From an uncultured Saprospiraceae bacterium (GTDB lineage: Bacteria > Bacteroidota > Bacteroidia > Chitinophagales > Saprospiraceae), in contig CALLWB010000013.1 in the NCBI GenBank assembly GCA_938016265.1, forward strand, positions 62,001 through 126,000: a DNA stretch of 64,000 nt, written 5' to 3'. Position numbers and translations under genes: made by a program. The stretch's first letter is position 1, and every line of letters starts with the position of its first letter. Below the pieces are notes generated by a model that saw only the letters and a list, made by a program, of their open reading frames with translations, was not told where the DNA came from and did no database searches. This document shows positions 1 to 64,000 of the stretch, piece by piece.

Positions 1-64
1 TAAAATTGTCAGATGTACAGCCAATAAAAAGAAATAATGGCAACAAGCAAAAGATAATGCGCAT
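1..64 (-). CDS. Lipoprotein, N-terminal fragment cut by the window edge
   Basis: An ATG at 62-64 on the minus strand opens a frame that stays open to base 1. The 21 visible residues read MRIIFCLLPLFLFIGC then TSDNF, a classic lipoprotein signal peptide: one arginine, a hydrophobic core and a lipobox ending at Cys16. The start lies 10 bases beyond the fbp stop, so the two genes are probably co-transcribed. Nothing can be said about function because the mature protein lies outside the window. Confidence 0.7.
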   Translation of the reverse strand, partial: MRIIFCLLPLFLFIGCTSDNF

Positions 65-74
65 GAAAATACTT

Positions 75-1070
75 TTAGGAAGTAATTGAATTGTGGGCCT
101 GAATAAATTCTTCTGCTTTCGTTACCAGATTTTTACTTCCAAGGAATACTGGAGTTCGTTGGTGTAGCTCGTTGGCCTCTAGGTCCATAATCCGTTGATG
201 GCCGTCTGTAGCCTTGCCCCCTGCTTGTTCGATGAGCATGGCCATTGGGTTACATTCGTAGAGCAATCTTAGCTTGCCTTTTGGTGATTTGGAGGTAGCT
301 GGATAGAAGAAAATGCCGCCTTTTATTAGCGTACGGTGCACATCGGCAACCATTGAGCCGATGTATCTCATAGTAAAGCCTTTATCCATGCAGTGTTTTA
401 CATAGTTTTTTATTTCTTCTGAGAATACGGCATAGTTTGCTTGATTTACGGAATATATTTTCCCGTTTTCGGGAATTTTGATGTCTCTGTGAGAAAGACA
501 GAACTCCCCGATAGATGGATCAAGTGTAAAGCCGTTTACCCCATTTCCTGTGGAATAAACCATCATGGTGGAAGATCCGTAGACGACATAGCCCGCAGCT
601 ACTTGTTGATGGCCTTTCTGTGTAAAGTCCTTGAGCTCAATTTCGCCATGACTGGTACGTCTGTAGATGGCAAATATAGTACCGATGGAAACATTCACAT
701 CAATATTACTTGAGCCATCAAGTGGGTCAAACAATACCACATATTTTGCATTTTTTGAATGTTCGTCCGAGATAGGGACAAAATCGTCATTTTCCTCAGA
801 GGCAATCCCACAACACTGCCCACTATTTTTCAGACAGGAAATTAAAACATTATCAGCAAGCACATCTAATTTCTGGACGGTCTCTCCCGAAGCATTTTCC
901 TGTCCTGCTTTCCCAACTATATCTACTAGACCCGCTTTGTTTACTGCTCTACTAATGATTTTTGACGCAAGTCCAATATCTCTAAGCAAACTAGAAAGTT
1001 CTCCCGTGGCATAGGGATTACTTTTTTGGGACTGAATAACAAATTCGTCAAGGGTAATAATTTTATGCAT
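75..1070 (-). CDS. fbp: Fructose-1,6-bisphosphatase class I
   Basis: Hydrolyses fructose-1,6-bisphosphate to fructose-6-phosphate in gluconeogenesis, in the cytoplasm. The metal- and phosphate-binding core [12 protein letters not shown] is intact, as are the downstream substrate region ([13 protein letters not shown]) and the C-terminal [12 protein letters not shown] segment. From the chosen ATG at 1070 the protein is 331 residues, the usual length for the family. A start ten codons further upstream (1100) is possible, but it would lie within or upstream of the promoter element at 1087-1094, so the internal [10 protein letters not shown] start is preferred. A lipoprotein gene follows after 10 bases. 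Confidence 0.95.
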
Positions 1071-1086
1071 AAAAGGAAAATTTGAA

Positions 1087-1117
1087 CAAATATAGGTCAA
1101 ACAACGAAAGTAACCAA
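1087..1117 (-). promoter_or_regulatory. Promoter of fbp
   Basis: On the minus strand the sequence has TTG (1117-1115), 20 bases, then TATATTTG (1094-1087). This fits the Bacteroidota sigma-A consensus TTG-N19/20-TAnnTTTG. Transcription would start near 1080, about ten bases before the chosen fbp ATG. Confidence 0.6.
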
Positions 1118-1401
1118 TTGTACTTCGGCAAGAAGTTGATCTAGGTTACTTATTTTAGTAAAAAAAAAGACATTAATCCCTATCAATGTTAACAACTATC
1201 TATATCATGAGAACTTATTAATAAGGAAGGATTTTTCGAAAAAATACAATAAGTGACAACCATTTTTCTTATTTTTAGTTCAGAACCTAAAGTATTTCAC
1301 GCCCCAATACACAAATACAATGTTATTAGGTTTTTACTAAATGAAAGATATTGTATATAATTTCTTTCTAGGCATCTTTCTTTGACTAACCAAACTTCAT
1401 T
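1101..1401. other. Intergenic region between divergent genes
   Basis: About 300 AT-rich bases between fbp and the first module-bearing surface gene. It holds the fbp promoter at its left end. No exact TAnnTTTG element was found for the rightward gene, and no RNA gene or strong hairpin is visible. Confidence 0.5.
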
Positions 1402-3030
1402 ATGAATACAAAGCTCGCATTTGTATTAACATTCCTACTATGGGTTATTATCAACCCAATAAAAGGGCAATCCGGCCAATTTGATCTTCGATTTAGTGTC
1501 TCCGGTATCGACTGTATAGCTAATACAATATTGATAGATATTGAAATTCGTGCAGAGAGTTCGGCTACTCAATTTAATCTTGCTGATCAGAATTATCGAT
1601 TTTCCTTTAATAGGAATGCCCTTGCCAATCCCCAAATAAATCAAGAGTTGACAATTAGTGGAATAGTTAGTACAGTAACTCCCATAGCCACTTCTAGTTT
1701 TTATGGAACACACACTATGACTGGATCAGGAGATACTGTCGTTTCGTATAATATTGAATTGGTAGGGGGAGATGGTTACCCACTAGATGATGAAACTTAT
1801 GTCAAAGTTGGGCGTTTTCAATTCGATATTCTTGATGTTAATGAATGTGTTGACCTAAAATTTCATAGTGCGGACCCAATTATCCATCCTGTAACTTTTA
1901 TTAGTGAAAAATTTGAATCCAATTTGTATCCTGCATTAGAAGGGAGTTTTAATAATTATTCTCAATGCCTCATAGAAGCTTGTATCAATCAAAATGTGAT
2001 TGCTGAGAATGATTCTGTATCAACAGTCCCCGGACAAATTTTTAGTTTTAATGTTTTACAAAATGATTCGGATCCGGAAAATATGCTGGATGTTTTATCT
2101 ATAAACTTGGTTTCTGTTCCTCCTGTTACTGAAGGAACTACCTTTCTGGATCAAGCAACTGGTATAGTTTATTTTATTCCTGCTGCTAATTTCCTAGGAG
2201 ATGTAACTCCTTTTCAATACGAAATTTGTGACATTAATACCTCTTTTCCTTCAAGTTATGGAAATGGTAATACTGCTTCTCCATCTAACCCGGTACCGCC
2301 TATTGGGTCAATTCCTGGTCCTGGTATAACCTGTGATACCGCATTTATCTTCATTCACGTAAATTATGAAACACTAATTGCAAGTTTTAGGGCGATTCTT
2401 GAAGGACCCTATGAGAAAATGTTAGGATCGATGAATGATTATCTGAGGAAGGATAGTCTTATCCCATTAAATGAGCCTTATTCGGCAGTTAGTTCCTATG
2501 TTGGACAAGAGACTACTACCTATCATATGCTGGATTCATTAGAAATAATAGATTGGGTACTCGTTGAATTGAGAGACAAAAATGACAGCCTACAAGTAGT
2601 GACCTCCAAAGCAGTTCTGCTAGATAAAAATGGATGGATAAGGGGTCTGGATGGGTCCTTAGAATTGATGTTTCAAACGCCACCAGATAACTATTTTGTA
2701 AGTATAGTACATCGTAATCATTTGAATGTTTTGACTAAGAGTGCACATCCACTTAGCATGACAAGAGATACCATCGACTTTACAATTGGGACAACAATTT
2801 TAGCTGGCCAAGGAGATGCAAGAAGATTTTTTGATGGCAAATACATGTTGTGGACAGGAGATATTGATTATTCCAACAGTATTGATGGGGGAGATAGGAG
2901 TATATCCTGGAATACTAGAAATCAACTAGGTTATATTATAAGTGATTGTACCTTAAATGGGAAGTCCGATGCTGGAGATCGTAGTAAAATTTGGAATAAT
3001 AGAAATAAAACTATACAATATCAGTTCTAA
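1402..3030 (+). CDS. Exported surface protein with C-terminal dockerin-like module (paralogue 1)
   Basis: A 542-residue protein with a clear signal peptide (cleavage likely after INPIKGQ). Residues about 24-180 form a probable beta-sandwich. Residues about 195-320 resemble a cadherin/Ig-like 'tandem' domain, with NDSV, NVLQNDSDPEN and a TGIVYFIP strand. Residues about 329-542 are the module shared with the genes at 3130 and 6352: LEGPY, LNEPYSA, IDWVLVELRD, VHRNHL, then two 12-residue loops starting at residues 487 and 515, each followed by DRS and WN-RN. The loops place Asp/Asn/Ser at positions 1, 3, 5, 9 and 12 as in calcium-binding dockerin or EF-hand loops. No standard T9SS tail is seen. 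Function unknown; a structural or adhesive surface protein is inferred. Confidence 0.8.
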   Translation: MNTKLAFVLTFLLWVIINPIKGQSGQFDLRFSVSGIDCIANTILIDIEIRAESSATQFNLADQNYRFSFNRNALANPQINQELTISGIVSTVTPIATSSFYGTHTMTGSGDTVVSYNIELVGGDGYPLDDETYVKVGRFQFDILDVNECVDLKFHSADPIIHPVTFISEKFESNLYPALEGSFNNYSQCLIEACINQNVIAENDSVSTVPGQIFSFNVLQNDSDPENMLDVLSINLVSVPPVTEGTTFLDQATGIVYFIPAANFLGDVTPFQYEICDINTSFPSSYGNGNTASPSNPVPPIGSIPGPGITCDTAFIFIHVNYETLIASFRAILEGPYEKMLGSMNDYLRKDSLIPLNEPYSAVSSYVGQETTTYHMLDSLEIIDWVLVELRDKNDSLQVVTSKAVLLDKNGWIRGLDGSLELMFQTPPDNYFVSIVHRNHLNVLTKSAHPLSMTRDTIDFTIGTTILAGQGDARRFFDGKYMLWTGDIDYSNSIDGGDRSISWNTRNQLGYIISDCTLNGKSDAGDRSKIWNNRNKTIQYQF

Positions 3031-3129
3031 ATAAATGTAATAATTAAAACGCTTTTTCTTATTTTGCGTTAGATCTGCTTGAAAATAAATTATTACCATC
3101 CTCCATTTAAGTCTTAACTAACAATTACC

Positions 3130-4737
3130 ATGAATTCAAAAATTTACAATTCAATATTAATAATTTTTCTTTTACTAAGTATTTCAGTTTCAACATTTGG
3201 TCAGAATGGAACCTATGATTTGAGGTTCAAAATTCATCAAGTGGATTGCTCCGCGATGAAGGTATATTTTGATGTGGAATTGAGAGCAGAAGATGCCGCA
3301 ACAGAGTTCAATCTTTCCGATATGAATTTTAGATTTTCCTTTGGAACGTCTTTAGGAAATCCGCAAATTGATCAGGAGCTTCTTATCAGTGGCATTGTAT
3401 CGACCAATTCGCCTCCTACTACTAGTTTGTACGAAACACATACCTTGACTGGAAGCGCAGATTCTGTTATTTCTTATAATATTACACTTAGTGGTGGTGA
3501 TGGATACCCTGTAGATGCAGTCAATTATATACCAGTTGGTAGATTGTCGCTTGATATTCTTGATCCGACCGGATGTATCTTTTTGAGATGGCATACAAAA
3601 GCACCAGAAGATTTCCCTCCTACATTTGTAGGAGAAAAGTTTAACAATGCGCTATATATCGGCAATGAGGCTTCCTACGGTAACTACAACCATTGTACAA
3701 TGTGCGGAACAGCTCCAGTCACTGTAGATGATACAGATACCACTCCTCCAGGTGTTTTAACCCCTGAATGTATATTGGCAAACGATTCAGACCCAGATGG
3801 TCCACTTGATCAAAATTCCGTTCAGATTATTACTAATATTCCAGTATCAGAAGGTACCGCTGTCTATAACGCGACTACAGGATGCATTGATTTTACTTCA
3901 GATCCTGGATTCACAGGACCTATCACGACAATTGTCTATGAGGTTTGTGATTTTGGGGTACCAATACCAGCTACAAAAGGAGACAGCAACTCAGTTCCTG
4001 TATCCTCTCCTGACCCGATGGATTCACCAATTCAATCTACGCCATTGTGTGCTACTGGAAATCTTGATATAGATGTACAAGCAGGAGGAGTTGCGCTTTC
4101 TCCAAACTTGATGCTGCAAGGGCCTTATGACTCCGGAACTGGAGAAATGTCCTCTGCAAGTCTTAGTGGGCAAGGATATGTCCCCCTAAACCAACCATAT
4201 TCAGCGTTAGGAATACATTCTGGTTCGGAGGCAGTAACTATAGGAGTACTAAATGCCTATTCTATTGTTGATTGGGTACTAGTAGAATTGAGAGATGGTG
4301 CAGACAATACTAGTATTTTGGAAACAAGAGCAGCATTACTTCACCCTACAGGTTTGGTAACGGATGTTGACGGTATTAATCCAGTTGCTTTCACATTGGC
4401 TTCAGGAAGCTACTATGTTGCTGTAAGACATAGAAACCATCTTCCAGTTGCTAGTTTAAATACATTTGCAATGTCTTCAACAACGACAACAGTCGACTTC
4501 AAGTCCATCCCACTTTTCGGAACAAATGCTGCAGCAATTGTTGCTGGAGTACAGATATTGTGGTCTGGAAATGCTCAAATAGATGGAAGTATAGATGCAG
4601 CCGACAGAAGTGCTACTTGGAATTCCAGAAACCAAGCTGGATATTTAGAATCGGATTGTGATCTTGATGGCTTGACAAGTGCTTCCGATAGAAGTATCAC
4701 TTGGAACAATAGAAATATCAGTGCACAGCTCCCCTAA
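3130..4737 (+). CDS. Exported surface protein with C-terminal dockerin-like module (paralogue 2)
   Basis: A 535-residue paralogue of the preceding gene along its whole length. It has a signal peptide ending near STFGQ; an N-terminal beta-rich domain with the shared pattern YDLRFK..VDC..VYFDVELRAEDA..FNLSD; an Ig-like middle with ANDSDPDGP; and the module at about 327-535. Its two loops start at residues 481 (N-x-Q-x-D-G) and 509 (D-x-D-x-D-G), each ending in D-R-S and WN-RN, 28 residues apart exactly as in paralogue 1. The first loop has Asn and Gln at positions 1 and 3, so calcium binding there may be weaker. The gene follows paralogue 1 after 99 bases and ends at a strong terminator, so the pair is probably a tandem duplication. 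Confidence 0.8.
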   Translation: MNSKIYNSILIIFLLLSISVSTFGQNGTYDLRFKIHQVDCSAMKVYFDVELRAEDAATEFNLSDMNFRFSFGTSLGNPQIDQELLISGIVSTNSPPTTSLYETHTLTGSADSVISYNITLSGGDGYPVDAVNYIPVGRLSLDILDPTGCIFLRWHTKAPEDFPPTFVGEKFNNALYIGNEASYGNYNHCTMCGTAPVTVDDTDTTPPGVLTPECILANDSDPDGPLDQNSVQIITNIPVSEGTAVYNATTGCIDFTSDPGFTGPITTIVYEVCDFGVPIPATKGDSNSVPVSSPDPMDSPIQSTPLCATGNLDIDVQAGGVALSPNLMLQGPYDSGTGEMSSASLSGQGYVPLNQPYSALGIHSGSEAVTIGVLNAYSIVDWVLVELRDGADNTSILETRAALLHPTGLVTDVDGINPVAFTLASGSYYVAVRHRNHLPVASLNTFAMSSTTTTVDFKSIPLFGTNAAAIVAGVQILWSGNAQIDGSIDAADRSATWNSRNQAGYLESDCDLDGLTSASDRSITWNNRNISAQLP

Positions 4738-4774
4738 ATAAAAGAAAGGGAAGTATTTAAGAATCAATCAAACG

Positions 4775-4810
4775 TCGTCTATTAAATTTATTTTAATAGA
4801 CGATTTTTTT
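4775..4810 (+). terminator. Rho-independent terminator after paralogue 2
   Basis: A perfect 12-base inverted repeat (4775-4786 with 4792-4803, core CGTCTATTAAA) with a 5-base loop, followed by seven T. The hairpin and its flank resemble the terminator at 6300-6329. Confidence 0.85.
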
Positions 4811-4916
4811 GTTCAATATTTTACCTTTCAATTTATATAACAGGATTAGTATTTTTTTATTTAAATATATTTCTTCCTAGTAATGATCTAGTGTGCAGAC
4901 TACTATAGTTGTGGCT

Positions 4917-4945
4917 TTGTGGTAATGTTTATTTGTTTAACTTTG
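4917..4945 (+). promoter_or_regulatory. Promoter of the collar-like gene
   Basis: TTG at 4917-4919, 18 bases, then TAACTTTG at 4938-4945, an exact match to TAnnTTTG. Initiation near 4952 excludes the upstream GTG (4919) and ATG (4925) starts and supports the ATG at 4982. Confidence 0.6.
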
Positions 4946-4981
4946 AGTAGATTTTTGTTTATATCAAAAAAATGCATTCTA

Positions 4982-6154
4982 ATGATAAAGTCTATTTTTT
5001 TATTCTATTTTCTATTGAGTTTTATCGTTGCTTTTTCTCAAGGAGTATCCATTAATAACACAGGAGCAACCCCTAACTCAAATTCGATCCTAGATGTTTC
5101 ATCCGATGATAAAGGTGTTTTTTTTCCTAGATTAACCACTATCGCTAGAACAACCTTAGGGAATTCTCTTGTGAATACCGATAATGGTATGTTTGTTTAT
5201 GATAAAGATTTATTGATTTTCTTTTATTGGGATGGAATTCAATGGGTTCAAGTTGGATCAGGAGCAGGTAGCGACGATCAAAATCTTACCGGAGCAACAT
5301 TAACTGGAACCTCTTTACAAATTCAAATAGAAGACGGAAATTCAACAACAGTAGACTTATCAACTCTTCAAGATGGCGTAAATGATGCAGATTCCAACCC
5401 TAACAACGAAATAGAATTGCCAATTGGAGGAACACCTGGACAAATTTTATCTACAAATGGAACCGGAGTTTATTCATGGATAGATGATGAAAACGGAACA
5501 GATAATCAAAACATAAATGGGTCTGGTTTATCTGGGACAATATTATCAATAGGCATAGAAAATGGAAGCAATGAAACAGTTGATTTACAAAGTATTATTC
5601 CAACGGGACTAGTTGGGGCTTTTAATTTGAATACATGTCCTTCGGGGTGGATAAAAGCTGATGGACAAAATGGTACTCCTGATTTAAGGGGAGAATTTGT
5701 GAGGGGGTTAGATGATGGTAGAGGAATTGATATTGGAAGGGCCTTAGGCTCTTGGCAAGATGAAGAAATACAATCTCATAGTCATACAGTAGATCCTCCC
5801 TCCGCGACTACCATTTCATCTGGATTGCATAGCCACAGCATTGATCCTCCCTCCACGACTACCTCTGTTAATGGTAGCCATCGGCACTTTACACCAACAA
5901 TAAGAAGAGCATTTTACGACCAAACAGGAGGTGCTGGTGGCTATGGTCAGGACACCTCCTTAGGTCCAGGTCCTAATGTTTATACAAACACCACTGGAGA
6001 TCATACGCATACGTTAAATATTGCCGCTTTTAACTCCTCTTCCGAAGGCAGTCATTCACACACCTTTAATATTGTACAGTTTGATTCAGGGAATAGTGGA
6101 GGAGCAGAAACTCGACCAAGAAACGTAGCACTGCTATATTGTATTAAACAATAA
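4982..6154 (+). CDS. Exported phage-tail-collar-like, His-rich protein
   Basis: A 390-residue exported protein. The start at 4982 is chosen because it gives a compact signal peptide (MIKSIFLFYFLLSFIVAFSQ) and lies downstream of a promoter match. The N-terminal part (SINNTGATPNSNSILDVSS) is a type common at the start of Bacteroidota surface proteins with fibre-like repeats. Two short repeats (TGATLTGTSLQIQIEDG and SGLSGTILSIGIENG, each followed by VDL) suggest a beta-helical or fibre stalk. The C-terminal part has a tail-collar-like signature (GAFNLNTCPSGWIKADGQ, then TPDLRGEFVRGLDDG) and at least five HxH motifs (HSH, HSH, HRH, HTH, HSH). In phage tail fibres such motifs bind iron along a trimeric needle. 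A surface fibre or adhesin is inferred. No phage genes are nearby. Confidence 0.75.
   Translation: MIKSIFLFYFLLSFIVAFSQGVSINNTGATPNSNSILDVSSDDKGVFFPRLTTIARTTLGNSLVNTDNGMFVYDKDLLIFFYWDGIQWVQVGSGAGSDDQNLTGATLTGTSLQIQIEDGNSTTVDLSTLQDGVNDADSNPNNEIELPIGGTPGQILSTNGTGVYSWIDDENGTDNQNINGSGLSGTILSIGIENGSNETVDLQSIIPTGLVGAFNLNTCPSGWIKADGQNGTPDLRGEFVRGLDDGRGIDIGRALGSWQDEEIQSHSHTVDPPSATTISSGLHSHSIDPPSTTTSVNGSHRHFTPTIRRAFYDQTGGAGGYGQDTSLGPGPNVYTNTTGDHTHTLNIAAFNSSSEGSHSHTFNIVQFDSGNSGGAETRPRNVALLYCIKQ
5792..5863 (+). repeat. Intragenic direct repeat in the collar-like gene
   Basis: GATCCTCCCTCCGCGACTACC at 5792-5812 recurs at 5843-5863 with one mismatch, 51 bases (17 codons) apart and in frame. It repeats an HSH-x-x-DPPS-x-TT peptide unit and points to recent unit duplication. 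Confidence 0.8.
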
Positions 6155-6299
6155 ATCTGAATAGTTCCTTCCTTCTACTTACGCAAAACATTTTAACGTT
6201 TATAGTAAGTGTAACAACCAACTTCAATTGGGAACAGAAAGGAAAATCAGAACTCAGCTTCCTTAAATATTAAAAACGAAGGATTTAAGAATAAACGTC

Positions 6300-6329
6300 G
6301 TCTATTAATGTAATTAATAGACTTTTTTT
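6300..6329 (+). terminator. Rho-independent terminator after the collar-like gene
   Basis: A perfect 10-base inverted repeat, GTCTATTAAT (6300-6309) with ATTAATAGAC (6313-6322), three-base loop, followed by seven T. The stretch before it (ATTTAAGAAT..AACGTCGTCTATTAA) is nearly the same as that before 4775. Confidence 0.85.
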
Positions 6330-6351
6330 ATTTACGCTCTAATTTAACATT

Positions 6352-8223
6352 ATGCACGCTTCTCTACCTAGGCTCAAATTAATTTTGTTGTTGGTCGTAA
6401 TTGGCTCTACGGCATTTATCTCCGACCGCCTTTTGTCAATTATTGATCTGCCTAGTTTGGACAATTATGCCAATCAACCCATTCCAGGATATATAAATAA
6501 AGACAATACACCCAATAACAATCAAATCACTGATATTGGGGCAACATTAGGGCGAGTGTTATTCTACGACAAAAAACTTTCTACAAGTAACACTATAGCT
6601 TGTGCTACTTGCCATCAACAAGAATTTGCGTTTAGTGATCCTGCAATTTTAAGTACTGGTGTCAATGGCACCACAGATAGACATTCCATGCGATTGGTCA
6701 ATGCCAGATTTGCAAATGAAGACAATTTTTTCTGGGATGAACGAGCAAATTCTTTGGAAGAACAAACCACTCAACCAATTCAGGATCATTCTGAAATGGG
6801 ATTTAGTGGAGCGAACGGAGCTCCTGGGATAGACTCATTACTCAGAAAAATGGAAGAGACAACTTATTATGCTGATCTATTTACTGCGATGTTTGGAGAT
6901 GCTACGATTACAGAGCAAAGAATGCAACTAGCAATGGCTCAGTTTATCAGAAGTATTCAATCGTTTGATGCTAAGTTTGATGCAGGATTAGCTCAGGTAG
7001 GAAACCTAAATCAACCCTTTCCAAATTTTACTCCGCAAGAAAACACGGGGAAAAATTTGTTCCTCGCTCCTCCACAATTTAATGGGGCTGGTCAAAGAGT
7101 CGGTGGAGGATTAGGATGCCAAGGCTGTCATGCCGCACCAGAATTTGATATAAATCCAAACTCAGGAAATAATGGTCTGATCGTCTCAACAACAGGTGCA
7201 CCGGATCCTACAAATACAAGGTCGCCCTCACTTCGTGATATTTTTAATGCGAATGGAGATCTAAACTCACCGCTCATGCACATTGGATCTGCTCCTGGGG
7301 GAGGTGTATTTGATTTTAATGATGCATTAGATCATTATAATGTAATCCCAAACAATGTTCCTAATCTTGATCCAAGACTGAGACCTAATGGTAATCCACA
7401 ACGCCTAAACATCACTGCGCAGGAACGGCAAAACATCACTGCATTCATGCATACCTTATCGGGAACAAACGTTTACACCGATCTCCGATGGTCAGATCCA
7501 TTTGATGCCAACGGCAATTTGACGGTAGTGAATGCTCCTCAAGCATATGTGATGGCTGACATCCGTGTACTGTTAGAAGGGCCATTTAATCCCGCTAATA
7601 ATCTAATGAACGATGATTTGCGCTCTGACAATGAGCTACCTGCCAATGAACCATATACTGGTTTGGGTTTTATACAGGTTAATAACCCTGGAGGTGAAAC
7701 AATAGTTGATGCCACCGTTTTTAATACAACTGGACCAAATGCAATTTTAGACTGGGTTTTTGTTGATCTGTGCGATAAGAACGATCCAACAAATATCATT
7801 GCAACAAGATCAGCTTTGCTGAAAAGAAACGGTAGAGTAGTCGATACCGATGGTGTTTCTTTATTGAGATTCGATAATGTTGGCCCTGATGACTATTATG
7901 TAGGAATAAGGCACCGAAATCACCTTAGAGTACATTCTGCAAACACTATTGGCCTTTCCACCACTATAAATGGCGTGGTAGATTTTATTCGTAATGTTAA
8001 TCCTATTGCAACACCAGGAAATCAGAACACAGTTGGCAATAGACTGGTCCTTTGGTCAGGGGATGGATCTTATGATAACGCAATAGATGCAGCAGACAGA
8101 AGCGCTACCTGGAATTTACGCAATACAGGAGGCTATCTAGAAGCAGATGTAAACATGGATGGTTTTTGCGACGCGGAAGATCGCAGTATTACTTGGAATA
8201 ATAGAAACAAGACTGGTATGTAA
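6352..8223 (+). CDS. Di-haem cytochrome c peroxidase fused to the dockerin-like module (paralogue 3)
   Basis: A 623-residue protein with an N-terminal hydrophobic signal sequence. Residues about 50-395 form a di-haem cytochrome c peroxidase/MauG-family domain: CATCH at 84-88 followed by QQEFAFSD, FWDERANSLEEQ, and CQGCH at 256-260. This family reduces peroxide or oxidises substrates outside the cytoplasm using two c-type haems. Residues about 404-623 are the same C-terminal module as in the genes at 1402 and 3130 (LEGPF, NEPYTG, LDWVFVDL, RHRNHL), with loops beginning at 571 and 599, both with Asp/Asn/Ser at the dockerin positions. The fusion suggests the module is a generic surface-attachment or targeting unit. 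The gene ends before a strong hairpin. Confidence 0.88.
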   Translation: MHASLPRLKLILLLVVIGSTAFISDRLLSIIDLPSLDNYANQPIPGYINKDNTPNNNQITDIGATLGRVLFYDKKLSTSNTIACATCHQQEFAFSDPAILSTGVNGTTDRHSMRLVNARFANEDNFFWDERANSLEEQTTQPIQDHSEMGFSGANGAPGIDSLLRKMEETTYYADLFTAMFGDATITEQRMQLAMAQFIRSIQSFDAKFDAGLAQVGNLNQPFPNFTPQENTGKNLFLAPPQFNGAGQRVGGGLGCQGCHAAPEFDINPNSGNNGLIVSTTGAPDPTNTRSPSLRDIFNANGDLNSPLMHIGSAPGGGVFDFNDALDHYNVIPNNVPNLDPRLRPNGNPQRLNITAQERQNITAFMHTLSGTNVYTDLRWSDPFDANGNLTVVNAPQAYVMADIRVLLEGPFNPANNLMNDDLRSDNELPANEPYTGLGFIQVNNPGGETIVDATVFNTTGPNAILDWVFVDLCDKNDPTNIIATRSALLKRNGRVVDTDGVSLLRFDNVGPDDYYVGIRHRNHLRVHSANTIGLSTTINGVVDFIRNVNPIATPGNQNTVGNRLVLWSGDGSYDNAIDAADRSATWNLRNTGGYLEADVNMDGFCDAEDRSITWNNRNKTGM

Positions 8224-8274
8224 CTTAAGGATGTAGTAACGTATAGTATAGAGGCAACTAATTGGCCAACAAAA

Positions 8275-8317
8275 ACAAATGGCGTAGGAACGAATAATTC
8301 GTTCCTACGCCATTTGT
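8275..8317. terminator. Bidirectional terminator hairpin
   Basis: A 21-base perfect inverted repeat (8275-8295 with 8297-8317; arms ACAAATGGCGTAGGAACGAA plus T) around a single central base, lying between two convergent genes. It is unusually long and perfect. No long T-run follows on either strand. Confidence 0.75.
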
Positions 8318-8350
8318 CTTACTCTAAAATAATGACTTTGTATCCTCCTT

Positions 8351-9799
8351 CTATTTCGCAAATGCATAAAAATAATCACCGTCATAATTTTGGTAAATAC
8401 CTTCCAAAACTACTTTGCCTTCGGTTTTTTCAAGAATCTTAATTAGGTTTTCTACTTTGGTGACGGCTACGTCGTTTATTTTTGTAATAATAAAGCCTGG
8501 TTCCATATTCGTTCGATCTATTTTTGATCCACGCATAATACTTAGTACATAGACGCCATTTTTGCCGAGTTGTCGTTGCTCATTGCTATGTAAATTCCTT
8601 AAGTCGAAACCTAGTTGCTTTAGAAGGATCGATTGATTTTTAGATATTAGTTCAGTAGAATTGTTTTTATTTTTTAGAACCACATTCCCTTTTTTGGGAT
8701 TGCCATCTCTAAGGTAAGATACTTCGATTGATTGCCCTGGCCGATATTGAGCCACTTGTTCTTGAAGCTCGGGCGTACTTTTTACACTATTTCCATTGAT
8801 GTGTGTGATAATGTCTCCTGCCTTCAATCCTGCTTCAATTGCAGCACTTCCAGGGTTTACGCGACTGATATATACGCCATCCATACTTGAAAGCTTGAGT
8901 CGCTCAGATAGTTCCTGATCAATATCTGCTATATTAACACCAAGAAACCCTCTTTGTACTGCTCCAAATTCTGATAAATCAGAAATAACCTTATTCACCA
9001 GATTAGAAGGAACTGCAAAGGAATAGCCTTCGTACCGTCCTGATCGGGTAATAATTGCGGTATTAATTCCAATCAAATCCCCTTTTGTATTTACCAGTGC
9101 ACCGCCACTATTGCCAGGATTGACCGCTGCATCCGTTTGGATGAAGGATTCAATAGAATAATCACCAGTTAGAATGTCAATATTTCTACCTTTAGCGCTC
9201 ACTATACCTGCAGTGACAGTAGAGGTCAAATTAAAAGGATTGCCTACGGCGAGTACCCATTCTCCTACTTGTACAGAATCTGAATTTGCGAGTTGTAAAT
9301 GCGGAAACCCATTACCTTCTACTTTTATTAGCGCTAGATCTGTTGATGGGTCTTTTCCAATCACTTTTGCTTCAAGGCTTTTCTTATCGGAGAAAGTAAC
9401 TTCAAATCGGTCACCATCTTCTATCACATGATTGTTGGTAACAATAAATCCATCAGAAGATATCACTACCCCAGATCCTGAAGAGATTTCTGCATTTCCA
9501 TCACGTCCCCAAAGTTCATCAAATATCCTTCCACCAGGAGCGGAATATAGTGCTCGGATATGAACCACCGCTGGAGCAGCTAGTTTTGCAGACTCTGTGA
9601 AATTGGTAGGGGAAGCCGATCGGTTATTAGTGTTGGTTTGTGCAATGGTGTTAAAATTTGTTTTAACAACATAAGGCTGATCCGTGTTATTGACAACTTT
9701 TGGTTGTACTTGTTTTTGCTCAAAAAAAGCTTTATATAAAAGTAAAGTACACAAAGAACTTAGTATAGAAATACCTAATACGAATGCCGTCTTCTTCAT
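8351..9799 (-). CDS. HtrA/DegP-family periplasmic serine protease
   Basis: A 482-residue Do-like protease that degrades or refolds misfolded envelope proteins. It has an N-terminal signal or anchor helix (residues about 5-25) and a trypsin-like domain with the full catalytic triad: His124 (TNNHVIEDG), Asp154 (PSTDLALIK) and Ser231 (GNSGGAL). Two PDZ domains follow, about 285-370 (GFLGVNI..GSAAIEAGLKAGDIIT) and about 395-475. Length and architecture are normal for DegP/DegQ. It is monocistronic, convergent with the peroxidase gene and divergent from the small membrane protein gene. Confidence 0.95.
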   Translation of the reverse strand: MKKTAFVLGISILSSLCTLLLYKAFFEQKQVQPKVVNNTDQPYVVKTNFNTIAQTNTNNRSASPTNFTESAKLAAPAVVHIRALYSAPGGRIFDELWGRDGNAEISSGSGVVISSDGFIVTNNHVIEDGDRFEVTFSDKKSLEAKVIGKDPSTDLALIKVEGNGFPHLQLANSDSVQVGEWVLAVGNPFNLTSTVTAGIVSAKGRNIDILTGDYSIESFIQTDAAVNPGNSGGALVNTKGDLIGINTAIITRSGRYEGYSFAVPSNLVNKVISDLSEFGAVQRGFLGVNIADIDQELSERLKLSSMDGVYISRVNPGSAAIEAGLKAGDIITHINGNSVKSTPELQEQVAQYRPGQSIEVSYLRDGNPKKGNVVLKNKNNSTELISKNQSILLKQLGFDLRNLHSNEQRQLGKNGVYVLSIMRGSKIDRTNMEPGFIITKINDVAVTKVENLIKILEKTEGKVVLEGIYQNYDGDYFYAFAK

Positions 9800-9952
9800 A
9801 TGATTTTGATTGAAATTTAGATCAATCGATAAAATACGTCAAATTTGGGATTGTTGCTCTTATTTTCTCCAATTTTTGAGTTAAAACTATGTTAAACCAT
9901 CTTTTTGCTTTTTTTGCTTGAAAAACAGGCGCTTTCCTAGGAGAAATATGCT

Positions 9953-9960
9953 TATTTTTG
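9953..9960 (+). promoter_or_regulatory. Promoter -7 element of the small membrane protein/dapF operon
   Basis: TATTTTTG matches TAnnTTTG, 20 bases before the ATG at 9980. No clear TTG lies at the expected upstream distance. Confidence 0.5.
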
Positions 9961-9979
9961 CCAAAATATATTATTAGAA

Positions 9980-10216
9980 ATGGATTTTAAAGAATTGTCA
10001 AAAAGATTAACCAACGAAGAAGATAACGACGAATACATCGGTAATATGTGGGGTTGGAAATTTTCATTGTTTGGACTGTTCTTGATTGTTTTTATGAGCG
10101 CTCTTACCTGGTATGGGCATAAAACCGGAAAAGTAGACATCACTACTGGAGAACCAATGAAAAAATCTCAACCCGCTTCCGAAGCAACAGTCATCGATTC
10201 AACAAAAATCAAATGA
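9980..10216 (+). CDS. Small single-pass membrane protein
   Basis: 78 residues: an acidic N-terminal stretch (ELSKRLTNEEDNDEY), one transmembrane helix at about 27-46 (FSLFGLFLIVFMSALTWYGH), then a polar tail. No recognised family. The stop overlaps the dapF start by four bases (ATGA), so the two are translationally coupled; a promoter element lies 20 bases upstream of the start. It is a real gene by its position, but its role is unknown. Confidence 0.75.
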   Translation: MDFKELSKRLTNEEDNDEYIGNMWGWKFSLFGLFLIVFMSALTWYGHKTGKVDITTGEPMKKSQPASEATVIDSTKIK

Positions 10217-10995
10217 GGATTCAATTTTATAAATACCAAGGCACTGGGAATGATTTTGTAATTATTGACCACCGAAAACCGTTCATCAATCACGACGATC
10301 ATCAACTTATCGCAAATCTGTGCGATCGGAAATTTGGCGTGGGGGCAGATGGACTAATATTACTAGAAAACAAGGCAGGTTACGATTTTGAGATGGTTTA
10401 TTTCAATGCAGATGGTAGGCAAAGTAGTATGTGTGGAAATGGTGGTAGATGCATCGTTGCTTTCGCCAGGTATTTGGAAATTATCAAGGAGAAGGCTTCC
10501 TTTCTAGCTATTGACGGGCCACATCAGGCCACTTGCAAAGAAGGTGGTACTGTGGAACTGTTAATGAATGACGTGTTGGATGTTGAGGACAATGAGGATC
10601 ATTACGTGCTGGATACTGGATCACCGCACTACGTTACTTTTCTCAAAGATCAACTGTCTTTTGACGTCTATCAAGCAGGAAAGGCCATTCGCTATAGCGA
10701 CCGTTTTAAAGAAAATGGAATTAATGTCAATTTTGTTTCTCCAAAGGAGAATGGAATTCTTGTATCTACCTATGAAAGGGGAGTAGAAGACGAAACACTT
10801 TCTTGCGGGACCGGGGTAACGGCTGCCGCCATTGCGCATGCCATAAAAACGGACATCCAACATCCAGTAGAAATACCCATCTATTCTAAAGGTGGCCGAT
10901 TATCTGTAAAACTATCGCCTGGGAAATCTGGATTTTCTAATATTTGGTTGTGTGGGCCTGCAACGTTGGTTTTTGAAGGTCAGATAAAAATATAA
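10213..10995 (+). CDS. dapF: Diaminopimelate epimerase
   Basis: Converts LL- to meso-diaminopimelate for lysine and peptidoglycan synthesis, in the cytoplasm without a cofactor. Both catalytic cysteines are present: Cys74 in SSMCGNGGRC and Cys198 in SCGTGVTAA. The N-terminal KYQGTGNDFVIID and the FGVGADG segment are typical. The length of 260 residues is normal. It overlaps the preceding small gene by four bases. Confidence 0.96.
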   Translation: MRIQFYKYQGTGNDFVIIDHRKPFINHDDHQLIANLCDRKFGVGADGLILLENKAGYDFEMVYFNADGRQSSMCGNGGRCIVAFARYLEIIKEKASFLAIDGPHQATCKEGGTVELLMNDVLDVEDNEDHYVLDTGSPHYVTFLKDQLSFDVYQAGKAIRYSDRFKENGINVNFVSPKENGILVSTYERGVEDETLSCGTGVTAAAIAHAIKTDIQHPVEIPIYSKGGRLSVKLSPGKSGFSNIWLCGPATLVFEGQIKI

Positions 10996-11025
10996 AGGGC
11001 ACTATTCCAATAAAAATAATGCCCT
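10996..11025. terminator. Hairpin between dapF and ndk
   Basis: AGGGCACTATT (10996-11006) pairs with AATAATGCCCT (11015-11025) with one mismatch. It sits in the short gap between two convergent genes and probably serves both, although T-runs are weak. Confidence 0.5.
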
Positions 11026-11047
11026 CTATAAAATTCTTGATCAATGC

Positions 11048-11467
11048 TTAAAACATTTCTGTTCCACAAAAGTGGAAGTTTGCTTCGATAGCAGCGTTTT
11101 CGTCAGAATCTGATCCGTGTACTGCATTTTCTCCAACATTTTTAGCGTATAAAGCACGGATAGTACCTGCTTCTGCCTCTGATGGATTTGTAGCACCAAT
11201 TGTTTTTCTAAAATCAACAACTGCATTTTCTTTTTCCAATACTGCAGCGATGATAGGACCTGAAGTCATAAATTCAACCAATTCTCCATAGAATGGGCGC
11301 TCACTGTGCACGGCATAAAATTCTTGTGCCTTGGCAGTAGTCAAGTGTGTCATTTTCAAAGCAACGATTTTAAATCCAGCTTTGTTGATGTGTGCTAAGA
11401 TTGCACCAATATGTCCTCCGCGCACTGCGTCAGGCTTAATCATTGTAAGTGTTCTGTTTCCAGCCAT
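11048..11467 (-). CDS. ndk: Nucleoside diphosphate kinase
   Basis: Transfers the terminal phosphate of ATP to nucleoside diphosphates through a phosphohistidine, balancing NTP pools. Residues [10 protein letters not shown] (Lys11) and the active-site His117 in [12 protein letters not shown] are intact. The 139-residue length is typical. A -7 element at 11585-11592 suggests a leader of about 110 bases. It is transcribed alone. Confidence 0.97.
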
Positions 11468-11584
11468 TTTTATTTATTTTTTTATATTAATATTCAAATT
11501 ACAACATTGACAGATGTTCGATTTTGAAGTATTTGGCAACCAAGGTCATTCAGCTTCTCTATCAAGTCTATCATAAAAACGGTG

Positions 11585-11592
11585 CAAAAGTA
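11585..11592 (-). promoter_or_regulatory. Promoter -7 element of ndk
   Basis: The minus strand reads TACTTTTG followed by CACC, an exact TAnnTTTG match. The leader to the ndk ATG would be about 110 bases. Confidence 0.5.
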
Positions 11593-11699
11593 AGGAAACA
11601 AAATTAATCTTTGATATATGCAATTTGATTTTTTGGTTAAATCGTTATTTTTTGTCACATTCGTAGTCAAATTTGATTTAACGCTAGTAATTTCCCTAA

Positions 11700-12719
11700 A
11701 TGAATAACATTGAAGATCTCAAGAAACTGTTAAGTACACCCAAAAAGGTCGCTATCGTATCTCATAGAAATCCAGATGGTGATGCAATTGGGTCTTCCTT
11801 GGCCCTTTTTCATTATTTATCGCGGTATGGACATGAGGCGACAGTTTGTTTCCCCTCAGAATATCCACCAATTTTTAGATGGATGCCAGGAGCGGATTAC
11901 ATCTTGATTCATGATAAACAAGGAGAAGCCGCAAATAAAGAAATAGAGAAAGCCGAACTTATTTTTTGTTTAGATTTTAATGCACTTCATCGAATTGATA
12001 AATTGGGAGAAAAGATCGCGGAGCAAGAAGGAGTGCCTAAAATATTGATTGATCACCATCTGGATCCTGAGGATTTTTCAGATTATACCTTGTCTGATAT
12101 CTCTGCAAGTTCTACTTGTGAATTGATCTACGATTTTATCGAGCTTTTGGAGGACACAAAAACGATAGACAAGATCATTGGTGAATGTATGCTCACTGGA
12201 ATAATAACCGATACCGGATCATTCCGATACAGTACCTCCTCCAAATTGTACAGAATTGTTGCAGAATTGAAGGATAAGGGAGTGGACGATCTTGATCTAC
12301 AAAATAAAATTTTTAATAGCCAAACGGCTAAACAACTTCGACTCTTAGGCCATTGTCTGACAAGGGGATTGGAATTGCTTTATGATTATAATACTGGAAT
12401 GATCATCCTGACAAAGGAAGACTACCGACGGTTTAGAATCCAGCGGGGCGATACAGAAGGGTTGGTCAACTATATACTGCGAATCAAGCAAATGCGCTGT
12501 GCGGCATTGATTACAGAACGTGAGGGATTCGTAAAACTGTCGCTTCGATCAAAAGGTGATTTTTCAGTACAGGAAATCGCCTCTAAGTATTTTAGTGGTG
12601 GCGGTCATCGAAATGCTTCTGGTGGTATGTCGAAACTCTCCCTCAGTGATACCATCAAAAAATTTAAAGACATTTTACCAGGATATGAAGAAGAGCTGAA
12701 CAAGCCACTCGATTTTTAA
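11700..12719 (+). CDS. nrnA: DHH-family phosphoesterase (NrnA-like nanoRNase/pAp phosphatase)
   Basis: A 339-residue DHH/DHHA1 protein. The metal motifs are complete: SHRNPDGDAIGSS (about residue 21), CLDFNALHRID and the DHH signature LIDHHLDPE. The C-terminal DHHA1 domain carries the substrate motif GGGHRNASGG. NrnA-type enzymes degrade very short RNA oligomers and dephosphorylate 3'-phosphoadenosine 5'-phosphate; the exact substrate is inferred. The FKBP gene follows after 31 bases, probably in one operon. Confidence 0.88.
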   Translation: MNNIEDLKKLLSTPKKVAIVSHRNPDGDAIGSSLALFHYLSRYGHEATVCFPSEYPPIFRWMPGADYILIHDKQGEAANKEIEKAELIFCLDFNALHRIDKLGEKIAEQEGVPKILIDHHLDPEDFSDYTLSDISASSTCELIYDFIELLEDTKTIDKIIGECMLTGIITDTGSFRYSTSSKLYRIVAELKDKGVDDLDLQNKIFNSQTAKQLRLLGHCLTRGLELLYDYNTGMIILTKEDYRRFRIQRGDTEGLVNYILRIKQMRCAALITEREGFVKLSLRSKGDFSVQEIASKYFSGGGHRNASGGMSKLSLSDTIKKFKDILPGYEEELNKPLDF

Positions 12720-12750
12720 AATTCCTAATTAACAATATAATACACTAGTA

Positions 12751-14064
12751 ATGCGCTATTTAACCTTTTTAATCCTCCTGGCTTTTTTAAGCTTTTATTC
12801 TTGCAAACAGGAAGGAGGAATAGCCGGATACACGACCTCCGATTCTGGGTTGGTTTATAAACACCATATTAAAAATGGGACCACAAAACCAAATCCGGGA
12901 GACAAGGTGTATTATCACGTGGACTTCAGAAAAAATGACTCCTTGGTAACTTCCTCCCGAGAAAAAATTGATCCAATAGAATTGACCGTACCACTAGAAG
13001 ACGATGGCAATTTTTTAAGAGAAATGCTGCTCATGATGTCTGTTGGGGACAGTATGACAATGGTCAGACACAAAGATTCAGTGCGTCAAAATCTACCAAC
13101 CACTTATGAAGCAGGCGATCTAGTTTATGTCGATATTTCACTAAAAGGCTTGAAAGATAAAGAACTGGTTTTAAAAGATAAAGCATTTATGTTGTCCAGT
13201 TTTACCCCTAGCAAATTGGGCCGCCTAATGAAAAAAGAGGTAGACACCAAAGGAAAATTGCCAAACCCCGGTGATGGTGTTGTCTATACTTTGAAGCTAA
13301 AGAAAGGAGAAACTGAGGTTTATTCTTCTATCGCTCTTGGACGAGAATTCAGAATGCAAATTGCACCTGAAAATCTGGAAGTAGAAAAACTGAAGAACCC
13401 AATTTTAGAAGCGCTAGCCTCGATGGCGCAAGGAGACAGTATGCAGATGGCAATAGAATATGACTCCATGAAAACACAAGTGCGTCCTGAATGGGGGTTT
13501 CAATCCGGAGATGTCGGTGTTTTCGAAATCCGTTTGGATAAAATCGTTCCTAAAAGCGAAGTAGAAAAGGAAATTAGAGAATCAAGAAAAAAACAAGAAG
13601 CGGAAGCGGGGGCCAGAGAAAAAGAAATGAAAGCCAAACGCGCACCCTTCGCTGCCAGATACGAATCAGTGAAAAAAGAAGTGGCGAAAAAAGCCGCCGA
13701 CTACAAAGCTGGAAATCTGAAAGTAGAAACCTCTAAATCTGGACTAAAATATATCATAGTTGATCCAGGATCAGGCTTGCAAGCAGGCAATGAAAGTGGG
13801 GTAAGTGTACAATACGCCGGTCATTTGACTTCAGGGGAAGAGTTTGATTCTTCCTTTAGAGTAGGGGACCCGATTCAATTTGCTGTTGGTAAAGGGCAGG
13901 TGATCAAAGGCTGGGATGAAGGATTGAAACTCTTGAAACCAGGAGGAAAAGCATACCTTTTTATACCGCCAAGTCTTGGATACGGCGAGGCAGGCAGTCC
14001 TCCAAAGATTCCTGGCAATTCAGAATTGATTTTTTATGTAGAGTTGCTGGAGGTTAAGTCTTAA
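12751..14064 (+). CDS. FKBP-type peptidyl-prolyl isomerase lipoprotein with three FKBP-like domains
   Basis: A 437-residue lipoprotein (lipobox SFYSC, Cys18) that should assist folding of envelope proteins. Two divergent FKBP-like units come first (about 30-130 and 150-265, each with NPGD, GDSM and a YxxGDxVxxxI strand). A Lys/Glu-rich linker (about 275-320) leads to a canonical C-terminal FKBP domain with VQYAGHLTSGEEFDSSF, GKGQVIKGWDEGL and FIPPSLGYGEAG. Only the last domain keeps the usual active-site pattern. The stop overlaps that of the convergent aminotransferase gene by four bases. Confidence 0.92.
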   Translation: MRYLTFLILLAFLSFYSCKQEGGIAGYTTSDSGLVYKHHIKNGTTKPNPGDKVYYHVDFRKNDSLVTSSREKIDPIELTVPLEDDGNFLREMLLMMSVGDSMTMVRHKDSVRQNLPTTYEAGDLVYVDISLKGLKDKELVLKDKAFMLSSFTPSKLGRLMKKEVDTKGKLPNPGDGVVYTLKLKKGETEVYSSIALGREFRMQIAPENLEVEKLKNPILEALASMAQGDSMQMAIEYDSMKTQVRPEWGFQSGDVGVFEIRLDKIVPKSEVEKEIRESRKKQEAEAGAREKEMKAKRAPFAARYESVKKEVAKKAADYKAGNLKVETSKSGLKYIIVDPGSGLQAGNESGVSVQYAGHLTSGEEFDSSFRVGDPIQFAVGKGQVIKGWDEGLKLLKPGGKAYLFIPPSLGYGEAGSPPKIPGNSELIFYVELLEVKS

Positions 14065-14891
14065 CTGTACGTTACCATTTTGTTGAGTTGTAGGAGCATT
14101 TCCTTGACCATAGTATCTTGGTAGGTGGCCTCTTGAAATGATTTTACCCATCGGATTCCTCTCACACTGTTGGTCAGCCATACTTCGTCTGCTTCCTGCA
14201 GATCAGTATTGGAAATCGATTTTTCGATAATGGATTGACCATTGTCTTGAAGGATTTTTATGATCTGCTTACGCAAAACACCATCGATACAACCTTCCAA
14301 TAGCGAAGGAGTAAACACACTTTTACCCTTGGCAATGAAGATGTTGGAGCTAGTTGCCTCTGCCAGATGACCACGCTCATTTTTCAATAGACAATCATCC
14401 AATTCTTGTTCTTCACAATATTGAGAAGCAAGTATGTAGATAAGTGCGTTACAAGTCTTAAAATTTGATAAGGGAGTGCAGGCTAAATGTTCATCTTCAA
14501 ACATCCCAAGGTTTAGACCCTGTTCATTTATCGAAAATCTAGATTGATCAATTTCTCGTGTGGTTATTAAAAAGCTAGGAGTATTGTTGGTAGGAGTGTA
14601 CAGTCCACCATCCTCCCGAAAGACAGTCAATCGTATAACGGAATTCCCAAAACCAATTTTTCTAATTTCTTGTTCTAAAAACCCAAGCGTGAAGATCTCA
14701 GGAATATCAATATGCAGATGTGCCATTCCCTGTTGAAGGCGATTGATATGGTCCGCCAAAAAAGGCAAATGGCCATCAAACATCCGGATGGTCTCAAATA
14801 GGCCATCACCGTAGGAAAATGCTCGATTTGCAGCCCGAATAAGGTAGTCGTCTTTAGAGTACAAGACTCCATTTAAATTACAAAAATCCAA
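14061..14891 (-). CDS. Class IV aminotransferase (PabC/IlvE/Dat family)
   Basis: A 276-residue fold-type IV PLP enzyme. It shows the N-terminal FSYGDGLFETIR signature, Lys in SNFKTCNALIY as the probable PLP-binding lysine, the E-AT-SNIF motif (GHLAEATSSNIFI) and the TPSLLEGCIDGVLR loop. The family includes aminodeoxychorismate lyase, branched-chain and D-amino-acid aminotransferases; sequence alone does not settle which. It is the last gene of an apparent scoA-scoB operon, 17 bases after scoB. Confidence 0.85.
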   Translation of the reverse strand: MDFCNLNGVLYSKDDYLIRAANRAFSYGDGLFETIRMFDGHLPFLADHINRLQQGMAHLHIDIPEIFTLGFLEQEIRKIGFGNSVIRLTVFREDGGLYTPTNNTPSFLITTREIDQSRFSINEQGLNLGMFEDEHLACTPLSNFKTCNALIYILASQYCEEQELDDCLLKNERGHLAEATSSNIFIAKGKSVFTPSLLEGCIDGVLRKQIIKILQDNGQSIIEKSISNTDLQEADEVWLTNSVRGIRWVKSFQEATYQDTMVKEMLLQLNKMVTYS

Positions 14892-14908
14892 TGATTGTAA
14901 TTGATTGG

Positions 14909-15568
14909 TTAGTCAATTTCCATTTCTGGAATATCCCCTGAAACAATAAGTTGACCAGCGGTTTTTTCTTTTATCTCTTCAACACTTACTCCAGGAGCTC
15001 TTTCCAGGAGATGAAATGCTCCATCCCTTATCTCTAGTACGGCCAGGTCTGAAACCACTTTCTTGATACAGTTTACGCCTGTTAGCGGTAAGCTGCATAC
15101 TTCTAGTAACTTAGAAGCGCCAGCTCGGTTGGTATGACGCATGGCGACGATGATGTTTCTTGCAGCAGCAACTAAGTCCATTGCTCCACCCATTCCTTTC
15201 ACCATTTTCCCTGGAATCTTCCAATTGGCGATGTCTCCATTTTGCGCTACTTCCATGGCCCCAAGGACGGTTAAATCAATATGACCACCTCGTATCATCT
15301 CAAAGCTTTCTGAAGAGCTAAACAGAGAGGCTCCTGGCAACGTTGTTACGGTTTGCTTACCGGCATTGATTAGATCTGCATCTACGTCCTCTTCATAAGG
15401 AAACGGGCCCATTCCCAGCAATCCATTTTCAGATTGCAAATAGACATTCATACCAGCGGGAATATAGTTTGCTACAAGAGTAGGTATGCCGATTCCAAGA
15501 TTTACATAATATCCATCTTGCATTTCTTTAGCGATACGTTTGGCGATTCCATGTTTATCTAAAGCCAT
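14909..15568 (-). CDS. scoB: 3-oxoacid CoA-transferase subunit B
   Basis: A 219-residue beta subunit of succinyl-CoA:3-ketoacid CoA-transferase, used to activate acetoacetate. Diagnostic segments are [15 protein letters not shown], the catalytic glutamate in [10 protein letters not shown], and [14 protein letters not shown]. It follows scoA after 28 bases in the same direction and forms the heteromeric enzyme with it. Confidence 0.93.
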
Positions 15569-15596
15569 TTATTTCGTCTTTTTGTGAATGTCTAAA

Positions 15597-16298
15597 TTAG
15601 TTTTCTTTTGAAAGAACAGTCCGCTGCTCAATACGTTTTTCGTAGTTGGATCCTTGGAAAATTCGCTGGACGAAGATGCCTGGAGTATGAATATTGTTTG
15701 GGTCCAAAACCCCAGGTTCTACCAATTCATCTACCTCTACAATGGTTACTTTACCAGTGGTGGCCATCATTGGATTGAAATTGCGAGCGGTACCTTTGAA
15801 AACTAAATTACCGAGCGTGTCTCCTTTCCAGGCTTTCACCAAAGCGAAGTCTGCTTTCAGCGCTGTTTCAAGTATGTACCAACGGCCGTCTATTTGTCTG
15901 GCCTCTTTGCCTTCTGCTACCTCTGTTCCAAAACCAGTTGCGGTAAAAAAGGCAGGTATTCCTGCACCACCAGCTCGTATTCTTTCAGCCAGCGTTCCTT
16001 GAGGTACTAAATCTACCTCCAGCTCACCTGACAGCAGTTGTCTTTCAAATTCAGCGTTTTCCCCAACATAAGAAGAAATCATTTTTTTGACCTGTCGGGT
16101 TTTCAGCATTAGACCAATTCCAAAATCATCGACTCCTGCATTGTTCGAGATGCAAGTCAATCCTTTTGTTCCTTTTTTTACTAGCGCTGAAATACAGTTT
16201 TCTGGTATTCCACACAAACCGAAACCTCCTAGCATTAGCACAGAGTCATCTTTCATGTCGAATATCGCCTCATCCGCATTTTTGAATACTTTATTCAT
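15597..16298 (-). CDS. scoA: 3-oxoacid CoA-transferase subunit A
   Basis: A 233-residue alpha subunit. It has the glycine-rich CoA loop GGFGLCGIPENCI near residue 24, SNNAGVDDFGIG, and the GAGIPAFFTATG(F)GT segment characteristic of the family. With scoB it transfers CoA from succinyl-CoA to 3-oxoacids. It is the first gene of the scoA-scoB-aminotransferase set. Confidence 0.93.
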   Translation of the reverse strand: MNKVFKNADEAIFDMKDDSVLMLGGFGLCGIPENCISALVKKGTKGLTCISNNAGVDDFGIGLMLKTRQVKKMISSYVGENAEFERQLLSGELEVDLVPQGTLAERIRAGGAGIPAFFTATGFGTEVAEGKEARQIDGRWYILETALKADFALVKAWKGDTLGNLVFKGTARNFNPMMATTGKVTIVEVDELVEPGVLDPNNIHTPGIFVQRIFQGSNYEKRIEQRTVLSKEN

Positions 16299-16451
16299 AT
16301 AACTGATGTTTTAATTTTTGCTAAAATAAAGGTTTAATAATAGAAAGAAGCATGATAGTATATATTATTGGTTAGGCAGAGGGACTTTTTTGTAGAGGGT
16401 AAAGGGACACTTTGGAACAACCAACGACACGAATTCCTCAATTAAAAACAA

Positions 16452-16483
16452 AAAAGCCTTTCCCAATTAAGGAAAAGGCTTTT
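16452..16483 (-). terminator. Rho-independent terminator after the large adhesin gene
   Basis: On the minus strand AAAAGCCTTTTCC pairs with GGAAAGGCTTTT (one bulged base) around a 7-base loop, followed by a T-rich run (TTTTTTGTTTTT). It lies 20 bases after the stop at 16503. Confidence 0.85.
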
Positions 16484-16502
16484 AAAACTATTTTTTAAGA
16501 AT

Positions 16503-19500
16503 TTATCTCAACAAGGTTACATCACCAGTTAATGTTTCCAAAGTTCCGTCTCCTAGACGTAGAACAAAATGGTAAATGTAAACGTCTTGTGGTAATTCTA
16601 CAGATTCATATTTACCATCCCAGCCCATCGAGTCTTCATTGTTAAATACCATTTCTCCCCAACGATCGAATATTTTGAATTCTTCGATCAGAATATTACC
16701 ACTGTATTCTAGTGTGAAAATATCGTTAAGGTTATCACCATTAGGAGAAAATGCATTTGGAACACCATATTGTGGCGGCACTACTTCAACAACTGCAGTT
16801 GCAGAAGCGTCACATCCACTAACAGAAGTACCTGTCACGGTATAAGTAGTAGTTTCAGGAGGAGAGACGATCGTGGTTAATCCAGAAGTAGCCAAAATCC
16901 CAATATTCGGTGACCAGTCTAACGATACAGAGCCTACTGGGTTGGAGCCTAAAGGTGTAATTATTGCTGTCAATGCCGCAGTGTCTCCTAATGCAATTGT
17001 AGTATTTGCAGGGTCGATATCCAATTGGAAACCACCATTTACTGAAACTGTAACACTATCAATATCTGCACAATTTGAATTGGCATATTGCACATAGTAA
17101 GTAGTTGTCTGATTGGGCGAAGCGACAGGGTCTGCACAAGTTACACAGCTTAAACTACCCGCAGGCGACCATGTAAAAGTAGTTCCGTCTGTTCCAGTAG
17201 CGCTCAATGACGTACTTTCCCCTTCACAAATTGTAATATTCTGACTGGCAGAAACTGTTGGTATTGGTAGTACTTCGACCGTTACCATTGTTTCTGAGGT
17301 ACAGTTTCCGTTGGTCGTATTTGCTGTGACAGTATAAGTGGTAGTTACTGTAGGAGAGGCTGTTGGATTCGGAGAATTTGGATTGTCCAAACCAGTAGCC
17401 GGTGTCCAAGTATAAGTAACGCCAGGAGAAGGATTTACTCCAATAGAAACCGCATCACCAATACAGATCGTCTGTGTTGGTTGTACGATAAGACCTGCAC
17501 CGCTATTTACGGTTACTGTCATAGAATCAATTGTCTCACATGGTCCATCCGTAAGATAGACATAGTAGGTCGTAGTAGTATCTGGTGTTGCTGTTGGATT
17601 TTGAATAAATGGATCATCAAGTGTTGCACTTGGAACCCAGAGGAAATCTCCAGCATCCTGAGTTATTGCTGTAAGCTGCACAGATTCTCCTTCACATAAA
17701 GATTGATCTGGTCCTGCATCTACAGTGATACCCGGGCTAATTGTTATTGTTACGGATTCGGTTACTACGCAATTTCCATTACCATCAGAACCAGTCACTG
17801 TATAAGTAGTTGTTTCTGTTGGAACAGCTAAAGGATTGGCAACATTTGGATTGCTTAATCCTGTAGTTGGTGTCCAGGTGTAGGTTGCTCCATTTGGAGT
17901 AGCCCCCAAGATTACTGCTTCGCCTGCGCAAATTGTCGTATCCGCAATAAGATTCATAGGAACACCAACATCAACAAGCACATGTATGCTATCAGAAGCA
18001 AAACAGCCTTCGACTTCATAGCTTACAAAGAAAGTAATCGATGTATCCGGCATCACTGGCGGGTTTTGCAGTGTAGAGTCTACTATATATTGACCAGGAG
18101 TCCAGGCATAAATTCCTCCCTCCTCATTCGGTTCTGATTGTAATTGAACAAGAGAAGCCGTTGCACAAACCCCAATTGTATCACCTAGTGGTATATCTAT
18201 ACTTATATCAATGACTTCAATAAACAGGGAGTCAAAATCATTGCAGCTAGCAACACCCGCTGTCAACACATACCAAGTACTACTGTCTGGAGAAACCATT
18301 GGGTTGAAAATAGTATCGTTTGAAATACCGGTATTCGGATTCCATAAATAATCTATACCACCATAACCTTCTAATTGGATAGAATCTCCTTTACAAATAG
18401 TCAGTGTGTCTCCTGAGCTAGCACCAAGGCCAAATTCAATTTCCACTGCGTCGTGTATCTCTACAACAGCAGAATCATAAACAAATGTACCACAATTGGT
18501 AATTTGCTGTAGGTAAATTATTGCAAACTCATCTCCTTCCGTTATTCCATCTAATACCGGAGAAAATGGAACATCAATAGAGGTAGTGCCAGGCAGAAAT
18601 ACTATAGAATCAGGAAGCAAATTGTAATCAACTCCATTTGTTGCTGAACCAGATGGATCTAAATGAATAACTGTAGTATCAGACTGAGGAGAATCCAATT
18701 CAATGGTAATAGAACCCTCGGCGCATCCTTCAATTGTAAATTCCAAATCTGGGCTAAAATCGAAGGTTGGGACAATTGTGGCCACACCACTTGTCAAACT
18801 ATTGGCTTCTATAAATACGCCAGAATCAAATGCACCATCTCCTACATCAGCAATAACTAATTTTAGGTGGTAAGTGTCACATGGGATAACTGTAGCTTGT
18901 GCTTGTAATACTGTTGTAAATGCATCATATTCTACCGTTACACCTCCAGTATTATCTCTGTAGTATTGGGTATTTGTTATTGCATTTATCGTATTAATCG
19001 AAACCGCAGTTGCTGAACCTGGTAGTAAAGCAATATTTTTTTCTCCTACAATACCTGGTCCTGAAATGAAGAAACCAAAAAGATCATTAAATCCAATACT
19101 ATTAGGCGGAGCCCATTCTGGATATTCTTCTGAACCCATTACGTAGTTGAATGAAAGTTGGCTTGTAGCAGCATAAATATCAAACTCAAGAATACAAGCA
19201 TCTTCTGATAAATCAGGAGCTGCCAATACATCAATAAGTGGATCTCCTGGTTGACCAAGATCAGTACTTGTTCCTCCAATTGTATTGGGGCCTTCTGCTT
19301 CTGCCGCTTCTCCAGTACATAAAACGATCCCGCTCTGAATTCCAATTTCTGAAAGTCCAGGAACATTAAAGACACCATAGGCTAGTGCATCACAGGTTAG
19401 GGTAACATTTGAGATAATTACTTCTGGAGAAGAAATATTTTCTATCAATACGGAATCTGGAACTCCAACTGTAATGTCTATTGGAGTAGGAATAGGGCAA

Positions 19501-20711
19501 GGATCCACCGTGCATTCCCAACTACCTGACCAACCGCTTCCTTGTAGAAGGAAATTGGAGGTAAAGGCTACCGTCAAGCAACCACTGCCAGCAATAATTG
19601 TGGCACCAGCACCAGAACCTGAAACCTGATCAATTAATGGGGAAAAGACATCTGGTCCATCATAGAAAGATAGAATGTCAATACCTGCTTGTGTATCATA
19701 GTTGTCAAGTGTCAAAATAATACACCCATTCGGTACATTTGGACAAATACTATAGTTCCAATTTTCATTATTTAAATATCCTGTGGTGTCTGAGCCGCTA
19801 TCAAAAATATCTCCCATACAATCAAAAACATCAGGAGGCATGATCCCACTACCGTCTGGAGAACAAGGGGCTGTAGTACATTCCCAAGTTGCTACCCAAC
19901 CTGCAGAACTAACAGATGCATCAGAGCTAAATACAACAGTAAGACATCCACTATTCGCTTCAATTGTTTGATTTCCTCCTATACCAGTTATTTGACCTAC
20001 AATCGGCGACAATGCGTTTGGACCGTCATGGAAAGTCAAAAAATCTGAATTGGTTTCAATATCGAAGGTCGTAATGTCAAAAACGATGCAAGAATGTACA
20101 TCGTTTGGACATATAGAATACGTTAAAAGTTCATTTGGTCCGTAATTTGCCATTGGTCCGCCGCTATCATATAGCGTTCCGGTACATGCCGAAGACATAC
20201 CATTTATCATATTGACAGGAGGGAAAAACTCCTCCATGCAGAGCTGGAAGTCACCTTCATTTGTTCCTGCAGCTGCCCAATCGTTGACTCGAATCCAATA
20301 TTGAGTACCAGGATCTAAACCGGTAACACTTAACAAAACATCAGTAGCTCCAGCAAGAGAAGAAGCGCAATCATACTCTACAATGACAGGGCATGCGCCA
20401 CGATAAATAGCAACCTGAGGTTGCATCATGGTATTACCGTTAATTTCGATGTCATAGCTTCCAGAGCCGCCTAGTGGAGTTACAAAAGTAAACCAGACGT
20501 CTCGTTGGTCTCCGTTCCAAGGTGGGGCACAACTAGTAGGAGCACCAAGCCCAGCAGTCATAGTGGCTGCAACATTGGTGTATTCATCTATGGCTGAACA
20601 AAAATTGTCAGGAGTACTAATAAAAATAGAACCTTGACAATCATCGTTTGCCGGTTGCGCAATTGATGTCATTGAAAAGGCTAAGAAAATGAAAATCAAT
20701 AAGTTCCGCAT
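16503..20711 (-). CDS. Giant T9SS-exported multidomain adhesin with gliding-type C-terminal domain
   Basis: 1402 residues. Signal peptide 1-18. About 20-165 looks like a pre-peptidase C-type beta domain. Two CUB-like domains follow (about 170-285 and 295-400, each with SICPN, FHDGP or FYDGP, and GCLTVxF). About 410-650 is a choice-of-anchor-L-type domain (FNYVMGSEEYPEW, FNDLFGFFISGPG). About 655-755 resembles Calx-beta. Seven Ig/PKD-like repeats of about 70-85 residues follow (TICxGxxVxL, YxWTPxTGLxNP, TTTYTV). The C-terminal 85 residues are the gliding-associated domain (VPNAFSPNGDNLNDIF, FDRWGEMVF, GWDGKY, DVYIY), the type B T9SS sorting signal. It is expected at the cell surface, acting in adhesion or gliding. 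The PorP/SprF gene lies just upstream on the same strand. Confidence 0.92.
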   Translation of the reverse strand: MRNLLIFIFLAFSMTSIAQPANDDCQGSIFISTPDNFCSAIDEYTNVAATMTAGLGAPTSCAPPWNGDQRDVWFTFVTPLGGSGSYDIEINGNTMMQPQVAIYRGACPVIVEYDCASSLAGATDVLLSVTGLDPGTQYWIRVNDWAAAGTNEGDFQLCMEEFFPPVNMINGMSSACTGTLYDSGGPMANYGPNELLTYSICPNDVHSCIVFDITTFDIETNSDFLTFHDGPNALSPIVGQITGIGGNQTIEANSGCLTVVFSSDASVSSAGWVATWECTTAPCSPDGSGIMPPDVFDCMGDIFDSGSDTTGYLNNENWNYSICPNVPNGCIILTLDNYDTQAGIDILSFYDGPDVFSPLIDQVSGSGAGATIIAGSGCLTVAFTSNFLLQGSGWSGSWECTVDPCPIPTPIDITVGVPDSVLIENISSPEVIISNVTLTCDALAYGVFNVPGLSEIGIQSGIVLCTGEAAEAEGPNTIGGTSTDLGQPGDPLIDVLAAPDLSEDACILEFDIYAATSQLSFNYVMGSEEYPEWAPPNSIGFNDLFGFFISGPGIVGEKNIALLPGSATAVSINTINAITNTQYYRDNTGGVTVEYDAFTTVLQAQATVIPCDTYHLKLVIADVGDGAFDSGVFIEANSLTSGVATIVPTFDFSPDLEFTIEGCAEGSITIELDSPQSDTTVIHLDPSGSATNGVDYNLLPDSIVFLPGTTSIDVPFSPVLDGITEGDEFAIIYLQQITNCGTFVYDSAVVEIHDAVEIEFGLGASSGDTLTICKGDSIQLEGYGGIDYLWNPNTGISNDTIFNPMVSPDSSTWYVLTAGVASCNDFDSLFIEVIDISIDIPLGDTIGVCATASLVQLQSEPNEEGGIYAWTPGQYIVDSTLQNPPVMPDTSITFFVSYEVEGCFASDSIHVLVDVGVPMNLIADTTICAGEAVILGATPNGATYTWTPTTGLSNPNVANPLAVPTETTTYTVTGSDGNGNCVVTESVTITISPGITVDAGPDQSLCEGESVQLTAITQDAGDFLWVPSATLDDPFIQNPTATPDTTTTYYVYLTDGPCETIDSMTVTVNSGAGLIVQPTQTICIGDAVSIGVNPSPGVTYTWTPATGLDNPNSPNPTASPTVTTTYTVTANTTNGNCTSETMVTVEVLPIPTVSASQNITICEGESTSLSATGTDGTTFTWSPAGSLSCVTCADPVASPNQTTTYYVQYANSNCADIDSVTVSVNGGFQLDIDPANTTIALGDTAALTAIITPLGSNPVGSVSLDWSPNIGILATSGLTTIVSPPETTTYTVTGTSVSGCDASATAVVEVVPPQYGVPNAFSPNGDNLNDIFTLEYSGNILIEEFKIFDRWGEMVFNNEDSMGWDGKYESVELPQDVYIYHFVLRLGDGTLETLTGDVTLLR

Positions 20712-20937
20712 TTCTAAAATTGGCTTAAAGGATGGTTTAAATTAGAAGTCAGTGTGTTTGCTCATAAATCAATAGACCGATTTACTATAAAAACGTGTCT
20801 ACCAATCATAATATGAATTAGCCGACAAATTAATTAATAACCATGAGAATATTAAATATTCATCGCATTATCATTAAACAATTACAGGACTGTGTCATTT
20901 GGCGTCTTATTTTGAAGACAAAATATATTAGCTGGTG

Positions 20938-21957
20938 CTAAAATGTGGGGCAGGTTACTCCGGAATTTTCATCTTGCCCGGTATAGGACAAAGAAATCTC
21001 AAAAGCACCAAACGCTTTACTTGAGCGAATGAGGGATGAAATGTTAGCGTCGAAACTCAACCCTATTCGGACGCTTTGGATTTCAAGAGCAGTAAGTAAT
21101 ACAATGGCATCAACTCCAAAGGAGCTTTTGACATCAAGAACAGGGCGTACCCATGCTCCCAGATAAAAAGATGCGCCTGTATAATCACTAAGTATGAACT
21201 TTAAATTTGCACCTACATTTGTTTCCAGGTGAGGGCTTTGATAGTATACTAATAATCTTGGGATCATATCTATTTGATGGCTCACTGGGAATTGGCCACT
21301 TAAATGCATAGACATTTTTGGACTAATACGATCAATGGTCTCTTTATCAAAAGAAACATCAGGAAGATTTACATGATAGAATCCCAAACCAATTTGAAAG
21401 GATTGTCGATCTCCAGGTTTTGAAGAAAAATAAAGCCCGGTAGAAAGATCCGCAAAAGAAAAACTATTTTCAGGTAATTGTTCGCCCGTTCCTATGGTAT
21501 ATCCACTTACTCCATTAAACTGATCATTGAAAGTTAGGTTCTCATAGTTAATGGCGCGTTGAGCTATTCCCATTTGATATCCGATGGATAGGTATTGGGT
21601 TTTGTTGAGTCCTAGTGCCTTATGGTAGGCAAAAGAAAGTGCAATTTGATTGGAGTTGAAATTGGATGTTCCCGTTTTATCAGAATAGAACAACATTCCT
21701 GCACCAATTTCATCTGCTTTCTTCAACCCTATAGGAAGTTTGATGTCAAATGATCCGCTGATGGTCTTGTAGGGAGTAGGGGATACGGTTTGCCATTGAT
21801 TTCTGTAGATAACATTTGCGCGGTATTTGCCTCCCATGGCTCCTGTCAATGCTGGATTTAGATTAAGTGGAATGGCATAAAACTGAGTGAAATGTTTGTC
21901 TTGAGCAAACAGGCCAAATGTCAGAAATATAAGTGCGAACGTAAAAAATTGTTTCAT
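20938..21957 (-). CDS. PorP/SprF-family T9SS outer-membrane protein
   Basis: 339 residues with a signal peptide (cleavage near FGLFAQ) and the family signature DKHFTQFYAIPLNLNPALTGA followed by YRANVIYRNQW. Repeated amphipathic strands to the end indicate an outer-membrane barrel. Members of this family help secrete or anchor a partner ending in a gliding-type C-terminal domain, and are commonly encoded beside it. Here the partner follows after 226 bases on the same strand, which supports a dedicated pair. Confidence 0.92.
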   Translation of the reverse strand: MKQFFTFALIFLTFGLFAQDKHFTQFYAIPLNLNPALTGAMGGKYRANVIYRNQWQTVSPTPYKTISGSFDIKLPIGLKKADEIGAGMLFYSDKTGTSNFNSNQIALSFAYHKALGLNKTQYLSIGYQMGIAQRAINYENLTFNDQFNGVSGYTIGTGEQLPENSFSFADLSTGLYFSSKPGDRQSFQIGLGFYHVNLPDVSFDKETIDRISPKMSMHLSGQFPVSHQIDMIPRLLVYYQSPHLETNVGANLKFILSDYTGASFYLGAWVRPVLDVKSSFGVDAIVLLTALEIQSVRIGLSFDANISSLIRSSKAFGAFEISLSYTGQDENSGVTCPTF

Positions 21958-22332
21958 TATTTGTTATTCAGTAAACTGATTTATCAAAAACCGCGTAAAT
22001 ATAATAGAATTTTAAAGGGATTCCACAATATAAATACGATATATCTGCCTAAGTTGTTGCCTAAGAGTATGTTAATTGTTGTAAACCCTTAAAAGCGAAG
22101 CTAAAATACCAGCACCTTTTATATTATTTGTTCTTATAGATCGGTTTTGAATGCATTTGGGACTTTAGTTTATTGCATAAAATAGAAATGCTAAACATCG
22201 AAAAACAAACGATTTCGCAAATTAAAGTAGTAAAAACGTAATAATTTCTTAGCTTTAATCCCTTTTTTCAACCGGGGTTAATGCTTTGAGCCAGTTATTA
22301 ACAAAATTATCCGGGGTTAACCAAATTTAGAA
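21958..22332. promoter_or_regulatory. Divergent intergenic region with a repeated CCGGGGTTAA motif
   Basis: About 375 bases between the PorP/SprF gene and the NlpC/P60 gene. CCGGGGTTAA occurs at 22272-22281 and again at 22311-22320, 39 bases apart, just before the ATG at 22333. It is GC-rich against an AT-rich background and may be a regulator-binding site. No other gene or hairpin was seen. Confidence 0.3.
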
Positions 22333-23112
22333 ATGGAATACGGAATTTGTCCATTAAGTATTGTGCCTGTGCGTTCTGCGCCTTCTGACCTTAGTGAAAT
22401 GACTTCTCAACTATTGTTTGGGGAGGTATTTGAAGTACTTTCTGTAAAACCGAAGTGGATAAAGATTCGATGCACTCTGGATGGATATGAAGGTTGGATC
22501 AGTGCCAACCAATCTAAAGAACTATCTGCAAAAGAATACACTGCTGCACAAAAAAACTGTTCGTTTTGTTTGGAATTGGTCCAAGGAGCGATGACTAACA
22601 ATCATTATGTTCCAATAACACTTGGTTGTACCTTGCCAGAGTACGACGGGTTAAACCTAAAGCTTGATGGCCAGAAATTTACATACAGTGGTCAAGTCAT
22701 TAACCCCCTAGAAACAAAACCGGATTCAGAGTTACTAATTAAAATTGCCCGTAAATATCTTTATGCTCCATATCTGTGGGGCGGTAGATCGCCATTCGGT
22801 ATTGATTGCTCTGGTTTCGTTCAGGTAGTTTTCAAAATGCTAGGGTATCAATTGGCTAGAGATTCCTCCAAGCAAGTCGAACATGGAGATGTAGTCAACT
22901 TTATTGAAGAAGCTATACCTGGAGATCTTGCTTTTTTTGAAGATAAAAAGGGGAAAATTGTCCATGTAGGATTTATTCTCCAGGAACAACAAATTCTTCA
23001 CGCATCTGGAAAAGTAAGAATCGATAAGTTGGACCACCAAGGAATTTACAATGAAGAATTAGGCAAATACTCCCACAAACTGAGAATTATCAAACGTATT
23101 CTACAAGAATAA
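22333..23112 (+). CDS. NlpC/P60 (C40) peptidoglycan hydrolase with SH3-like domains
   Basis: A 259-residue protein. The N-terminal part (about 5-125) is SH3b-like (VPVRSAPSDLSEMTSQLLFGE, WIKIRC, YEGWIS). The C-terminal NlpC/P60 domain has the catalytic Cys159 in GIDCSGFVQ, with GGRSPFG before it and His211 in KIVHVGFIL; a second histidine follows in ILHASG. Such enzymes cleave gamma-D-Glu-diaminopimelate bonds in wall peptides. No clear signal peptide is seen, so it may act on imported or recycled peptides, like YkfC-type enzymes, or leave by another route. Confidence 0.9.
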   Translation: MEYGICPLSIVPVRSAPSDLSEMTSQLLFGEVFEVLSVKPKWIKIRCTLDGYEGWISANQSKELSAKEYTAAQKNCSFCLELVQGAMTNNHYVPITLGCTLPEYDGLNLKLDGQKFTYSGQVINPLETKPDSELLIKIARKYLYAPYLWGGRSPFGIDCSGFVQVVFKMLGYQLARDSSKQVEHGDVVNFIEEAIPGDLAFFEDKKGKIVHVGFILQEQQILHASGKVRIDKLDHQGIYNEELGKYSHKLRIIKRILQE

Positions 23113-23190
23113 CACAACAACCAAGATTCTTAGTAAATAGAAAAGTTAGATCATTTGTATGCTTCGGCTGTTTTTATATCGAATAATATT

Positions 23191-23198
23191 TATATTTG
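23191..23198 (+). promoter_or_regulatory. Promoter -7 element of the secreted protein gene at 23255
   Basis: TATATTTG, an exact TAnnTTTG match, 57 bases before the ATG. Confidence 0.45.
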
Positions 23199-23254
23199 TT
23201 ATTCTTTGTAAGTAGCCACATTGTTTTGATAACTAACCTATTAAATCTTTACTA

Positions 23255-24271
23255 ATGAAACCAGGAATCTTTATTTTCGTCTGTTTATTTTTTTCTGTTA
23301 ATATAATTGCACAAAATGTTGGAGTAGGGACCAACCTACCTACAAATTCCCTTCATATTAAGCCAATGCAAACGGGAGATAGCCCATTGAGAATTGAAGG
23401 GCTAAACGCATACAATGTAGGAGATTCCTCCATCTTGATGATTAATACTGCCACCGGTATTGTGAAATATGTAAATACCTCTGATTTTATTTCTATCCTC
23501 TACAATGAAGGCACGTTGAGCGAGGACAGTCAAAACATTGATAGTTTGATATTGACAGGGACCAATCTAACTACCTATATAGAATCTGGAAATCCTGCTA
23601 GTGTCGATTTGTCGTTTCTTATTGATTCAAGCTTCAGTTATTTGATAGCGAATACCGACACTTTTTTTGTGAATCAAAATTTCACGGATAGTCTCGTTAC
23701 TGTTTTGTATGAGAATGCGGACACCTTATTGTACAACTCTATGTTTATCAATGATCTTCGAGATTCAATAGATACCAATGTAGATAGTGTTGTGTTGTCA
23801 GGTACTATACTGACCATCTATGAGGATGGGAATGGGGTGTTTGTTGATTTAAGCAGCATTGCTGACAATGATCCAGATCCCCAAAACGAACTTCAAACAA
23901 TATCTGAATCCAATGGAGTGATTTCCCTGTCAGATAGTGGAGGAAGCGTGGATGTAGGTGCAGTAATCAACTCAAAAGTATTGGTAGCTTCCGGCCAAAA
24001 TGTACCTGGTCCAAATGCAAATACGAATGAAGCCGTAATTGATTTATCTACCTATGGGTTTGACGCCTCAGGTCCACCACCTCACATAATAGTTACTCAG
24101 CGGAATTATAATTACAATTCTGTGAACGGTAATACGATGGACGCCAGTTTTTGTGGATTTACTAAGGTTTCTAACTTAGTTTTTCAGACACAATGCTGGG
24201 TTTCTACCAACAGTAGTAGTGGTACCTTCCGATCAAGTTTTGATTGGATAGCGATTCAAATATTACCGTAG
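23255..24271 (+). CDS. Secreted protein of unknown function, fibre-like N-terminus
   Basis: 338 residues with a signal peptide (cleavage near VNIIAQ). The start of the mature protein (NVGVGTNLPTNSLHIK) is the type found at the head of many Bacteroidota fibre-like surface proteins and recalls the gene at 4982. The middle holds Asp/Ser-rich repeated strands (DSLILTGTNLTTYIESG and DSVVLSGTILTIYEDGNG, each followed by VDLS) that mirror the stalk repeats of the 4982 protein. The last 90 residues form a compact domain rich in Asn, Ser and aromatic residues (HIIVTQRNYNYNS, FDWIAIQIL). No enzyme motif was found. A surface structural protein is inferred. Confidence 0.65.
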   Translation: MKPGIFIFVCLFFSVNIIAQNVGVGTNLPTNSLHIKPMQTGDSPLRIEGLNAYNVGDSSILMINTATGIVKYVNTSDFISILYNEGTLSEDSQNIDSLILTGTNLTTYIESGNPASVDLSFLIDSSFSYLIANTDTFFVNQNFTDSLVTVLYENADTLLYNSMFINDLRDSIDTNVDSVVLSGTILTIYEDGNGVFVDLSSIADNDPDPQNELQTISESNGVISLSDSGGSVDVGAVINSKVLVASGQNVPGPNANTNEAVIDLSTYGFDASGPPPHIIVTQRNYNYNSVNGNTMDASFCGFTKVSNLVFQTQCWVSTNSSSGTFRSSFDWIAIQILP

Positions 24272-24281
24272 GAAGATTCAA

Positions 24282-25505
24282 CTAGTTTAAAAACTCACTA
24301 AAAAAGTTGAGCGTCTCTAGCAAACAAGGAGCGACACAATCATTATGATTTAAATTTCCTTTGTTTGCAAATCGAACATCTGTTGCGCCGTTAGTGATAA
24401 ATGTATTATAGGCAACCAAAGCATTTTCATATTTAACTTGGTCGTCTCCTTCACAATGACAAATAAATGTTGGCGCCTTTGGTGTCCAATCATACAGGTC
24501 ATTTTCACGGAGTACCTTCCTAAGAGGGTGGGAATAGTTATATCTAAAGTCGTTTAAAACGCTTGGAATTATAATATCGTTTGCCAAGGTTGGCATCGCA
24601 TCATTTACAACATTACCTGTATTTGTACCATCAAATAAAGGAGGGATAGTTTGATCATAAGGAGCGGCTAGAAACTCACTTGGAGAATCATACAAATCAT
24701 AGGCATAGTTATAAGACAACAAGACGTAGGGCAAGTAGTAGGGATAGGAATACTCCTCATCAACCATAAAAACATCAGCCTGATAGCCAGACATATCATA
24801 TGGGCCTGCCAACGGGGCAGATGCAGTAACTGTAAACTCCGTAGCGTAGTTTTCTTCGATTTCTTTATGGGTGGCCATGGTGGCATGTCCTCCCTGAGAG
24901 TAGCCAAACAACAATAGCTTCTCATTTAAGTCAATGTTTATAGAAGCACATAGGTGCTTGGTCGCTCGCAACATATCAATAGTTGCCGATGCTTCAGATG
25001 GAGCATGAACATAAGGATGGAATCCAGGGGAATCTCCTAGTCCCAAATAGTCTGGCAAAGCCATAACCAATCCATTAATAGAAGCATAAATAATTCCTAT
25101 TCTAGACTCAGAGGATAGATTGGAAGGAACATCCGTTTTCTTAAGCGTTGTACCATGGAGATAGGAAGCGATGCCAGAAGGAGCACCAACGTTTTTAGGT
25201 ACTACGACTAAACCAGAAGCAGTCGTTAAGTTTTCTCCTTTCACATCCACCGTTTTGTACACCACCTTATACAAATCTATCTCGTAGGCTGGCGTAAGCG
25301 CTCCAATCAATGGATCTCCTGTATCATCTAAAATATCGTCTATTTCAGCTGTAGTGTAGGAAACGATCAGTGTTTGATCTGTTATTTCACCGCGGCCTTC
25401 AATTTCCATATCACCTACATCAGGTACATCGTTGGAATTACAAGCAAAAATACTAGCAAGTAACAAAATTGCAATAGAGCACTTAAATGATTTTATGAGA
25501 TTCAT
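24282..25505 (-). CDS. Alpha/beta-hydrolase (secretory-lipase-like) lipoprotein
   Basis: 407 residues with a lipobox (LLASIFAC, Cys22), so anchored in the envelope. The fold is an alpha/beta hydrolase: oxyanion region YLHGTT, MALPDYLGLG, nucleophile Ser203 in GYSQGGH, an acid in CEGDDQVKYE and a C-terminal histidine in NLNHNDC. The pattern (DYLGLGDSPGFHPY, HAPSEASATIDMLRA) resembles secretory lipases and related cell-surface esterases. The substrate is unknown. It converges with the preceding gene with a 10-base gap. Confidence 0.82.
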   Translation of the reverse strand: MNLIKSFKCSIAILLLASIFACNSNDVPDVGDMEIEGRGEITDQTLIVSYTTAEIDDILDDTGDPLIGALTPAYEIDLYKVVYKTVDVKGENLTTASGLVVVPKNVGAPSGIASYLHGTTLKKTDVPSNLSSESRIGIIYASINGLVMALPDYLGLGDSPGFHPYVHAPSEASATIDMLRATKHLCASINIDLNEKLLLFGYSQGGHATMATHKEIEENYATEFTVTASAPLAGPYDMSGYQADVFMVDEEYSYPYYLPYVLLSYNYAYDLYDSPSEFLAAPYDQTIPPLFDGTNTGNVVNDAMPTLANDIIIPSVLNDFRYNYSHPLRKVLRENDLYDWTPKAPTFICHCEGDDQVKYENALVAYNTFITNGATDVRFANKGNLNHNDCVAPCLLETLNFFSEFLN

Positions 25506-25692
25506 TATTATAATATAATTTGGTTTATTATTTGAACAGAATTCTTTGGACTAAATTAGCTAAATTCTGGGATAGGACAAAAGTTTTAACCGTTAGTCGT
25601 AACAATTTAACGATTTATCGTTTAATTTTGATATACCTTGCAAAAAGTATAAAATTGATTTAGTATTTTTAATTTTAATGAAATTTTGAAAA

Positions 25693-26163
25693 ATGGTTTT
25701 TGGAAAAGTAAAGAAGTGGCTTGGTATAGAAGGAGTTAAAGTAGAGTTGAATACAGCTGAGGATCTTTTTAAGGCAGATGAGTTGGTGACAGGTGATATC
25801 AAATTTACCACAATGAACACGCAGCAAATTTTAGGGATAAAGATCAGAATGTATGAACGATATACCCGTGGCCGAGGTAAAACAAGCAAATCTGATGAAT
25901 ACCTGCTAGGAGAAATTCTGTTGGACGAGACTTTTATGGTCTATCCTGAAGAAGAAAAAGTTATTAACTTTAAGATGCCATTCAAATTAGAAAAATCTGC
26001 AATGGACAGAATGCAGGACAAAGGTGGACTCAGCGGTTTTTTTGCTTCAGTTGCAAAAAAATCAAAAGGTATCCAATCTGAATTTCGCCTGGAGGCAGAA
26101 GCAGAAGTCGCAGGTACAGCCCTCAATCCTTTCGACAAACACATAATTGTGTGGAAGGGATAA
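25693..26163 (+). CDS. Spo0M-like arrestin-fold protein
   Basis: 156 residues matching the SpoOM family pattern: an N-terminal KKWLGIEGVKVELN with VTGDIKF, then KIRMYERYTRGRGKTS and YPEEEKVINFKMPF, ending in NPFDKHIIVWKG. In Bacillus, Spo0M affects sporulation and cell-envelope processes; in non-sporulating Bacteroidota the role is unknown. Predicted cytoplasmic, no signal peptide. A terminator follows. Confidence 0.78.
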   Translation: MVFGKVKKWLGIEGVKVELNTAEDLFKADELVTGDIKFTTMNTQQILGIKIRMYERYTRGRGKTSKSDEYLLGEILLDETFMVYPEEEKVINFKMPFKLEKSAMDRMQDKGGLSGFFASVAKKSKGIQSEFRLEAEAEVAGTALNPFDKHIIVWKG

Positions 26164-26201
26164 GAGGAAAATATTATAAGTAGAAAATTATTCCTAGATT
26201 T

Positions 26202-26231
26202 AAGGGCGAACGAATACTTCGCCCTTTTTTT
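26202..26231 (+). terminator. Rho-independent terminator after the Spo0M-like gene
   Basis: AAGGGCGAA (26202-26210) pairs perfectly with TTCGCCCTT (26218-26226), 7-base loop, followed by a T-run. Confidence 0.85.
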
Positions 26232-26261
26232 ATGGAAGGACTTTCTGTTAAATAATATCGA

Positions 26262-27368
26262 ATGAAAAAAAATGCTGTGCTAATTATCAAACTATTACTT
26301 GCCGTTTTATTGTTGTTTTTGCTGTACGTAATCATCGCTTTAGCACATGGCACCTTGACCGACTTCAAACCTGACAAAGTCACTACGCTTACCCCTTTCG
26401 GCGGCTCAAAGCTAAATGTCATCAAACAAGACGTTCTCACCTTTGCCAATTGGAATGTCGGCTATGGTGGGCTAGGAGCGGAATCCAATTTCTTCTACGA
26501 TAGTGGCGGTTTTCTGACCTCCAAAGGGAAAATGATCCGCGCTCCTAAGGAAAATGTAGAAAAAAATGTTCAAGGAGCCGTCGATTTTTTGAAAAACAAT
26601 CCGGCAGATTTCTATTTGTTTCAAGAAGTGGATTTTGGATCAAAAAGAAGCTATCATACCAATCAACACGAATTGTTTACCAATACCAAGCAGGACTACC
26701 TATCTACCTTTGCAGTAAACTACAAGTCTGCTAGAGTACCACTTCCAGTACTCGAATTTTGGCGGGTGATGGGGAAAATGAATAGCGGATTGGGTACCTA
26801 TACTAAATATGTACCCCAGGAGTCGATCCGGTATCAGTTTCCTGGCAACTATGGTTGGCCGACACGTATTTTTCAATTGGATCGTTGTTTTTCCCTGCAT
26901 CGGATAGCAACAGCGACCGGGAAGGAACTTATTGTTATCAATACACACAATTCTGCGTACGATGATGGAACATTGAAGAAAAAGCAGATGGCTTATATGA
27001 AGAAAATTTTGCTGGAAGAATACAACAAAGGCAATTACGTGGTCGTCGGGGGCGATTGGAATCAATGTCCCCCCGACTTCAAATTTGATAAGTTTTCTCC
27101 GTTGGATGATAAGGGCAGGGGCTACTCGCAAATGAATGTCCCTAAAGACTATCTTCCTGAAGGTTGGACCTGGGTGTTTGATCCTGAAAAACCAACGAAC
27201 AGAAAGCTTACAGACGCTTATCAAAAAGGTCAAACATTTACCACTCTCATCGACTTTTACCTGACGTCTCCCAATGTGGAAGTATTGAAGGTGAATACTG
27301 TAGATCAGGATTTTCAGTTTTCTGATCACCAGCCAGTTATGATGACAATAAAACTGAAAGAATTATAG
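26262..27368 (+). CDS. Endonuclease/exonuclease/phosphatase-family protein, membrane-anchored
   Basis: 368 residues. An N-terminal hydrophobic helix (about 6-28) anchors the protein or exports it. The EEP fold motifs are in order: FANWNVGYGG, LFQEVDFGS (metal-binding Glu), INTHNSA, VVGGDWNQCP and the terminal SDHQPVMMTIK. The family includes nucleases, sphingomyelinases and phosphoinositide phosphatases, and the substrate cannot be told. The stop overlaps that of the convergent HD-family gene by six bases. Confidence 0.88.
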   Translation: MKKNAVLIIKLLLAVLLLFLLYVIIALAHGTLTDFKPDKVTTLTPFGGSKLNVIKQDVLTFANWNVGYGGLGAESNFFYDSGGFLTSKGKMIRAPKENVEKNVQGAVDFLKNNPADFYLFQEVDFGSKRSYHTNQHELFTNTKQDYLSTFAVNYKSARVPLPVLEFWRVMGKMNSGLGTYTKYVPQESIRYQFPGNYGWPTRIFQLDRCFSLHRIATATGKELIVINTHNSAYDDGTLKKKQMAYMKKILLEEYNKGNYVVVGGDWNQCPPDFKFDKFSPLDDKGRGYSQMNVPKDYLPEGWTWVFDPEKPTNRKLTDAYQKGQTFTTLIDFYLTSPNVEVLKVNTVDQDFQFSDHQPVMMTIKLKEL

Positions 27369-28022
27369 TTGATCCAGCTCCCATTTGAGGTTTTCTCTTG
27401 CTTTTCGTTCGTAGTTGGTGAGGAAGGTGTCTGTGTAGTAGATTCTTTCTCTTTCGAGGAAATGTTTCAGTACTTTTTTGCGGCCAGGACGATAAAGGAT
27501 CGTAGGGAAGACACGGTATTCCTCCCTTATTGATTGTCGATATTGATCATAGATATCCCGATCTGTAGCCAAAACTGCCAGGTCTAAATCCAGTAGCAAT
27601 TTATTGTCCTCAAAATCCAGTAAAGGAATGTGTTTTGCGGTGCTGTTTATTAGTTGTTTTAAGGCGGTCGTCATCGCGGGGCCGATGGCTGTTTTTAGTC
27701 GCTTTTCAGCAAATTCAGCACTCTTGAGTTCGTTATCTTTTCTTGTAGAAACGTAGATAATATCGTGATACCAAATGGCAAGACGCAGTAAAGTAGGTTC
27801 AAGTATCTGTTCTTCCAACTGATCGGCCAATTGCAACATGGACCAAATATGAGACATATTGTGGTAAGAGCGATGCTCCTCTTCATAGTGATCGACGATC
27901 TCCTTATAAAGTGGTACAGGATTCAATTCATAGCTAGATTGCTTGAATAACCTAAAGAAATTAGACTTCAAATATTCCAAACGATCAGTACTCAACTGTT
28001 TGTCGATAACTATAGAAATCAT
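27363..28022 (-). CDS. HD-superfamily predicted metal-dependent phosphohydrolase
   Basis: 219 residues. Metal-binding histidines and the HD pair are visible: HYEEEHRSYHNMSHI, then AIWYHDIIY (His-Asp), and a later Asp in LLLDLDLAVLATD. The length and the order of these segments fit the family of about 200-residue predicted HD phosphohydrolases common in bacteria, whose substrate is unknown. Cytoplasmic. It lies 26 bases after tamL on the same strand, so the two may share a transcript. Confidence 0.82.
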   Translation of the reverse strand: MISIVIDKQLSTDRLEYLKSNFFRLFKQSSYELNPVPLYKEIVDHYEEEHRSYHNMSHIWSMLQLADQLEEQILEPTLLRLAIWYHDIIYVSTRKDNELKSAEFAEKRLKTAIGPAMTTALKQLINSTAKHIPLLDFEDNKLLLDLDLAVLATDRDIYDQYRQSIREEYRVFPTILYRPGRKKVLKHFLERERIYYTDTFLTNYERKARENLKWELDQL

Positions 28023-28048
28023 TAGTAGTCGTAATTCTCAATTAGTGA

Positions 28049-30382
28049 TTAAAAAGGGTATCCTACAGCGAGATTGAAGGTAGCGTCCCGAAATCTTAGG
28101 GACTCGAAGGCCTTTCGATCAAAACCAGACTCCGGATCGATGTAGGGACTCCTGAGTTTATATGCCAAATCCAGACGAATTACAAAGTAGGAGAAGTCAA
28201 ACCTAAGTCCATAACCAAAGCCTACAGCAATCTGTTTCAAAAAATCTTTGCTTAATTTTGATCCGGGACGATCCTCATCCTCTCTTAGCGTCCAGACATT
28301 TCCAGCATCAATAAACAAAGCACCTTCCAATGCCGAAAAAATATCAAACCGATACTCTATACTTCCTTCTAGTCTAAAGTCTCCTGCCTGGTATGCTTGT
28401 CGGACGGTATCTTGATTTTGATAGTAGGAGCCAGGACCTAACTCTCTCAGCTTCCAAGCTCGAACGCTGCTTGTTCCTCCTACAGAATACTGCTTTACAT
28501 AGGGTATTGTCCCGAGTTCCTTGGAGTTGCCGAAGGCAAAGCCAGTAGAAGCAGTAACCCTTGATGCAAATGTGGACCGCCTACCAAGGTTGTTGTAATA
28601 TCTAAGGTCTGCATCAAATCGTGCATACTGAGAATAGTCAACCTTATTTCCGAAAGCTTCAAAATTTACATTGGGGCGGATGATTTGATCGAATAGGTAG
28701 GTGGTATTTCCAGCGACATCAACATTTCCTTTAAAAAACCAGGAATTTCCATTTCTAAAAGTCGGCCCGGTATAAACAAACGTATAATTCCCACCAAGGA
28801 AAAACTGATCAACAAACCCATTTGCCAAATAGATGTTTGAATCAAGTATATTTTGAAAATTTTGTTCAATTTCGTTGATTACCAGGAAGTTGATACTCGC
28901 AGGGTTAAGTACGTGTCGAACATGTTTGCCCACTTGCCAGTCATATCCATAAGAAGCAGAAAACAGGGTGTTGGTATAGTAATTACGCCGTTTTGTGTAA
29001 TCTACGTTTAAGGAAAGTCTGGTTTTAGGAGAATTGTTTCTCATATTCCGACTTAACTTAAATGGTACGATAAATTTGGGGAAGTAGATATCTGCTCTTC
29101 CGCTCAAATCGATACTATTAAAAATACGATCGACACCAGTATCATCCTCCTCTCTGGTTAGTGCAAATTCGAGTCCGTTCTCTACGCTTATTAAGAAGAC
29201 CTCTGCCCCTTTAAAAAAGTTTCGGTTTCTGTAGTTCAGGTTCACTCCGGTGCCGAGTGCATTGATATTGTCTGTATATACTTCAAAGGAATAACCGAGT
29301 TCCTGTTTCTTTATCGGAGTTAGAAAAATGTGGAAGGTAAGTTCGTTTTTCTTAAGTCTGTTTTTGTTGTAACGAATGGATACAAATTTGTAAATACCAA
29401 GATTCCCCAGTTTCTTGTTGGTTGCATCATAGGCGTCTTGGGAATAGGTGGTGCCTTTCTCAAGGAAAATCGCGTTAAGTATAGGTTTTGTTTTTATCCC
29501 AAGTTTGCCTCCTTTACTAATAAAGAAATAGCCGCCACCCATATCTAGCGTATCCAGATTGGCATCATCCGCAGTTGGCAGAAAACCAGGATAAATGTAA
29601 ACGTCTCCTACTTGATAGATTTCATGATCACCGCCATCCTCTGAAGGAAGAATCGAAGTAGTGACATCCGCCTTGTAAGCAGTCGAGTCATAACTAAGAA
29701 ATTTTACATAGTTTGGATAAAAATAAGCGTAGCCTTTGTTTCTAAATAGTTTGGATATCCTGGATTTTTCTTGATCAAACAGGGTATTATCAACTGGATC
29801 TCCAGGTTTTAGTAAGGTTTCTGAATTGTTTTTATTTAGGATGGTGAGTAAGTCCGGGTAGTCGACGTCAAAATTTACGGAGTCGATAAGTAGACTTCTG
29901 TTCGGCTTTACGGTATAAGTGACTACCGTTTTCTGTTTTTTTGTATCTGCTTTATAGCCTACTTTTGCGTCGAAAAAACCTTTGTTATTGAGGTAGAATT
30001 GCATTGATTCTGCCGTCTTTTCTGCTGTTTTAGGGCTATAGATGGTTGGTTTTTCTGCCACCTTTCTATTCAACCAACTATTAAATTTTTTGAGGGAGTC
30101 CTTGGAATTGGTTCGATTATAAATCCATAGACGTGTTCCAAAAATACCAAGAAATTTGGAATTCGGCTTTTGCTTGGTCACGTTTTTTAGCTCGTAGATT
30201 AGATTTTGTCGTTTTTCTACATTGAGATTTGCTTCAAACTTTATGGAATTTTTCTTAAGCAGGGACTCTTCCTTCTTTAAATATTTGGTATTATTGCAAC
30301 TTCCAAATAGCAATGCACTTGCACAAATAAGTACAAACAAAACAGGAGATAAAATATTTCTTATGTTGTCTAAAGCCACCAT
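28049..30382 (-). CDS. tamL: TamL: BamA/TamA-family outer-membrane lipoprotein
   Basis: About 777 residues. The N-terminus is a lipoprotein signal (SALLFGSC, then NNTKYLKKEE). POTRA-like repeats follow (about 45-350; for example VDSVNFDVDYPDLL and YTVKPNRSLLIDSV), then a C-terminal 16-strand-type Omp85 barrel with the VGGTSSVRAWKLRELGPG motif (VRGF-like loop) and a terminal LAVGYPF. Bacteroidota use TamL, with the TamB-like protein, for outer-membrane assembly. The ATG at 30382 is preferred over the upstream TTG at 30403. Even so the gene overlaps the 5' end of the divergent methyltransferase gene by 20 bases. Confidence 0.88.
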   Translation of the reverse strand: MVALDNIRNILSPVLFVLICASALLFGSCNNTKYLKKEESLLKKNSIKFEANLNVEKRQNLIYELKNVTKQKPNSKFLGIFGTRLWIYNRTNSKDSLKKFNSWLNRKVAEKPTIYSPKTAEKTAESMQFYLNNKGFFDAKVGYKADTKKQKTVVTYTVKPNRSLLIDSVNFDVDYPDLLTILNKNNSETLLKPGDPVDNTLFDQEKSRISKLFRNKGYAYFYPNYVKFLSYDSTAYKADVTTSILPSEDGGDHEIYQVGDVYIYPGFLPTADDANLDTLDMGGGYFFISKGGKLGIKTKPILNAIFLEKGTTYSQDAYDATNKKLGNLGIYKFVSIRYNKNRLKKNELTFHIFLTPIKKQELGYSFEVYTDNINALGTGVNLNYRNRNFFKGAEVFLISVENGLEFALTREEDDTGVDRIFNSIDLSGRADIYFPKFIVPFKLSRNMRNNSPKTRLSLNVDYTKRRNYYTNTLFSASYGYDWQVGKHVRHVLNPASINFLVINEIEQNFQNILDSNIYLANGFVDQFFLGGNYTFVYTGPTFRNGNSWFFKGNVDVAGNTTYLFDQIIRPNVNFEAFGNKVDYSQYARFDADLRYYNNLGRRSTFASRVTASTGFAFGNSKELGTIPYVKQYSVGGTSSVRAWKLRELGPGSYYQNQDTVRQAYQAGDFRLEGSIEYRFDIFSALEGALFIDAGNVWTLREDEDRPGSKLSKDFLKQIAVGFGYGLRFDFSYFVIRLDLAYKLRSPYIDPESGFDRKAFESLRFRDATFNLAVGYPF

Positions 30383-31115
30383 CAAGTTTATCAATACACT
30401 CAATAAAAAGAAATTTCGTCAAAAGTATAACATTTTTGCAGCAGAGGGCGACAAAATATGTACAGAAATTCTAAAATCTAATAAAATCAAGATTCATTCC
30501 ATTTATGCCTTAGAAGATTGGCTAGCCAAAAATAAGCCATTACTTAAACCTTTTTTAACTAAAACAACCGTAATCACCGAGCGAGAGTTAAAATCTATAT
30601 CATTTCTTTCTACTCCAAATAAAGTAATGATTCTATTAGAAAAACAAGCCCCCAATTTAGACAATAAACTGATCAATGAAAACTTATCATTAATATTAAA
30701 TAACATTCAAGACCCTGGAAATCTAGGTACTATCTGGAGAATAGCAGATTGGTTCGATATTAAACATGTTTTCTGCTCTCCAAATTGTGTTGATCTGTAC
30801 AATAATAAGGTAATTCAATCTTCAATGGGCGCCTTTCTAAGAGTGCCTGCGCAGGAAGTCGAGATCGCAGAACTGTTGGAAACCCACTCAGATGTTCCAG
30901 TCTATGGAGCTACACTTGGCGGCAAAAATATTTTTAAAACAAATCTTACTAAGAATGGTTTTATAATAATAGGAAATGAAAGTCGTGGAATAGAGGCGAA
31001 TCTACTTCCGCAAATTGATCATCAGATTGCCATCCCCCAAAATGGAAATGCAGAATCCCTGAACGCCTCCGTCGCTACAGGAATAATTTGCGCGGCTTTC
31101 AGAAATTTAAATTAA
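30363..31115 (+). CDS. SpoU/TrmH-family RNA 2'-O-methyltransferase
   Basis: 250 residues from the ATG at 30363 (MLSKATIKFINTL, the usual beginning of this family; the longer frame from 30222 lies inside tamL and is rejected). It has an N-terminal substrate-binding domain, then the knotted SPOUT domain with motif 1 NIQDPGNLGTIWRIADW, motif 2 IIGNESRGI and motif 3 IPQNGNAESLNASVATGI. It methylates ribose in tRNA or rRNA with S-adenosylmethionine; the target is not known. Its first 20 bases overlap the start of tamL on the other strand. Confidence 0.92.
   Translation: MLSKATIKFINTLNKKKFRQKYNIFAAEGDKICTEILKSNKIKIHSIYALEDWLAKNKPLLKPFLTKTTVITERELKSISFLSTPNKVMILLEKQAPNLDNKLINENLSLILNNIQDPGNLGTIWRIADWFDIKHVFCSPNCVDLYNNKVIQSSMGAFLRVPAQEVEIAELLETHSDVPVYGATLGGKNIFKTNLTKNGFIIIGNESRGIEANLLPQIDHQIAIPQNGNAESLNASVATGIICAAFRNLN
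30420..30427 (-). promoter_or_regulatory. Possible tamL promoter -7 element inside the methyltransferase gene
   Basis: The minus strand reads TACTTTTG, an exact TAnnTTTG match about 38 bases before the tamL ATG at 30382. No TTG at the expected spacing. Confidence 0.35.
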
Positions 31116-31147
31116 TAGCCTATTTTTAACCTTAAAAAACAATTATC

Positions 31148-32131
31148 ATGGAATATAGAAGACTTGGAAATTCAGGATTACAAGTTAGCGTGTTGTCACT
31201 TGGTTCTTGGTTGACGTTTGGTAAACAAATCAGCGATGATGTCGCAGAGAAACTAATGATCCTTGCCTACGAAAGTGGGGTCAATTTTTTCGATAATGCC
31301 GAGATTTATGCCCGTGGTCAATCCGAAATTGTAATGGGCAAGATACTCAAGAAAGTGGGCTGGGAAAGAAGTTCCTACCTGGTTTCCAGCAAAGCTTTTT
31401 TTGGAGATGGTGGACAACGACCAAACCAGCGTGGACTTAGCAGAAAGCACCTGACTGAAGCCTGCCACGCAGCTCTAAAGCGATTGCAGGTGGATTACCT
31501 GGATTTGTACTATTGCCATCGACCAGATAAAACCACACCAACAGAGGAGACCGTACGAACGATGAACACGCTCATTCAACAGGGGAAAATTCTCTATTGG
31601 GGAACTTCAGAATGGAGTGCGCAGGAAATTATGGAAGCGCACATGATCTCAGAAAAATACAATCTGATCGGGCCAACCATGGAACAACCGCAGTACAACA
31701 TGTTTCATCGAAACAAAATTGAGGTAGAATATGATCAAATTTATAAAACTGTCGGGCTTGGTACTACCGTTTGGTCGCCATTGGCTTCGGGAGTGTTGAC
31801 AGACAAATACCTGGATAAATTTCCAGAGGACACCCGTCTTGGGATGGAAGGTTTGGGTTGGCTAAAAGAGCGCTCTCTGACCCCGGAACGTCTGGAAGTT
31901 GTGCGCAAATTAAATGATTTGGCAAAGGAACTGGATACGAGTTTAGCTAAAATGGCCATTGCCTGGTGTCTGAAAAATGAAGATGTTAGTACGGTCATTC
32001 TAGGAGCTTCAAAAGCCCATCATCTCGAAGAGACACTTACATCTATTGATGTTTTGCCGTTGTTGACAGAGGAGATAATGGATAAGGTGGACGAAATTCT
32101 AGACAATAAACCTGAGAAACCGCCATTTTAA
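31148..32131 (+). CDS. Aldo/keto reductase, potassium-channel beta-subunit-like
   Basis: 327 residues of a TIM-barrel NADPH-dependent reductase. The catalytic tetrad is complete: Asp49, Tyr54 (NAEIYARG), Lys82 (SSKAFFG) and His124 (YLDLYYCHRPD). C-terminal NADP-binding residues lie in VILGASKAHHLEE. The overall pattern (MEYRRLGNSGLQVS, TVWSPLASGVLTDKY) is closest to the Kv-beta/YghZ-like AKR branch. The physiological substrate is unknown. It follows the methyltransferase gene after 32 bases. Confidence 0.92.
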   Translation: MEYRRLGNSGLQVSVLSLGSWLTFGKQISDDVAEKLMILAYESGVNFFDNAEIYARGQSEIVMGKILKKVGWERSSYLVSSKAFFGDGGQRPNQRGLSRKHLTEACHAALKRLQVDYLDLYYCHRPDKTTPTEETVRTMNTLIQQGKILYWGTSEWSAQEIMEAHMISEKYNLIGPTMEQPQYNMFHRNKIEVEYDQIYKTVGLGTTVWSPLASGVLTDKYLDKFPEDTRLGMEGLGWLKERSLTPERLEVVRKLNDLAKELDTSLAKMAIAWCLKNEDVSTVILGASKAHHLEETLTSIDVLPLLTEEIMDKVDEILDNKPEKPPF

Positions 32132-32188
32132 GGGAATGGTTTATTGGGGATTGTATAAACTAACGAATCCATTATTAACAAAAAAAAT

Positions 32189-32220
32189 GGTTCCCAGGAA
32201 TATGTAGATTCCTGGAAACC
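32189..32220 (-). terminator. Hairpin terminator downstream of the first barrel paralogue
   Basis: GGTTCCCAGGAAT (32189-32201) pairs with ATTCCTGGAAACC (32208-32220) with one mismatch. On the minus strand it is followed by CATTTTTTT, so it suits the minus-strand gene ending at 32357; it also closes the plus-strand reductase gene. Confidence 0.65.
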
Positions 32221-32356
32221 GAGCATGGGGAAAATGCTCAACGCAATTCTTTATAAATCAAGAAGTTTATTTACAGTATCATTGTTTTTTGGGATTACAG
32301 GTACTCGTAATATTTTGATTTATTTATTTGGGATTATAAGATTTTATTACTTTTTA

Positions 32357-33142
32357 TTAGAAGTTTATAGCCACACTAGTATTGAAACGTTGATAAAGTT
32401 TTTTATCAGTATATTCTTCAGCACTTTGTAGCCAGAAAACTTCATAGGTTTCTTCATATTTTTGAATATTTAAACCTAGAGAGAAATTAAAATGACCTTT
32501 GGCTCTTGAAGCTAGTCGTATTCCTAGATTGGAGCTAAAATTTAATCCACCTTTTTGGGATGAACCATTATTTACTAGGGGCTGTAAAGCTGAATAACCA
32601 CCTCGGATGTTTACAAAAGGAGTAAATGACTTATTCAAAAACTCGTATTGGTATTCGGCAAAGAATGGAATTAGGATTTTTTCCACTTCATATACGTAAG
32701 TATAGGCTCCTAATCCAGCTCCAATAATAACGTTTTTACTAAATCGGTGACCCATTGAAAAAGAAATACCACCTCCTTTCTCGATGTCGCCATTACTAGA
32801 AAGACCAGCCATCTTATGGACACTTAGAGAATGATAGACTTTTTTTCCAGGAATGTGTTTTTCTTTTGGAAATTTGATTGTTGCAGGTCTGTCTTTTGAT
32901 TCAATTTGTTTTGCATATTGGATCATCTTTACATCTTGGTAGGGAACACGAATTTTATCTGCATTTACTGGTCTAATGTCCACATATTCGTCGTTGAAGA
33001 CATAAATTATTTTTCCTAGTATTTTACTTCCATCGAGCAAGTAAATTACATCATTGTTTTCCTTAACCTCCTCCTGAGCAAAACTAAAATTGATAGCGCC
33101 AGTAAGGAAAATGAAGGTAATTAGAAGTGCTGACTGTTTCAT
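32357..33142 (-). CDS. Outer-membrane beta-barrel protein (paralogue A)
   Basis: 261 residues with a signal peptide (cleavage near NFSFAQ). A short N-terminal segment, DVIYLLDGSKILGKIIYVFND and IRVPYQDVKMIQYAK, forms a small beta domain seen in many Bacteroidota exported proteins. From about residue 95 on, alternating strands (GISFSMGHRFSKNVIIGAGLG, FAEYQYEFLNKSFTPFVNIRGGY, NLGIRLASRAKGHFNFSLG) form an outer-membrane barrel, ending in FNTSVAINF with a terminal Phe. Strongly similar to the adjacent gene at 33290. Function unknown. Confidence 0.8.
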   Translation of the reverse strand: MKQSALLITFIFLTGAINFSFAQEEVKENNDVIYLLDGSKILGKIIYVFNDEYVDIRPVNADKIRVPYQDVKMIQYAKQIESKDRPATIKFPKEKHIPGKKVYHSLSVHKMAGLSSNGDIEKGGGISFSMGHRFSKNVIIGAGLGAYTYVYEVEKILIPFFAEYQYEFLNKSFTPFVNIRGGYSALQPLVNNGSSQKGGLNFSSNLGIRLASRAKGHFNFSLGLNIQKYEETYEVFWLQSAEEYTDKKLYQRFNTSVAINF

Positions 33143-33289
33143 TGTAGTAAGGATTGTGTTTTATCAATGCTTTTTGGTGTGAAAACTGATTTACTTGGGA
33201 TTAAGCAATGCTCCGCGAGCAATAGCAATTCAGGATTGATTTAAACAGAAGGACTAATGTTAGATTGTCTCCTTGAGACTTATTTTTTG

Positions 33290-34114
33290 TTAGAAATTGA
33301 GGGTTGCTCCTAAGGTAAAACGTTGAAAAAGAACCTTATCTGTATATTCACTATTTTGGTCTGTACCATCTGGGTTTTGTGTCCAAATAAAACCTGTTTC
33401 TTCGTATTCTTGAATGGTGTAGCCCAAAGAAAAATTAAAATGACCTTTTGCTCTCGAAGCCAACCGGACCCCTACGCTGGGGTTGAAATTTAGTCCTCCT
33501 TTGGAAGTACCGCCTCCCCAGAAAAAATTGTTGTTTATAACTGGATGTAAGGCTGCATATCCGCCACGGATATTTATGAAAGGAGTGAATGACTTGTTTA
33601 AAAATTCATACCGATATTCAGCAAAGATTGGAATTAATGCTTTCTCAATGGCAAACTCGTAGGTATCAAGACCTAGACCTGCACCTAAAATCATATTTTT
33701 GCTAAACCGATATCCCATAGAAAACGAAATACCACGTCCCGTTTCGATGTAGCCGTCTCCATCAATACCAGGGGTTGCGTAAAGACTAATTGCGTAGTAG
33801 ATTTTCTTACCTGGGATGTGTTTTTCTTTGGGATTTTTGAATTTAGTTGGTTGTTCTTCTAGTTCCGTTTGAGCACTATATTCGATCTTCTTCACATCTT
33901 TGAAAGCAATACGCATCGTGCTGCCGCTTTCAGTTTCGATATCAATATGATTGTCGTAGTTGATGTGTGTTATTTTTCCAACTATTTTACTTCCATTGTG
34001 TAAGTAAACTATATCAGCGCTTTCTTTATCGTTTTCCTGTGCAAAACTAACTATGGTGGTACTAAAAAGGAAAAGTAGCGTGAGTATTAATAGGGTTATC
34101 TGTTTCATTTTCAT
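33290..34114 (-). CDS. Outer-membrane beta-barrel protein (paralogue B)
   Basis: 274 residues, clearly a tandem duplicate of the gene at 32357: signal peptide (near SFAQ), DIVYLHNGSKIVGKI, IAFKDVKKIEYSAQ, then KEKHIPGKKIYYAISLY and the same barrel strands (GISFSMGYRFSKNMILGAGLG, FAEYRYEFLNKSFTPFINIRGGY), ending LGATLNF. It has a small Gly-rich insert (NNNFFWGGGTSKGG) absent from paralogue A. The start may be at either of two ATGs two codons apart. A -7 element lies at 34131-34138. Function unknown. Confidence 0.8.
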   Translation of the reverse strand: MKMKQITLLILTLLFLFSTTIVSFAQENDKESADIVYLHNGSKIVGKITHINYDNHIDIETESGSTMRIAFKDVKKIEYSAQTELEEQPTKFKNPKEKHIPGKKIYYAISLYATPGIDGDGYIETGRGISFSMGYRFSKNMILGAGLGLDTYEFAIEKALIPIFAEYRYEFLNKSFTPFINIRGGYAALHPVINNNFFWGGGTSKGGLNFNPSVGVRLASRAKGHFNFSLGYTIQEYEETGFIWTQNPDGTDQNSEYTDKVLFQRFTLGATLNF

Positions 34115-34130
34115 TTCTTTTTGTAATGGT

Positions 34131-34138
34131 CAAATTTA
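34131..34138 (-). promoter_or_regulatory. Promoter -7 element of barrel paralogue B
   Basis: The minus strand reads TAAATTTG, an exact TAnnTTTG match, 16 bases before the ATG at 34114. Confidence 0.45.
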
Positions 34139-34234
34139 GAATGGCCGTTTGTAAATTGTGCGGTGAAAGTCAATCGGTTATTATTTCACCATTACACTTT
34201 GTAAGTATCGGAATTTAATTAGTAGATATAAAAA

Positions 34235-34273
34235 GGGAGCCTTAGTCATTGAAGGACAATCTCGAAGGCTCCC
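34235..34273. terminator. Terminator after the LVIVD lipoprotein gene
   Basis: GGGAGCCTT (34235-34243) pairs perfectly with AAGGCTCCC (34265-34273). On the minus strand it is followed by TTTTTATATC; T-rich sequence also follows on the plus strand. Confidence 0.75.
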
Positions 34274-34306
34274 GTCTTTTTTATATATAGTTAGAACCTA
34301 TTAGTC

Positions 34307-35566
34307 CTATCGCATTACTGGAATAAAACTCAATTCTACCAGATTTGCAGAATTTGAAGCATCGTATTGACGCAATCCATCTTCTCCAATGATGACAACA
34401 TGGCCATTTGGCAATGCAATTACATCACTTGGATTGATATCTCTTTTCGTAGTTATAGCAACACCAGGATTTTCTAAGTCACTTGCAAGATCATATACTT
34501 TCAGGCCATTATCGCAAACAAATAGCTGATCATTGGCAATAGACAATCCTTTAGGACTTTCCATAGAAATGGTGTTGACCAATCTTGTTTGATAAATGTC
34601 TTCTACATCAATGATATCCATTTGGTTTAACCAACCATTGCAAGCGGTACCGTTATGAATCGTTACATAAGCGTAGTCTTTGCTCACAATAACAGGATCA
34701 CAACCGGTAGCGTGTGAAAATTCTGTGGCTAATCTAGGAGACGTTGGAGTAGAGTTGTCAAAAATGAATACTCCGTTAGTCGATCCAAGAAACAGGCTTT
34801 CTTTGTAAGGGAAAATTGTTTCGATTCCAAAGCCAACCGATTGCTCATTGATCAAAATTGGGTTGGAAGCATTACTAATATCGAAAACTCTAAGATCTTC
34901 CGAATCAACAGTATATAAATAGTCACCAGAAAAAGCAAATCGTGTTGTAGAACCTCCAACGCTAGTACCTGGTATTCTTCCTGCTGCGCTAGCAGCATTC
35001 GTTGCTCCAAAACTACCGTCTTCAAAATCGACAATATCGTTGTTTCCCCAAACAACATTGATACCGTTTTCACATTCAAAGGTTTCTGTCAATTCTTCAC
35101 TTATATAGTCTACAATAATCCCTTTCCCTTCAACAAAATCATGCGTAAAAGCATTGTTGGTACGGCTTATCAAACTAACATTGTTGATGTTTGATATGTC
35201 AAGAGTCAATAAATCCATGTAGTTATCTACATAAAGTTTATTGTTTCTTACCGCTAAATCTCTGTTCCCAATTATTTTCACAAAACCTATGTTTTGAGGA
35301 TTGGTAGCATCAGTATTGTCTATAATGTGAATACCCTTTTGCTTTTCGTTAATAAGGATGTAATTGCCAGCAAAAAAGATTTTGCCTGGATCTTGCAATT
35401 CTTTAGCAGGTTGGTTTTCAATCGGTTGACGGATTTCATCTGCAGTCATTATAACTGGAGAATACTTGGTGTACGTAAGTTCTCTTGTACATTTATCTTT
35501 CGTGCAGCTTTGCGCTACCAAAAGAACCATCATAAGGAGGACGGGGAATTTTAATTGCTTTAACAT
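34307..35566 (-). CDS. LVIVD-repeat beta-propeller lipoprotein
   Basis: 419 residues with a lipobox (LLVAQSC, Cys21). The body consists of repeated units with pattern IHIIDNTDATNPQNIGFV, LTLDISNINNVSLISR, LRVFDISNASNPILI and VFIFDNSTPTSPRL, the LVIVD-type repeats that build a propeller on the cell surface. No catalytic motif. A binding or scaffold role is inferred. Monocistronic, with a terminator 34 bases after the stop. Confidence 0.85.
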   Translation of the reverse strand: MLKQLKFPVLLMMVLLVAQSCTKDKCTRELTYTKYSPVIMTADEIRQPIENQPAKELQDPGKIFFAGNYILINEKQKGIHIIDNTDATNPQNIGFVKIIGNRDLAVRNNKLYVDNYMDLLTLDISNINNVSLISRTNNAFTHDFVEGKGIIVDYISEELTETFECENGINVVWGNNDIVDFEDGSFGATNAASAAGRIPGTSVGGSTTRFAFSGDYLYTVDSEDLRVFDISNASNPILINEQSVGFGIETIFPYKESLFLGSTNGVFIFDNSTPTSPRLATEFSHATGCDPVIVSKDYAYVTIHNGTACNGWLNQMDIIDVEDIYQTRLVNTISMESPKGLSIANDQLFVCDNGLKVYDLASDLENPGVAITTKRDINPSDVIALPNGHVVIIGEDGLRQYDASNSANLVELSFIPVMR

Positions 35567-35978
35567 AAATTTAAATTTTTTAGTTTTTAATTGTAAAAAA
35601 AATTGGGAACAATTAATATATCGTTAAGATACTACAAATTGTTGCTTAGTTAACAATTCCTTAACGGGATATTATAAGTTTTAATTGTCCAAAAAATCAA
35701 GAATTTCATCATTCAGAAGTAGGTAGTTTCAATTTTTAATCCTGTAATATAAATGTCGCCGATCTAATGTAAGTTGATTTATATGTCTATAAATCTGGTA
35801 ATTAATCGCATGTAAATTTGGCTCATGTAATTATTTTGATGCCGGATTTTCTTCCATGCTGTTTACTTATAGACATTCCAAAATTAGAACACACGTATCC
35901 CTTGTCACAAAAAAAATAAAATTTGTCGCGAATGCTTGATAGGTAGTAGGTTATATTGGGATCAAACAACGCAATATC
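35567..35978. other. Long intergenic region between divergent genes
   Basis: About 410 AT-rich bases. It holds one perfect 10-base inverted repeat, ATGTCTATAA (35783-35792) and TTATAGACAT (35867-35876), 74 bases apart. No exact TAnnTTTG promoter was found near either gene, and no RNA gene was recognised. Confidence 0.4.
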
Positions 35979-36590
35979 ATGAACACCAAAACCATCCTCC
36001 TACTTTTCGTTCTCTTCAGTTTTAACTTTGCTTTCGCGAATTCTGAACCACAACCTTTTCTGAAGGCAATGGTAAAAGGCAATATTGTTTTGAATAATGG
36101 AGAACAATTAGAAGGACGAATTGTCGTGCAACATTTGGAGGATATGGCACAGAAAATTGTTTTTTACGGAGATCTAAATATAAAATACACTTACGGCCCG
36201 GACCAAATTAAGTTGTTCTCCCTAAACTATGCTACTAGAAATGAAGAGGGAGAAGTCCAGAAAACGTGGAAGCATTTTGAAAGTAAGGGAGTACACCCTG
36301 CGTCCACCTCCAAAGTATTTATGGAGAAAAAAGCGTCAGGCACTTTATCGCTTTATACCTTTTATACCAACGAAATACCAAAAAACAGTTCTGTCAATTA
36401 TAGATTATTCATAGAAGGAAATACTTTACCATTTATGGAAATCATCGAAAAAGAATTTAATAAAACCGCTAAACAGATTTTTAGAGAATATGAGGAATTG
36501 ACTTACGCTATCGGTGAGATAGAAGGATATTCTTATGTTGATATGGATCGTTTAGTTCAAAATTATAATGCTTGGTTAATTAGACAATAG
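35979..36590 (+). CDS. Small exported protein of unknown function
   Basis: 203 residues with a clear signal peptide (LLLFVLFSFNFAFA). The mature N-terminus, KGNIVLNNGEQLEGRIVVQ, resembles the small beta segment at the head of the barrel paralogues at 32357 and 33290, but no barrel follows. Instead the second half is mixed, with a likely helical end (EKEFNKTAKQIFREYEELTYAIGE). No family recognised. A strong terminator follows, so it is monocistronic. Confidence 0.7.
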   Translation: MNTKTILLLFVLFSFNFAFANSEPQPFLKAMVKGNIVLNNGEQLEGRIVVQHLEDMAQKIVFYGDLNIKYTYGPDQIKLFSLNYATRNEEGEVQKTWKHFESKGVHPASTSKVFMEKKASGTLSLYTFYTNEIPKNSSVNYRLFIEGNTLPFMEIIEKEFNKTAKQIFREYEELTYAIGEIEGYSYVDMDRLVQNYNAWLIRQ

Positions 36591-36615
36591 AAATTTCTAA
36601 ATTAGATTTGTGAAG

Positions 36616-36648
36616 AAACTCCCTGCCGGTCAGCTGGGAGTTTTTTTT
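36616..36648 (+). terminator. Rho-independent terminator after the gene at 35979
   Basis: AAACTCCC (36616-36623) pairs with GGGAGTTT (36636-36643), followed by a run of eight T that starts inside the stem. Confidence 0.85.
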
Positions 36649-36756
36649 GTTAAAGACCTTCCCCAATATGAACTTTCTAATGGATGGATTGGGGTAAATG
36701 TTAGTTTTACCCTATTTTGTCACCAATTCATCATTATCCAATTATAACTGACCGGA

Positions 36757-38679
36757 TTGCAAATTTCAAAATGGACGATTTACTGTGGCTTGTTCTTTAT
36801 GGCTTGTTTGCTGATTTACTGCAATCAACCTTCTAGCTCTAGCATCTCCAACAACAATAATCAATTTCTCAATCTACATGATACAGTAGACTACGTAGGT
36901 ATGCAAACCTGTCGTTCCTGTCATGCAAACATTTATGATACCTACATTCAGACAGGAATGGGCCAATCCTTCGACCATGCGACCAAAGAAAAAAGTGCCG
37001 CCGTTTTTGACAAACACGCCGTTGTCTATGACAAAGACCTTAATTTCTATTACCATCCGTTTTGGAAAGATTCATCCCTCTACATTCAGGAGTACCGCCT
37101 GGAAGGAAAAGATACTACGCATTCAAGAATAGAAAAAATCAGTTACGTCATCGGCTCCGGACAGCATACCAACTCGCACTTGATCAATGAAAATGGCTAT
37201 GTCTACCAAGCCCCCATCACCTTCTACACACAAGACGGCAAATGGGATATGGCTCCTGGTTTTGAAAAAGGCGCTAGCTCCAGATTCTCAAGAATCATCG
37301 CCACCGAATGCATGACCTGTCATAATCATCTGCCAAAACAAACTCCAGGTTCTCAAAACAAATATGAGGAAGTCCCACAAGGAATTGAATGCGAACGTTG
37401 TCATGGCCCGGGAGAACTCCACGTAAAAGAGAAAATGGCAGGAAACATCGTTGATACTTCAAAATATGTCGATTACACCATCGTCAATCCAGCTAATCTC
37501 CCAGTAGAACTGGAAGTGGATATCTGCCAGCGGTGTCATCTTCAGGGAACGGCCGTGCTGAACGAAGGGAAAGACTTCTACGATTTTCGTCCTGGGATGC
37601 CGCTCAATGAAGTCATGAATGTTTTTTTACCAAGATATTCCAATAGTCACGACAAGTTTATCATGGCCTCTCAAGCAGACCGGATGCGTCTAAGTAAGTG
37701 TTTTACCGTAGGAAAAATGAGCTGTACCAATTGCCACGATCCACATAAATCGGTAAAATCGACTGCTATCGAAACGATGAATCAGGCTTGCCTCAATTGC
37801 CATAATGTTCCAAGAGAGGAAGTATGCCCAATTCCAATGGCAGAACGCAAACTAAAAAATGATGATTGTACTAGTTGCCACATGCCGAAAACTGGGAGCA
37901 TCGATATACCGCACGTTCGGATTACCGATCATTATATTGGTAAACCGATTGCAGAGGAAGAAAAGGAAGCGATTGAAGAGTTTATTGGTCTTGCCTGTCT
38001 AACGGATGATGCTCCGTCTGATCTGCTGATGGCGCAGGGGTATATCGCTTTGTACGATAAATTTGTGCCAGAAGCTAAAATGTTGGATTCTGCACGTTAT
38101 TTCCTTGATTTATCGACGGCATCTACCAAGGAGCGATTTAAGACGGAAGTTCATTATTCCTTTACCAGGAATGATTATGCACAAATTGTAAAACTGTCTG
38201 CTAGTGTTTCAGCAGAAGCGATTGATGATGGATGGACTGCTTACCGGATAGGGGAGAGCTACTCCAGTTTGAATCAATCAGATCGGGCATTGTCTTATTT
38301 TCAGAAGGCGGTGGAGCTGCGACCTTATAACCTTGACTTTAATAACAAGCTAGGCACCACTTACTTGAAGTTGAAGAATATTGATGCTTCAAAAAAAGTG
38401 TTTGATTTCATTCTGTCTGAAAACAAAAAACAACCAGTCGCACTAAACAACCGTGGATTCATCTACCTCCTGGAAGGAAACGCAACAGAAGCAGGAAACC
38501 ACTACGAAAACGCACTAAAACTTGATCCCGACTATGAAAAAGCCTGGATCAATAAAGTTGGATTGCTGGTAGCCACTAGAAAAATGCCAGCAGCAATGAA
38601 GCTTTTAAATGAATTGGCAAAGAGATTTCCTCAAAACCAAGAAATAAAGCAAATAAAAAAACGATTATCTAATTCATAA
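36757..38679 (+). CDS. Seven-haem cytochrome c with C-terminal TPR repeats
   Basis: 640 residues. Seven CxxCH haem motifs: CRSCH (52-56), CMTCH, CERCH, CQRCH, CTNCH, CLNCH and CTSCH, spread over residues about 50-375, in the arrangement of cytochrome c554-like exported redox proteins. Residues about 480-640 are TPR repeats (AYRIGESYSSLNQSDRALSYFQKAVELRPYN and similar), probably for protein contacts. The start is an unusual TTG at 36757: the frame is closed upstream by TAA at 36745 and there is no ATG before the hydrophobic leader. The leader ends at Cys22, so a lipoprotein is possible. The substrate is unknown. The MltA gene follows after 13 bases. Confidence 0.85.
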   Translation: MQISKWTIYCGLFFMACLLIYCNQPSSSSISNNNNQFLNLHDTVDYVGMQTCRSCHANIYDTYIQTGMGQSFDHATKEKSAAVFDKHAVVYDKDLNFYYHPFWKDSSLYIQEYRLEGKDTTHSRIEKISYVIGSGQHTNSHLINENGYVYQAPITFYTQDGKWDMAPGFEKGASSRFSRIIATECMTCHNHLPKQTPGSQNKYEEVPQGIECERCHGPGELHVKEKMAGNIVDTSKYVDYTIVNPANLPVELEVDICQRCHLQGTAVLNEGKDFYDFRPGMPLNEVMNVFLPRYSNSHDKFIMASQADRMRLSKCFTVGKMSCTNCHDPHKSVKSTAIETMNQACLNCHNVPREEVCPIPMAERKLKNDDCTSCHMPKTGSIDIPHVRITDHYIGKPIAEEEKEAIEEFIGLACLTDDAPSDLLMAQGYIALYDKFVPEAKMLDSARYFLDLSTASTKERFKTEVHYSFTRNDYAQIVKLSASVSAEAIDDGWTAYRIGESYSSLNQSDRALSYFQKAVELRPYNLDFNNKLGTTYLKLKNIDASKKVFDFILSENKKQPVALNNRGFIYLLEGNATEAGNHYENALKLDPDYEKAWINKVGLLVATRKMPAAMKLLNELAKRFPQNQEIKQIKKRLSNS

Positions 38680-38692
38680 TAAACCAATTTTT

Positions 38693-39916
38693 GTGCGATT
38701 AAACCAATTGATGTGGCTTCTGGCTATTTGTTTTGTAGCTTGCCAAAGCCCAACGAGTTCAACACCTGAAACACCTTCCGATACCCCCACAATCAGCCAA
38801 CAGGTAGACTCTGCCCAAGTAGAAGCCACCCCAAATTCACAAAAAAAAGAACCAACAAAAAAGGGAAAAAAGATAATTGGCCATGGTTTTGACTTTGAGA
38901 ACAATGGAAAATCACCAACGGTGGATCTAAAGTCTGTGTATACCAAGGAAAAATTGGATAGTATTCAACTGCTTTCTTTGGTGACAGATGATTTTAGGTC
39001 GGCACTTTACCAGAATAAAAAATACCTTAAAAAAGTCATTAACAAAAAAGGGCATAAGGTAGACGGGCTAAAATTTACCAATAAGGATCTGTATAAAACC
39101 ATGCGAAAAATCCGCGACCAAAAAACAGACGTCGCCATTACAGACCTGGTGGATGCCTACAAAATATACGGTGAAGACAAAATGGGGAACGTTCATTTTA
39201 CCTCCTATTTTACCCCCATCTTAAAGGTGAAAAACAAGCCGGATGAAGAATACAAATACCCCATTTATAAAAAACCAACCAATTGGAAGGGAAAACTGCC
39301 TACCCGCAAGCAGATAGACGGAGATGGAGTACTGAAAGGCAAAGGATTGGAATTGGCCTGGTCAAACAGCTTGGAAGATATCCATTTTATGATGGTCCAG
39401 GGCTCAGGATACGTTGAATATCCGGATGGCAGGCAAAAGATGATGCTGTACGGCGGCAAAAATGGCCATAAGTACGTGAGTTTGGGCAGATACTTGGTAG
39501 AACGAGGAGAAGTGCCGGCTGAGGAGATTTCGTTGTCTACCATCAAACAGTGGTGTGCTGAAAACCCTGATTCTGTAAAGACATTATTGTACCGCAACCC
39601 GAGTTATGTGTTTTTTACGCCTTCTAATACAAAAACAGTGGGAGCTGCAAATGTGGAACTGGCAGATCTGCACTCTGTGGCAGTTGACAGAAAATTGATT
39701 CCATTGGGGAGTATTTTACTTGGAAAGGTGCCCGTTTTAGATGCAGAAAACCATTTTTTGAAGCATGAATACCGACTCCTGGTTGCTCAGGATGTAGGAG
39801 GAGCAATAAAAGGATCTCACATTGATATCTATGCTGGAGTGGGAGAGCGCGGGAAGCGACTAGCAGATGCCATGCATCATTATGGGCAAATTTGGTTGTT
39901 GCTGCCTAAGAAATAA
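38693..39916 (+). CDS. mltA: Membrane-bound lytic murein transglycosylase A
   Basis: 407 residues with a lipobox (LLAICFVAC), anchored in the envelope. The start is GTG; the first ATG, six codons on, would remove the only positive charge of the leader. The MltA domain is present (FTSYFTPILKVKNKPDEEYKYPIY, LELAWSNSLEDIHFMMVQGSGYVEYPDG), followed by the 3D domain with LLVAQDVGGAIKGSHIDIY, which carries the catalytic aspartates. It cleaves glycan strands of peptidoglycan, forming 1,6-anhydro ends. Close spacing to the cytochrome gene suggests co-transcription. Confidence 0.92.
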   Translation: MRLNQLMWLLAICFVACQSPTSSTPETPSDTPTISQQVDSAQVEATPNSQKKEPTKKGKKIIGHGFDFENNGKSPTVDLKSVYTKEKLDSIQLLSLVTDDFRSALYQNKKYLKKVINKKGHKVDGLKFTNKDLYKTMRKIRDQKTDVAITDLVDAYKIYGEDKMGNVHFTSYFTPILKVKNKPDEEYKYPIYKKPTNWKGKLPTRKQIDGDGVLKGKGLELAWSNSLEDIHFMMVQGSGYVEYPDGRQKMMLYGGKNGHKYVSLGRYLVERGEVPAEEISLSTIKQWCAENPDSVKTLLYRNPSYVFFTPSNTKTVGAANVELADLHSVAVDRKLIPLGSILLGKVPVLDAENHFLKHEYRLLVAQDVGGAIKGSHIDIYAGVGERGKRLADAMHHYGQIWLLLPKK

Positions 39917-40076
39917 CTAAGTAGGTAGTGAATGGTGAAACAGGATTTTTTGAACGCAAAGTCACCAAGGTGCAAAGATATTATCGCACGGAGGTATTGT
40001 TAATCGTTAAGGAAGTATAGACATTTCTTTAGTCCCAAAAAATGCGACCTATTACTTTCTACCAACTACCAAAAAG

Positions 40077-40826
40077 TTACTTCAACCTTTTGTACATAGG
40101 AGATTTTAAAATTCCGATTCGATTCAAAAAATGAATGAAAGAGACGCGGAGTACGCCAAATCCATACTTTGTACTTCGTTTGAAATTGATGGAAGAGGCT
40201 TCTTCGAAGTATTTTGTAGGACAGGTGACTTCTGCGATACCAAAATCTGCGTAGATGATCTGAGAGAGCATTTCATTATCAAAAACAAAATCATCGTCAT
40301 TCTCATTAAAATTGATGGTTTCCAGAACGTCGCGGCTGAAGGCTCTGTAGCCAGTATGGTATTCTGACAGTTTATGACTGACCAGCAGGTTTTGCGATAA
40401 GGTCAGGAAGCGATTCGCAAAGTACTTATACAACGGCATTCCTCCTTTTAAAGCACCCTTTCCAAGTATCCGACTTCCCAGTACCACATCGTACAATCCA
40501 TTCGCTATGATGGTGATCATAGCAGGAAGAAGTAGCGGAGTGTACTGATAGTCAGGATGAAGCATGATGACTATATCACCTCCAAGTTCTAGTGCTTTAT
40601 TGTATAGCGACTTTTGATTTCCGCCATAACCCGTATTTTTTTCATGGCTAATAATATGCTTTATTCCAATTCGTTTACCGACTTCAATCGTATTGTCAGT
40701 ACTGCAATCATCGCATAATATAACCTCATCTACCAGGTTAAAAGGAATTTCATTATAAGTTTTTTCCAGGGTAAGCGCTGCGTTGTAAGCGGGTAAAACA
40801 ACTACAACTTTCTTATTTTTATACAT
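40077..40826 (-). CDS. Family 2 glycosyltransferase
   Basis: 249 residues of a GT-A fold transferase. N-terminal VVVLPAYNAALTLEKTY, nucleotide-binding ILCDDCSTDNT, and the metal-binding region VIMLHPDYQYTP are present, as in dolichyl-phosphate mannosyltransferase-type GT2 enzymes, but no transmembrane segment is evident. It probably transfers a sugar to a lipid carrier or polysaccharide. It is divergent from the GT4 operon at 41031, with which it may share a glycan pathway. Confidence 0.88.
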   Translation of the reverse strand: MYKNKKVVVVLPAYNAALTLEKTYNEIPFNLVDEVILCDDCSTDNTIEVGKRIGIKHIISHEKNTGYGGNQKSLYNKALELGGDIVIMLHPDYQYTPLLLPAMITIIANGLYDVVLGSRILGKGALKGGMPLYKYFANRFLTLSQNLLVSHKLSEYHTGYRAFSRDVLETINFNENDDDFVFDNEMLSQIIYADFGIAEVTCPTKYFEEASSINFKRSTKYGFGVLRVSFIHFLNRIGILKSPMYKRLK

Positions 40827-40889
40827 AGTTTGGCGTTAACATATCTTAGTCACAAGACTTCAAATATAATAGGATTTATTGAAGAATTG

Positions 40890-40897
40890 CAAAAGTA
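40890..40897 (-). promoter_or_regulatory. Promoter -7 element of the GT2 gene
   Basis: The minus strand reads TACTTTTG, an exact TAnnTTTG match, 64 bases before the ATG at 40826. Confidence 0.45.
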
Positions 40898-40918
40898 CTA
40901 TTTTGTTATTGAGATATT

Positions 40919-40992
40919 AAGTTATTGGGTTATTAAGTTACGAGGATATTAATACACTTAATAGTTAAATACACCTAATAACTCAATAACTT
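40919..40992. repeat. Intergenic inverted repeat (family also seen beside lepB)
   Basis: AAGTTATTGGGTTATTA (40919-40935) pairs with TAATAACTCAATAACTT (40976-40992), 16 of 17 bases, around a 40-base spacer that itself contains related words. Similar AGTTATTA-type words occur at 50726-50800 and 52481-52600. Confidence 0.6.
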
Positions 40993-40996
40993 AACT

Positions 40997-41004
40997 TAAA
41001 TTTG
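40997..41004 (+). promoter_or_regulatory. Promoter -7 element of the GT4-GT4-ribBA operon
   Basis: TAAATTTG, exact TAnnTTTG match, 26 bases before the ATG at 41031. Confidence 0.5.
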
Positions 41005-41030
41005 CAGGCCAACAACGAATCGACTATCGA

Positions 41031-42239
41031 ATGAAGATCCTTCAATTATGCAAGAAATTTCCATTTCCTCTTAAGGATGGAGAATCTGTTGCGGTTACCT
41101 ATTTGGCAAAAGCGTTAAGTCAGTTAGGTTGCGAATTGACATTGTTGGCGATGAATACCACAAAACATCCAGCTGATGTCGATAATCTTCCTGATAGTTT
41201 TGATCACTACAAAAACATTTACACTGTCAAAGTCGACAACGCGCTGCGAGTAACAGATGCACTGGTAAATTTAGCAGGATCCACCTCCTATCATGTTTCA
41301 AGATACAACGTAACCGCTTTTCGCGAATTATTAATCAAAGTATTAAACGAAGAAGAGTACGATATTGTCCACTTAGAGACCTTATATCTGACACCTTATC
41401 TAGCAACTATTCGTCAGCATTCCAAAGCAAAAATAGTATTAAGATCGCATAATCTCGAACATGAAATCTGGGAACGTGTAGCTAGTAATACCAATAATTT
41501 TCTAAAAAAAGCCTACCTCAATATTCAGGTCAACCGACTTAAAAAGTATGAGTTAGATCATTTGAATGCCTATGATTTAATGGTGCCTATTACTAAACGA
41601 GATGAAAATAGTTTGAAGCAATTGGGGCTCAAAATTCCATCACAAACTTGTCCAATTGGCTTGCGAATAGCAGATTATCCAGTGGTCCAACCTGATCCTC
41701 AAAAAACAATTACCTTAAGTTTTATTGGTTCTTTGGATTGGATGCCAAATTTGGAAGGACTGAATTGGTTTTTGGAGGAGATTTGGCCCAAGGTGATTGA
41801 TCGATTCCCTGACTGTGAACTGCACCTTGCTGGAAGAAACACGCCTGACTGGCTCCACAAAAAAGCCAGTAAAAATCTAATTGTACATGGAGAGGTGGAC
41901 AGCGCGCAACAATTTATCCTAAGCCATCCTGTCATGATTGTCCCATTGTTATCAGGTAGTGGAATGCGGGTGAAAATATTAGAAAGCATGGCCTTGTCCA
42001 GAGTAACATTGACCACTTCTATCGGTTTGGAAGGGATCGACGCAAAAGACAACATTCAAGCACTGATAGCAGACACTCCAGAAGAATTTGTTGAGAAAAT
42101 TGCTTATTGTTACCAAAATCCGAAAGCAATTAAAGAACTTTGTATCCAGGCACGAACGCTGATAGAAACAGAATACGATAATGTCGAAATTGCAAGAAAA
42201 TTATTCAAATCCTATAAAAAAATACTGGTAACCTCTTGA
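41031..42239 (+). CDS. Family 4-type glycosyltransferase
   Basis: 402 residues of a GT-B fold transferase. Its N-terminal domain begins MKILQLCKKFPFPLKDGESV, where the acceptor is bound; the C-terminal domain has ITLSFIGSLDWMPNLEGLNWFL, ELHLAGRNTP and the nucleotide-sugar loop VPLLSGSGMRVKILESMAL. Cytoplasmic, likely acting on envelope polysaccharide. Its stop overlaps the start of the next glycosyltransferase gene (TTGA), so the two are translationally coupled and probably act in sequence. Confidence 0.88.
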   Translation: MKILQLCKKFPFPLKDGESVAVTYLAKALSQLGCELTLLAMNTTKHPADVDNLPDSFDHYKNIYTVKVDNALRVTDALVNLAGSTSYHVSRYNVTAFRELLIKVLNEEEYDIVHLETLYLTPYLATIRQHSKAKIVLRSHNLEHEIWERVASNTNNFLKKAYLNIQVNRLKKYELDHLNAYDLMVPITKRDENSLKQLGLKIPSQTCPIGLRIADYPVVQPDPQKTITLSFIGSLDWMPNLEGLNWFLEEIWPKVIDRFPDCELHLAGRNTPDWLHKKASKNLIVHGEVDSAQQFILSHPVMIVPLLSGSGMRVKILESMALSRVTLTTSIGLEGIDAKDNIQALIADTPEEFVEKIAYCYQNPKAIKELCIQARTLIETEYDNVEIARKLFKSYKKILVTS

Positions 42240-43393
42240 AAATATTAATCTTAACATCGAGGTTTCCTTATCCTATTGTCAAGGGCGATAAGCTTAGAGT
42301 TTATCATCAAATCAAAGAATTATCCAAGCGAAATCAACTGGTGCTTTGTTCCTTAGTAGATGAGCCAATCCAAGAAAAAGACTTCCAGGAAATAAAAAAA
42401 TATTGCACTGAAATATATACGTTCAACCTGAGTAAGTTCGATGTATACTCCAACATGGCCAAATCGGTATTTAATGGCTTGCCTATTCAAATTAGCTATT
42501 TTTTCAAGACCTCGATAAAAAAGAAAATTCATCAGATCATAAGTAAAGAACAACCCGATCACATTTTTGTACAGTTGATCAGAATGACGGAATATGTAAA
42601 AGACGTTGATATCCCAAAGACCTTGGACTATATGGATGCCTTTTCCGCAAATACAGAACGGTGGGCTGGTCAGGCCAATCTATTTCTTAAACCAATTTTG
42701 AAGAGAGAAGCCAACAAAGTCAAAAAATACGAACGTAAGGTCTACGGGGATTTTGACAATAAAGTAATAATCTCAGAACAGGATAAAAAACTATTACCAA
42801 TATCCAAGGACATTGCTGTGGTCCCGAATGGGGTAGATCATGTATTTTTTAAACCGAAAGACCAAGGGGAGAAAAAGTATGATTTGGTTTTTGTTGGGAA
42901 CATGGGCTACAAACCGAATATTGAAGCCGTCAAATACCTGGTTCATCAAATTTTACCATTATTACACGCTGAATATCCACAAATCAAACTATTGATAGCA
43001 GGAGTTCGACCGAGCGCAGAAGTAAAACAACTGCAAAATGAACACATAACTGTCTCCGGATGGATAGAAGACATTAGAGATGCCTACGATAGTGCACTGA
43101 TATTTGTTGCCCCCTTGTTTATAGGAGCGGGTTTGCAGAACAAAATCCTGGAGGCAATGTCTATGGGACTCCCATGCATTACGACCACAATGGTTAATAA
43201 TGCAATTGGTGCAATTGCTCAAGAAGAAATAATTGTCGCCGATACAGCTCAGGAATTTGCCGATTCTATCCGAAATTTACTGGAAGATGAAAAAAAACGA
43301 GCATTGATAAGAAAAAAAGGACAAATTTTCGTTGAACACAACTTTAGCTGGACTACCTTTGTTAATAAATTAGAACATATCTTTACAACATGA
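42236..43393 (+). CDS. Family 4-type glycosyltransferase (sugar transferase resembling the PEP-CTERM/XrtA-associated group)
   Basis: 385 residues. It begins [24 protein letters not shown] and has the GT-B C-terminal segments [31 protein letters not shown] and [20 protein letters not shown]. The N-terminal pattern recalls glycosyltransferases of exosortase-associated clusters, though no exosortase is nearby. The start is TTG at 42236 inside the stop of the previous gene, with no good alternative. The stop overlaps the ribBA start by four bases (ATGA). Confidence 0.86.
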
Positions 43394-44598
43394 AAAATAC
43401 ATTAGATACAATCGAATCAGCGATTGAGGATATCAAAGCAGGAAAAATTATTATCGTAGTAGATGATGAAGATCGGGAAAATGAAGGCGATTTCATCTGT
43501 GCTGCGGAGTGTATTACTCCTGAAATAATCAACTTTATGGCTACAAATGGCCGTGGATTGATTTGTGCTCCATTGATAGAAGATAGATGTGATGAACTGA
43601 ATCTTTATCAAATGGTAAATGATAATACGGCTTTGCACGAAACGGCATTTACCGTCTCCATTGACCTGATCGGTGATGGGTGTACTACCGGTATTTCTGC
43701 GCATGATCGCTCCAAGACTATAAAAGCACTGATCGAAAGTAAAAATCCTGAAGATTTTGCTAAGCCCGGACATATTTTTCCATTGCGCGCTAAGCGGGGA
43801 GGAGTTTTGCGTCGCACAGGGCACACAGAAGCTGCAATTGATCTTGCAAAACTAGCTGGTTATTATGAAGCGGGTGTTTTGGTAGAAATCTTAAATGAAG
43901 ATGGAACTATGGCCCGTCTCCCTGATTTGTTTGTTATCGCGGAGAAGTTTGATTTGAAAATTATTTCTATCAAGGACCTGGTTGCTTATCGTATAAAATC
44001 AGAAACCTTAATCAAACGGGAAACTACCGTCAAAATGCCAACAAAGTATGGTGAATTTGAACTTGTTGCCTACACCGAACTGACGTCTGGAGACACCCAC
44101 CTTGCTATCAAAAAAGGAGAATGGGAAGCAGGTGATCCGGTTATGGTTCGTGTACATTCTAGTTGTGATACAGGAGATATTCTGGGGTCATTAAGGTGTG
44201 ATTGTGGTGATCAATTGCACTTGGCGCTGCGAAAAATTGAATCGGAGGGAAAAGGACTGGTACTTTATATGCGTCAAGAAGGACGTGGTATCGGTTTGGT
44301 CAACAAACTCAAGGCGTATAACCTGCAGGAGCAAGGCTATGATACTGTGGAAGCAAACATCAAACTAGGGTTTCAGTCTGACCAACGAGATTACGGAGTA
44401 GGTGCTCAAATTCTTAGAGATCTAAACATTACTAAGCTTCGCTTGATGTCTAATAATCCTAAAAAGAGAGTTGGATTAATTGGTTATGGATTGGAGGTCG
44501 TAGAAAATGTGAAGCTAGAGGTGGAACCAAATAAACACAACGAATTTTACCTGAAAACAAAAAGAGATAAATTAGGCCACAATATTCTACAGGAGTAA
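43390..44598 (+). CDS. ribBA: Bifunctional 3,4-dihydroxy-2-butanone-4-phosphate synthase / GTP cyclohydrolase II
   Basis: 402 residues catalysing the two entry steps of riboflavin synthesis. The N-terminal RibB half (about 1-200) has [26 protein letters not shown] and [13 protein letters not shown]. The C-terminal RibA half (about 205-400) has the zinc cysteines in [20 protein letters not shown], the [11 protein letters not shown] catalytic loop and [10 protein letters not shown]. Length is normal. It is unusually placed: its start overlaps a glycosyltransferase gene, and no FMN riboswitch is seen because the gene is internal to an operon. Confidence 0.96.
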
Positions 44599-44961
44599 AG
44601 TTGCTTAAATCAGTTAGGCTATTCAAATCTAATACCTCACTTATTAGATTAGGATAGCCTAAATACTGATATAGCCTTTTAAATAGTGTGCAAAATTAGA
44701 AATTCAATTATAGGTTAACTCCGTTGCGAGGAAATTTCTACTATGCGTGACAAATATAATATCTTTTAATTTATTAATTTATAAGTTTGAAGTAAATATT
44801 GTGACATGGAGAAATGGTGAATTCTTAGCTGAGTCCTTGTTGGTAGTGGATCGTATTTTCTTTACTTGTTGATTAGATTATTGGCAGATACCTAGATGGC
44901 AATTAGTTAATTTTCTGAAAAATAGGTACTATTTTGAGTAGAGAAGTACAGCTTTCAAAAA
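44599..44961. other. Intergenic region with a long imperfect inverted repeat
   Basis: About 360 bases between convergent genes. Just after ribBA, TTAGGCTATTCAAATCTAAT (44614-44633) pairs with ATTAGATTAGGATAGCCTAA (44643-44662), 16 of 20 bases; this is probably the operon's terminator although a T-run is lacking. The rest is AT-rich with nothing recognised. Confidence 0.45.
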
Positions 44962-46218
44962 TTAGAAATTAACTTTAATCAGTTTTTTAGGGTATACACT
45001 TTCCGAAGTAGTTAACAATAAGACATAAAATCCTGGTAAAATTCCATTTAGATCTATTTCTAAACTGTTTTCTCCAGACTCAAGCAGGCCACCGTAAACA
45101 CAGTATTTTATTCCGCTCGATTGCATTAATTCAATTTTTACTCTATTGGGTTTAGATAAGGAAAAATTCAACGTTGTAATATCACTCGCAGGGTTAGGGA
45201 AAACCTCAAAATCAGATAATTGCTCAGAAACCTGCTCCCCAGAAGTCAACATACAATCTACAGAAAACCGCGCCAACCCACTTCCAGGAGTGCCTATCCA
45301 AAGTACAGAATCCCCTTCCACTGCAAAATCAGTAATCACATCATCAGGGATAGGCGAATTTGACGTATCGTAAGTCGCCCAACTTCCAAATTCTTGAATG
45401 CCTGCATCCTGAGTCCCAATGTATGTGCAGCCTTCCAACCTACCAATACTAGAGAGTCCATTAGATATCAACCCCGTATTTACCGTAAGGAAAATAGACC
45501 AATTTTCTCCAGGTGTCAATATGTTTAATCCGCCGGAAGGAGTAGCCAACCATTTATTTTGTGCGTTGTCAATAGAAATATCTAAAATGGTATTGTCTAA
45601 TAAATTTGAATTGGCTTTGTTGTAGATGGTGATCGATCCATTTTCCACTTTTGCCAATCCACCGTTTATCGTGCCCGCCCAAACAATATTAGAAGAATCA
45701 ATAGCCAATGAAGGGAAATTGTTAGATAGAAGCGGGGAGTTGTTGGTGTCGTAGATTGTCCAAGTATTTCCATCAAATGCATGCAATCCTCCTGTGGTAC
45801 CTATCCAAAGATTTCCATCAATTTCATTATAAATCAAACTTCGGATGTAATTGTCTGCTAAACCGGAGTTAGAGAGGTTGTATGTCGTCCAATTTGCGCC
45901 GTCAAAACGGGCTAAACCATTCAGAAAGGTACCTATCCAGATTTCTCCATTGGCTCCTTCTGTAATGCTCCTAATAGCGTCTCCTGGCAGATCTGAATTG
46001 GTGGTTCGGTAAACTTGCCAATTGGTACCGTCAAAACTCGCGACACCGTACTCTGTACCAATCCATTTTTTATTATCCTTTGTGACATAAATACACGTAA
46101 TGTGGTCATAGGCAATCCCAGAATTAGTCGTGTTGTATACTGTCCATCCTCCTTGAGCACAAAGAATGTTGAAAATAAATTGAAATAGCAGGAGCAGTAT
46201 AAAGTAAGTTCGCATCAT
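44962..46218 (-). CDS. T9SS-exported two-component-regulator-type propeller protein
   Basis: 418 residues with a signal peptide (cleavage near NILCAQG). The body is made of repeated propeller blades of about 42 residues (NKKWIGTEYGVASFDGTNWQVY, GEIWIGTFLNGLARFDGANWTTY and so on), like the ligand-binding part of hybrid two-component sensors, but no kinase follows. The last 75 residues are a type A T9SS sorting domain (FEVFPNPASDITTLNFS, KLIKVNF). The protein is thus free or anchored at the surface. It lies 40 bases after the lysyl-oxidase-like gene, with a terminator hairpin in between. Confidence 0.87.
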   Translation of the reverse strand: MMRTYFILLLLFQFIFNILCAQGGWTVYNTTNSGIAYDHITCIYVTKDNKKWIGTEYGVASFDGTNWQVYRTTNSDLPGDAIRSITEGANGEIWIGTFLNGLARFDGANWTTYNLSNSGLADNYIRSLIYNEIDGNLWIGTTGGLHAFDGNTWTIYDTNNSPLLSNNFPSLAIDSSNIVWAGTINGGLAKVENGSITIYNKANSNLLDNTILDISIDNAQNKWLATPSGGLNILTPGENWSIFLTVNTGLISNGLSSIGRLEGCTYIGTQDAGIQEFGSWATYDTSNSPIPDDVITDFAVEGDSVLWIGTPGSGLARFSVDCMLTSGEQVSEQLSDFEVFPNPASDITTLNFSLSKPNRVKIELMQSSGIKYCVYGGLLESGENSLEIDLNGILPGFYVLLLTTSESVYPKKLIKVNF

Positions 46219-46226
46219 AGAAAAAT

Positions 46227-46252
46227 ATAGCCTACCGAAAGCGATAGGCTAT
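46227..46252 (-). terminator. Terminator hairpin in the gap between two T9SS genes
   Basis: On the minus strand ATAGCCTA (46252-46245) pairs with TAGGCTAT (46234-46227), followed by ATTTTTCT and then at once the ATG of the propeller gene (46218). It ends the lysyl-oxidase-like transcript or partly limits read-through. Confidence 0.7.
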
Positions 46253-46258
46253 TGAAAA

Positions 46259-48541
46259 TTATTTAGATAAAATCATTTTTTTATGAATGAATTGGTCTCC
46301 TGCTTTTATTTGTATGAGATACATACCAGAGGTTGCTTGATCCAATTGGATTGCCTGCACAAAATTGCCACTGACCACTCCAGTAGTTTCCTGATAGATG
46401 ATTCTTCCAGAAAGGTCATAAATGGAAATCTCTGTTTCGTAGGTACCATCGACTTTATAAGCTAAAGAAAAGTTTCCAGAATTTGGATTAGGTTGAATCG
46501 TGAACTCAGATAGATTGTTTAGTTCCTCTTGGCCGCTACATACCTCAAAAGTGATGTCAGCATCATGACTGGAAGGACAGCTGGAAGTAAAAGAATAAGA
46601 AACGGTATAAATGGTGGCTGGAACAGCAGAACTTATATCAATAATACCAGTTGTAGGATCAATCACCAGTCCATTGGTAGCAGTAAAAATACCACCAGCT
46701 GCAGCAATAAAGTCTGGAACGGGAGCATCCAATTGCGTGCAGTAAGTTGCTTGAGGATAGGTAAATGTTGCATCTTCCAATACAGAAACATTAACTGCTG
46801 CCTCTGTCCTTGCACTAACGCAACTAGTAGAGGGTTCTTGTATCTCCCAATCATAAAAGTAATAGTAATAACCAGGACCAAAGTTGGAATCATGAATCGA
46901 TACAACTCCCATAACATCATATGGATAGGCTGTTGTACCATTCGTACGTTGTAGCCTTGGACTTGCATAGCCATGCTCGTTTATGTTCATGTTTTCATTC
47001 GTTGTCAAGATATAGTTATTGCCGGGTGGAATACTGAAATTTAGGTTCACTCTGCTTTCGCCTACTGGAACAATTGCGTTTTTTGTCAATAGAACATTCC
47101 CATTTGCATCTTGAAGTTCAATGATTCTCATTGCTTCGGTATCGGTATATACCTTTACACTTTTTAACAAAAATTCAGAATTCACATTAAAGAACAATTG
47201 ACCATTTGTAGTACCACTTGAATAACTTGATGTACCGTGCCATTCAAAAGCGCCACCTGAATGTTGAGGGCCCACCACCTCCTTCATATGTTCTACATAA
47301 AAAGAGGTTGAACTTCCTAGTAATGGAGTCTGGTAACTTGTACCAGTGGCAATGGGTGAACTTCCAGTTAAGGAACTAAACCAACTGTAAGTGCCGGTAC
47401 CCGGATTATTAACTGTAAGCGTAGTATTTGTGTTTTCGCAAATGTTTGCTGGAGCGACCACAGGATCTGTAGCATCTAGTACTGACAGGGTAAAGGCATT
47501 AGAAATTGCTGGACCACAAACAGTCGTTATGGTACAGGTGTAATTGCCAGGATTAGTTACTGTAATAGAATAGGTGGTGCTACCGTTAGACCAAAGGTAA
47601 TCTGATCCAATAAGCGGAACATTTAATTCGGTGGATTCTCCAGCACAAATTTGATTTGATGTATTGGAAGTGATTGTTGGAGCTATGCTACTCGATTGTT
47701 GAGTCAATGTTACATCTGCCACCATTAAATTGTCAGTATCATCTTCCTCTACCAATACATTGTGAGGATCTACTTCTACAACAATCTTATAATCGCCATT
47801 GCAGGTGCCTGGAGGTATTTCGATATACATTCCGTCAAGGTAATAATGATAGATATCCGTCCATCCTGCAGAAATTCCCTGATTGGTCAGGCCACAGCTG
47901 TATTGGCCTCCTCCAAGTCCATAGTTTGGCGAATTGGTGGTTAATATATTATCATTATCATCGCGACATTGGCCGTTGTAATATTGGCAACTACCAAAAT
48001 CCATGATGCAAAATCCGAGTTTTGCGCCATCCCCAATTATTGGCCAGTTGAGCGGGGAAACGCCAGGTTGTTCAATTCGTAGTGTATATACGCCCCAGTC
48101 GTCAAAGTGCATATGACCATGTGTTTGATGGTAGGTCATTGAGCCGGCCCATCGGTCATAATAATCCATGCTGCCGCTTGCTTTTTTCTGATAAATCCGC
48201 TGTTTTACTAGTTGACGAGGTACAGAACCGTCAGGGCAGGAAGATAATCCAGAAGCGTTGTAGATGGTATCTTGACCGCACAAAAAATAGTTAGTGGCTA
48301 AGACTCTTAATGGACCATGTCCGACATTTGGAGTGGAAACAGAAACCTCATACCTGCCTGGATATTCGAAGTTTTCATTTGGGTCTACTAGCAAATCATA
48401 ACTCAATTTAAGATTCGGTAAAAGATCACATTCATTAGTTCCATCTTTGCAGTCACAGCCAGATGCATCGGATAAATTACAGGGTTGGGAAAATAGATAG
48501 GTGGAAAGCAGGAGAATGGGTAGAATAAAGATGATTCTCAT
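46259..48541 (-). CDS. T9SS-exported lysyl-oxidase-like copper protein
   Basis: 760 residues from the ATG at 48541, which gives a normal signal peptide (MRIIFILPILLLSTYLFSQ); a longer frame would begin within the upstream gene. Residues about 40-270 look like a lysyl oxidase domain: LLPNLKLSYDLLVD, copper site YHQTHGHMHFDDW (His138, 141, 143, 145), and GISAGWTDIYHYYLDGMYIEI, where a Tyr could form the quinone cofactor. A CARDB-like stretch (VEVDPHNVLVEEDDTDN) follows, then Ig-like domains, a PCMD-like region and a type A T9SS tail (FTIQPNPNSGNFSLAY, KKMILSK). Lysyl oxidases oxidatively deaminate lysine side chains and cross-link proteins; activity here is inferred. Confidence 0.85.
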   Translation of the reverse strand: MRIIFILPILLLSTYLFSQPCNLSDASGCDCKDGTNECDLLPNLKLSYDLLVDPNENFEYPGRYEVSVSTPNVGHGPLRVLATNYFLCGQDTIYNASGLSSCPDGSVPRQLVKQRIYQKKASGSMDYYDRWAGSMTYHQTHGHMHFDDWGVYTLRIEQPGVSPLNWPIIGDGAKLGFCIMDFGSCQYYNGQCRDDNDNILTTNSPNYGLGGGQYSCGLTNQGISAGWTDIYHYYLDGMYIEIPPGTCNGDYKIVVEVDPHNVLVEEDDTDNLMVADVTLTQQSSSIAPTITSNTSNQICAGESTELNVPLIGSDYLWSNGSTTYSITVTNPGNYTCTITTVCGPAISNAFTLSVLDATDPVVAPANICENTNTTLTVNNPGTGTYSWFSSLTGSSPIATGTSYQTPLLGSSTSFYVEHMKEVVGPQHSGGAFEWHGTSSYSSGTTNGQLFFNVNSEFLLKSVKVYTDTEAMRIIELQDANGNVLLTKNAIVPVGESRVNLNFSIPPGNNYILTTNENMNINEHGYASPRLQRTNGTTAYPYDVMGVVSIHDSNFGPGYYYYFYDWEIQEPSTSCVSARTEAAVNVSVLEDATFTYPQATYCTQLDAPVPDFIAAAGGIFTATNGLVIDPTTGIIDISSAVPATIYTVSYSFTSSCPSSHDADITFEVCSGQEELNNLSEFTIQPNPNSGNFSLAYKVDGTYETEISIYDLSGRIIYQETTGVVSGNFVQAIQLDQATSGMYLIQIKAGDQFIHKKMILSK

Positions 48542-48561
48542 TGACGTTTGTTTAGGGGTTC

Positions 48562-48569
48562 CAAAAATA
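48562..48569 (-). promoter_or_regulatory. Promoter -7 element of the lysyl-oxidase-like gene
   Basis: The minus strand reads TATTTTTG, exact TAnnTTTG match, 20 bases before the ATG at 48541. It supports the shorter start. Confidence 0.5.
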
Positions 48570-48621
48570 TATTTTGCGAGTATAGATTTAGACAGGATTA
48601 TATTGTAATATACGATAATTT

Positions 48622-49617
48622 TTATGAATATGCTACTAGCAAATTGCATCCCCGTATATCGCTCTGATCTACTCTTCCCAGCACTTCAAACGAATCATCT
48701 TCTTTTTTTCTACCTAGATCATCTGTTGCAATAAATGAACAGGAATCTATATTTGATAAATCTATAATGTTTATTGCTCCAGCTTTAGAATTCTTTACAT
48801 AAGAAAAAGGGTCAGTAACGTCACGTACAAGCATACGCATTGTTGGAGAAGAGTTGAAAATACCGTCCCCTTTTGAATAGAACTGAGACATTAACTCCGT
48901 CATTCCATATTCTGAGTTAATTTTTTGGAGATGGAAGTATTTAGAGAGCTGTTGGTGCAATTCTGCTCTTGTCAACTCTTTTCTACGTCCTTTCATACCT
49001 CCAGTTTCCATGATGTTGATGTTTGCCAGATTGGTAGGGTGGAGTTCTCCAAGTTCAAGCAAAGCAAAACTTACTCCTAGCAACAAAACGGGGATTTGTC
49101 TGGTTGTACATTTTAACAACTCATCAATTAAACCAGGATAATCATCCAGATAAAAACCACTTTCCTCATATTTTGATTTTTTAATAAAATGATCTGCCAT
49201 TCGAACTAAAGACGATCCTTTTCGTTCTAGATAAGAAGGAAGCAAAGCGAAGATGGCAAAATCTTCTATCGGACCATACTGCGATTCGAAACCGAGCACA
49301 GTAGTTTTGTCATACAACTCCAACGATCTGACGTAGTGTTTGCTAGTCGTGGAGCTGGTAGTACCGCTGCTGGTAAATACCGTTTCTGCTTCCCAGGTAC
49401 CTGTTTTAACTTCATGCGTTTTAAAAAACTGAATAGGGAGGAACGGTATTTGTGTTAGTTTTTTTACTTGATTTACATTAATATTAAGCAATTTAATGTA
49501 TTCATTGTATAGTGGATTATGCTCTGCTTGATAAACAAAAACTTGAATAGCTAGTTGCTCAAAGTCAAAAGTGGAAGAAGAAAATATTTGCTGTATCAAT
49601 TGGTCTCGCACCAACAT
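48622..49617 (-). CDS. LuxE/PaaK-family acyl-activating protein
   Basis: 331 residues. It matches the acyl-protein synthetase (LuxE) pattern: IPFLPIQFFKTHEVKTG, the nucleotide-binding Ser/Thr-rich loop VFTSSGTTSSTTSKHYV, and a later NSEYGMTELMSQFY, equivalent to the adenylate-forming core motif. Such proteins activate an acyl group as adenylate and transfer it to a cysteine or carrier. No lux genes are nearby. In Bacteroidota these stand-alone members are often found near surface-glycan genes; the role here is unknown. Confidence 0.82.
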   Translation of the reverse strand: MLVRDQLIQQIFSSSTFDFEQLAIQVFVYQAEHNPLYNEYIKLLNINVNQVKKLTQIPFLPIQFFKTHEVKTGTWEAETVFTSSGTTSSTTSKHYVRSLELYDKTTVLGFESQYGPIEDFAIFALLPSYLERKGSSLVRMADHFIKKSKYEESGFYLDDYPGLIDELLKCTTRQIPVLLLGVSFALLELGELHPTNLANINIMETGGMKGRRKELTRAELHQQLSKYFHLQKINSEYGMTELMSQFYSKGDGIFNSSPTMRMLVRDVTDPFSYVKNSKAGAINIIDLSNIDSCSFIATDDLGRKKEDDSFEVLGRVDQSDIRGCNLLVAYS

Positions 49618-49761
49618 TTGACGTATTTTGAGAAATAATTAGTTGATAAATTCGTTAAGTTTTTGTTTATGGTTTGAATATGAACAAGCACTTTCGACAG
49701 TAAAACTATAAAATGAAGTTCAAAATTAACTACTTTGGTTATAATTTGGTGTAATAAACTT

Positions 49762-50244
49762 ATGAATTTGATGAAAAATCTATACTGGTTCTGTCTTTTT
49801 GCTGGTTTACTAATGACTTCGTGCGTGAAGCCACCAGACTATCCGACCGAGCCCACCATTGGATTTGTAAGCGTCGGTAGAACTACTCTCAAGCAAGATG
49901 TGGATACCACCTTGGTCACGATCTCCTTTACAGACGGTGATGGCGACTTAGGGGTTTCAGATACTGATCCGACCACCAATTATATCATAACCGATACCAG
50001 AACTGGATTTCAAGAATTTTATAAGATTCCTCTAATTTCGCAACAAGGTGTTGGAAATGGCATCTCTGGAGAAATTTCTGTAGAGCTGCGGGCGCAATGT
50101 TGCATTCCGACTACAGGAGTACCTTGCCTTCCTAATCCCGGTCAAATGCCAGAAGACATCATTTATACGATCCAAATTACAGATCGGGCAGGAAATGCAA
50201 GCAATATTGTTGATTTGCCTCCGATTACATTGATTTGTGATTAG
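49762..50244 (+). CDS. Small lipoprotein with Asp-rich repeat
   Basis: About 160 residues with a lipobox (LLMTSC, then VKPPDYP). The mature protein has a VSISFTDGDGDLGVSD-like segment (TLVTISFTDGDGDLG), a motif found in many Bacteroidota lipoproteins of unknown function, and a paired-cysteine stretch (RAQCCIPTTGVPCLPN). Two ATGs, at 49762 and 49771, are both possible starts; the longer upstream frame from 49735 is less likely. Function unknown. Confidence 0.72.
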   Translation: MNLMKNLYWFCLFAGLLMTSCVKPPDYPTEPTIGFVSVGRTTLKQDVDTTLVTISFTDGDGDLGVSDTDPTTNYIITDTRTGFQEFYKIPLISQQGVGNGISGEISVELRAQCCIPTTGVPCLPNPGQMPEDIIYTIQITDRAGNASNIVDLPPITLICD

Positions 50245-50339
50245 TGTAGAGGACTCGTTTTGCTGGTTAACTAATACTAATTGTACAAAAGCGAATTTGT
50301 CTTTTGCGCTCTACAAAAAAGCCTCTCTACCGACTCCGT

Positions 50340-50693
50340 CTACTTACCAAGTCGTTCCTTAGCCGCAGCTACCACCTTAGCAGTATTCCCTACAAAAATA
50401 TCTTTGTCTACTATTAAAACCGGCCGTTTTAGAAAAGTGTATTCTTCAAGAATCAGATTTTTATAATCTTGCTCTGACAGTGTTTTTTCTTTCAACCCCA
50501 TAGACTTATATTTCATAGCTCGACGGCTGAAAAGTGCTTCGTAAGATCCGGCCATCGTGGCCATTTCATCTACTTGCGCCTCGGTCATTTTGTCTACTTT
50601 GATATTTTGCAGGCCTTTGCTGTCTGTAAGACCTAATTCCTTTATGATTCGTTGGCAAGTGCTGCAACTTGACAGGTGATACATCTTTTCCAT
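50340..50693 (-). CDS. ArsC/Spx-family thioredoxin-fold protein
   Basis: 117 residues with a thioredoxin-like fold. The CxxC pair (HLSSCSTCQRIIKEL, Cys10 and Cys13) and the C-terminal KRPVLIVDKDIFVG match the ArsC/Spx/YffB family. The CxxC spacing is more like Spx or YffB than the single-Cys arsenate reductases. It may be a reductase or a redox-responsive regulator; no ars genes are nearby. Confidence 0.82.
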   Translation of the reverse strand: MEKMYHLSSCSTCQRIIKELGLTDSKGLQNIKVDKMTEAQVDEMATMAGSYEALFSRRAMKYKSMGLKEKTLSEQDYKNLILEEYTFLKRPVLIVDKDIFVGNTAKVVAAAKERLGK

Positions 50694-50725
50694 ATAATTT
50701 TTTAGGTTTTAGAATTAGTTGGTGT

Positions 50726-50800
50726 GTTAAGTTATTAAGCGGCGGATAGAGTACTAAGAATCAAGAAGCTCGTAAATACTCCTAGTAACTTAATAATACA
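50726..50800. repeat. Intergenic repeat at the 3' side of lepB
   Basis: GTTAAGTTATTAAG (50726-50739) and, inverted, AGTAACTTAATAA (50784-50796) share the word TTAAGTTA; more such words run on to 50820. Same family as 40919-40992. Confidence 0.45.
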
Positions 50801-50828
50801 ATAACCAGGTAACTCAATAGCCAAACAA

Positions 50829-52406
50829 CTAATTCATATCATTAGCACTCTTAAACAATCGTTTCCAGTTGATTCCACCTTTTATTTTTCTTTTGAAAGC
50901 ATCCTTGGTATCTCGGAGTGATCCATTTCTGAGAGACATCCAAATAAAGAGTGGTTTACCTACAATATGATCCTCAGGGACAAAACCCCAGACTCTGCTG
51001 TCTTCTGAGTTGTGTCGATTATCTCCCATCATAAAAAAGTAGTCCATTTTGAAAGTATAAGAACTCGTCTCCTCTCCATTGATGAAAATTTTGCCGCCTT
51101 TCAATGAAAAATCATTGTGCTCATAGTCTCTGATGATCCTTTTGTAAAGGGCCAAGTTATTAAGAGAAAGATTGACAGAGGTTCCTTTTTTAGGGACAAC
51201 TACAGGACCAAACTGATCGACATTCCAATTATAATTGATCTTATCATGCGGGAATGCATCCTGAGACATGTCCTTTGTATAAATTTTTCTGGTCAACTTG
51301 TCTTCCCCGAATATTTGTTTGAGTGAAGCAATATTTTTGGCAGTAAGATGGCAGATATATTTGGTTCCTGATTGGTCAATTGGATAGAAATCATGAAGTT
51401 CCATACCTGCTTTCTCAACTTCATTCTTTTGCATGCGCAAATTAGCCGAAAGGATATATTCATTTTGAAGGCCTTCAGGCATGGGAGAGATTTTGTCATT
51501 GATATACAAATCTCCTTCTCTGACTTCTAGTTTATCGCCTGGTATTCCAACACATCGTTTAATATAATTGTCCTTTTTATCTACAGGCCGTGCTCGAATG
51601 TCAAAATCTTTTAAAACGTTTTCTCTGCCATGCATTCGGGCAAATTGAGCGTAGTAATTTCGTCCTTCAGAGCCACGGTATCTTCTCACTGAGTTTCTGG
51701 TAGGCAGTGCCACTGTATCGCCATCAGGGAAATTAAAAACTACAGGGTCATTTCGTTTGATGTTGACGTTTCCAAATCGTTTATACTTCCATTGTATTAG
51801 CTTGGAATAGGACTCTGTGCCTATTTTCGGTAGCGTATTGTGAACTAGTGGAAATTGGAGCGGCGTATTCGGCATTCGTACCCCATAATGCACCTTACTT
51901 ACAAAAAGAAAATCCCCAACCATCAGGGAGCCTTCCATAGAAGGAGTAGGGATGGTATAGGCCTCAATGAGGAACATTCGGATTAAGGTTGCAGCAAACA
52001 CCGCAAAAATGATCGCTTCTGTCCATTCTCGAGTACCTGATTTTTTGATCGGATTTTCCTTGGCCAACAGATAGCCTTGCCCAGCATACTTTGCAGAATC
52101 GTCCTTAAATCCAAGATAAGGAAAGAAAGCAAATGGAGTAGCAACAGCAGCTACATGATCACCAAAACCAAATTTTTCAAAAGAATTGGATAGATCAATA
52201 AACATATAGGCCAGGACGAAAATATTGACCAAGGGTACAAGCAACAATGCCAACCACCATTGCGGACGACCAGTCAATTGATTCCAAACATAAAAGTTAT
52301 AACCTGGAACTAATGCTTTCCAACCTTGTTCTCCTGCTTTTTCGAATAATTTATATAAACCTGCTAGAAATGCTAGGATTAATACTAGTAAAATAACGTA
52401 AGACAT
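50829..52406 (-). CDS. lepB: Signal peptidase I with extra N-terminal membrane domain
   Basis: 525 residues, much longer than the enterobacterial enzyme. Residues 1-100 are a membrane domain of the DUF5684 type (LVPGYNFYVWNQLTGRPQWW). The S26 peptidase follows with Ser156 (TIPTPSMEGSLMVGDFLFVSK) and general base Lys283 (NYIKRCVGIPGDKLEV). A large insert separates these boxes from the C-terminal box (MMGDNRHNSEDSRVWGFVP). It removes signal peptides from exported proteins, including the many surface proteins in this window. A promoter element lies just upstream and intergenic repeats sit on both sides of the gene. Confidence 0.95.
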   Translation of the reverse strand: MSYVILLVLILAFLAGLYKLFEKAGEQGWKALVPGYNFYVWNQLTGRPQWWLALLLVPLVNIFVLAYMFIDLSNSFEKFGFGDHVAAVATPFAFFPYLGFKDDSAKYAGQGYLLAKENPIKKSGTREWTEAIIFAVFAATLIRMFLIEAYTIPTPSMEGSLMVGDFLFVSKVHYGVRMPNTPLQFPLVHNTLPKIGTESYSKLIQWKYKRFGNVNIKRNDPVVFNFPDGDTVALPTRNSVRRYRGSEGRNYYAQFARMHGRENVLKDFDIRARPVDKKDNYIKRCVGIPGDKLEVREGDLYINDKISPMPEGLQNEYILSANLRMQKNEVEKAGMELHDFYPIDQSGTKYICHLTAKNIASLKQIFGEDKLTRKIYTKDMSQDAFPHDKINYNWNVDQFGPVVVPKKGTSVNLSLNNLALYKRIIRDYEHNDFSLKGGKIFINGEETSSYTFKMDYFFMMGDNRHNSEDSRVWGFVPEDHIVGKPLFIWMSLRNGSLRDTKDAFKRKIKGGINWKRLFKSANDMN

Positions 52407-52428
52407 TAAACTTTCTTTTGATTCGGTG

Positions 52429-52436
52429 CAAAGATA
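52429..52436 (-). promoter_or_regulatory. Promoter -7 element of lepB
   Basis: The minus strand reads TATCTTTG followed by CACC, an exact TAnnTTTG match, 23 bases before the ATG at 52406. Confidence 0.5.
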
Positions 52437-52480
52437 ATTTATTCCAATTTATCAGAGCATTAATGATCAGTTAATTTATG

Positions 52481-52600
52481 TTATTGATAAGTTATTAGTT
52501 ACGGAGTTATCAACTTACTAAGTGAATTAAGTTGTTCGGTGGATAAACCAATCGATACTTAGCAACCAATTACTGAACAACCGAGTAATTCAACAACCTA
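52481..52600. repeat. Intergenic repeat at the 5' side of lepB
   Basis: Contains GTTATTAGTTACGGAGTTAT-type words, then GAATTAAGTTGTTCGGT (52524-52540), imperfectly inverted as ACTGAACAACCGAGTAATTC (52572-52591). Related in style to the repeats at 40919 and 50726. Confidence 0.45.
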
Positions 52601-54427
52601 ACTTTCAATATATTCATCCACCAAGTCTTCGAGGACATCCAGCGGCAGCGCACCATTTGTCAGTATTACATCATGAAATTTACGGATGTCAAATTTGTCG
52701 CCTAGTTTGTTTTTTGCTTTTTCGCGGAGCTCCAGAATTTTTATCATCCCAATTTTGTAGGCGGTGGCCTGCCCAGGCATGACGATGTGTCGTTCTACCA
52801 TTTTTATGCAATCACCTTCTGAATTTGGTGTATTTTCTTTGTAAAATTGAATCCCTTTTTCTCTTGTCCATTTTTTTGTGTGAATTCCAGTATCAACAAC
52901 CAATCTACAGGCTCTCCACAACTCCATTGACAAGCGTCCAAAGTCAGAATAGGGGTCGCTATAAAGCCCCAATTCTTTAGGAATGTATTCTGAATAAAGC
53001 CCCCAACCTTCCACATAGGCTGTGTACCCGCCATATTTTCGGAATTTTGGTACTTCTTTCAATTCCTGAGCGATGGACAGTTGCATATGGTGGCCTGGAA
53101 TGGCTTCGTGATACGCAAGTGCTTCCATCTGGTATTTGGGCATGTCAGCCATGTCATAAGTGTTTGCATAATAAATACCAGGTCGAGAGCCATCAGGGGC
53201 AGGGGAGTTGTAAAAGGCTTTCCCTGCAGACTTCTCCCGGTAGGGTTCTACTTGTTTGACAATGAGTTTAGCCTTTGGTTTGGTAAGGAACAGGTCATCC
53301 AGCTTCGGGCGCATTTCATCAATGATGGACTCGGCTTGTTTCATGTAGGCTTTTTTTCCCTTCTCATTGTTTGCGTAATAAAATTGCTTATCGTCTCGCA
53401 TAAACTTAAAGAAGTCTGGCAAGCTGCCTTTGAAACCTACTTTTTTCATAATGACTTTCATTTCACCATGAATACGATCTATTTCTTCTAATCCAATTTT
53501 ATGTATTTCTTCAGAACTAAGATCTGTAGTAGTTATTTGGTTTAGACGGTGTTTGTAGTAATCTGCACCATTGTTAAATTTCCAAACACCGTCGTCTGTA
53601 CTAGCGCGTTTTTCTTGTTGTTGAAGAAAGGAAATTAGGTTTTCGTAGGCTGGTTTTACATTATCTAACAGTCTTTTTTCGCATCCCTTGAGGAGTGTTT
53701 TCTTTTGATCAGCACTTAGTTTGTCCAGTTTGTTGATTTTCTTTTCGAAATCTGCAAATAGGATGTTCTTTTTAGAACCAGTAGTTATCGGAGCACCTTG
53801 AATGATATTCTTAGAATCATCAATTACTTTAGCAAATACAAATTTAGGTGGGATTACATTATTGGCTTCCCGCGTTTTTAAGCCGTCTACCAACTGGGCG
53901 AAGTGGGTGGTGATTCCTTCCAATCGGCTGAGGTAGGCCTCCGCTTCTTCATAATTGCTGATGGAGTGGTTGTTGCTAAGGAAGGAGGGCACTTTGGAGT
54001 GCGTTCCGAACATTTGATTTACTGGATAGTTGTAATGACGGAACTTATGGCTTGCAATACTGTTTTCTATTTTCTTTTTGTACAACTGATAGCTAAGTCG
54101 GGTCGGGGAGTCCAGTGCTTGAAGTTTTATTGAATCTTCAAGGTTGGCTAGCTTTTTTTTAAAGTAAGCTTGTTCTTTTTTTGCTTGTTCTTCTGAGTTA
54201 TCATACCAAGACCCATAGTTCTTTTTTATACCTAGTTGAGTTTGCCATTCTGGATAAAAATCCAATTCTTCCTCAAAGGCATTATCAAAAAAAGTGTTGG
54301 CTTGCTTGGAGGCTTTCTGGACTTCTTCAGGAGAATAGTCAATTGGTTTTTTTGATTCCAGAGCGCCTCGATCTTTGCAACCTGCAAACATGGAAGCTAC
54401 AATTATTATAAAAATTAGATTTTTCAT
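52598..54427 (-). CDS. DUF885-family lipoprotein, predicted zinc metallopeptidase
   Basis: 609 residues from the ATG at 54427 (MKNLIFIIIVASMFAGC, lipobox Cys17; a longer frame adds seven residues with no gain). The DUF885 hallmark AYHEAIPGHHMQ carries the HExxxGH-type zinc site, with a downstream glutamate in YVEGWGLYSEYIP. These proteins are exported peptidase-like hydrolases of uncertain substrate. A promoter element lies 40 bases before the start. Confidence 0.88.
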   Translation of the reverse strand: MKNLIFIIIVASMFAGCKDRGALESKKPIDYSPEEVQKASKQANTFFDNAFEEELDFYPEWQTQLGIKKNYGSWYDNSEEQAKKEQAYFKKKLANLEDSIKLQALDSPTRLSYQLYKKKIENSIASHKFRHYNYPVNQMFGTHSKVPSFLSNNHSISNYEEAEAYLSRLEGITTHFAQLVDGLKTREANNVIPPKFVFAKVIDDSKNIIQGAPITTGSKKNILFADFEKKINKLDKLSADQKKTLLKGCEKRLLDNVKPAYENLISFLQQQEKRASTDDGVWKFNNGADYYKHRLNQITTTDLSSEEIHKIGLEEIDRIHGEMKVIMKKVGFKGSLPDFFKFMRDDKQFYYANNEKGKKAYMKQAESIIDEMRPKLDDLFLTKPKAKLIVKQVEPYREKSAGKAFYNSPAPDGSRPGIYYANTYDMADMPKYQMEALAYHEAIPGHHMQLSIAQELKEVPKFRKYGGYTAYVEGWGLYSEYIPKELGLYSDPYSDFGRLSMELWRACRLVVDTGIHTKKWTREKGIQFYKENTPNSEGDCIKMVERHIVMPGQATAYKIGMIKILELREKAKNKLGDKFDIRKFHDVILTNGALPLDVLEDLVDEYIES

Positions 54428-54466
54428 GATATCAATATTATCTGCCAAGGAATTTTAACAGATACA

Positions 54467-54474
54467 CAAAAATA
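54467..54474 (-). promoter_or_regulatory. Promoter -7 element of the DUF885 gene
   Basis: The minus strand reads TATTTTTG, exact TAnnTTTG match, 40 bases before the ATG at 54427. Confidence 0.45.
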
Positions 54475-54691
54475 CGAAAACCTAGTATAACAACTAATAT
54501 TAATCTTATCCCCAAAAAATGGAAATTTAAAGAGCGACATTGCTGCGAATTCATTCACCTACAAAACTTTCTGTAATCAGACTTAAGGGTACTCTAATCG
54601 CTCCTAAATGCCAAGTAGATTTTCCCTGGAGAATTTCCAATGCAAAATATATCTCAGTTCAAATTTTAAAATAGGAAACAACAAAAATTAA

Positions 54692-55795
54692 TTAGTCGCA
54701 AGCATTAATTTCTTCGTAAAGGCACGTCTTACAGAAGTAGGTTTTTCCAGTTTCTTTGTATTGCGATTGGATGTACTGGTATTGTTCAAAAGCCTGCTCT
54801 TGCTGATGAAGCGGAGTAGCCGACATAAAACCAGTAACAAACAACAAAGACGAAATACCAATCATCAAAGGGAAAATATTTTTGATTTTTGAAGGGGTAG
54901 GGTCTAGCAATTCTTTTATTCTTAGTGTGAGGGAGCTGTCTCCAAATTGTGTGACTAGCCCAAATTGCTGGTGTTCTTTCAGCTTAATAAGCATGGATGC
55001 GTAGTTCAGCCGATCCCCAATTTTATCTACCGCAAATTGATCCGCCAAAAACTCATTCAACAAGGACATTTCCTTTTTAAGTTTGTAGTACACCGGATTG
55101 AGCAACCACAATACTTGAAGGATATTCACCCCAATCAATTCCCAGGTATCCTTATTTCTAAGGTGTGCAATTTCATGCATCAGAATAGCCTGTTGTTCTT
55201 TTTCAGAAAGTAATCTTAGGTTAGGTTTCCAAACGATATACTTCCTAAACAAACGAAAAGAGGCAGCCATCAATTCACCATCGTAATGAAGAATATGATA
55301 AGTTGTTCCTTCGATGTCTCTTTCTTCTATCCTGGATTTTTTTACAATTTTCAACAGATAAACGATCCGACTGATCAGCAACAAAAATATACTGCAGGCG
55401 GTAAGTACAAAAAACCATTTCACAACACCTATTACTGGTATAATAGAATTAAAAAAGTAGTCTTCCTTGTATAGTATAAGATTGTTTTGTTCCAAGTCCT
55501 GGCAATTGCAGAACTCCTTTTCATTGACAGCCAAATTATAGCAAGTAGCCAACTCTTGATTTAGTCGCCACGAATCGTCATGAAGAAACGGATTTATCGA
55601 ATGAGCTGCATGTTCAAATTGAAAGTCCGGTAAGGTGATAATAATCAGCAATGGCAGGATTAAACTCATACCAATTAAACTATGCAGATAGATCTTACGA
55701 TCTCTCGGGCTAAATACCTTTTTAAGGTAAGCAGTATAAATAGAGAATCCCGCGAGGGATAGCAAACTACTCAATATTATAAAAATTAATATCAT
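54692..55795 (-). CDS. M56-family (BlaR1/MecR1-like) membrane metallopeptidase
   Basis: 367 residues with three or four transmembrane helices (about 1-20, 38-55, 118-150, 300-320) and the zinc motif HEIAHLRN (His207, Glu208, His211). This is the BlaR1-type sensor protease core, without the usual extracellular penicillin-binding domain; the short tail has a CxxC-type cysteine set (FCKTCLYEEINAC). It should sense an envelope signal and trigger cleavage of its partner repressor, encoded nine bases upstream. Confidence 0.88.
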   Translation of the reverse strand: MILIFIILSSLLSLAGFSIYTAYLKKVFSPRDRKIYLHSLIGMSLILPLLIIITLPDFQFEHAAHSINPFLHDDSWRLNQELATCYNLAVNEKEFCNCQDLEQNNLILYKEDYFFNSIIPVIGVVKWFFVLTACSIFLLLISRIVYLLKIVKKSRIEERDIEGTTYHILHYDGELMAASFRLFRKYIVWKPNLRLLSEKEQQAILMHEIAHLRNKDTWELIGVNILQVLWLLNPVYYKLKKEMSLLNEFLADQFAVDKIGDRLNYASMLIKLKEHQQFGLVTQFGDSSLTLRIKELLDPTPSKIKNIFPLMIGISSLLFVTGFMSATPLHQQEQAFEQYQYIQSQYKETGKTYFCKTCLYEEINACD

Positions 55796-55804
55796 TCTAA
55801 ATTT

Positions 55805-56176
55805 TTACTTTTTTGAAGCTATTAATTGTTTTAATTGATCTAGTTCTTTCTTGGAAATGTTGTCACTATCCACCAAAGCAGACATGAGCGAACTCATGGA
55901 GCCTTCAAATACATTTTCTAGCGCATTCTTTAGGAATTTTCCTTGATAGTCTTCCTGGCTGATAGCAGGATAGTACTCATGCGTCCTCCCAAAGGCATTG
56001 TATTTTACAAATTCTTTTTCCGTTAGGATTCTTAAAATGGTGGAAACCGTATTGTAGGCTGGAGATGGTTGTTCGTCCCATTTTTCCAGAACATCTTTGA
56101 CAAAACCTTTTTCAATGGTCCACAAGATGTTCATCACTTTAAGTTCCAGAGGAGTAAGGATTTTTGAATTAGACAT
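55805..56176 (-). CDS. BlaI/MecI/CopY-family repressor
   Basis: 123 residues with a winged-helix N-terminal domain: LTPLELKVMNILWTIEKGFVKDVLE, then PAYNTVSTILRILTEKEFV, the DNA-recognition helix typical of BlaI. The C-terminal part (residues about 75-123) is for dimerisation and holds the site cut by the M56 partner. First gene of the two-gene set; likely represses its own operon. Confidence 0.92.
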   Translation of the reverse strand: MSNSKILTPLELKVMNILWTIEKGFVKDVLEKWDEQPSPAYNTVSTILRILTEKEFVKYNAFGRTHEYYPAISQEDYQGKFLKNALENVFEGSMSSLMSALVDSDNISKKELDQLKQLIASKK

Positions 56177-56222
56177 GCGAATAAGTCTGTTTTATGATAT
56201 AATTGCCTTGCAGCTTTAGATG

Positions 56223-56233
56223 TGTAAAGTACA
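56223..56233. promoter_or_regulatory. Possible BlaI operator
   Basis: TGTAAAGTACA, an inverted TGTA/TACA pair around AAG, 47 bases before the BlaI start. BlaI/MecI operators elsewhere contain TACA/TGTA dyads, so this is a candidate only. Confidence 0.3.
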
Positions 56234-56305
56234 ATAAATAAATGACAACTAAAAGACTAGTTGAAAGTTTTAACTAAAATTTAAGTTCTATACAGGAAAT
56301 TTGAT

Positions 56306-56719
56306 CTACTTACCTTCTTCATTCATGCTAACCACATCGCCCGATATGGTCAATATCTCCGGTTTTCTTTGATCTTTTAAGTATACTTTGATCTTTTTCT
56401 CGAAGACTCCAACAGTTTTAGCAGTGAATGTGATTTTTATAACCTCCTCAAATCCAGCAGGGATTGGATCATAAGTCCAATCGGGAGCAGTACACCCACA
56501 CGTTGTCCTTACGTTGTCGATAAACATGGGCTCCTCTTTTAGATTGGTAAACTTAAATAAAAAGGAGACTGGTTGGTCATTGATTTCTCCAAAATTGTGC
56601 TCTGTTGTTTCCCAGGACACATTTATTATCGGAGATACATTGTCTTTTTCCTTTTGAGCGTCTATCGAGCCAATATTAATTAGAAGTATTCCTAAGAAGA
56701 AAATTATTGATAAGCGCAT
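56306..56719 (-). CDS. DUF1573-family exported protein
   Basis: 137 residues with a signal peptide (cleavage near GSIDAQ). The DUF1573 signature is present: HNFGEINDQPVSFLFKFTNL, then VRTTCGCTAPDW and IPAGFEEVIKITF, an Ig-like strand pattern related to ASPM/SPD-2/Hydin domains. Found in exported Bacteroidota proteins; function unknown. Monocistronic, divergent from the large gene at 57235. Confidence 0.87.
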   Translation of the reverse strand: MRLSIIFFLGILLINIGSIDAQKEKDNVSPIINVSWETTEHNFGEINDQPVSFLFKFTNLKEEPMFIDNVRTTCGCTAPDWTYDPIPAGFEEVIKITFTAKTVGVFEKKIKVYLKDQRKPEILTISGDVVSMNEEGK

Positions 56720-57234
56720 ATGATTACCGTTGATTATTTATCTAATACTATCTGTTCTCCAAAAAGCATGCTAAAAAGAAAAAGTTATCACAATTGGAAT
56801 AAATTTTCTAGATAAAGCACAAATTTAGTTGATTAAGAGAAAAATACACAAAATGAATTCAAATTTCGGATACTTCACTCTGATTAACCTATTCGTTGCT
56901 TGTTCTTTTATTTTTTCAAACAAATTATTTTGAATTAAAGCACAATATATCAATGATTTAAGTAGGAAGGCTTGAATGTTTTGTTATTTTATTTTAATAA
57001 ATATAAATGGTTTCTACTGCTTTAAAATACACATTCGAAAACTACACCTAACCTTCAATGATGTAAAGTTTTAAATATAGAGATTACTTATTTTTGTGTG
57101 TGAATTACAAACAAAATCTAACCGAGTTTCCATTGCAAATTGTAATTTATTATCGTTATTAAGACAAAAATCGTATTCAAAATTTGACTTTTTGTTTTTA
57201 TTAACGTCTAAAAACCAAAATAAAAGCTAAGCCT
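56720..57234. other. Long AT-rich intergenic region between divergent genes
   Basis: About 515 bases. The only feature is TATTTTTG at 57089-57096 on the plus strand, an exact promoter -7 match some 140 bases before the ATG at 57235, implying a long leader. No RNA gene, hairpin or ORF was recognised. Confidence 0.5.
57089..57096 (+). promoter_or_regulatory. Possible promoter -7 element of the Gly-rich T9SS gene
   Basis: TATTTTTG, exact TAnnTTTG match, about 140 bases before the ATG at 57235. Confidence 0.35.
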
Positions 57235-59136
57235 ATGAAGCGGAATTCTATTCTGAAAGGGATAATTCTATCCTATTTGTTGATTTTTTGTCAGCAAGCA
57301 CATTCACAAACATCATTAACAGGAAACCAAACTTACACACAAACAGCAGCTACTGCATTTGATGCAGCCGCAGCTTCTATAGATGTAAGTAGTACTGCCG
57401 GACTGGCTATTTTGGATGAAATCCTGGTTATTCAAATGAAAGGAGCCGTTATCGACATTACCAATACAGTCAATTTTGGGCATGTTGATAACTACAATGG
57501 CGCAGGAGCTTTCGAATTGGCAACTATTTGTGCTATCGATGGCAATACCATCACACTAGACAAGTTTTTGTTGAACACCTATGATCCAGCAGGCATTGTA
57601 CAAGTAATCAAAGTACCAGTTTATGGCGACGTATCTGTAGATGGTCTACTAACAGCGCCAGCATGGAATGGATCAAATGGTGGTGTTCTATTAATGAAAG
57701 CCGACCTAATAACCTTAAACAATGACATCGATATGTCTGGCAAAGGTTTCCGTGGCGGCCAATTTCAAAATTCTAACCTGAATTGCAATTTTCTTACTGT
57801 TAGAGCAGACTATTTTTACGCAAGCGCAGATGATGCTGGTGAAAAAGGAGAAGGAATCGCAGCTCACAATCCTGCCTACAAATATGGAAAAGGCGCGCTG
57901 GCCTCCGGTGGAGGTGGTGGAAATGATCACAATGCTGGCGGAGCTGGAGGAGCAAACATCAGCGGAGGCGGAATCGGCGGAAACAACGGAGAAACGGGAT
58001 TCTTTAATTGCAAAGGAGTGCATGGAGGTGTTGGAGGATTACTTCAAGGTTCAAACAACCGTATTTTTCTTGGTGGCGGCGGTGGTGCTGGACACGGTAA
58101 CAATAATTTAGGTGCTGATGGCGCCAATGGTGGAGGTATCGTAATATTAATAAGTGGAGCGATTGTCGGAAATGGAAACTCAATCAATGTAAATGGAGCT
58201 AATGCGCTGCAAACACCTGGTGGTGACGGCGGAGGCGGAGGCGGAGCTGGTGGGTCTGTTTTCATCGAATGCAAAACATTTAATACTGCAATAAACGTAG
58301 AGGCGACTGGAGGAGATGGTTCAGATGTATATGATGCCAGTGGTCCTAGATGCTGGGGCCCAGGAGGTGGAGGAGCAGGAGGCCATATTAAACTAAGCGG
58401 TACGATGCCGGGAGTTATGTCTACTAGCAAAAATGGTGGTACTCCGGGCATAAATGTGCACACAAAAAGTACTTGTACCGGTTCTACTTCTGGAGCTACT
58501 TCTGGATTTCTTGGGCAGGAGCTTACGAATGTAGGCTTAGTGCCCACAGGAAACATCGACTATACAGGATGCAGTGTTACGCTGCCGGTTGAACTTATCT
58601 CCTTCTCCACAACAAAAGTTGAAAAAACTGTAATGGTAGAATGGATAACGGCTGCAGAAGTAAACACTGACTTTTTCGTCCTTGAAAGAAGTAAAAACGG
58701 GTTAGATTTTGAGGAAGTTCATACCACAGAAGCCATAGGAGAGGGGAGCGGGCGATTCTATTATGAATACCTCGACCTAAACCCATGGGCAGGACGCTCG
58801 TACTACCGACTCAAACAGGTAGACCTCAACGAAGATTTTGTCTATTCTGAAATAAGAATGGTCAGTATAAACGATGACATTACAATACATGCGGTGTATC
58901 CCAACCCAGTAAAATCAAATGTTGTTGTAACCATGGAAATTGGTTCTGTAAGAGATGCTGAGGCAACAATCTATCTATTCGATATGTTTGGTAGACTTGC
59001 TCTGGAGCAACCTATTTTTCTTGGCGAAGGCTTTAACACTATTTCTTTGAAGACTATTGATCTAGTGCCAGGTAGCTATTTGCTTAAAATGGAAAATGGC
59101 GAAAATTCTATTGTAGAAAAATTGACCGTTTACTAG
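57235..59136 (+). CDS. Gly-rich T9SS-exported surface protein
   Basis: 633 residues with a signal peptide (cleavage near CQQAHSQ). Residues about 25-140 are a beta-rich domain found ahead of Gly-rich regions in surface proteins (DEILVIQMKGAVID). Residues about 220-385 are very rich in Gly and Asn (SGGGGGNDHNAGGAGGAN, LGGGGGAGHGNNNLGADG). Residues about 450-555 look like a fibronectin-type segment (PVELISFSTTKVEKTVMVEW..VNTDFFVLERS), which commonly precedes the final type A sorting domain (YPNPVKSNVVVTM, IVEKLTVY). A structural coat or matrix protein is inferred. Confidence 0.88.
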   Translation: MKRNSILKGIILSYLLIFCQQAHSQTSLTGNQTYTQTAATAFDAAAASIDVSSTAGLAILDEILVIQMKGAVIDITNTVNFGHVDNYNGAGAFELATICAIDGNTITLDKFLLNTYDPAGIVQVIKVPVYGDVSVDGLLTAPAWNGSNGGVLLMKADLITLNNDIDMSGKGFRGGQFQNSNLNCNFLTVRADYFYASADDAGEKGEGIAAHNPAYKYGKGALASGGGGGNDHNAGGAGGANISGGGIGGNNGETGFFNCKGVHGGVGGLLQGSNNRIFLGGGGGAGHGNNNLGADGANGGGIVILISGAIVGNGNSINVNGANALQTPGGDGGGGGGAGGSVFIECKTFNTAINVEATGGDGSDVYDASGPRCWGPGGGGAGGHIKLSGTMPGVMSTSKNGGTPGINVHTKSTCTGSTSGATSGFLGQELTNVGLVPTGNIDYTGCSVTLPVELISFSTTKVEKTVMVEWITAAEVNTDFFVLERSKNGLDFEEVHTTEAIGEGSGRFYYEYLDLNPWAGRSYYRLKQVDLNEDFVYSEIRMVSINDDITIHAVYPNPVKSNVVVTMEIGSVRDAEATIYLFDMFGRLALEQPIFLGEGFNTISLKTIDLVPGSYLLKMENGENSIVEKLTVY

Positions 59137-59158
59137 AAATGGATAAGTTTTTAATTTG

Positions 59159-59198
59159 AAAAATCCACCTGCTTCACTAACGAGGCAGGTGGATTTTT
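59159..59198 (+). terminator. Rho-independent terminator after the Gly-rich gene
   Basis: AAAAATCCACCTGC (59159-59172) pairs perfectly with GCAGGTGGATTTTT (59185-59198), 12-base loop. Confidence 0.85.
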
Positions 59199-59272
59199 AT
59201 TTGCAGCTATTACACCGATAGTGTTGCATTTGTAATGCACAATATTCGTTAATAACATCATGAATTAGACAG

Positions 59273-59280
59273 TATATTTG
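59273..59280 (+). promoter_or_regulatory. Promoter -7 element upstream of the NRDE operon
   Basis: TATATTTG, exact TAnnTTTG match. Initiation near 59287 would give a leader of about 230 bases before the NRDE start, holding the small ORF at 59356. Confidence 0.45.
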
Positions 59281-59355
59281 CGTTGCGTTTCCAAAATTTA
59301 CCTTTATTATTCCAAAAAATTAATAACTTACATTGAACTTTTGTGGACTACATCT

Positions 59356-59526
59356 ATGAGCTTACAACACACTACCACTGCAATACAGTATCCTATGTCT
59401 AGCTTTTCTGAAGACTTTGATTGTACTAATCCTTTAATTATTGTAGGACGGAGTTCTGTTGGTCAGCACATTGAACGTTTTCACGATCTTTTTAGTCTTG
59501 AATATTGGAAAGTATGTGTACAGTAA
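59356..59526 (+). CDS. Candidate small ORF overlapping the NRDE start
   Basis: 56 residues from ATG 59356, with an orderly composition in its second half (CTNPLIIVGRSSVGQ, ERFHDLFSLEYWKVCVQ). It ends 13 bases inside the NRDE gene in another frame, so its translation could affect that of the NRDE gene. No family recognised; it may simply be leader sequence that happens to be open. The longer frame from a TTG at 59278 would start within the promoter element. Confidence 0.3.
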   Translation: MSLQHTTTAIQYPMSSFSEDFDCTNPLIIVGRSSVGQHIERFHDLFSLEYWKVCVQ

Positions 59527-60251
59527 CCTATCTCCCAAAAGACAACAACCAGTTCATCTTAACTTCCAACAGAGATGAAGGAGTAGCTAGGGCGCGAGCT
59601 CAATTTCCTAAAATAATAAACTTACAAGGAACAGATGTCCTTTTTCCTAAGGATATTGCGGGGGGATCATGGATTGGAATAACAGAAAATCAACGAGCTG
59701 TCTGCTTGTTAAACGGAGCATTCAAATTACATAAAAGAGAATTACCTTATCGAAAAAGTAGAGGGATAATTGTTTTGGATGCACTGACAGCTGTAGATGA
59801 AAAAAAATTTATTAACCACTACGATCTTCATAGGATTGAACCATTTACGCTGTTGGTTTTAGATTGGCGGGAGCAGCTAACACTAATAGAATTGAGGTGG
59901 GATGGAGAAAATCGGCATGTTAAATCCTTAGATACTGAAAAACCGCATATTTGGTCGTCTTCGACCCTATATAATGACCAAATGCAACGATTGAGGGCAT
60001 CCTGGTTTAATAAATGGCAAATGGACAATGAATTTAGTGTAACAGCTATCCGAGCTTTTCATAAAAATACAGGAGACGGAGACCCAATTACAAACCTCAT
60101 AACCGAACGAGGGTTTCTAAAAACAGTCAGCATTACCACGATGAAAAATACCGAAAGTCCGTCCTCCATGATCTATGAAGACCTGACCCTGAACAAAACA
60201 GAAATTTCAACGATTCAACAGAAATCAACAAAACAGCCAAAATTGAAGTAA
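59514..60251 (+). CDS. NRDE-family (TANGO2-like) protein
   Basis: 245 residues. The start at 59514 gives MCTVTYLP, with the Cys directly after Met as expected for an N-terminal-nucleophile (Ntn) fold; a TTG three codons upstream is rejected. The NRDE motif is seen in ILTSNRDEGVARA, followed by GTDVLFPKDIAGGSWIGIT, the conserved segment of TANGO2-like proteins. The eukaryotic relative is linked to haem or lipid handling; the bacterial role is unknown. The stop overlaps the start of the next gene by one base (TAATG). Confidence 0.88.
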   Translation: MCTVTYLPKDNNQFILTSNRDEGVARARAQFPKIINLQGTDVLFPKDIAGGSWIGITENQRAVCLLNGAFKLHKRELPYRKSRGIIVLDALTAVDEKKFINHYDLHRIEPFTLLVLDWREQLTLIELRWDGENRHVKSLDTEKPHIWSSSTLYNDQMQRLRASWFNKWQMDNEFSVTAIRAFHKNTGDGDPITNLITERGFLKTVSITTMKNTESPSSMIYEDLTLNKTEISTIQQKSTKQPKLK

Positions 60252-61327
60252 TGCGAGGGAATAAAGCTACCGGAATGATTGCTGTTTTGTCTTGGCCCGA
60301 CACCTATGTATCAGGCACAGGCGCAATATATGAACCAATTTTCAAAAAAATAGGACTGGCAAAAAGTGGTAAATATAAGGCTGGTCATTCTGCATTAGTG
60401 CTAATAAACAGAGCATCAGGTTTAATAGAGTTTTTTGATTTTGGAAGGTATATCACACCAAAAGGGAAGGGGAGGGTGAGAGGGCCACTTACCGATCCGG
60501 AGATGCGCGTTCCAATAAAAGCAAGATTTGATACCAACGCCAATCTGATCAATCCAAACGAAATTCTCCATTGGCTTGCAGAGAACGGTCAAGTAACACA
60601 CGGAGCCGGCAGATTGGTCGCCTCCTTCTGTGGTCAGATTGACTATAATAAAGCAAGAGCGTTTATTCTATTGCAACAAGGACGTGGCAGTATTCAATAC
60701 GGTCCTTTTTACCCAATTGCTACCAATTGTTCAAGATTTGTAGCAGATGTTTTGAAAAATGGAGCAAGCGAAAGATGGCTTCGAGTTAAGAATACTTATC
60801 GAATCACAGGCACACCATCTCCATTAGGAAACGTGCTAAACAGTACAACAGATAAAAAAATATATCGCGTGATGGACGGAAGAATTGACTATCTACCAGC
60901 CAAACGTGTTACTTTTCTAAGGGATATCTTAGGCGGATTTATCGAGAAAGCGCCTCACTTATTGGGTGATCCAGTTTCTGAACTAGGAACAGTTCTAGAA
61001 CCAGAACGACATCCAATATTAAATAATACAGCTACCTGGCTTGGAGGAGTTGGTGCTGGTGCTTGGTTTCAGCACTGCCGAGCCGATCATTTAGACAATT
61101 GTCAGTTTGTTTTTCAGCGGGTGGCTGCAAACGGAAATATTGACTTTACTCGTATCTATGAGTCTTCTTTTGCGGGATTCGATTCAAATGCACCATTTGA
61201 ATTCATATATGATTCGAATGCGCTTTATTGTACGATCCTCCAAAAAGGCAAAATATGCAAATTCGATTTTGTTGAAGAAATTGTTTTATCAAGTCAATCT
61301 TCCCTTTCAGTAAGCTATTCTTTCTAA
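60251..61327 (+). CDS. DUF6695-like protein with permuted NlpC/P60-type Cys/His pair
   Basis: 358 residues. The sequence resembles, from memory, the DUF6695 family of Bacteroidota (MIAVLSWPDTYVSGTGAIYEP, KAGHSALVLINRASG, FDFGRYITPKGKGRVRGP). A His in KAGHSAL (about residue 46) comes before a Cys in ATNCSRFVADVL (about 160), the reverse of the usual NlpC/P60 order, as in circularly permuted papain-like enzymes such as YiiX. A cysteine hydrolase or acyltransferase is therefore possible. No signal peptide. It is coupled to the NRDE gene by a one-base overlap. Confidence 0.72.
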   Translation: MRGNKATGMIAVLSWPDTYVSGTGAIYEPIFKKIGLAKSGKYKAGHSALVLINRASGLIEFFDFGRYITPKGKGRVRGPLTDPEMRVPIKARFDTNANLINPNEILHWLAENGQVTHGAGRLVASFCGQIDYNKARAFILLQQGRGSIQYGPFYPIATNCSRFVADVLKNGASERWLRVKNTYRITGTPSPLGNVLNSTTDKKIYRVMDGRIDYLPAKRVTFLRDILGGFIEKAPHLLGDPVSELGTVLEPERHPILNNTATWLGGVGAGAWFQHCRADHLDNCQFVFQRVAANGNIDFTRIYESSFAGFDSNAPFEFIYDSNALYCTILQKGKICKFDFVEEIVLSSQSSLSVSYSF

Positions 61328-61396
61328 TAATATTAACTTTTTACTTAAAATCAAGTTAATTACCAGCCGCAAAATAGGAGGAGCTCAAAAAAATAT

Positions 61397-61404
61397 TATT
61401 TTTG
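61397..61404 (+). promoter_or_regulatory. Promoter -7 element of lspA
   Basis: TATTTTTG, exact TAnnTTTG match, 15 bases before the ATG at 61419; lspA thus has its own promoter. Confidence 0.5.
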
Positions 61405-61418
61405 CATCAAATAATTCT

Positions 61419-62102
61419 ATGAAGCCATTCCATTACTATTTAATCTGCATCGGTGTTATTGTGCTTGATCAAGCCTTAAAGATTGCGGTACATTACTCCA
61501 TGGTAGAAAATCAAGACATCAAAGTTATTGGAGATTGGTTTCGATTGCACTACATCCTAAACGAAGGCATGGCCTTTGGAATAAAGCTGGACAATCAATA
61601 CGGGAAGCTCTTTCTTTCCTTGTTTCGAATTTTAGCAATCACAGGACTCGGCATATTCTTTACCAGACAAGTAAAACTTAACGCCAACAAATTTCTATTG
61701 ATCAGCCTCGCCCTGATTTTGGGAGGGGCAATTGGCAATGGGATTGATAGTGTGTTTTATGGGGTTATATTTGACAATGCAAATCCAACAGCAATAACTC
61801 CCTGGCTGCATGGTCAGGTGATTGATATGCTATATTTTCCCTTGTTCAATGGTAGATTTCCTGCATGGATGCCATTTTTTGGTGGGGAATATTTTTCTTT
61901 CTTTAGTGCAATATTCAACCTGGCAGACACTGCAATTTTTATTGGAGCGATTTCAATCATCTTTTTTCACAACAGAATGTTTACAGAACCAGTTTCTGAG
62001 CCAGAAATTGCAACAGTGGGAGCAGGAACGCTAGCCGCAACTGAAATCAACCCACTAACCACAACAGAAGAAGACAGCGATTCATTACTAGAAGAAGAGT
62101 AG
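61419..62102 (+). CDS. lspA: Lipoprotein signal peptidase (signal peptidase II)
   Basis: 227 residues with four transmembrane helices. Conserved boxes: VLDQALKIAVH, LNEGMAFGI, GGAIGNGIDSVFYG, and the two catalytic aspartates, Asp136 (GQVIDMLYFPLF) and Asp170 (FNLADTAIFIG). It cleaves lipoprotein signal peptides such as those of the FKBP, MltA, TamL and LVIVD proteins here. A polar acidic tail of about 45 residues follows the last helix. Confidence 0.95.
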   Translation: MKPFHYYLICIGVIVLDQALKIAVHYSMVENQDIKVIGDWFRLHYILNEGMAFGIKLDNQYGKLFLSLFRILAITGLGIFFTRQVKLNANKFLLISLALILGGAIGNGIDSVFYGVIFDNANPTAITPWLHGQVIDMLYFPLFNGRFPAWMPFFGGEYFSFFSAIFNLADTAIFIGAISIIFFHNRMFTEPVSEPEIATVGAGTLAATEINPLTTTEEDSDSLLEEE

Positions 62103-62191
62103 TCGGTTTCTTAAAGCAAGAGGTCGAGACACGAAAATTCATCTTCCAGTGCAGCGATCCTTCTTCTGTCAGCGAAGCGGTCACGCTTTAA

Positions 62192-64000
62192 TCAATTCCC
62201 ACAACTACACTTATGCGCCTCAAAGCTATGAGTATGCTCATGCCACTGGAAATTACTGTTGTAATTGGGTAGCTCCCAGAAAAACTGACCTCTGTTTTGT
62301 TTTCGGTCTGCAATTTCATTCATCGTATCACAGTCATACAGCCGTCCATTGATCATAGTAAATTGAACAGATTCCGTATTCAGAATATTGTCTAACGGGT
62401 TTTTGTCCATGATGATCAAATCTGCCAATTTTCCTTTTTCTAGTGATCCAATGTCTTTAGACATTCCAATGTATTCTGCGCCATTCATAGTACCCGCTCT
62501 CAATACTTCCATATTGGTCATACCTCCTTGTTCCATCATCCAAAGTTCCCAGTGTGCTGCTAGGCCTTGCAGTTGTCCATGGGATCCCAGGTTTATTTTT
62601 ACGCCGGCATCTGTCAATTTTTTAAGTGATTTGGAAACCAGGATGTGTCCATTTTCATATTCTTCCTCCGGGATGATGGTGCGGTGTCTTGATCGAGCAT
62701 CCACAATAGCCCGCGGGGTGAAACTAAGCAACCGTTCTTTCTCCCAGACGTTGGTTTTTTGATACCAATAGTATTCTCCATTTATTCCGCCATAGTTCAC
62801 TACCAAAGTTGGCGTGTTACCTGTTTGGGTAAAACTCCAGAGTTTTAAAACATCACTATATAGTGGAGCAACAGGTATATTGTGCTCTACGCCAGTATGT
62901 CCATCCACCACCATACTCATATTATGGTAGAAAAAAGAACCACCTTCTGGTACGACAATCATATCCAATTCTCTTGCTGCCTGGATGACTTGTTGCCGTT
63001 GATCTCTTCTAGGTTGATTATAGCTTTTTACTGAAAATGCGCCGAAGGCCTTTGTTCTTCTAAGGGCAGAACGGGCATCTTCCAGATTGTTTATGACTGC
63101 TTTGAAGTCTCCATCTGCTCCATACAAAATCCGTCCAGTGGAGAAAATTCGAGGGCCAATCATATTGCCCGATTTGACCAACTCAGATTGGGCGAATACC
63201 ATTTCTGTATTAGAAGATGGATCATGCGTGGTCGTCACTCCGTAAGCTAAATTTGCATAATAGCTCCATTGTTTTTGAGGGCTGTGGCCGGTTCTCCAGG
63301 TACCTAAATGTGCATGGACATCTACTAGGCCGGGCATAATGGTTTTTCCTGACATATCTCTCACATCCGCACCATTAGTGAGCTTTTGATCACTCATCGC
63401 ACCGATTTGCGTTATCCTATTTCCTTCAACAACGACAAATCCATTTTCTATTACTGAATTTGCCTCATCCATCGTAATGATTCGTGCATTTGTGAATACA
63501 ATTTCCCCTTTCGGTTTGTCTGATTTTATTGATAATCCTATGCTTAATCCAACCGTATCAATTGGAGGCAGGCTATCCGGAGCATTTTCCATAAAGAGAA
63601 ATCGATCCTTCAAATTATTGCTAAAGTATTCTTCTCCTAATGTCCAATGGAGTTTTTTGCTGTCTGCGCTCCAGTGTAAATTTATTCCTTCATCTCTCGC
63701 GACTTGAACAACCGGTATTGCCTTAGTGTCTTTATTGAGATCAATCGTTTTGCCGGTTTTCGGCATTGCGGCGATGTATACTTTAAAAAATTCAGTAAAT
63801 GCTACCCACTTGTTATCAGGGCTTGGAGTGATTTGTGTAGCATATTTAGCCTTGAATAGCGTTTTTTCATCGCTACCGTCCAACTTGCAACTGTTATATT
63901 TTTTGTCCAATCCGCCACCGGTAACAAAAAATACCCGCTGACCATCTGCAGAAAATTGAGGTTGGTTTCCTTTTGCAATCACTTTTGTCATTTCGCCACC
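62192..64000 (-). CDS. Amidohydrolase with TolB/WD40-like N-terminal part, 5' end outside the window
   Basis: At least 602 residues; the frame stays open to base 64000, so the true start lies beyond the window. The visible N-terminal part has TolB-like propeller units (GNQPQFSADGQRVFFVTGGG, ITPSPDNKWVAFTEF, NLHWSADSKKLHWTLGEEY). The C-terminal part is an amidohydrolase with the metal motif MPGLVDVHAHLGTW, further ligands in VTTTHDPSSN and VDGHTGVEHNIP, and the end LADLIIMDKNPLDNI. This joined propeller-amidohydrolase form is common in Bacteroidota exported hydrolases. Substrate unknown. The last residues (HKCSCGN) are Cys-rich. Confidence 0.87.
   Translation of the reverse strand, partial: GGEMTKVIAKGNQPQFSADGQRVFFVTGGGLDKKYNSCKLDGSDEKTLFKAKYATQITPSPDNKWVAFTEFFKVYIAAMPKTGKTIDLNKDTKAIPVVQVARDEGINLHWSADSKKLHWTLGEEYFSNNLKDRFLFMENAPDSLPPIDTVGLSIGLSIKSDKPKGEIVFTNARIITMDEANSVIENGFVVVEGNRITQIGAMSDQKLTNGADVRDMSGKTIMPGLVDVHAHLGTWRTGHSPQKQWSYYANLAYGVTTTHDPSSNTEMVFAQSELVKSGNMIGPRIFSTGRILYGADGDFKAVINNLEDARSALRRTKAFGAFSVKSYNQPRRDQRQQVIQAARELDMIVVPEGGSFFYHNMSMVVDGHTGVEHNIPVAPLYSDVLKLWSFTQTGNTPTLVVNYGGINGEYYWYQKTNVWEKERLLSFTPRAIVDARSRHRTIIPEEEYENGHILVSKSLKKLTDAGVKINLGSHGQLQGLAAHWELWMMEQGGMTNMEVLRAGTMNGAEYIGMSKDIGSLEKGKLADLIIMDKNPLDNILNTESVQFTMINGRLYDCDTMNEIADRKQNRGQFFWELPNYNSNFQWHEHTHSFEAHKCSCGN

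Follow-up and report, generated by a model that had tools for sequence, protein, structure and literature searches.

Three open reading frames of the window, by which we mean the whole stretch of 64,000 nucleotides analysed, lie at 1402–3030 (542 aa), 3130–4737 (535 aa) and 6352–8223 (623 aa), and the coordinates and sizes given in the original prediction agree with the ORF list. Protein 1 comprises a signal peptide-like start (judged by eye), a cohesin-fold domain, a Big_9 domain and an X-dockerin-like module, in that order. Protein 2 has the same architecture, and its N-terminal domain is 53% identical to that of protein 1 (222 bits in the profile search). Protein 3 is a di-haem enzyme with the haem motifs CATCH at 6601 and CQGCH at 7117. 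The features are as follows.

1402..3030, + strand: protein 1 (542 aa), from the ORF list; Big_9 by Pfam, domain folds by AF2 and structure search
1468..1980, + strand: protein 1, N-terminal cohesin-fold domain, the stretch modelled (AF2, Foldseek, VIA-align)
1987..2235, + strand: protein 1, Big_9 (Ig-like) linker domain (PF17963, 38.5 bits, cut-off 23.6)
2386..3027, + strand: protein 1, X-dockerin-like module (AF2; VIA-align to X-dockerin dyads), with a beta-sandwich core at 2386–2847 and the loop pair at 2848–3027
2860..2895, + strand: protein 1, calcium-type loop 1 (DIDYSNSIDGGD), then a predicted helix at model residues 474–482
2944..2979, + strand: protein 1, calcium-type loop 2 (DCTLNGKSDAGD), then a predicted helix at model residues 502–510
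3130..4737, + strand: protein 2 (535 aa), architecture as protein 1 (ORF list, Pfam, cohesin profile)
3202..3705, + strand: protein 2, cohesin-like N-terminal domain, by homology to the modelled domain of protein 1
4108..4734, + strand: protein 2, X-dockerin-like module, loops at 4570–4605 and 4654–4689 (alignment, profile)
6352..8223, + strand: protein 3 (623 aa), di-haem cytochrome c peroxidase/MauG-like enzyme with the module at its end (PF03150, 133 bits)
7561..8220, + strand: protein 3, X-dockerin-like module, loops at 8062–8097 and 8146–8181 (alignment, profile)

It had been predicted that the three proteins share a C-terminal module, and all three indeed end in it. In the alignment, the last 209–220 residues of proteins 2 and 3 are 40–41% identical to protein 1, with 62 invariant columns, and the genome profile matches place this likeness far beyond chance. 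The computed repeat layout bears out the predicted loop spacing, with loop starts at residues 487 and 515, 481 and 509, and 571 and 599, exactly 28 residues apart in each protein, as well as the WN-RN signature, which reads RSxxWNxRN after each of the two loops in all three proteins. The assignment of Asp, Asn or Ser to loop positions 1, 3, 5 and 12 holds generally, but position 3 is Thr in loop 2 of protein 1 and Gln in loop 1 of protein 2. The module had no Pfam or NCBIfam match above chance level in the three window proteins; the module region of protein 2 is overlapped by one NCBIfam row at an E-value of 0.21.

Searched with a profile built from the three window modules, the genome of this bacterium yields 150 copies or more (weakest E-value 1.3e-14), a lower bound since 150 of the 204 candidates were scored; one further module was found outside the 150. 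A module specific to the window is ruled out by these copies elsewhere in the genome. The recount, which kept 150 full domains, dropped two cut copies of window genes, a partial module (L102) and ten fragments that scored at chance level. The module is C-terminal in 142 full copies, with the stop in view for 141 and one (L108) ending at a contig edge, and internal in the other eight, contrary to the expectation that it would occur at C-termini only. Downstream of the internal copies lie 231 to at least 531 residues, three of the eight running off the available contig DNA, and the residues read gave no Pfam match to a T9SS tail. The companion expectation was borne out, as no T9SS tail accompanies the module by Pfam in the sequences read. 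A signal peptide start was recognized, by a rule of our own and not by SignalP, in 126 of 140 module proteins versus 1 of 134 internal stretches.

The loops are spaced exactly 28 residues apart in 65 of the 76 type I tails of the genome. Both repeats of these 65 tails always have Trp17, Asn18 and Asn21, and 64 of the tails keep Arg20; since a tail counted as type I if WNxRN matched anywhere in it, the invariance is partly selected for in one repeat. Within a type, similarity is higher between loop pairs than between cores (type I medians 0.53 versus 0.40; 90% of pairs), an excess inflated by the definition of the types from the loop pair itself.

The AF2 model of protein 1, a 520-residue model of which the module forms a part, has an overall pTM of 0.57 and ten-residue pLDDT means of 87–98 across the module, with 77 in the last block. 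Among the VIA-align rows that span the module, the highest-ranking are the X-dockerin entries 4wi0_B, 4u3s_B, 3kcp_A, 4fl4_I, 5g5d_B, 5m0y_B, 2b59_B and 5k39_B, with Z 10.3–11.5; seven of the eight cover model residues 301/302–514/520. Their rmsd is 3.5–3.9 over 143–149 residues, except for 3kcp_A, which was aligned over a longer stretch at 11.2. In the same table, phage collar protein rows on the Big_9 stretch reach Z 10.7–11.0, and thus the X-dockerin rows stand out by their coverage of the module and not by Z alone. No X-dockerin appears among the best 50 in the Foldseek E-value ranking of the full protein 1 model. In the predicted fold, an Ig-like X-module is packed on a dockerin as one unit, and two tandem 12-residue loops at the dockerin spacing are each followed by a helix, which agrees with the helical loop pair that had been anticipated.

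The loop-pair profile (A9, 19 sequences) gave 24 best rows against PDB sequences, all at E ≤ 0.03. We count 20 of these as dockerins or dockerin dyads, either because they are so named or because they are the cohesin's partner in a cohesin-dockerin entry, including 2b59_B (5.1e-5) and 2y3n_B (6e-5); the other four are by name two serine proteases, which ranked first, a hyaluronidase and calmodulin. Pfam Dockerin_1 (PF00404) matched 25 of the 51 A5 members at E ≤ 1 (best 9.7e-5), while the next family matched four. No Pfam dockerin was matched in the three window proteins, and PDB sequence searches with the N-domain, A7 and A5 profiles yielded no cohesin or dockerin; the loop pair alone matched dockerins. 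The A9 matches in the PDB and the A5 matches to PF00404 indicate a sequence relation to known dockerins, and the dockerin layout proposed originally is real at the profile level and in the predicted fold. The module had been presented as lacking an assigned role; its resemblance to the X-dockerin, a unit with an assigned function, makes it less of an orphan than that.

The cohesin-fold start of proteins 1 and 2 had been missed in the original prediction. The N-domain of protein 1 was modelled with a pLDDT of 91 and has the jelly-roll fold of cohesins in the model. Foldseek rows 1–20 are all cohesins or cohesin-like, and VIA-align rows 1–47 are cohesins, the best being 6kgc_A (Z 13.5, rmsd 2.9, 137 aligned of 144); row 48 is 2o4e, titled merely as a protein–protein interaction module, and the first other fold has Z 8.6. 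PF00963 gave no match up to E 1 in the N-domain of proteins 1 and 2, and the N-domain profile found no cohesin among PDB sequences up to E 10. Therefore, we call this a “cohesin-fold” domain, not a proven member of the family. Its presence in proteins 1 and 2 makes the reading of the module as part of an assembly concrete.

Across the genome, two profiles detected cohesin-type domains in 30 ORFs, 37 domains in all: 30 of the N-domain type in 25 ORFs, and seven of a second cohesin-like type (A7) with sub-threshold similarity to PF00963; no profile link was found between the types. Two weaker PF00963 matches (C21, 19.0 bits; C103, 17.1 bits) were left out of this count. The computed tail is PF18962 above cut-off in 20 and the module in 8 of the 28 cohesin ORFs with a readable end, which include the completed C136 and exclude C25 and C7, both of which run off contigs; one genome search behind this tally scored 150 of 420 candidates, and the count from that search is a lower bound. 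Four tandem N-domain cohesins with PF18962 occur in L312, and three with PF18962 in L325. Both proteins show the cellulosomal arrangement of a multi-cohesin scaffoldin with a likely surface anchor, the cohesins being predicted folds.

Of the 25 N-domain cohesin ORFs, nine have a module in a different ORF no more than 4 kb away (binomial P 0.005), with a null that rests on partly known contig sizes. This excess is driven by mutual pairs, namely proteins 1 and 2 and the two of C62; with these removed, 5 of 21 remain (P 0.16 at 4 kb and 0.04 at 2.5 kb), and the neighbourhood support from the genome itself is weak. In a control of 60 T9SS tails, the counts were 6 at 4 kb and 3 at 2.5 kb.

The genome contains SprA, in line with the prediction of a T9SS organism, and the three window proteins had no match to PF18962 or PF13585, in line with the predicted absence of a standard T9SS tail. 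However, the module is not confined to T9SS organisms: the gammaproteobacteria Thiofilum flexile and Thiolinea disciformis have 25 and 2 modules, respectively, and neither has a SprA_N match. The 25 copies in Thiofilum without SprA indicate that the module is not simply a T9SS tail. PF00963 was not matched in the Thiofilum genome (searched to E ≤ 0.1) or in Thiolinea, and 194 kb of loci from the two, some of which overlap, contain no match to our cohesin profiles. A search of a viral collection gave three loci.

In a sample of 395 Bacteroidota genomes, in which at most ten candidates per genome were scored and module absence means absence among those candidates, SprA occurred in all 49 module-bearing genomes versus 254 of the 346 others. 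This association is confounded by clade, because 14 of the 20 SprA-less genomes shown belong to one family. PF00963 matched in 34 of the 49 module genomes (15 had no match) versus 94 of the 346 others. Among SprA-positive genomes, the counts were 34 of 49 versus 91 of 254 (P 2.5e-5); they were 3 of 11 versus 9 of 87 in the bacterium's own class (P 0.13) and 31 of 38 versus 84 of 173 in SprA-positive genomes of other classes (P 2e-4). All these tests ignore phylogeny. Two relatives in the same family have ten PF00963 matches each and no module core among ten candidates scored. In genome G357, a gene with PF00963 and PF18962 adjoins a module gene, and only our iterated profile finds a cohesin in a module protein of 388 aa. 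In G018, a gene has PF00963 above cut-off immediately ahead of the module and lies in a run with T9SS-tail genes; there, a 1854-aa ORF scores 40.1 bits to PF00963 in the genome search and lacks it in the Pfam scan, and a 273-aa neighbour has PF00963 (21.6 bits) and PF18962 (15.4 bits), both under cut-off.

We drew 30 at random from the 100 eligible ORFs (<1300 aa, module start after residue 250) and scanned 20 of these module-bearing proteins; the ten left out include window protein 2. Beta-helix or pectate-lyase-like domains were found in seven (four with CBM), peptidases in two, SprB repeats in three and DUF1501 in one, with one protein counted twice for beta-helix and SprB together; eight showed nothing at E 1e-5.

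The original observation is confirmed and is larger than reported, and its interpretation is partly supported: an assembly tag is the best-supported role, while a substitute sorting tail is a less apt description than one half of a binding pair. We consider it probable, at about 0.7, that the bacterium carries a cohesin scaffold anchored by T9SS on its surface, with X-dockerin proteins as clients, in which proteins 1 and 2 are adaptors and protein 3 is a client. The module would be an X-module and dockerin dyad whose loops presumably bind calcium and which would dock exported proteins onto cohesin domains in a calcium-dependent manner, and particular dockerin types may fit particular cohesins. 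The cohesin carriers would be fixed outside, to the cell surface, through a T9SS C-terminal sorting domain. The two carriers with three or four tandem cohesins would resemble scaffoldins, and the proteins ending in the module would be the clients, protein 3 being a di-haem redox enzyme among them. Proteins 1 and 2, which begin with a cohesin-fold domain and end in an X-dockerin-like module, would extend or branch the assembly.

Two other explanations were weighed. The module might be a T9SS C-terminal sorting domain of a new class, itself read by the T9SS translocon and attachment machinery so that no standard tail is needed. The C-terminal position of 142 of 150 copies, the SprA match in all 49 module-bearing Bacteroidota genomes and the finding that proteins sharing an N-terminal cohesin end in either a T9SS tail or the module are what such a domain would lead one to expect. 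However, the eight internal copies have no Pfam T9SS tail after them, Thiofilum and Thiolinea carry 25 and 2 modules without a SprA match, the SprA association is confounded by clade and the fold matches X-dockerins, and we find this explanation quite improbable. A stand-alone adhesion or glycan-binding tip domain, which the loops would merely stabilize through calcium and to which the cohesins are unrelated, would accord with modules in Thiofilum, Thiolinea and 15 of the 49 Bacteroidota genomes that have no detectable Pfam cohesin, and several of the 20 scanned clients are adhesin-like or carbohydrate-related. It leaves unexplained, however, the near-invariant RSxxWNxRN face in both repeats, the match to the X-dockerin dyad fold, the cohesin folds within the same proteins and the T9SS tail or module at the end of 28 of 28 readable cohesin ORFs; it is improbable in our judgement.

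The proposed anchored cohesin scaffold has counterparts among known systems. The clostridial X-module/dockerin dyads of C. thermocellum CipA and A. cellulolyticus ScaA (PDB 2b59, 4wi0, 5g5d) have the same C-terminal order of a beta-sandwich and a two-repeat loop-helix dockerin, and the whole dyad superposes on the protein 1 module at 3.5–3.9 Å over 143–149 residues. In contrast, identity in the structural alignments is 13–19%, the window proteins have no Pfam match, the host is Gram-negative with T9SS, and the module occurs in at least 150 proteins, the 20 scanned including peptidases, SprB-repeat and carbohydrate-related proteins. The Pseudobacteroides cellulosolvens cellulosome has 78 cohesins in 31 scaffoldins and 212 dockerin ORFs, 92 with X60 (PMC5590126). 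It is comparable in scale, in its X-modules and in having several dockerin types in one genome; however, P. cellulosolvens is clostridial and cellulolytic, whereas in the present genome 30 ORFs carry 37 cohesin-type domains, the modules number at least 150, and the anchors are likely T9SS tails. The cellulosome-like system of the Cloacimonadota Ca. Stygibacter belongs to another phylum, with modules detected by InterProScan and one large scaffoldin, and the part of that report consulted describes no X-module of the Saprospiraceae type (PMC8542988). Like the T9SS sorting domains PF18962 and PF13585, the module is C-terminal, very numerous and alternates on proteins with a common N-terminal domain; unlike them, it has no Pfam match, has an X-dockerin-like fold, is about three times as long, and also occurs inside proteins and in two SprA-less gammaproteobacteria. 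No description of the module was found in the open-licence literature, a scope outside which most subscription journals fall.

If correct, the anchored scaffold raises the question of how signal-peptide proteins without a T9SS tail get to the surface. Hitch-hiking is a rather unlikely answer: the X-dockerin of a client would bind the periplasmic cohesin of a T9SS-tail protein, and the complex would pass the T9SS translocon and be anchored jointly, so that one sorting tail would serve many proteins. More than a hundred exported proteins of this bacterium appear to use the module as the plug half of a connection. On the scaffold reading, a T9SS bacterium would possess a cohesin-dockerin network comparable in scale to the largest cellulosomes, one that domain libraries missed because both halves had diverged, and 150 or more exported proteins of a single genome would gain a role. 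It would also suggest that dockerin assembly serves redox enzymes, peptidases and adhesin-like proteins besides carbohydrate enzymes.

Structure prediction indicates that the C-terminal module of about 210 residues common to proteins 1–3, a beta-sandwich core followed by a pair of 12-residue calcium-type loops, is X-dockerin-like. Reading of the frames and alignment of the tails agreed with the original prediction of three open reading frames (ORFs) with a common module, and the predicted EF-hand-like pair was borne out by the AlphaFold2 model of protein 1, in which each loop is followed by a helix; the proposed Asp/Asn/Ser at loop position 3 fails in two loops of the window proteins. The genes concerned and other features of the window are as follows.

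1402–3030, plus strand: protein 1, with N-terminal domain (N-domain), Ig-like Big_9 linker and module
3130–4737, plus strand: protein 2, with N-domain and module
4919–6154, between proteins 2 and 3: tail-collar-like protein with His-rich repeats (sub-threshold Collar match); neither module nor T9SS tail matched
6352–8223, plus strand: protein 3, di-haem peroxidase-like enzyme (PF03150; two CxxCH motifs) with module
16503–20711, minus strand: CUB domain with CHU_C tail, ordinary T9SS cargo by domain matches
36757–38679: multihaem c-type cytochrome fused to TPR repeats (sub-threshold likeness to outer-membrane MtrC-type cytochromes)
46259–48649, minus strand: lysyl-oxidase-like with PF18962 tail, ordinary T9SS cargo by domain matches

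The model of protein 1 (51 sequences) had a mean pLDDT of 78 and a pTM of 0.57 overall; within the module, ten-residue pLDDT means were 87–98, with 77 in the last block. The best VIA-align matches of model residues 301–520 were cellulosomal X-module/dockerin dyads: 4wi0_B matched the module at Z 11.5 (rmsd 3.6, 146/156 aligned) and seven more X-module/dockerin entries at Z 10.3–11.2, the fold being compared as part of the protein 1 model, where rows for the neighbouring Big_9 reach Z 11.0. No X-dockerin was among the Foldseek top 50 by E-value for the full model. A 19-sequence loop-pair profile searched against all PDB sequences gave 49 rows, 24 of them with E ≤ 0.03; 20 of the 24 were dockerin chains or dyads, including 2b59_B, 3kcp_A and 5g5d_B (which chain is the dockerin in each entry is partly our assumption), and the others were two serine proteases (top-ranked), one hyaluronidase and one calmodulin by name. 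At E ≤ 1, 25 of the 51 aligned module members had a Pfam Dockerin_1 match, the best at 9.7e-5; the three window proteins by themselves gave no Pfam dockerin match.

The putative partner lies in the same proteins. Cohesin likeness of the N-domain of proteins 1 and 2 was first suspected from its strand pattern. In a separate model (12 sequences, pLDDT 91), Foldseek rows 1–20 were cohesin or cohesin-like entries (4fl4_K at 1.1e-5) and VIA-align rows 1–47 were cohesin entries (best 6kgc_A, Z 13.5, rmsd 2.9, 137/144 aligned), the first non-cohesin row being an integrin at Z 8.6. None of the sequence searches run linked the N-domain to cohesins; thus, its assignment to the cohesin fold rests on predicted structure. 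The source genome holds 30 copies of this type in 25 ORFs, including one four-fold and one three-fold tandem, and 7 copies of a second cohesin-like type found via sub-threshold matches to Pfam cohesin (PF00963), two of them in ORFs already having the N-domain type. Both types combined give 37 domains in 30 ORFs, a count that omits two weaker PF00963 matches. Excluding two ORFs that run off contigs, the 28 readable C-terminal ends comprised 20 with PF18962 above cut-off, among them both tandem proteins, 8 with the module, among them proteins 1 and 2, and none of any other kind. Four T9SS-tail cohesin proteins (L267, L073, L243, L244) also have an additional dockerin-like stretch, with PF00404 above cut-off in L267 (24.0 bits) and below it in L073; a second dockerin family is probably present in the genome.

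The source genome (7.44 Mb, 146 contigs) has the T9SS marker SprA by profile search, at least 150 PF18962 tails and 44 CHU_C matches above cut-off. A three-sequence profile found at least 150 module matches, 150 of 204 candidates having been scored. From the surrounding DNA, 150 full modules were recovered, and the predicted C-terminal position held for 142, which end within 30 residues of the ORF end (stop in view for 141, one at a contig edge); it did not hold for 8, which are internal or near the N-terminus. Downstream of these 8, Pfam found no T9SS tail in readable sequence, 3 running off the available DNA. By a simple custom rule, 126 of 140 module ORFs with a complete 5' end start with a signal-peptide-like segment, versus 1 of 134 control stretches internal to the same proteins.

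The core (LEGPY, DWVLVELRD, HRNHL) is common to copies, and the loop pair is of several types. A crude motif rule assigned the 142 C-terminal copies to type I (WNxRN, 78), type II (NNG, 49) and two small types of 4 each, leaving 7 unassigned, six of them type II-like by eye. All 65 aligned type I tails have Trp17, Asn18 and Asn21 in each of the two repeats, which is partly built in, since type I is defined by WNxRN in at least one repeat. Median similarity was 0.53 for the loop pair versus 0.40 for the core in type I, and 0.47 versus 0.41 in type II, the types themselves being set from the loop pair; this would be expected of a loop pair facing a shared receptor, and does not prove one. Of the four type IV copies (WKxxRS; L054, L057 and L062 on contigs C101, C81 and C144), one is carried by a DUF1501 protein. 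Two type IV modules on C81 adjoin cohesin-T9SS-tail genes and one on C101 adjoins a cohesin-plus-module gene, hinting at type-specific pairing.

Similar arrangements occur in other Bacteroidota. In genome G357, a 388-residue module gene, whose cohesin-like part was found by iterated custom profile only, is immediately preceded by a 274-residue gene; the latter matches PF00963 at 33.8 bits and PF18962 at 30.7 bits, each above cut-off. Genome G018 has four consecutive genes, of 1854 residues (PF18962, 29.5 bits; PF00963, 40.1 bits in the genome search, unlisted in the whole-protein scan), 273 (PF00963 and PF18962, both below cut-off), 460 (PF00963 above cut-off, 25.9 bits, directly N-terminal to the module) and 416 (module). 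The core was found in at least 49 of 395 Bacteroidota genomes, with up to 10 candidates scored per genome. Ignoring phylogeny, SprA was present in 49/49 module genomes versus 254/346 others, and PF00963 in 34/49 versus 94/346; within the source's own class alone, the PF00963 association was not significant (3/11 versus 9/87, P 0.13). Two genomes of the source's family (G041, G166) each had at least 10 PF00963 matches and no module core among ten candidates scored; cohesins in this family may predate the module or serve other dockerins. The module is also encoded on three IMG/VR viral contigs (L131–L133, the first two with the same protein), with loops of KYTG...NDRD or related type; these contigs may either be bacterial sequence binned in error or carry the module as genuine phage cargo.

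We propose that clients, the exported proteins carrying the module, would leave the cytoplasm through Sec, fold in the presence of calcium and use the module to dock onto cohesins of T9SS-anchored proteins. Proteins with both cohesin and module would connect or lengthen the assembly, and protein 3 would place a peroxidase-like enzyme in it. Among 20 clients scanned, seven had beta-helix or pectate-lyase-like domains (four with CBM), two were metallopeptidases, three had SprB repeats, one had DUF1501 and 8 had no domain match at 1e-5. Passage through the outer membrane would be solved if clients left the cell docked on T9SS-tail cohesin proteins, one tail serving many, which we consider unlikely. 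The genome scan also returned Thiolinea disciformis DSM 14473 (2 modules) and Thiofilum flexile DSM 14609 (25 modules), which we take to be Gammaproteobacteria and in which SprA had no match. Therefore, the module cannot depend on T9SS as such, and another client route must exist, at least in Thiofilum. Of 24 distinct cores at the loci examined, 21 end within 129 residues of the ORF end and 3 are followed by more than 500 residues; the loop pair (L268–L280, L199, L205) is longer and of another form. Neither PF00963 over both genomes nor custom profiles over these loci found a cohesin; either the cohesins have diverged too far for these profiles to detect, or the module has a different partner in these bacteria. 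Horizontal transfer between Bacteroidota and these bacteria is possible.

Cohesins and dockerins are known outside cellulosomes. The open-licence literature searched yielded no description of the module. A study of a Cloacimonadota MAG infers a scaffoldin with a conserved C-terminal surface-attachment domain, together with dockerin enzymes (PMC8542988). P. cellulosolvens is described as having 78 cohesins and 212 ORFs with a dockerin, 92 of which also carry an X-module (PMC5590126), numbers comparable in scale to those of the source genome. We rate the putative mechanism as known from fold and layout, with sequence families that are new for both partners, a probable T9SS anchor, and a host and scale that are unexpected.
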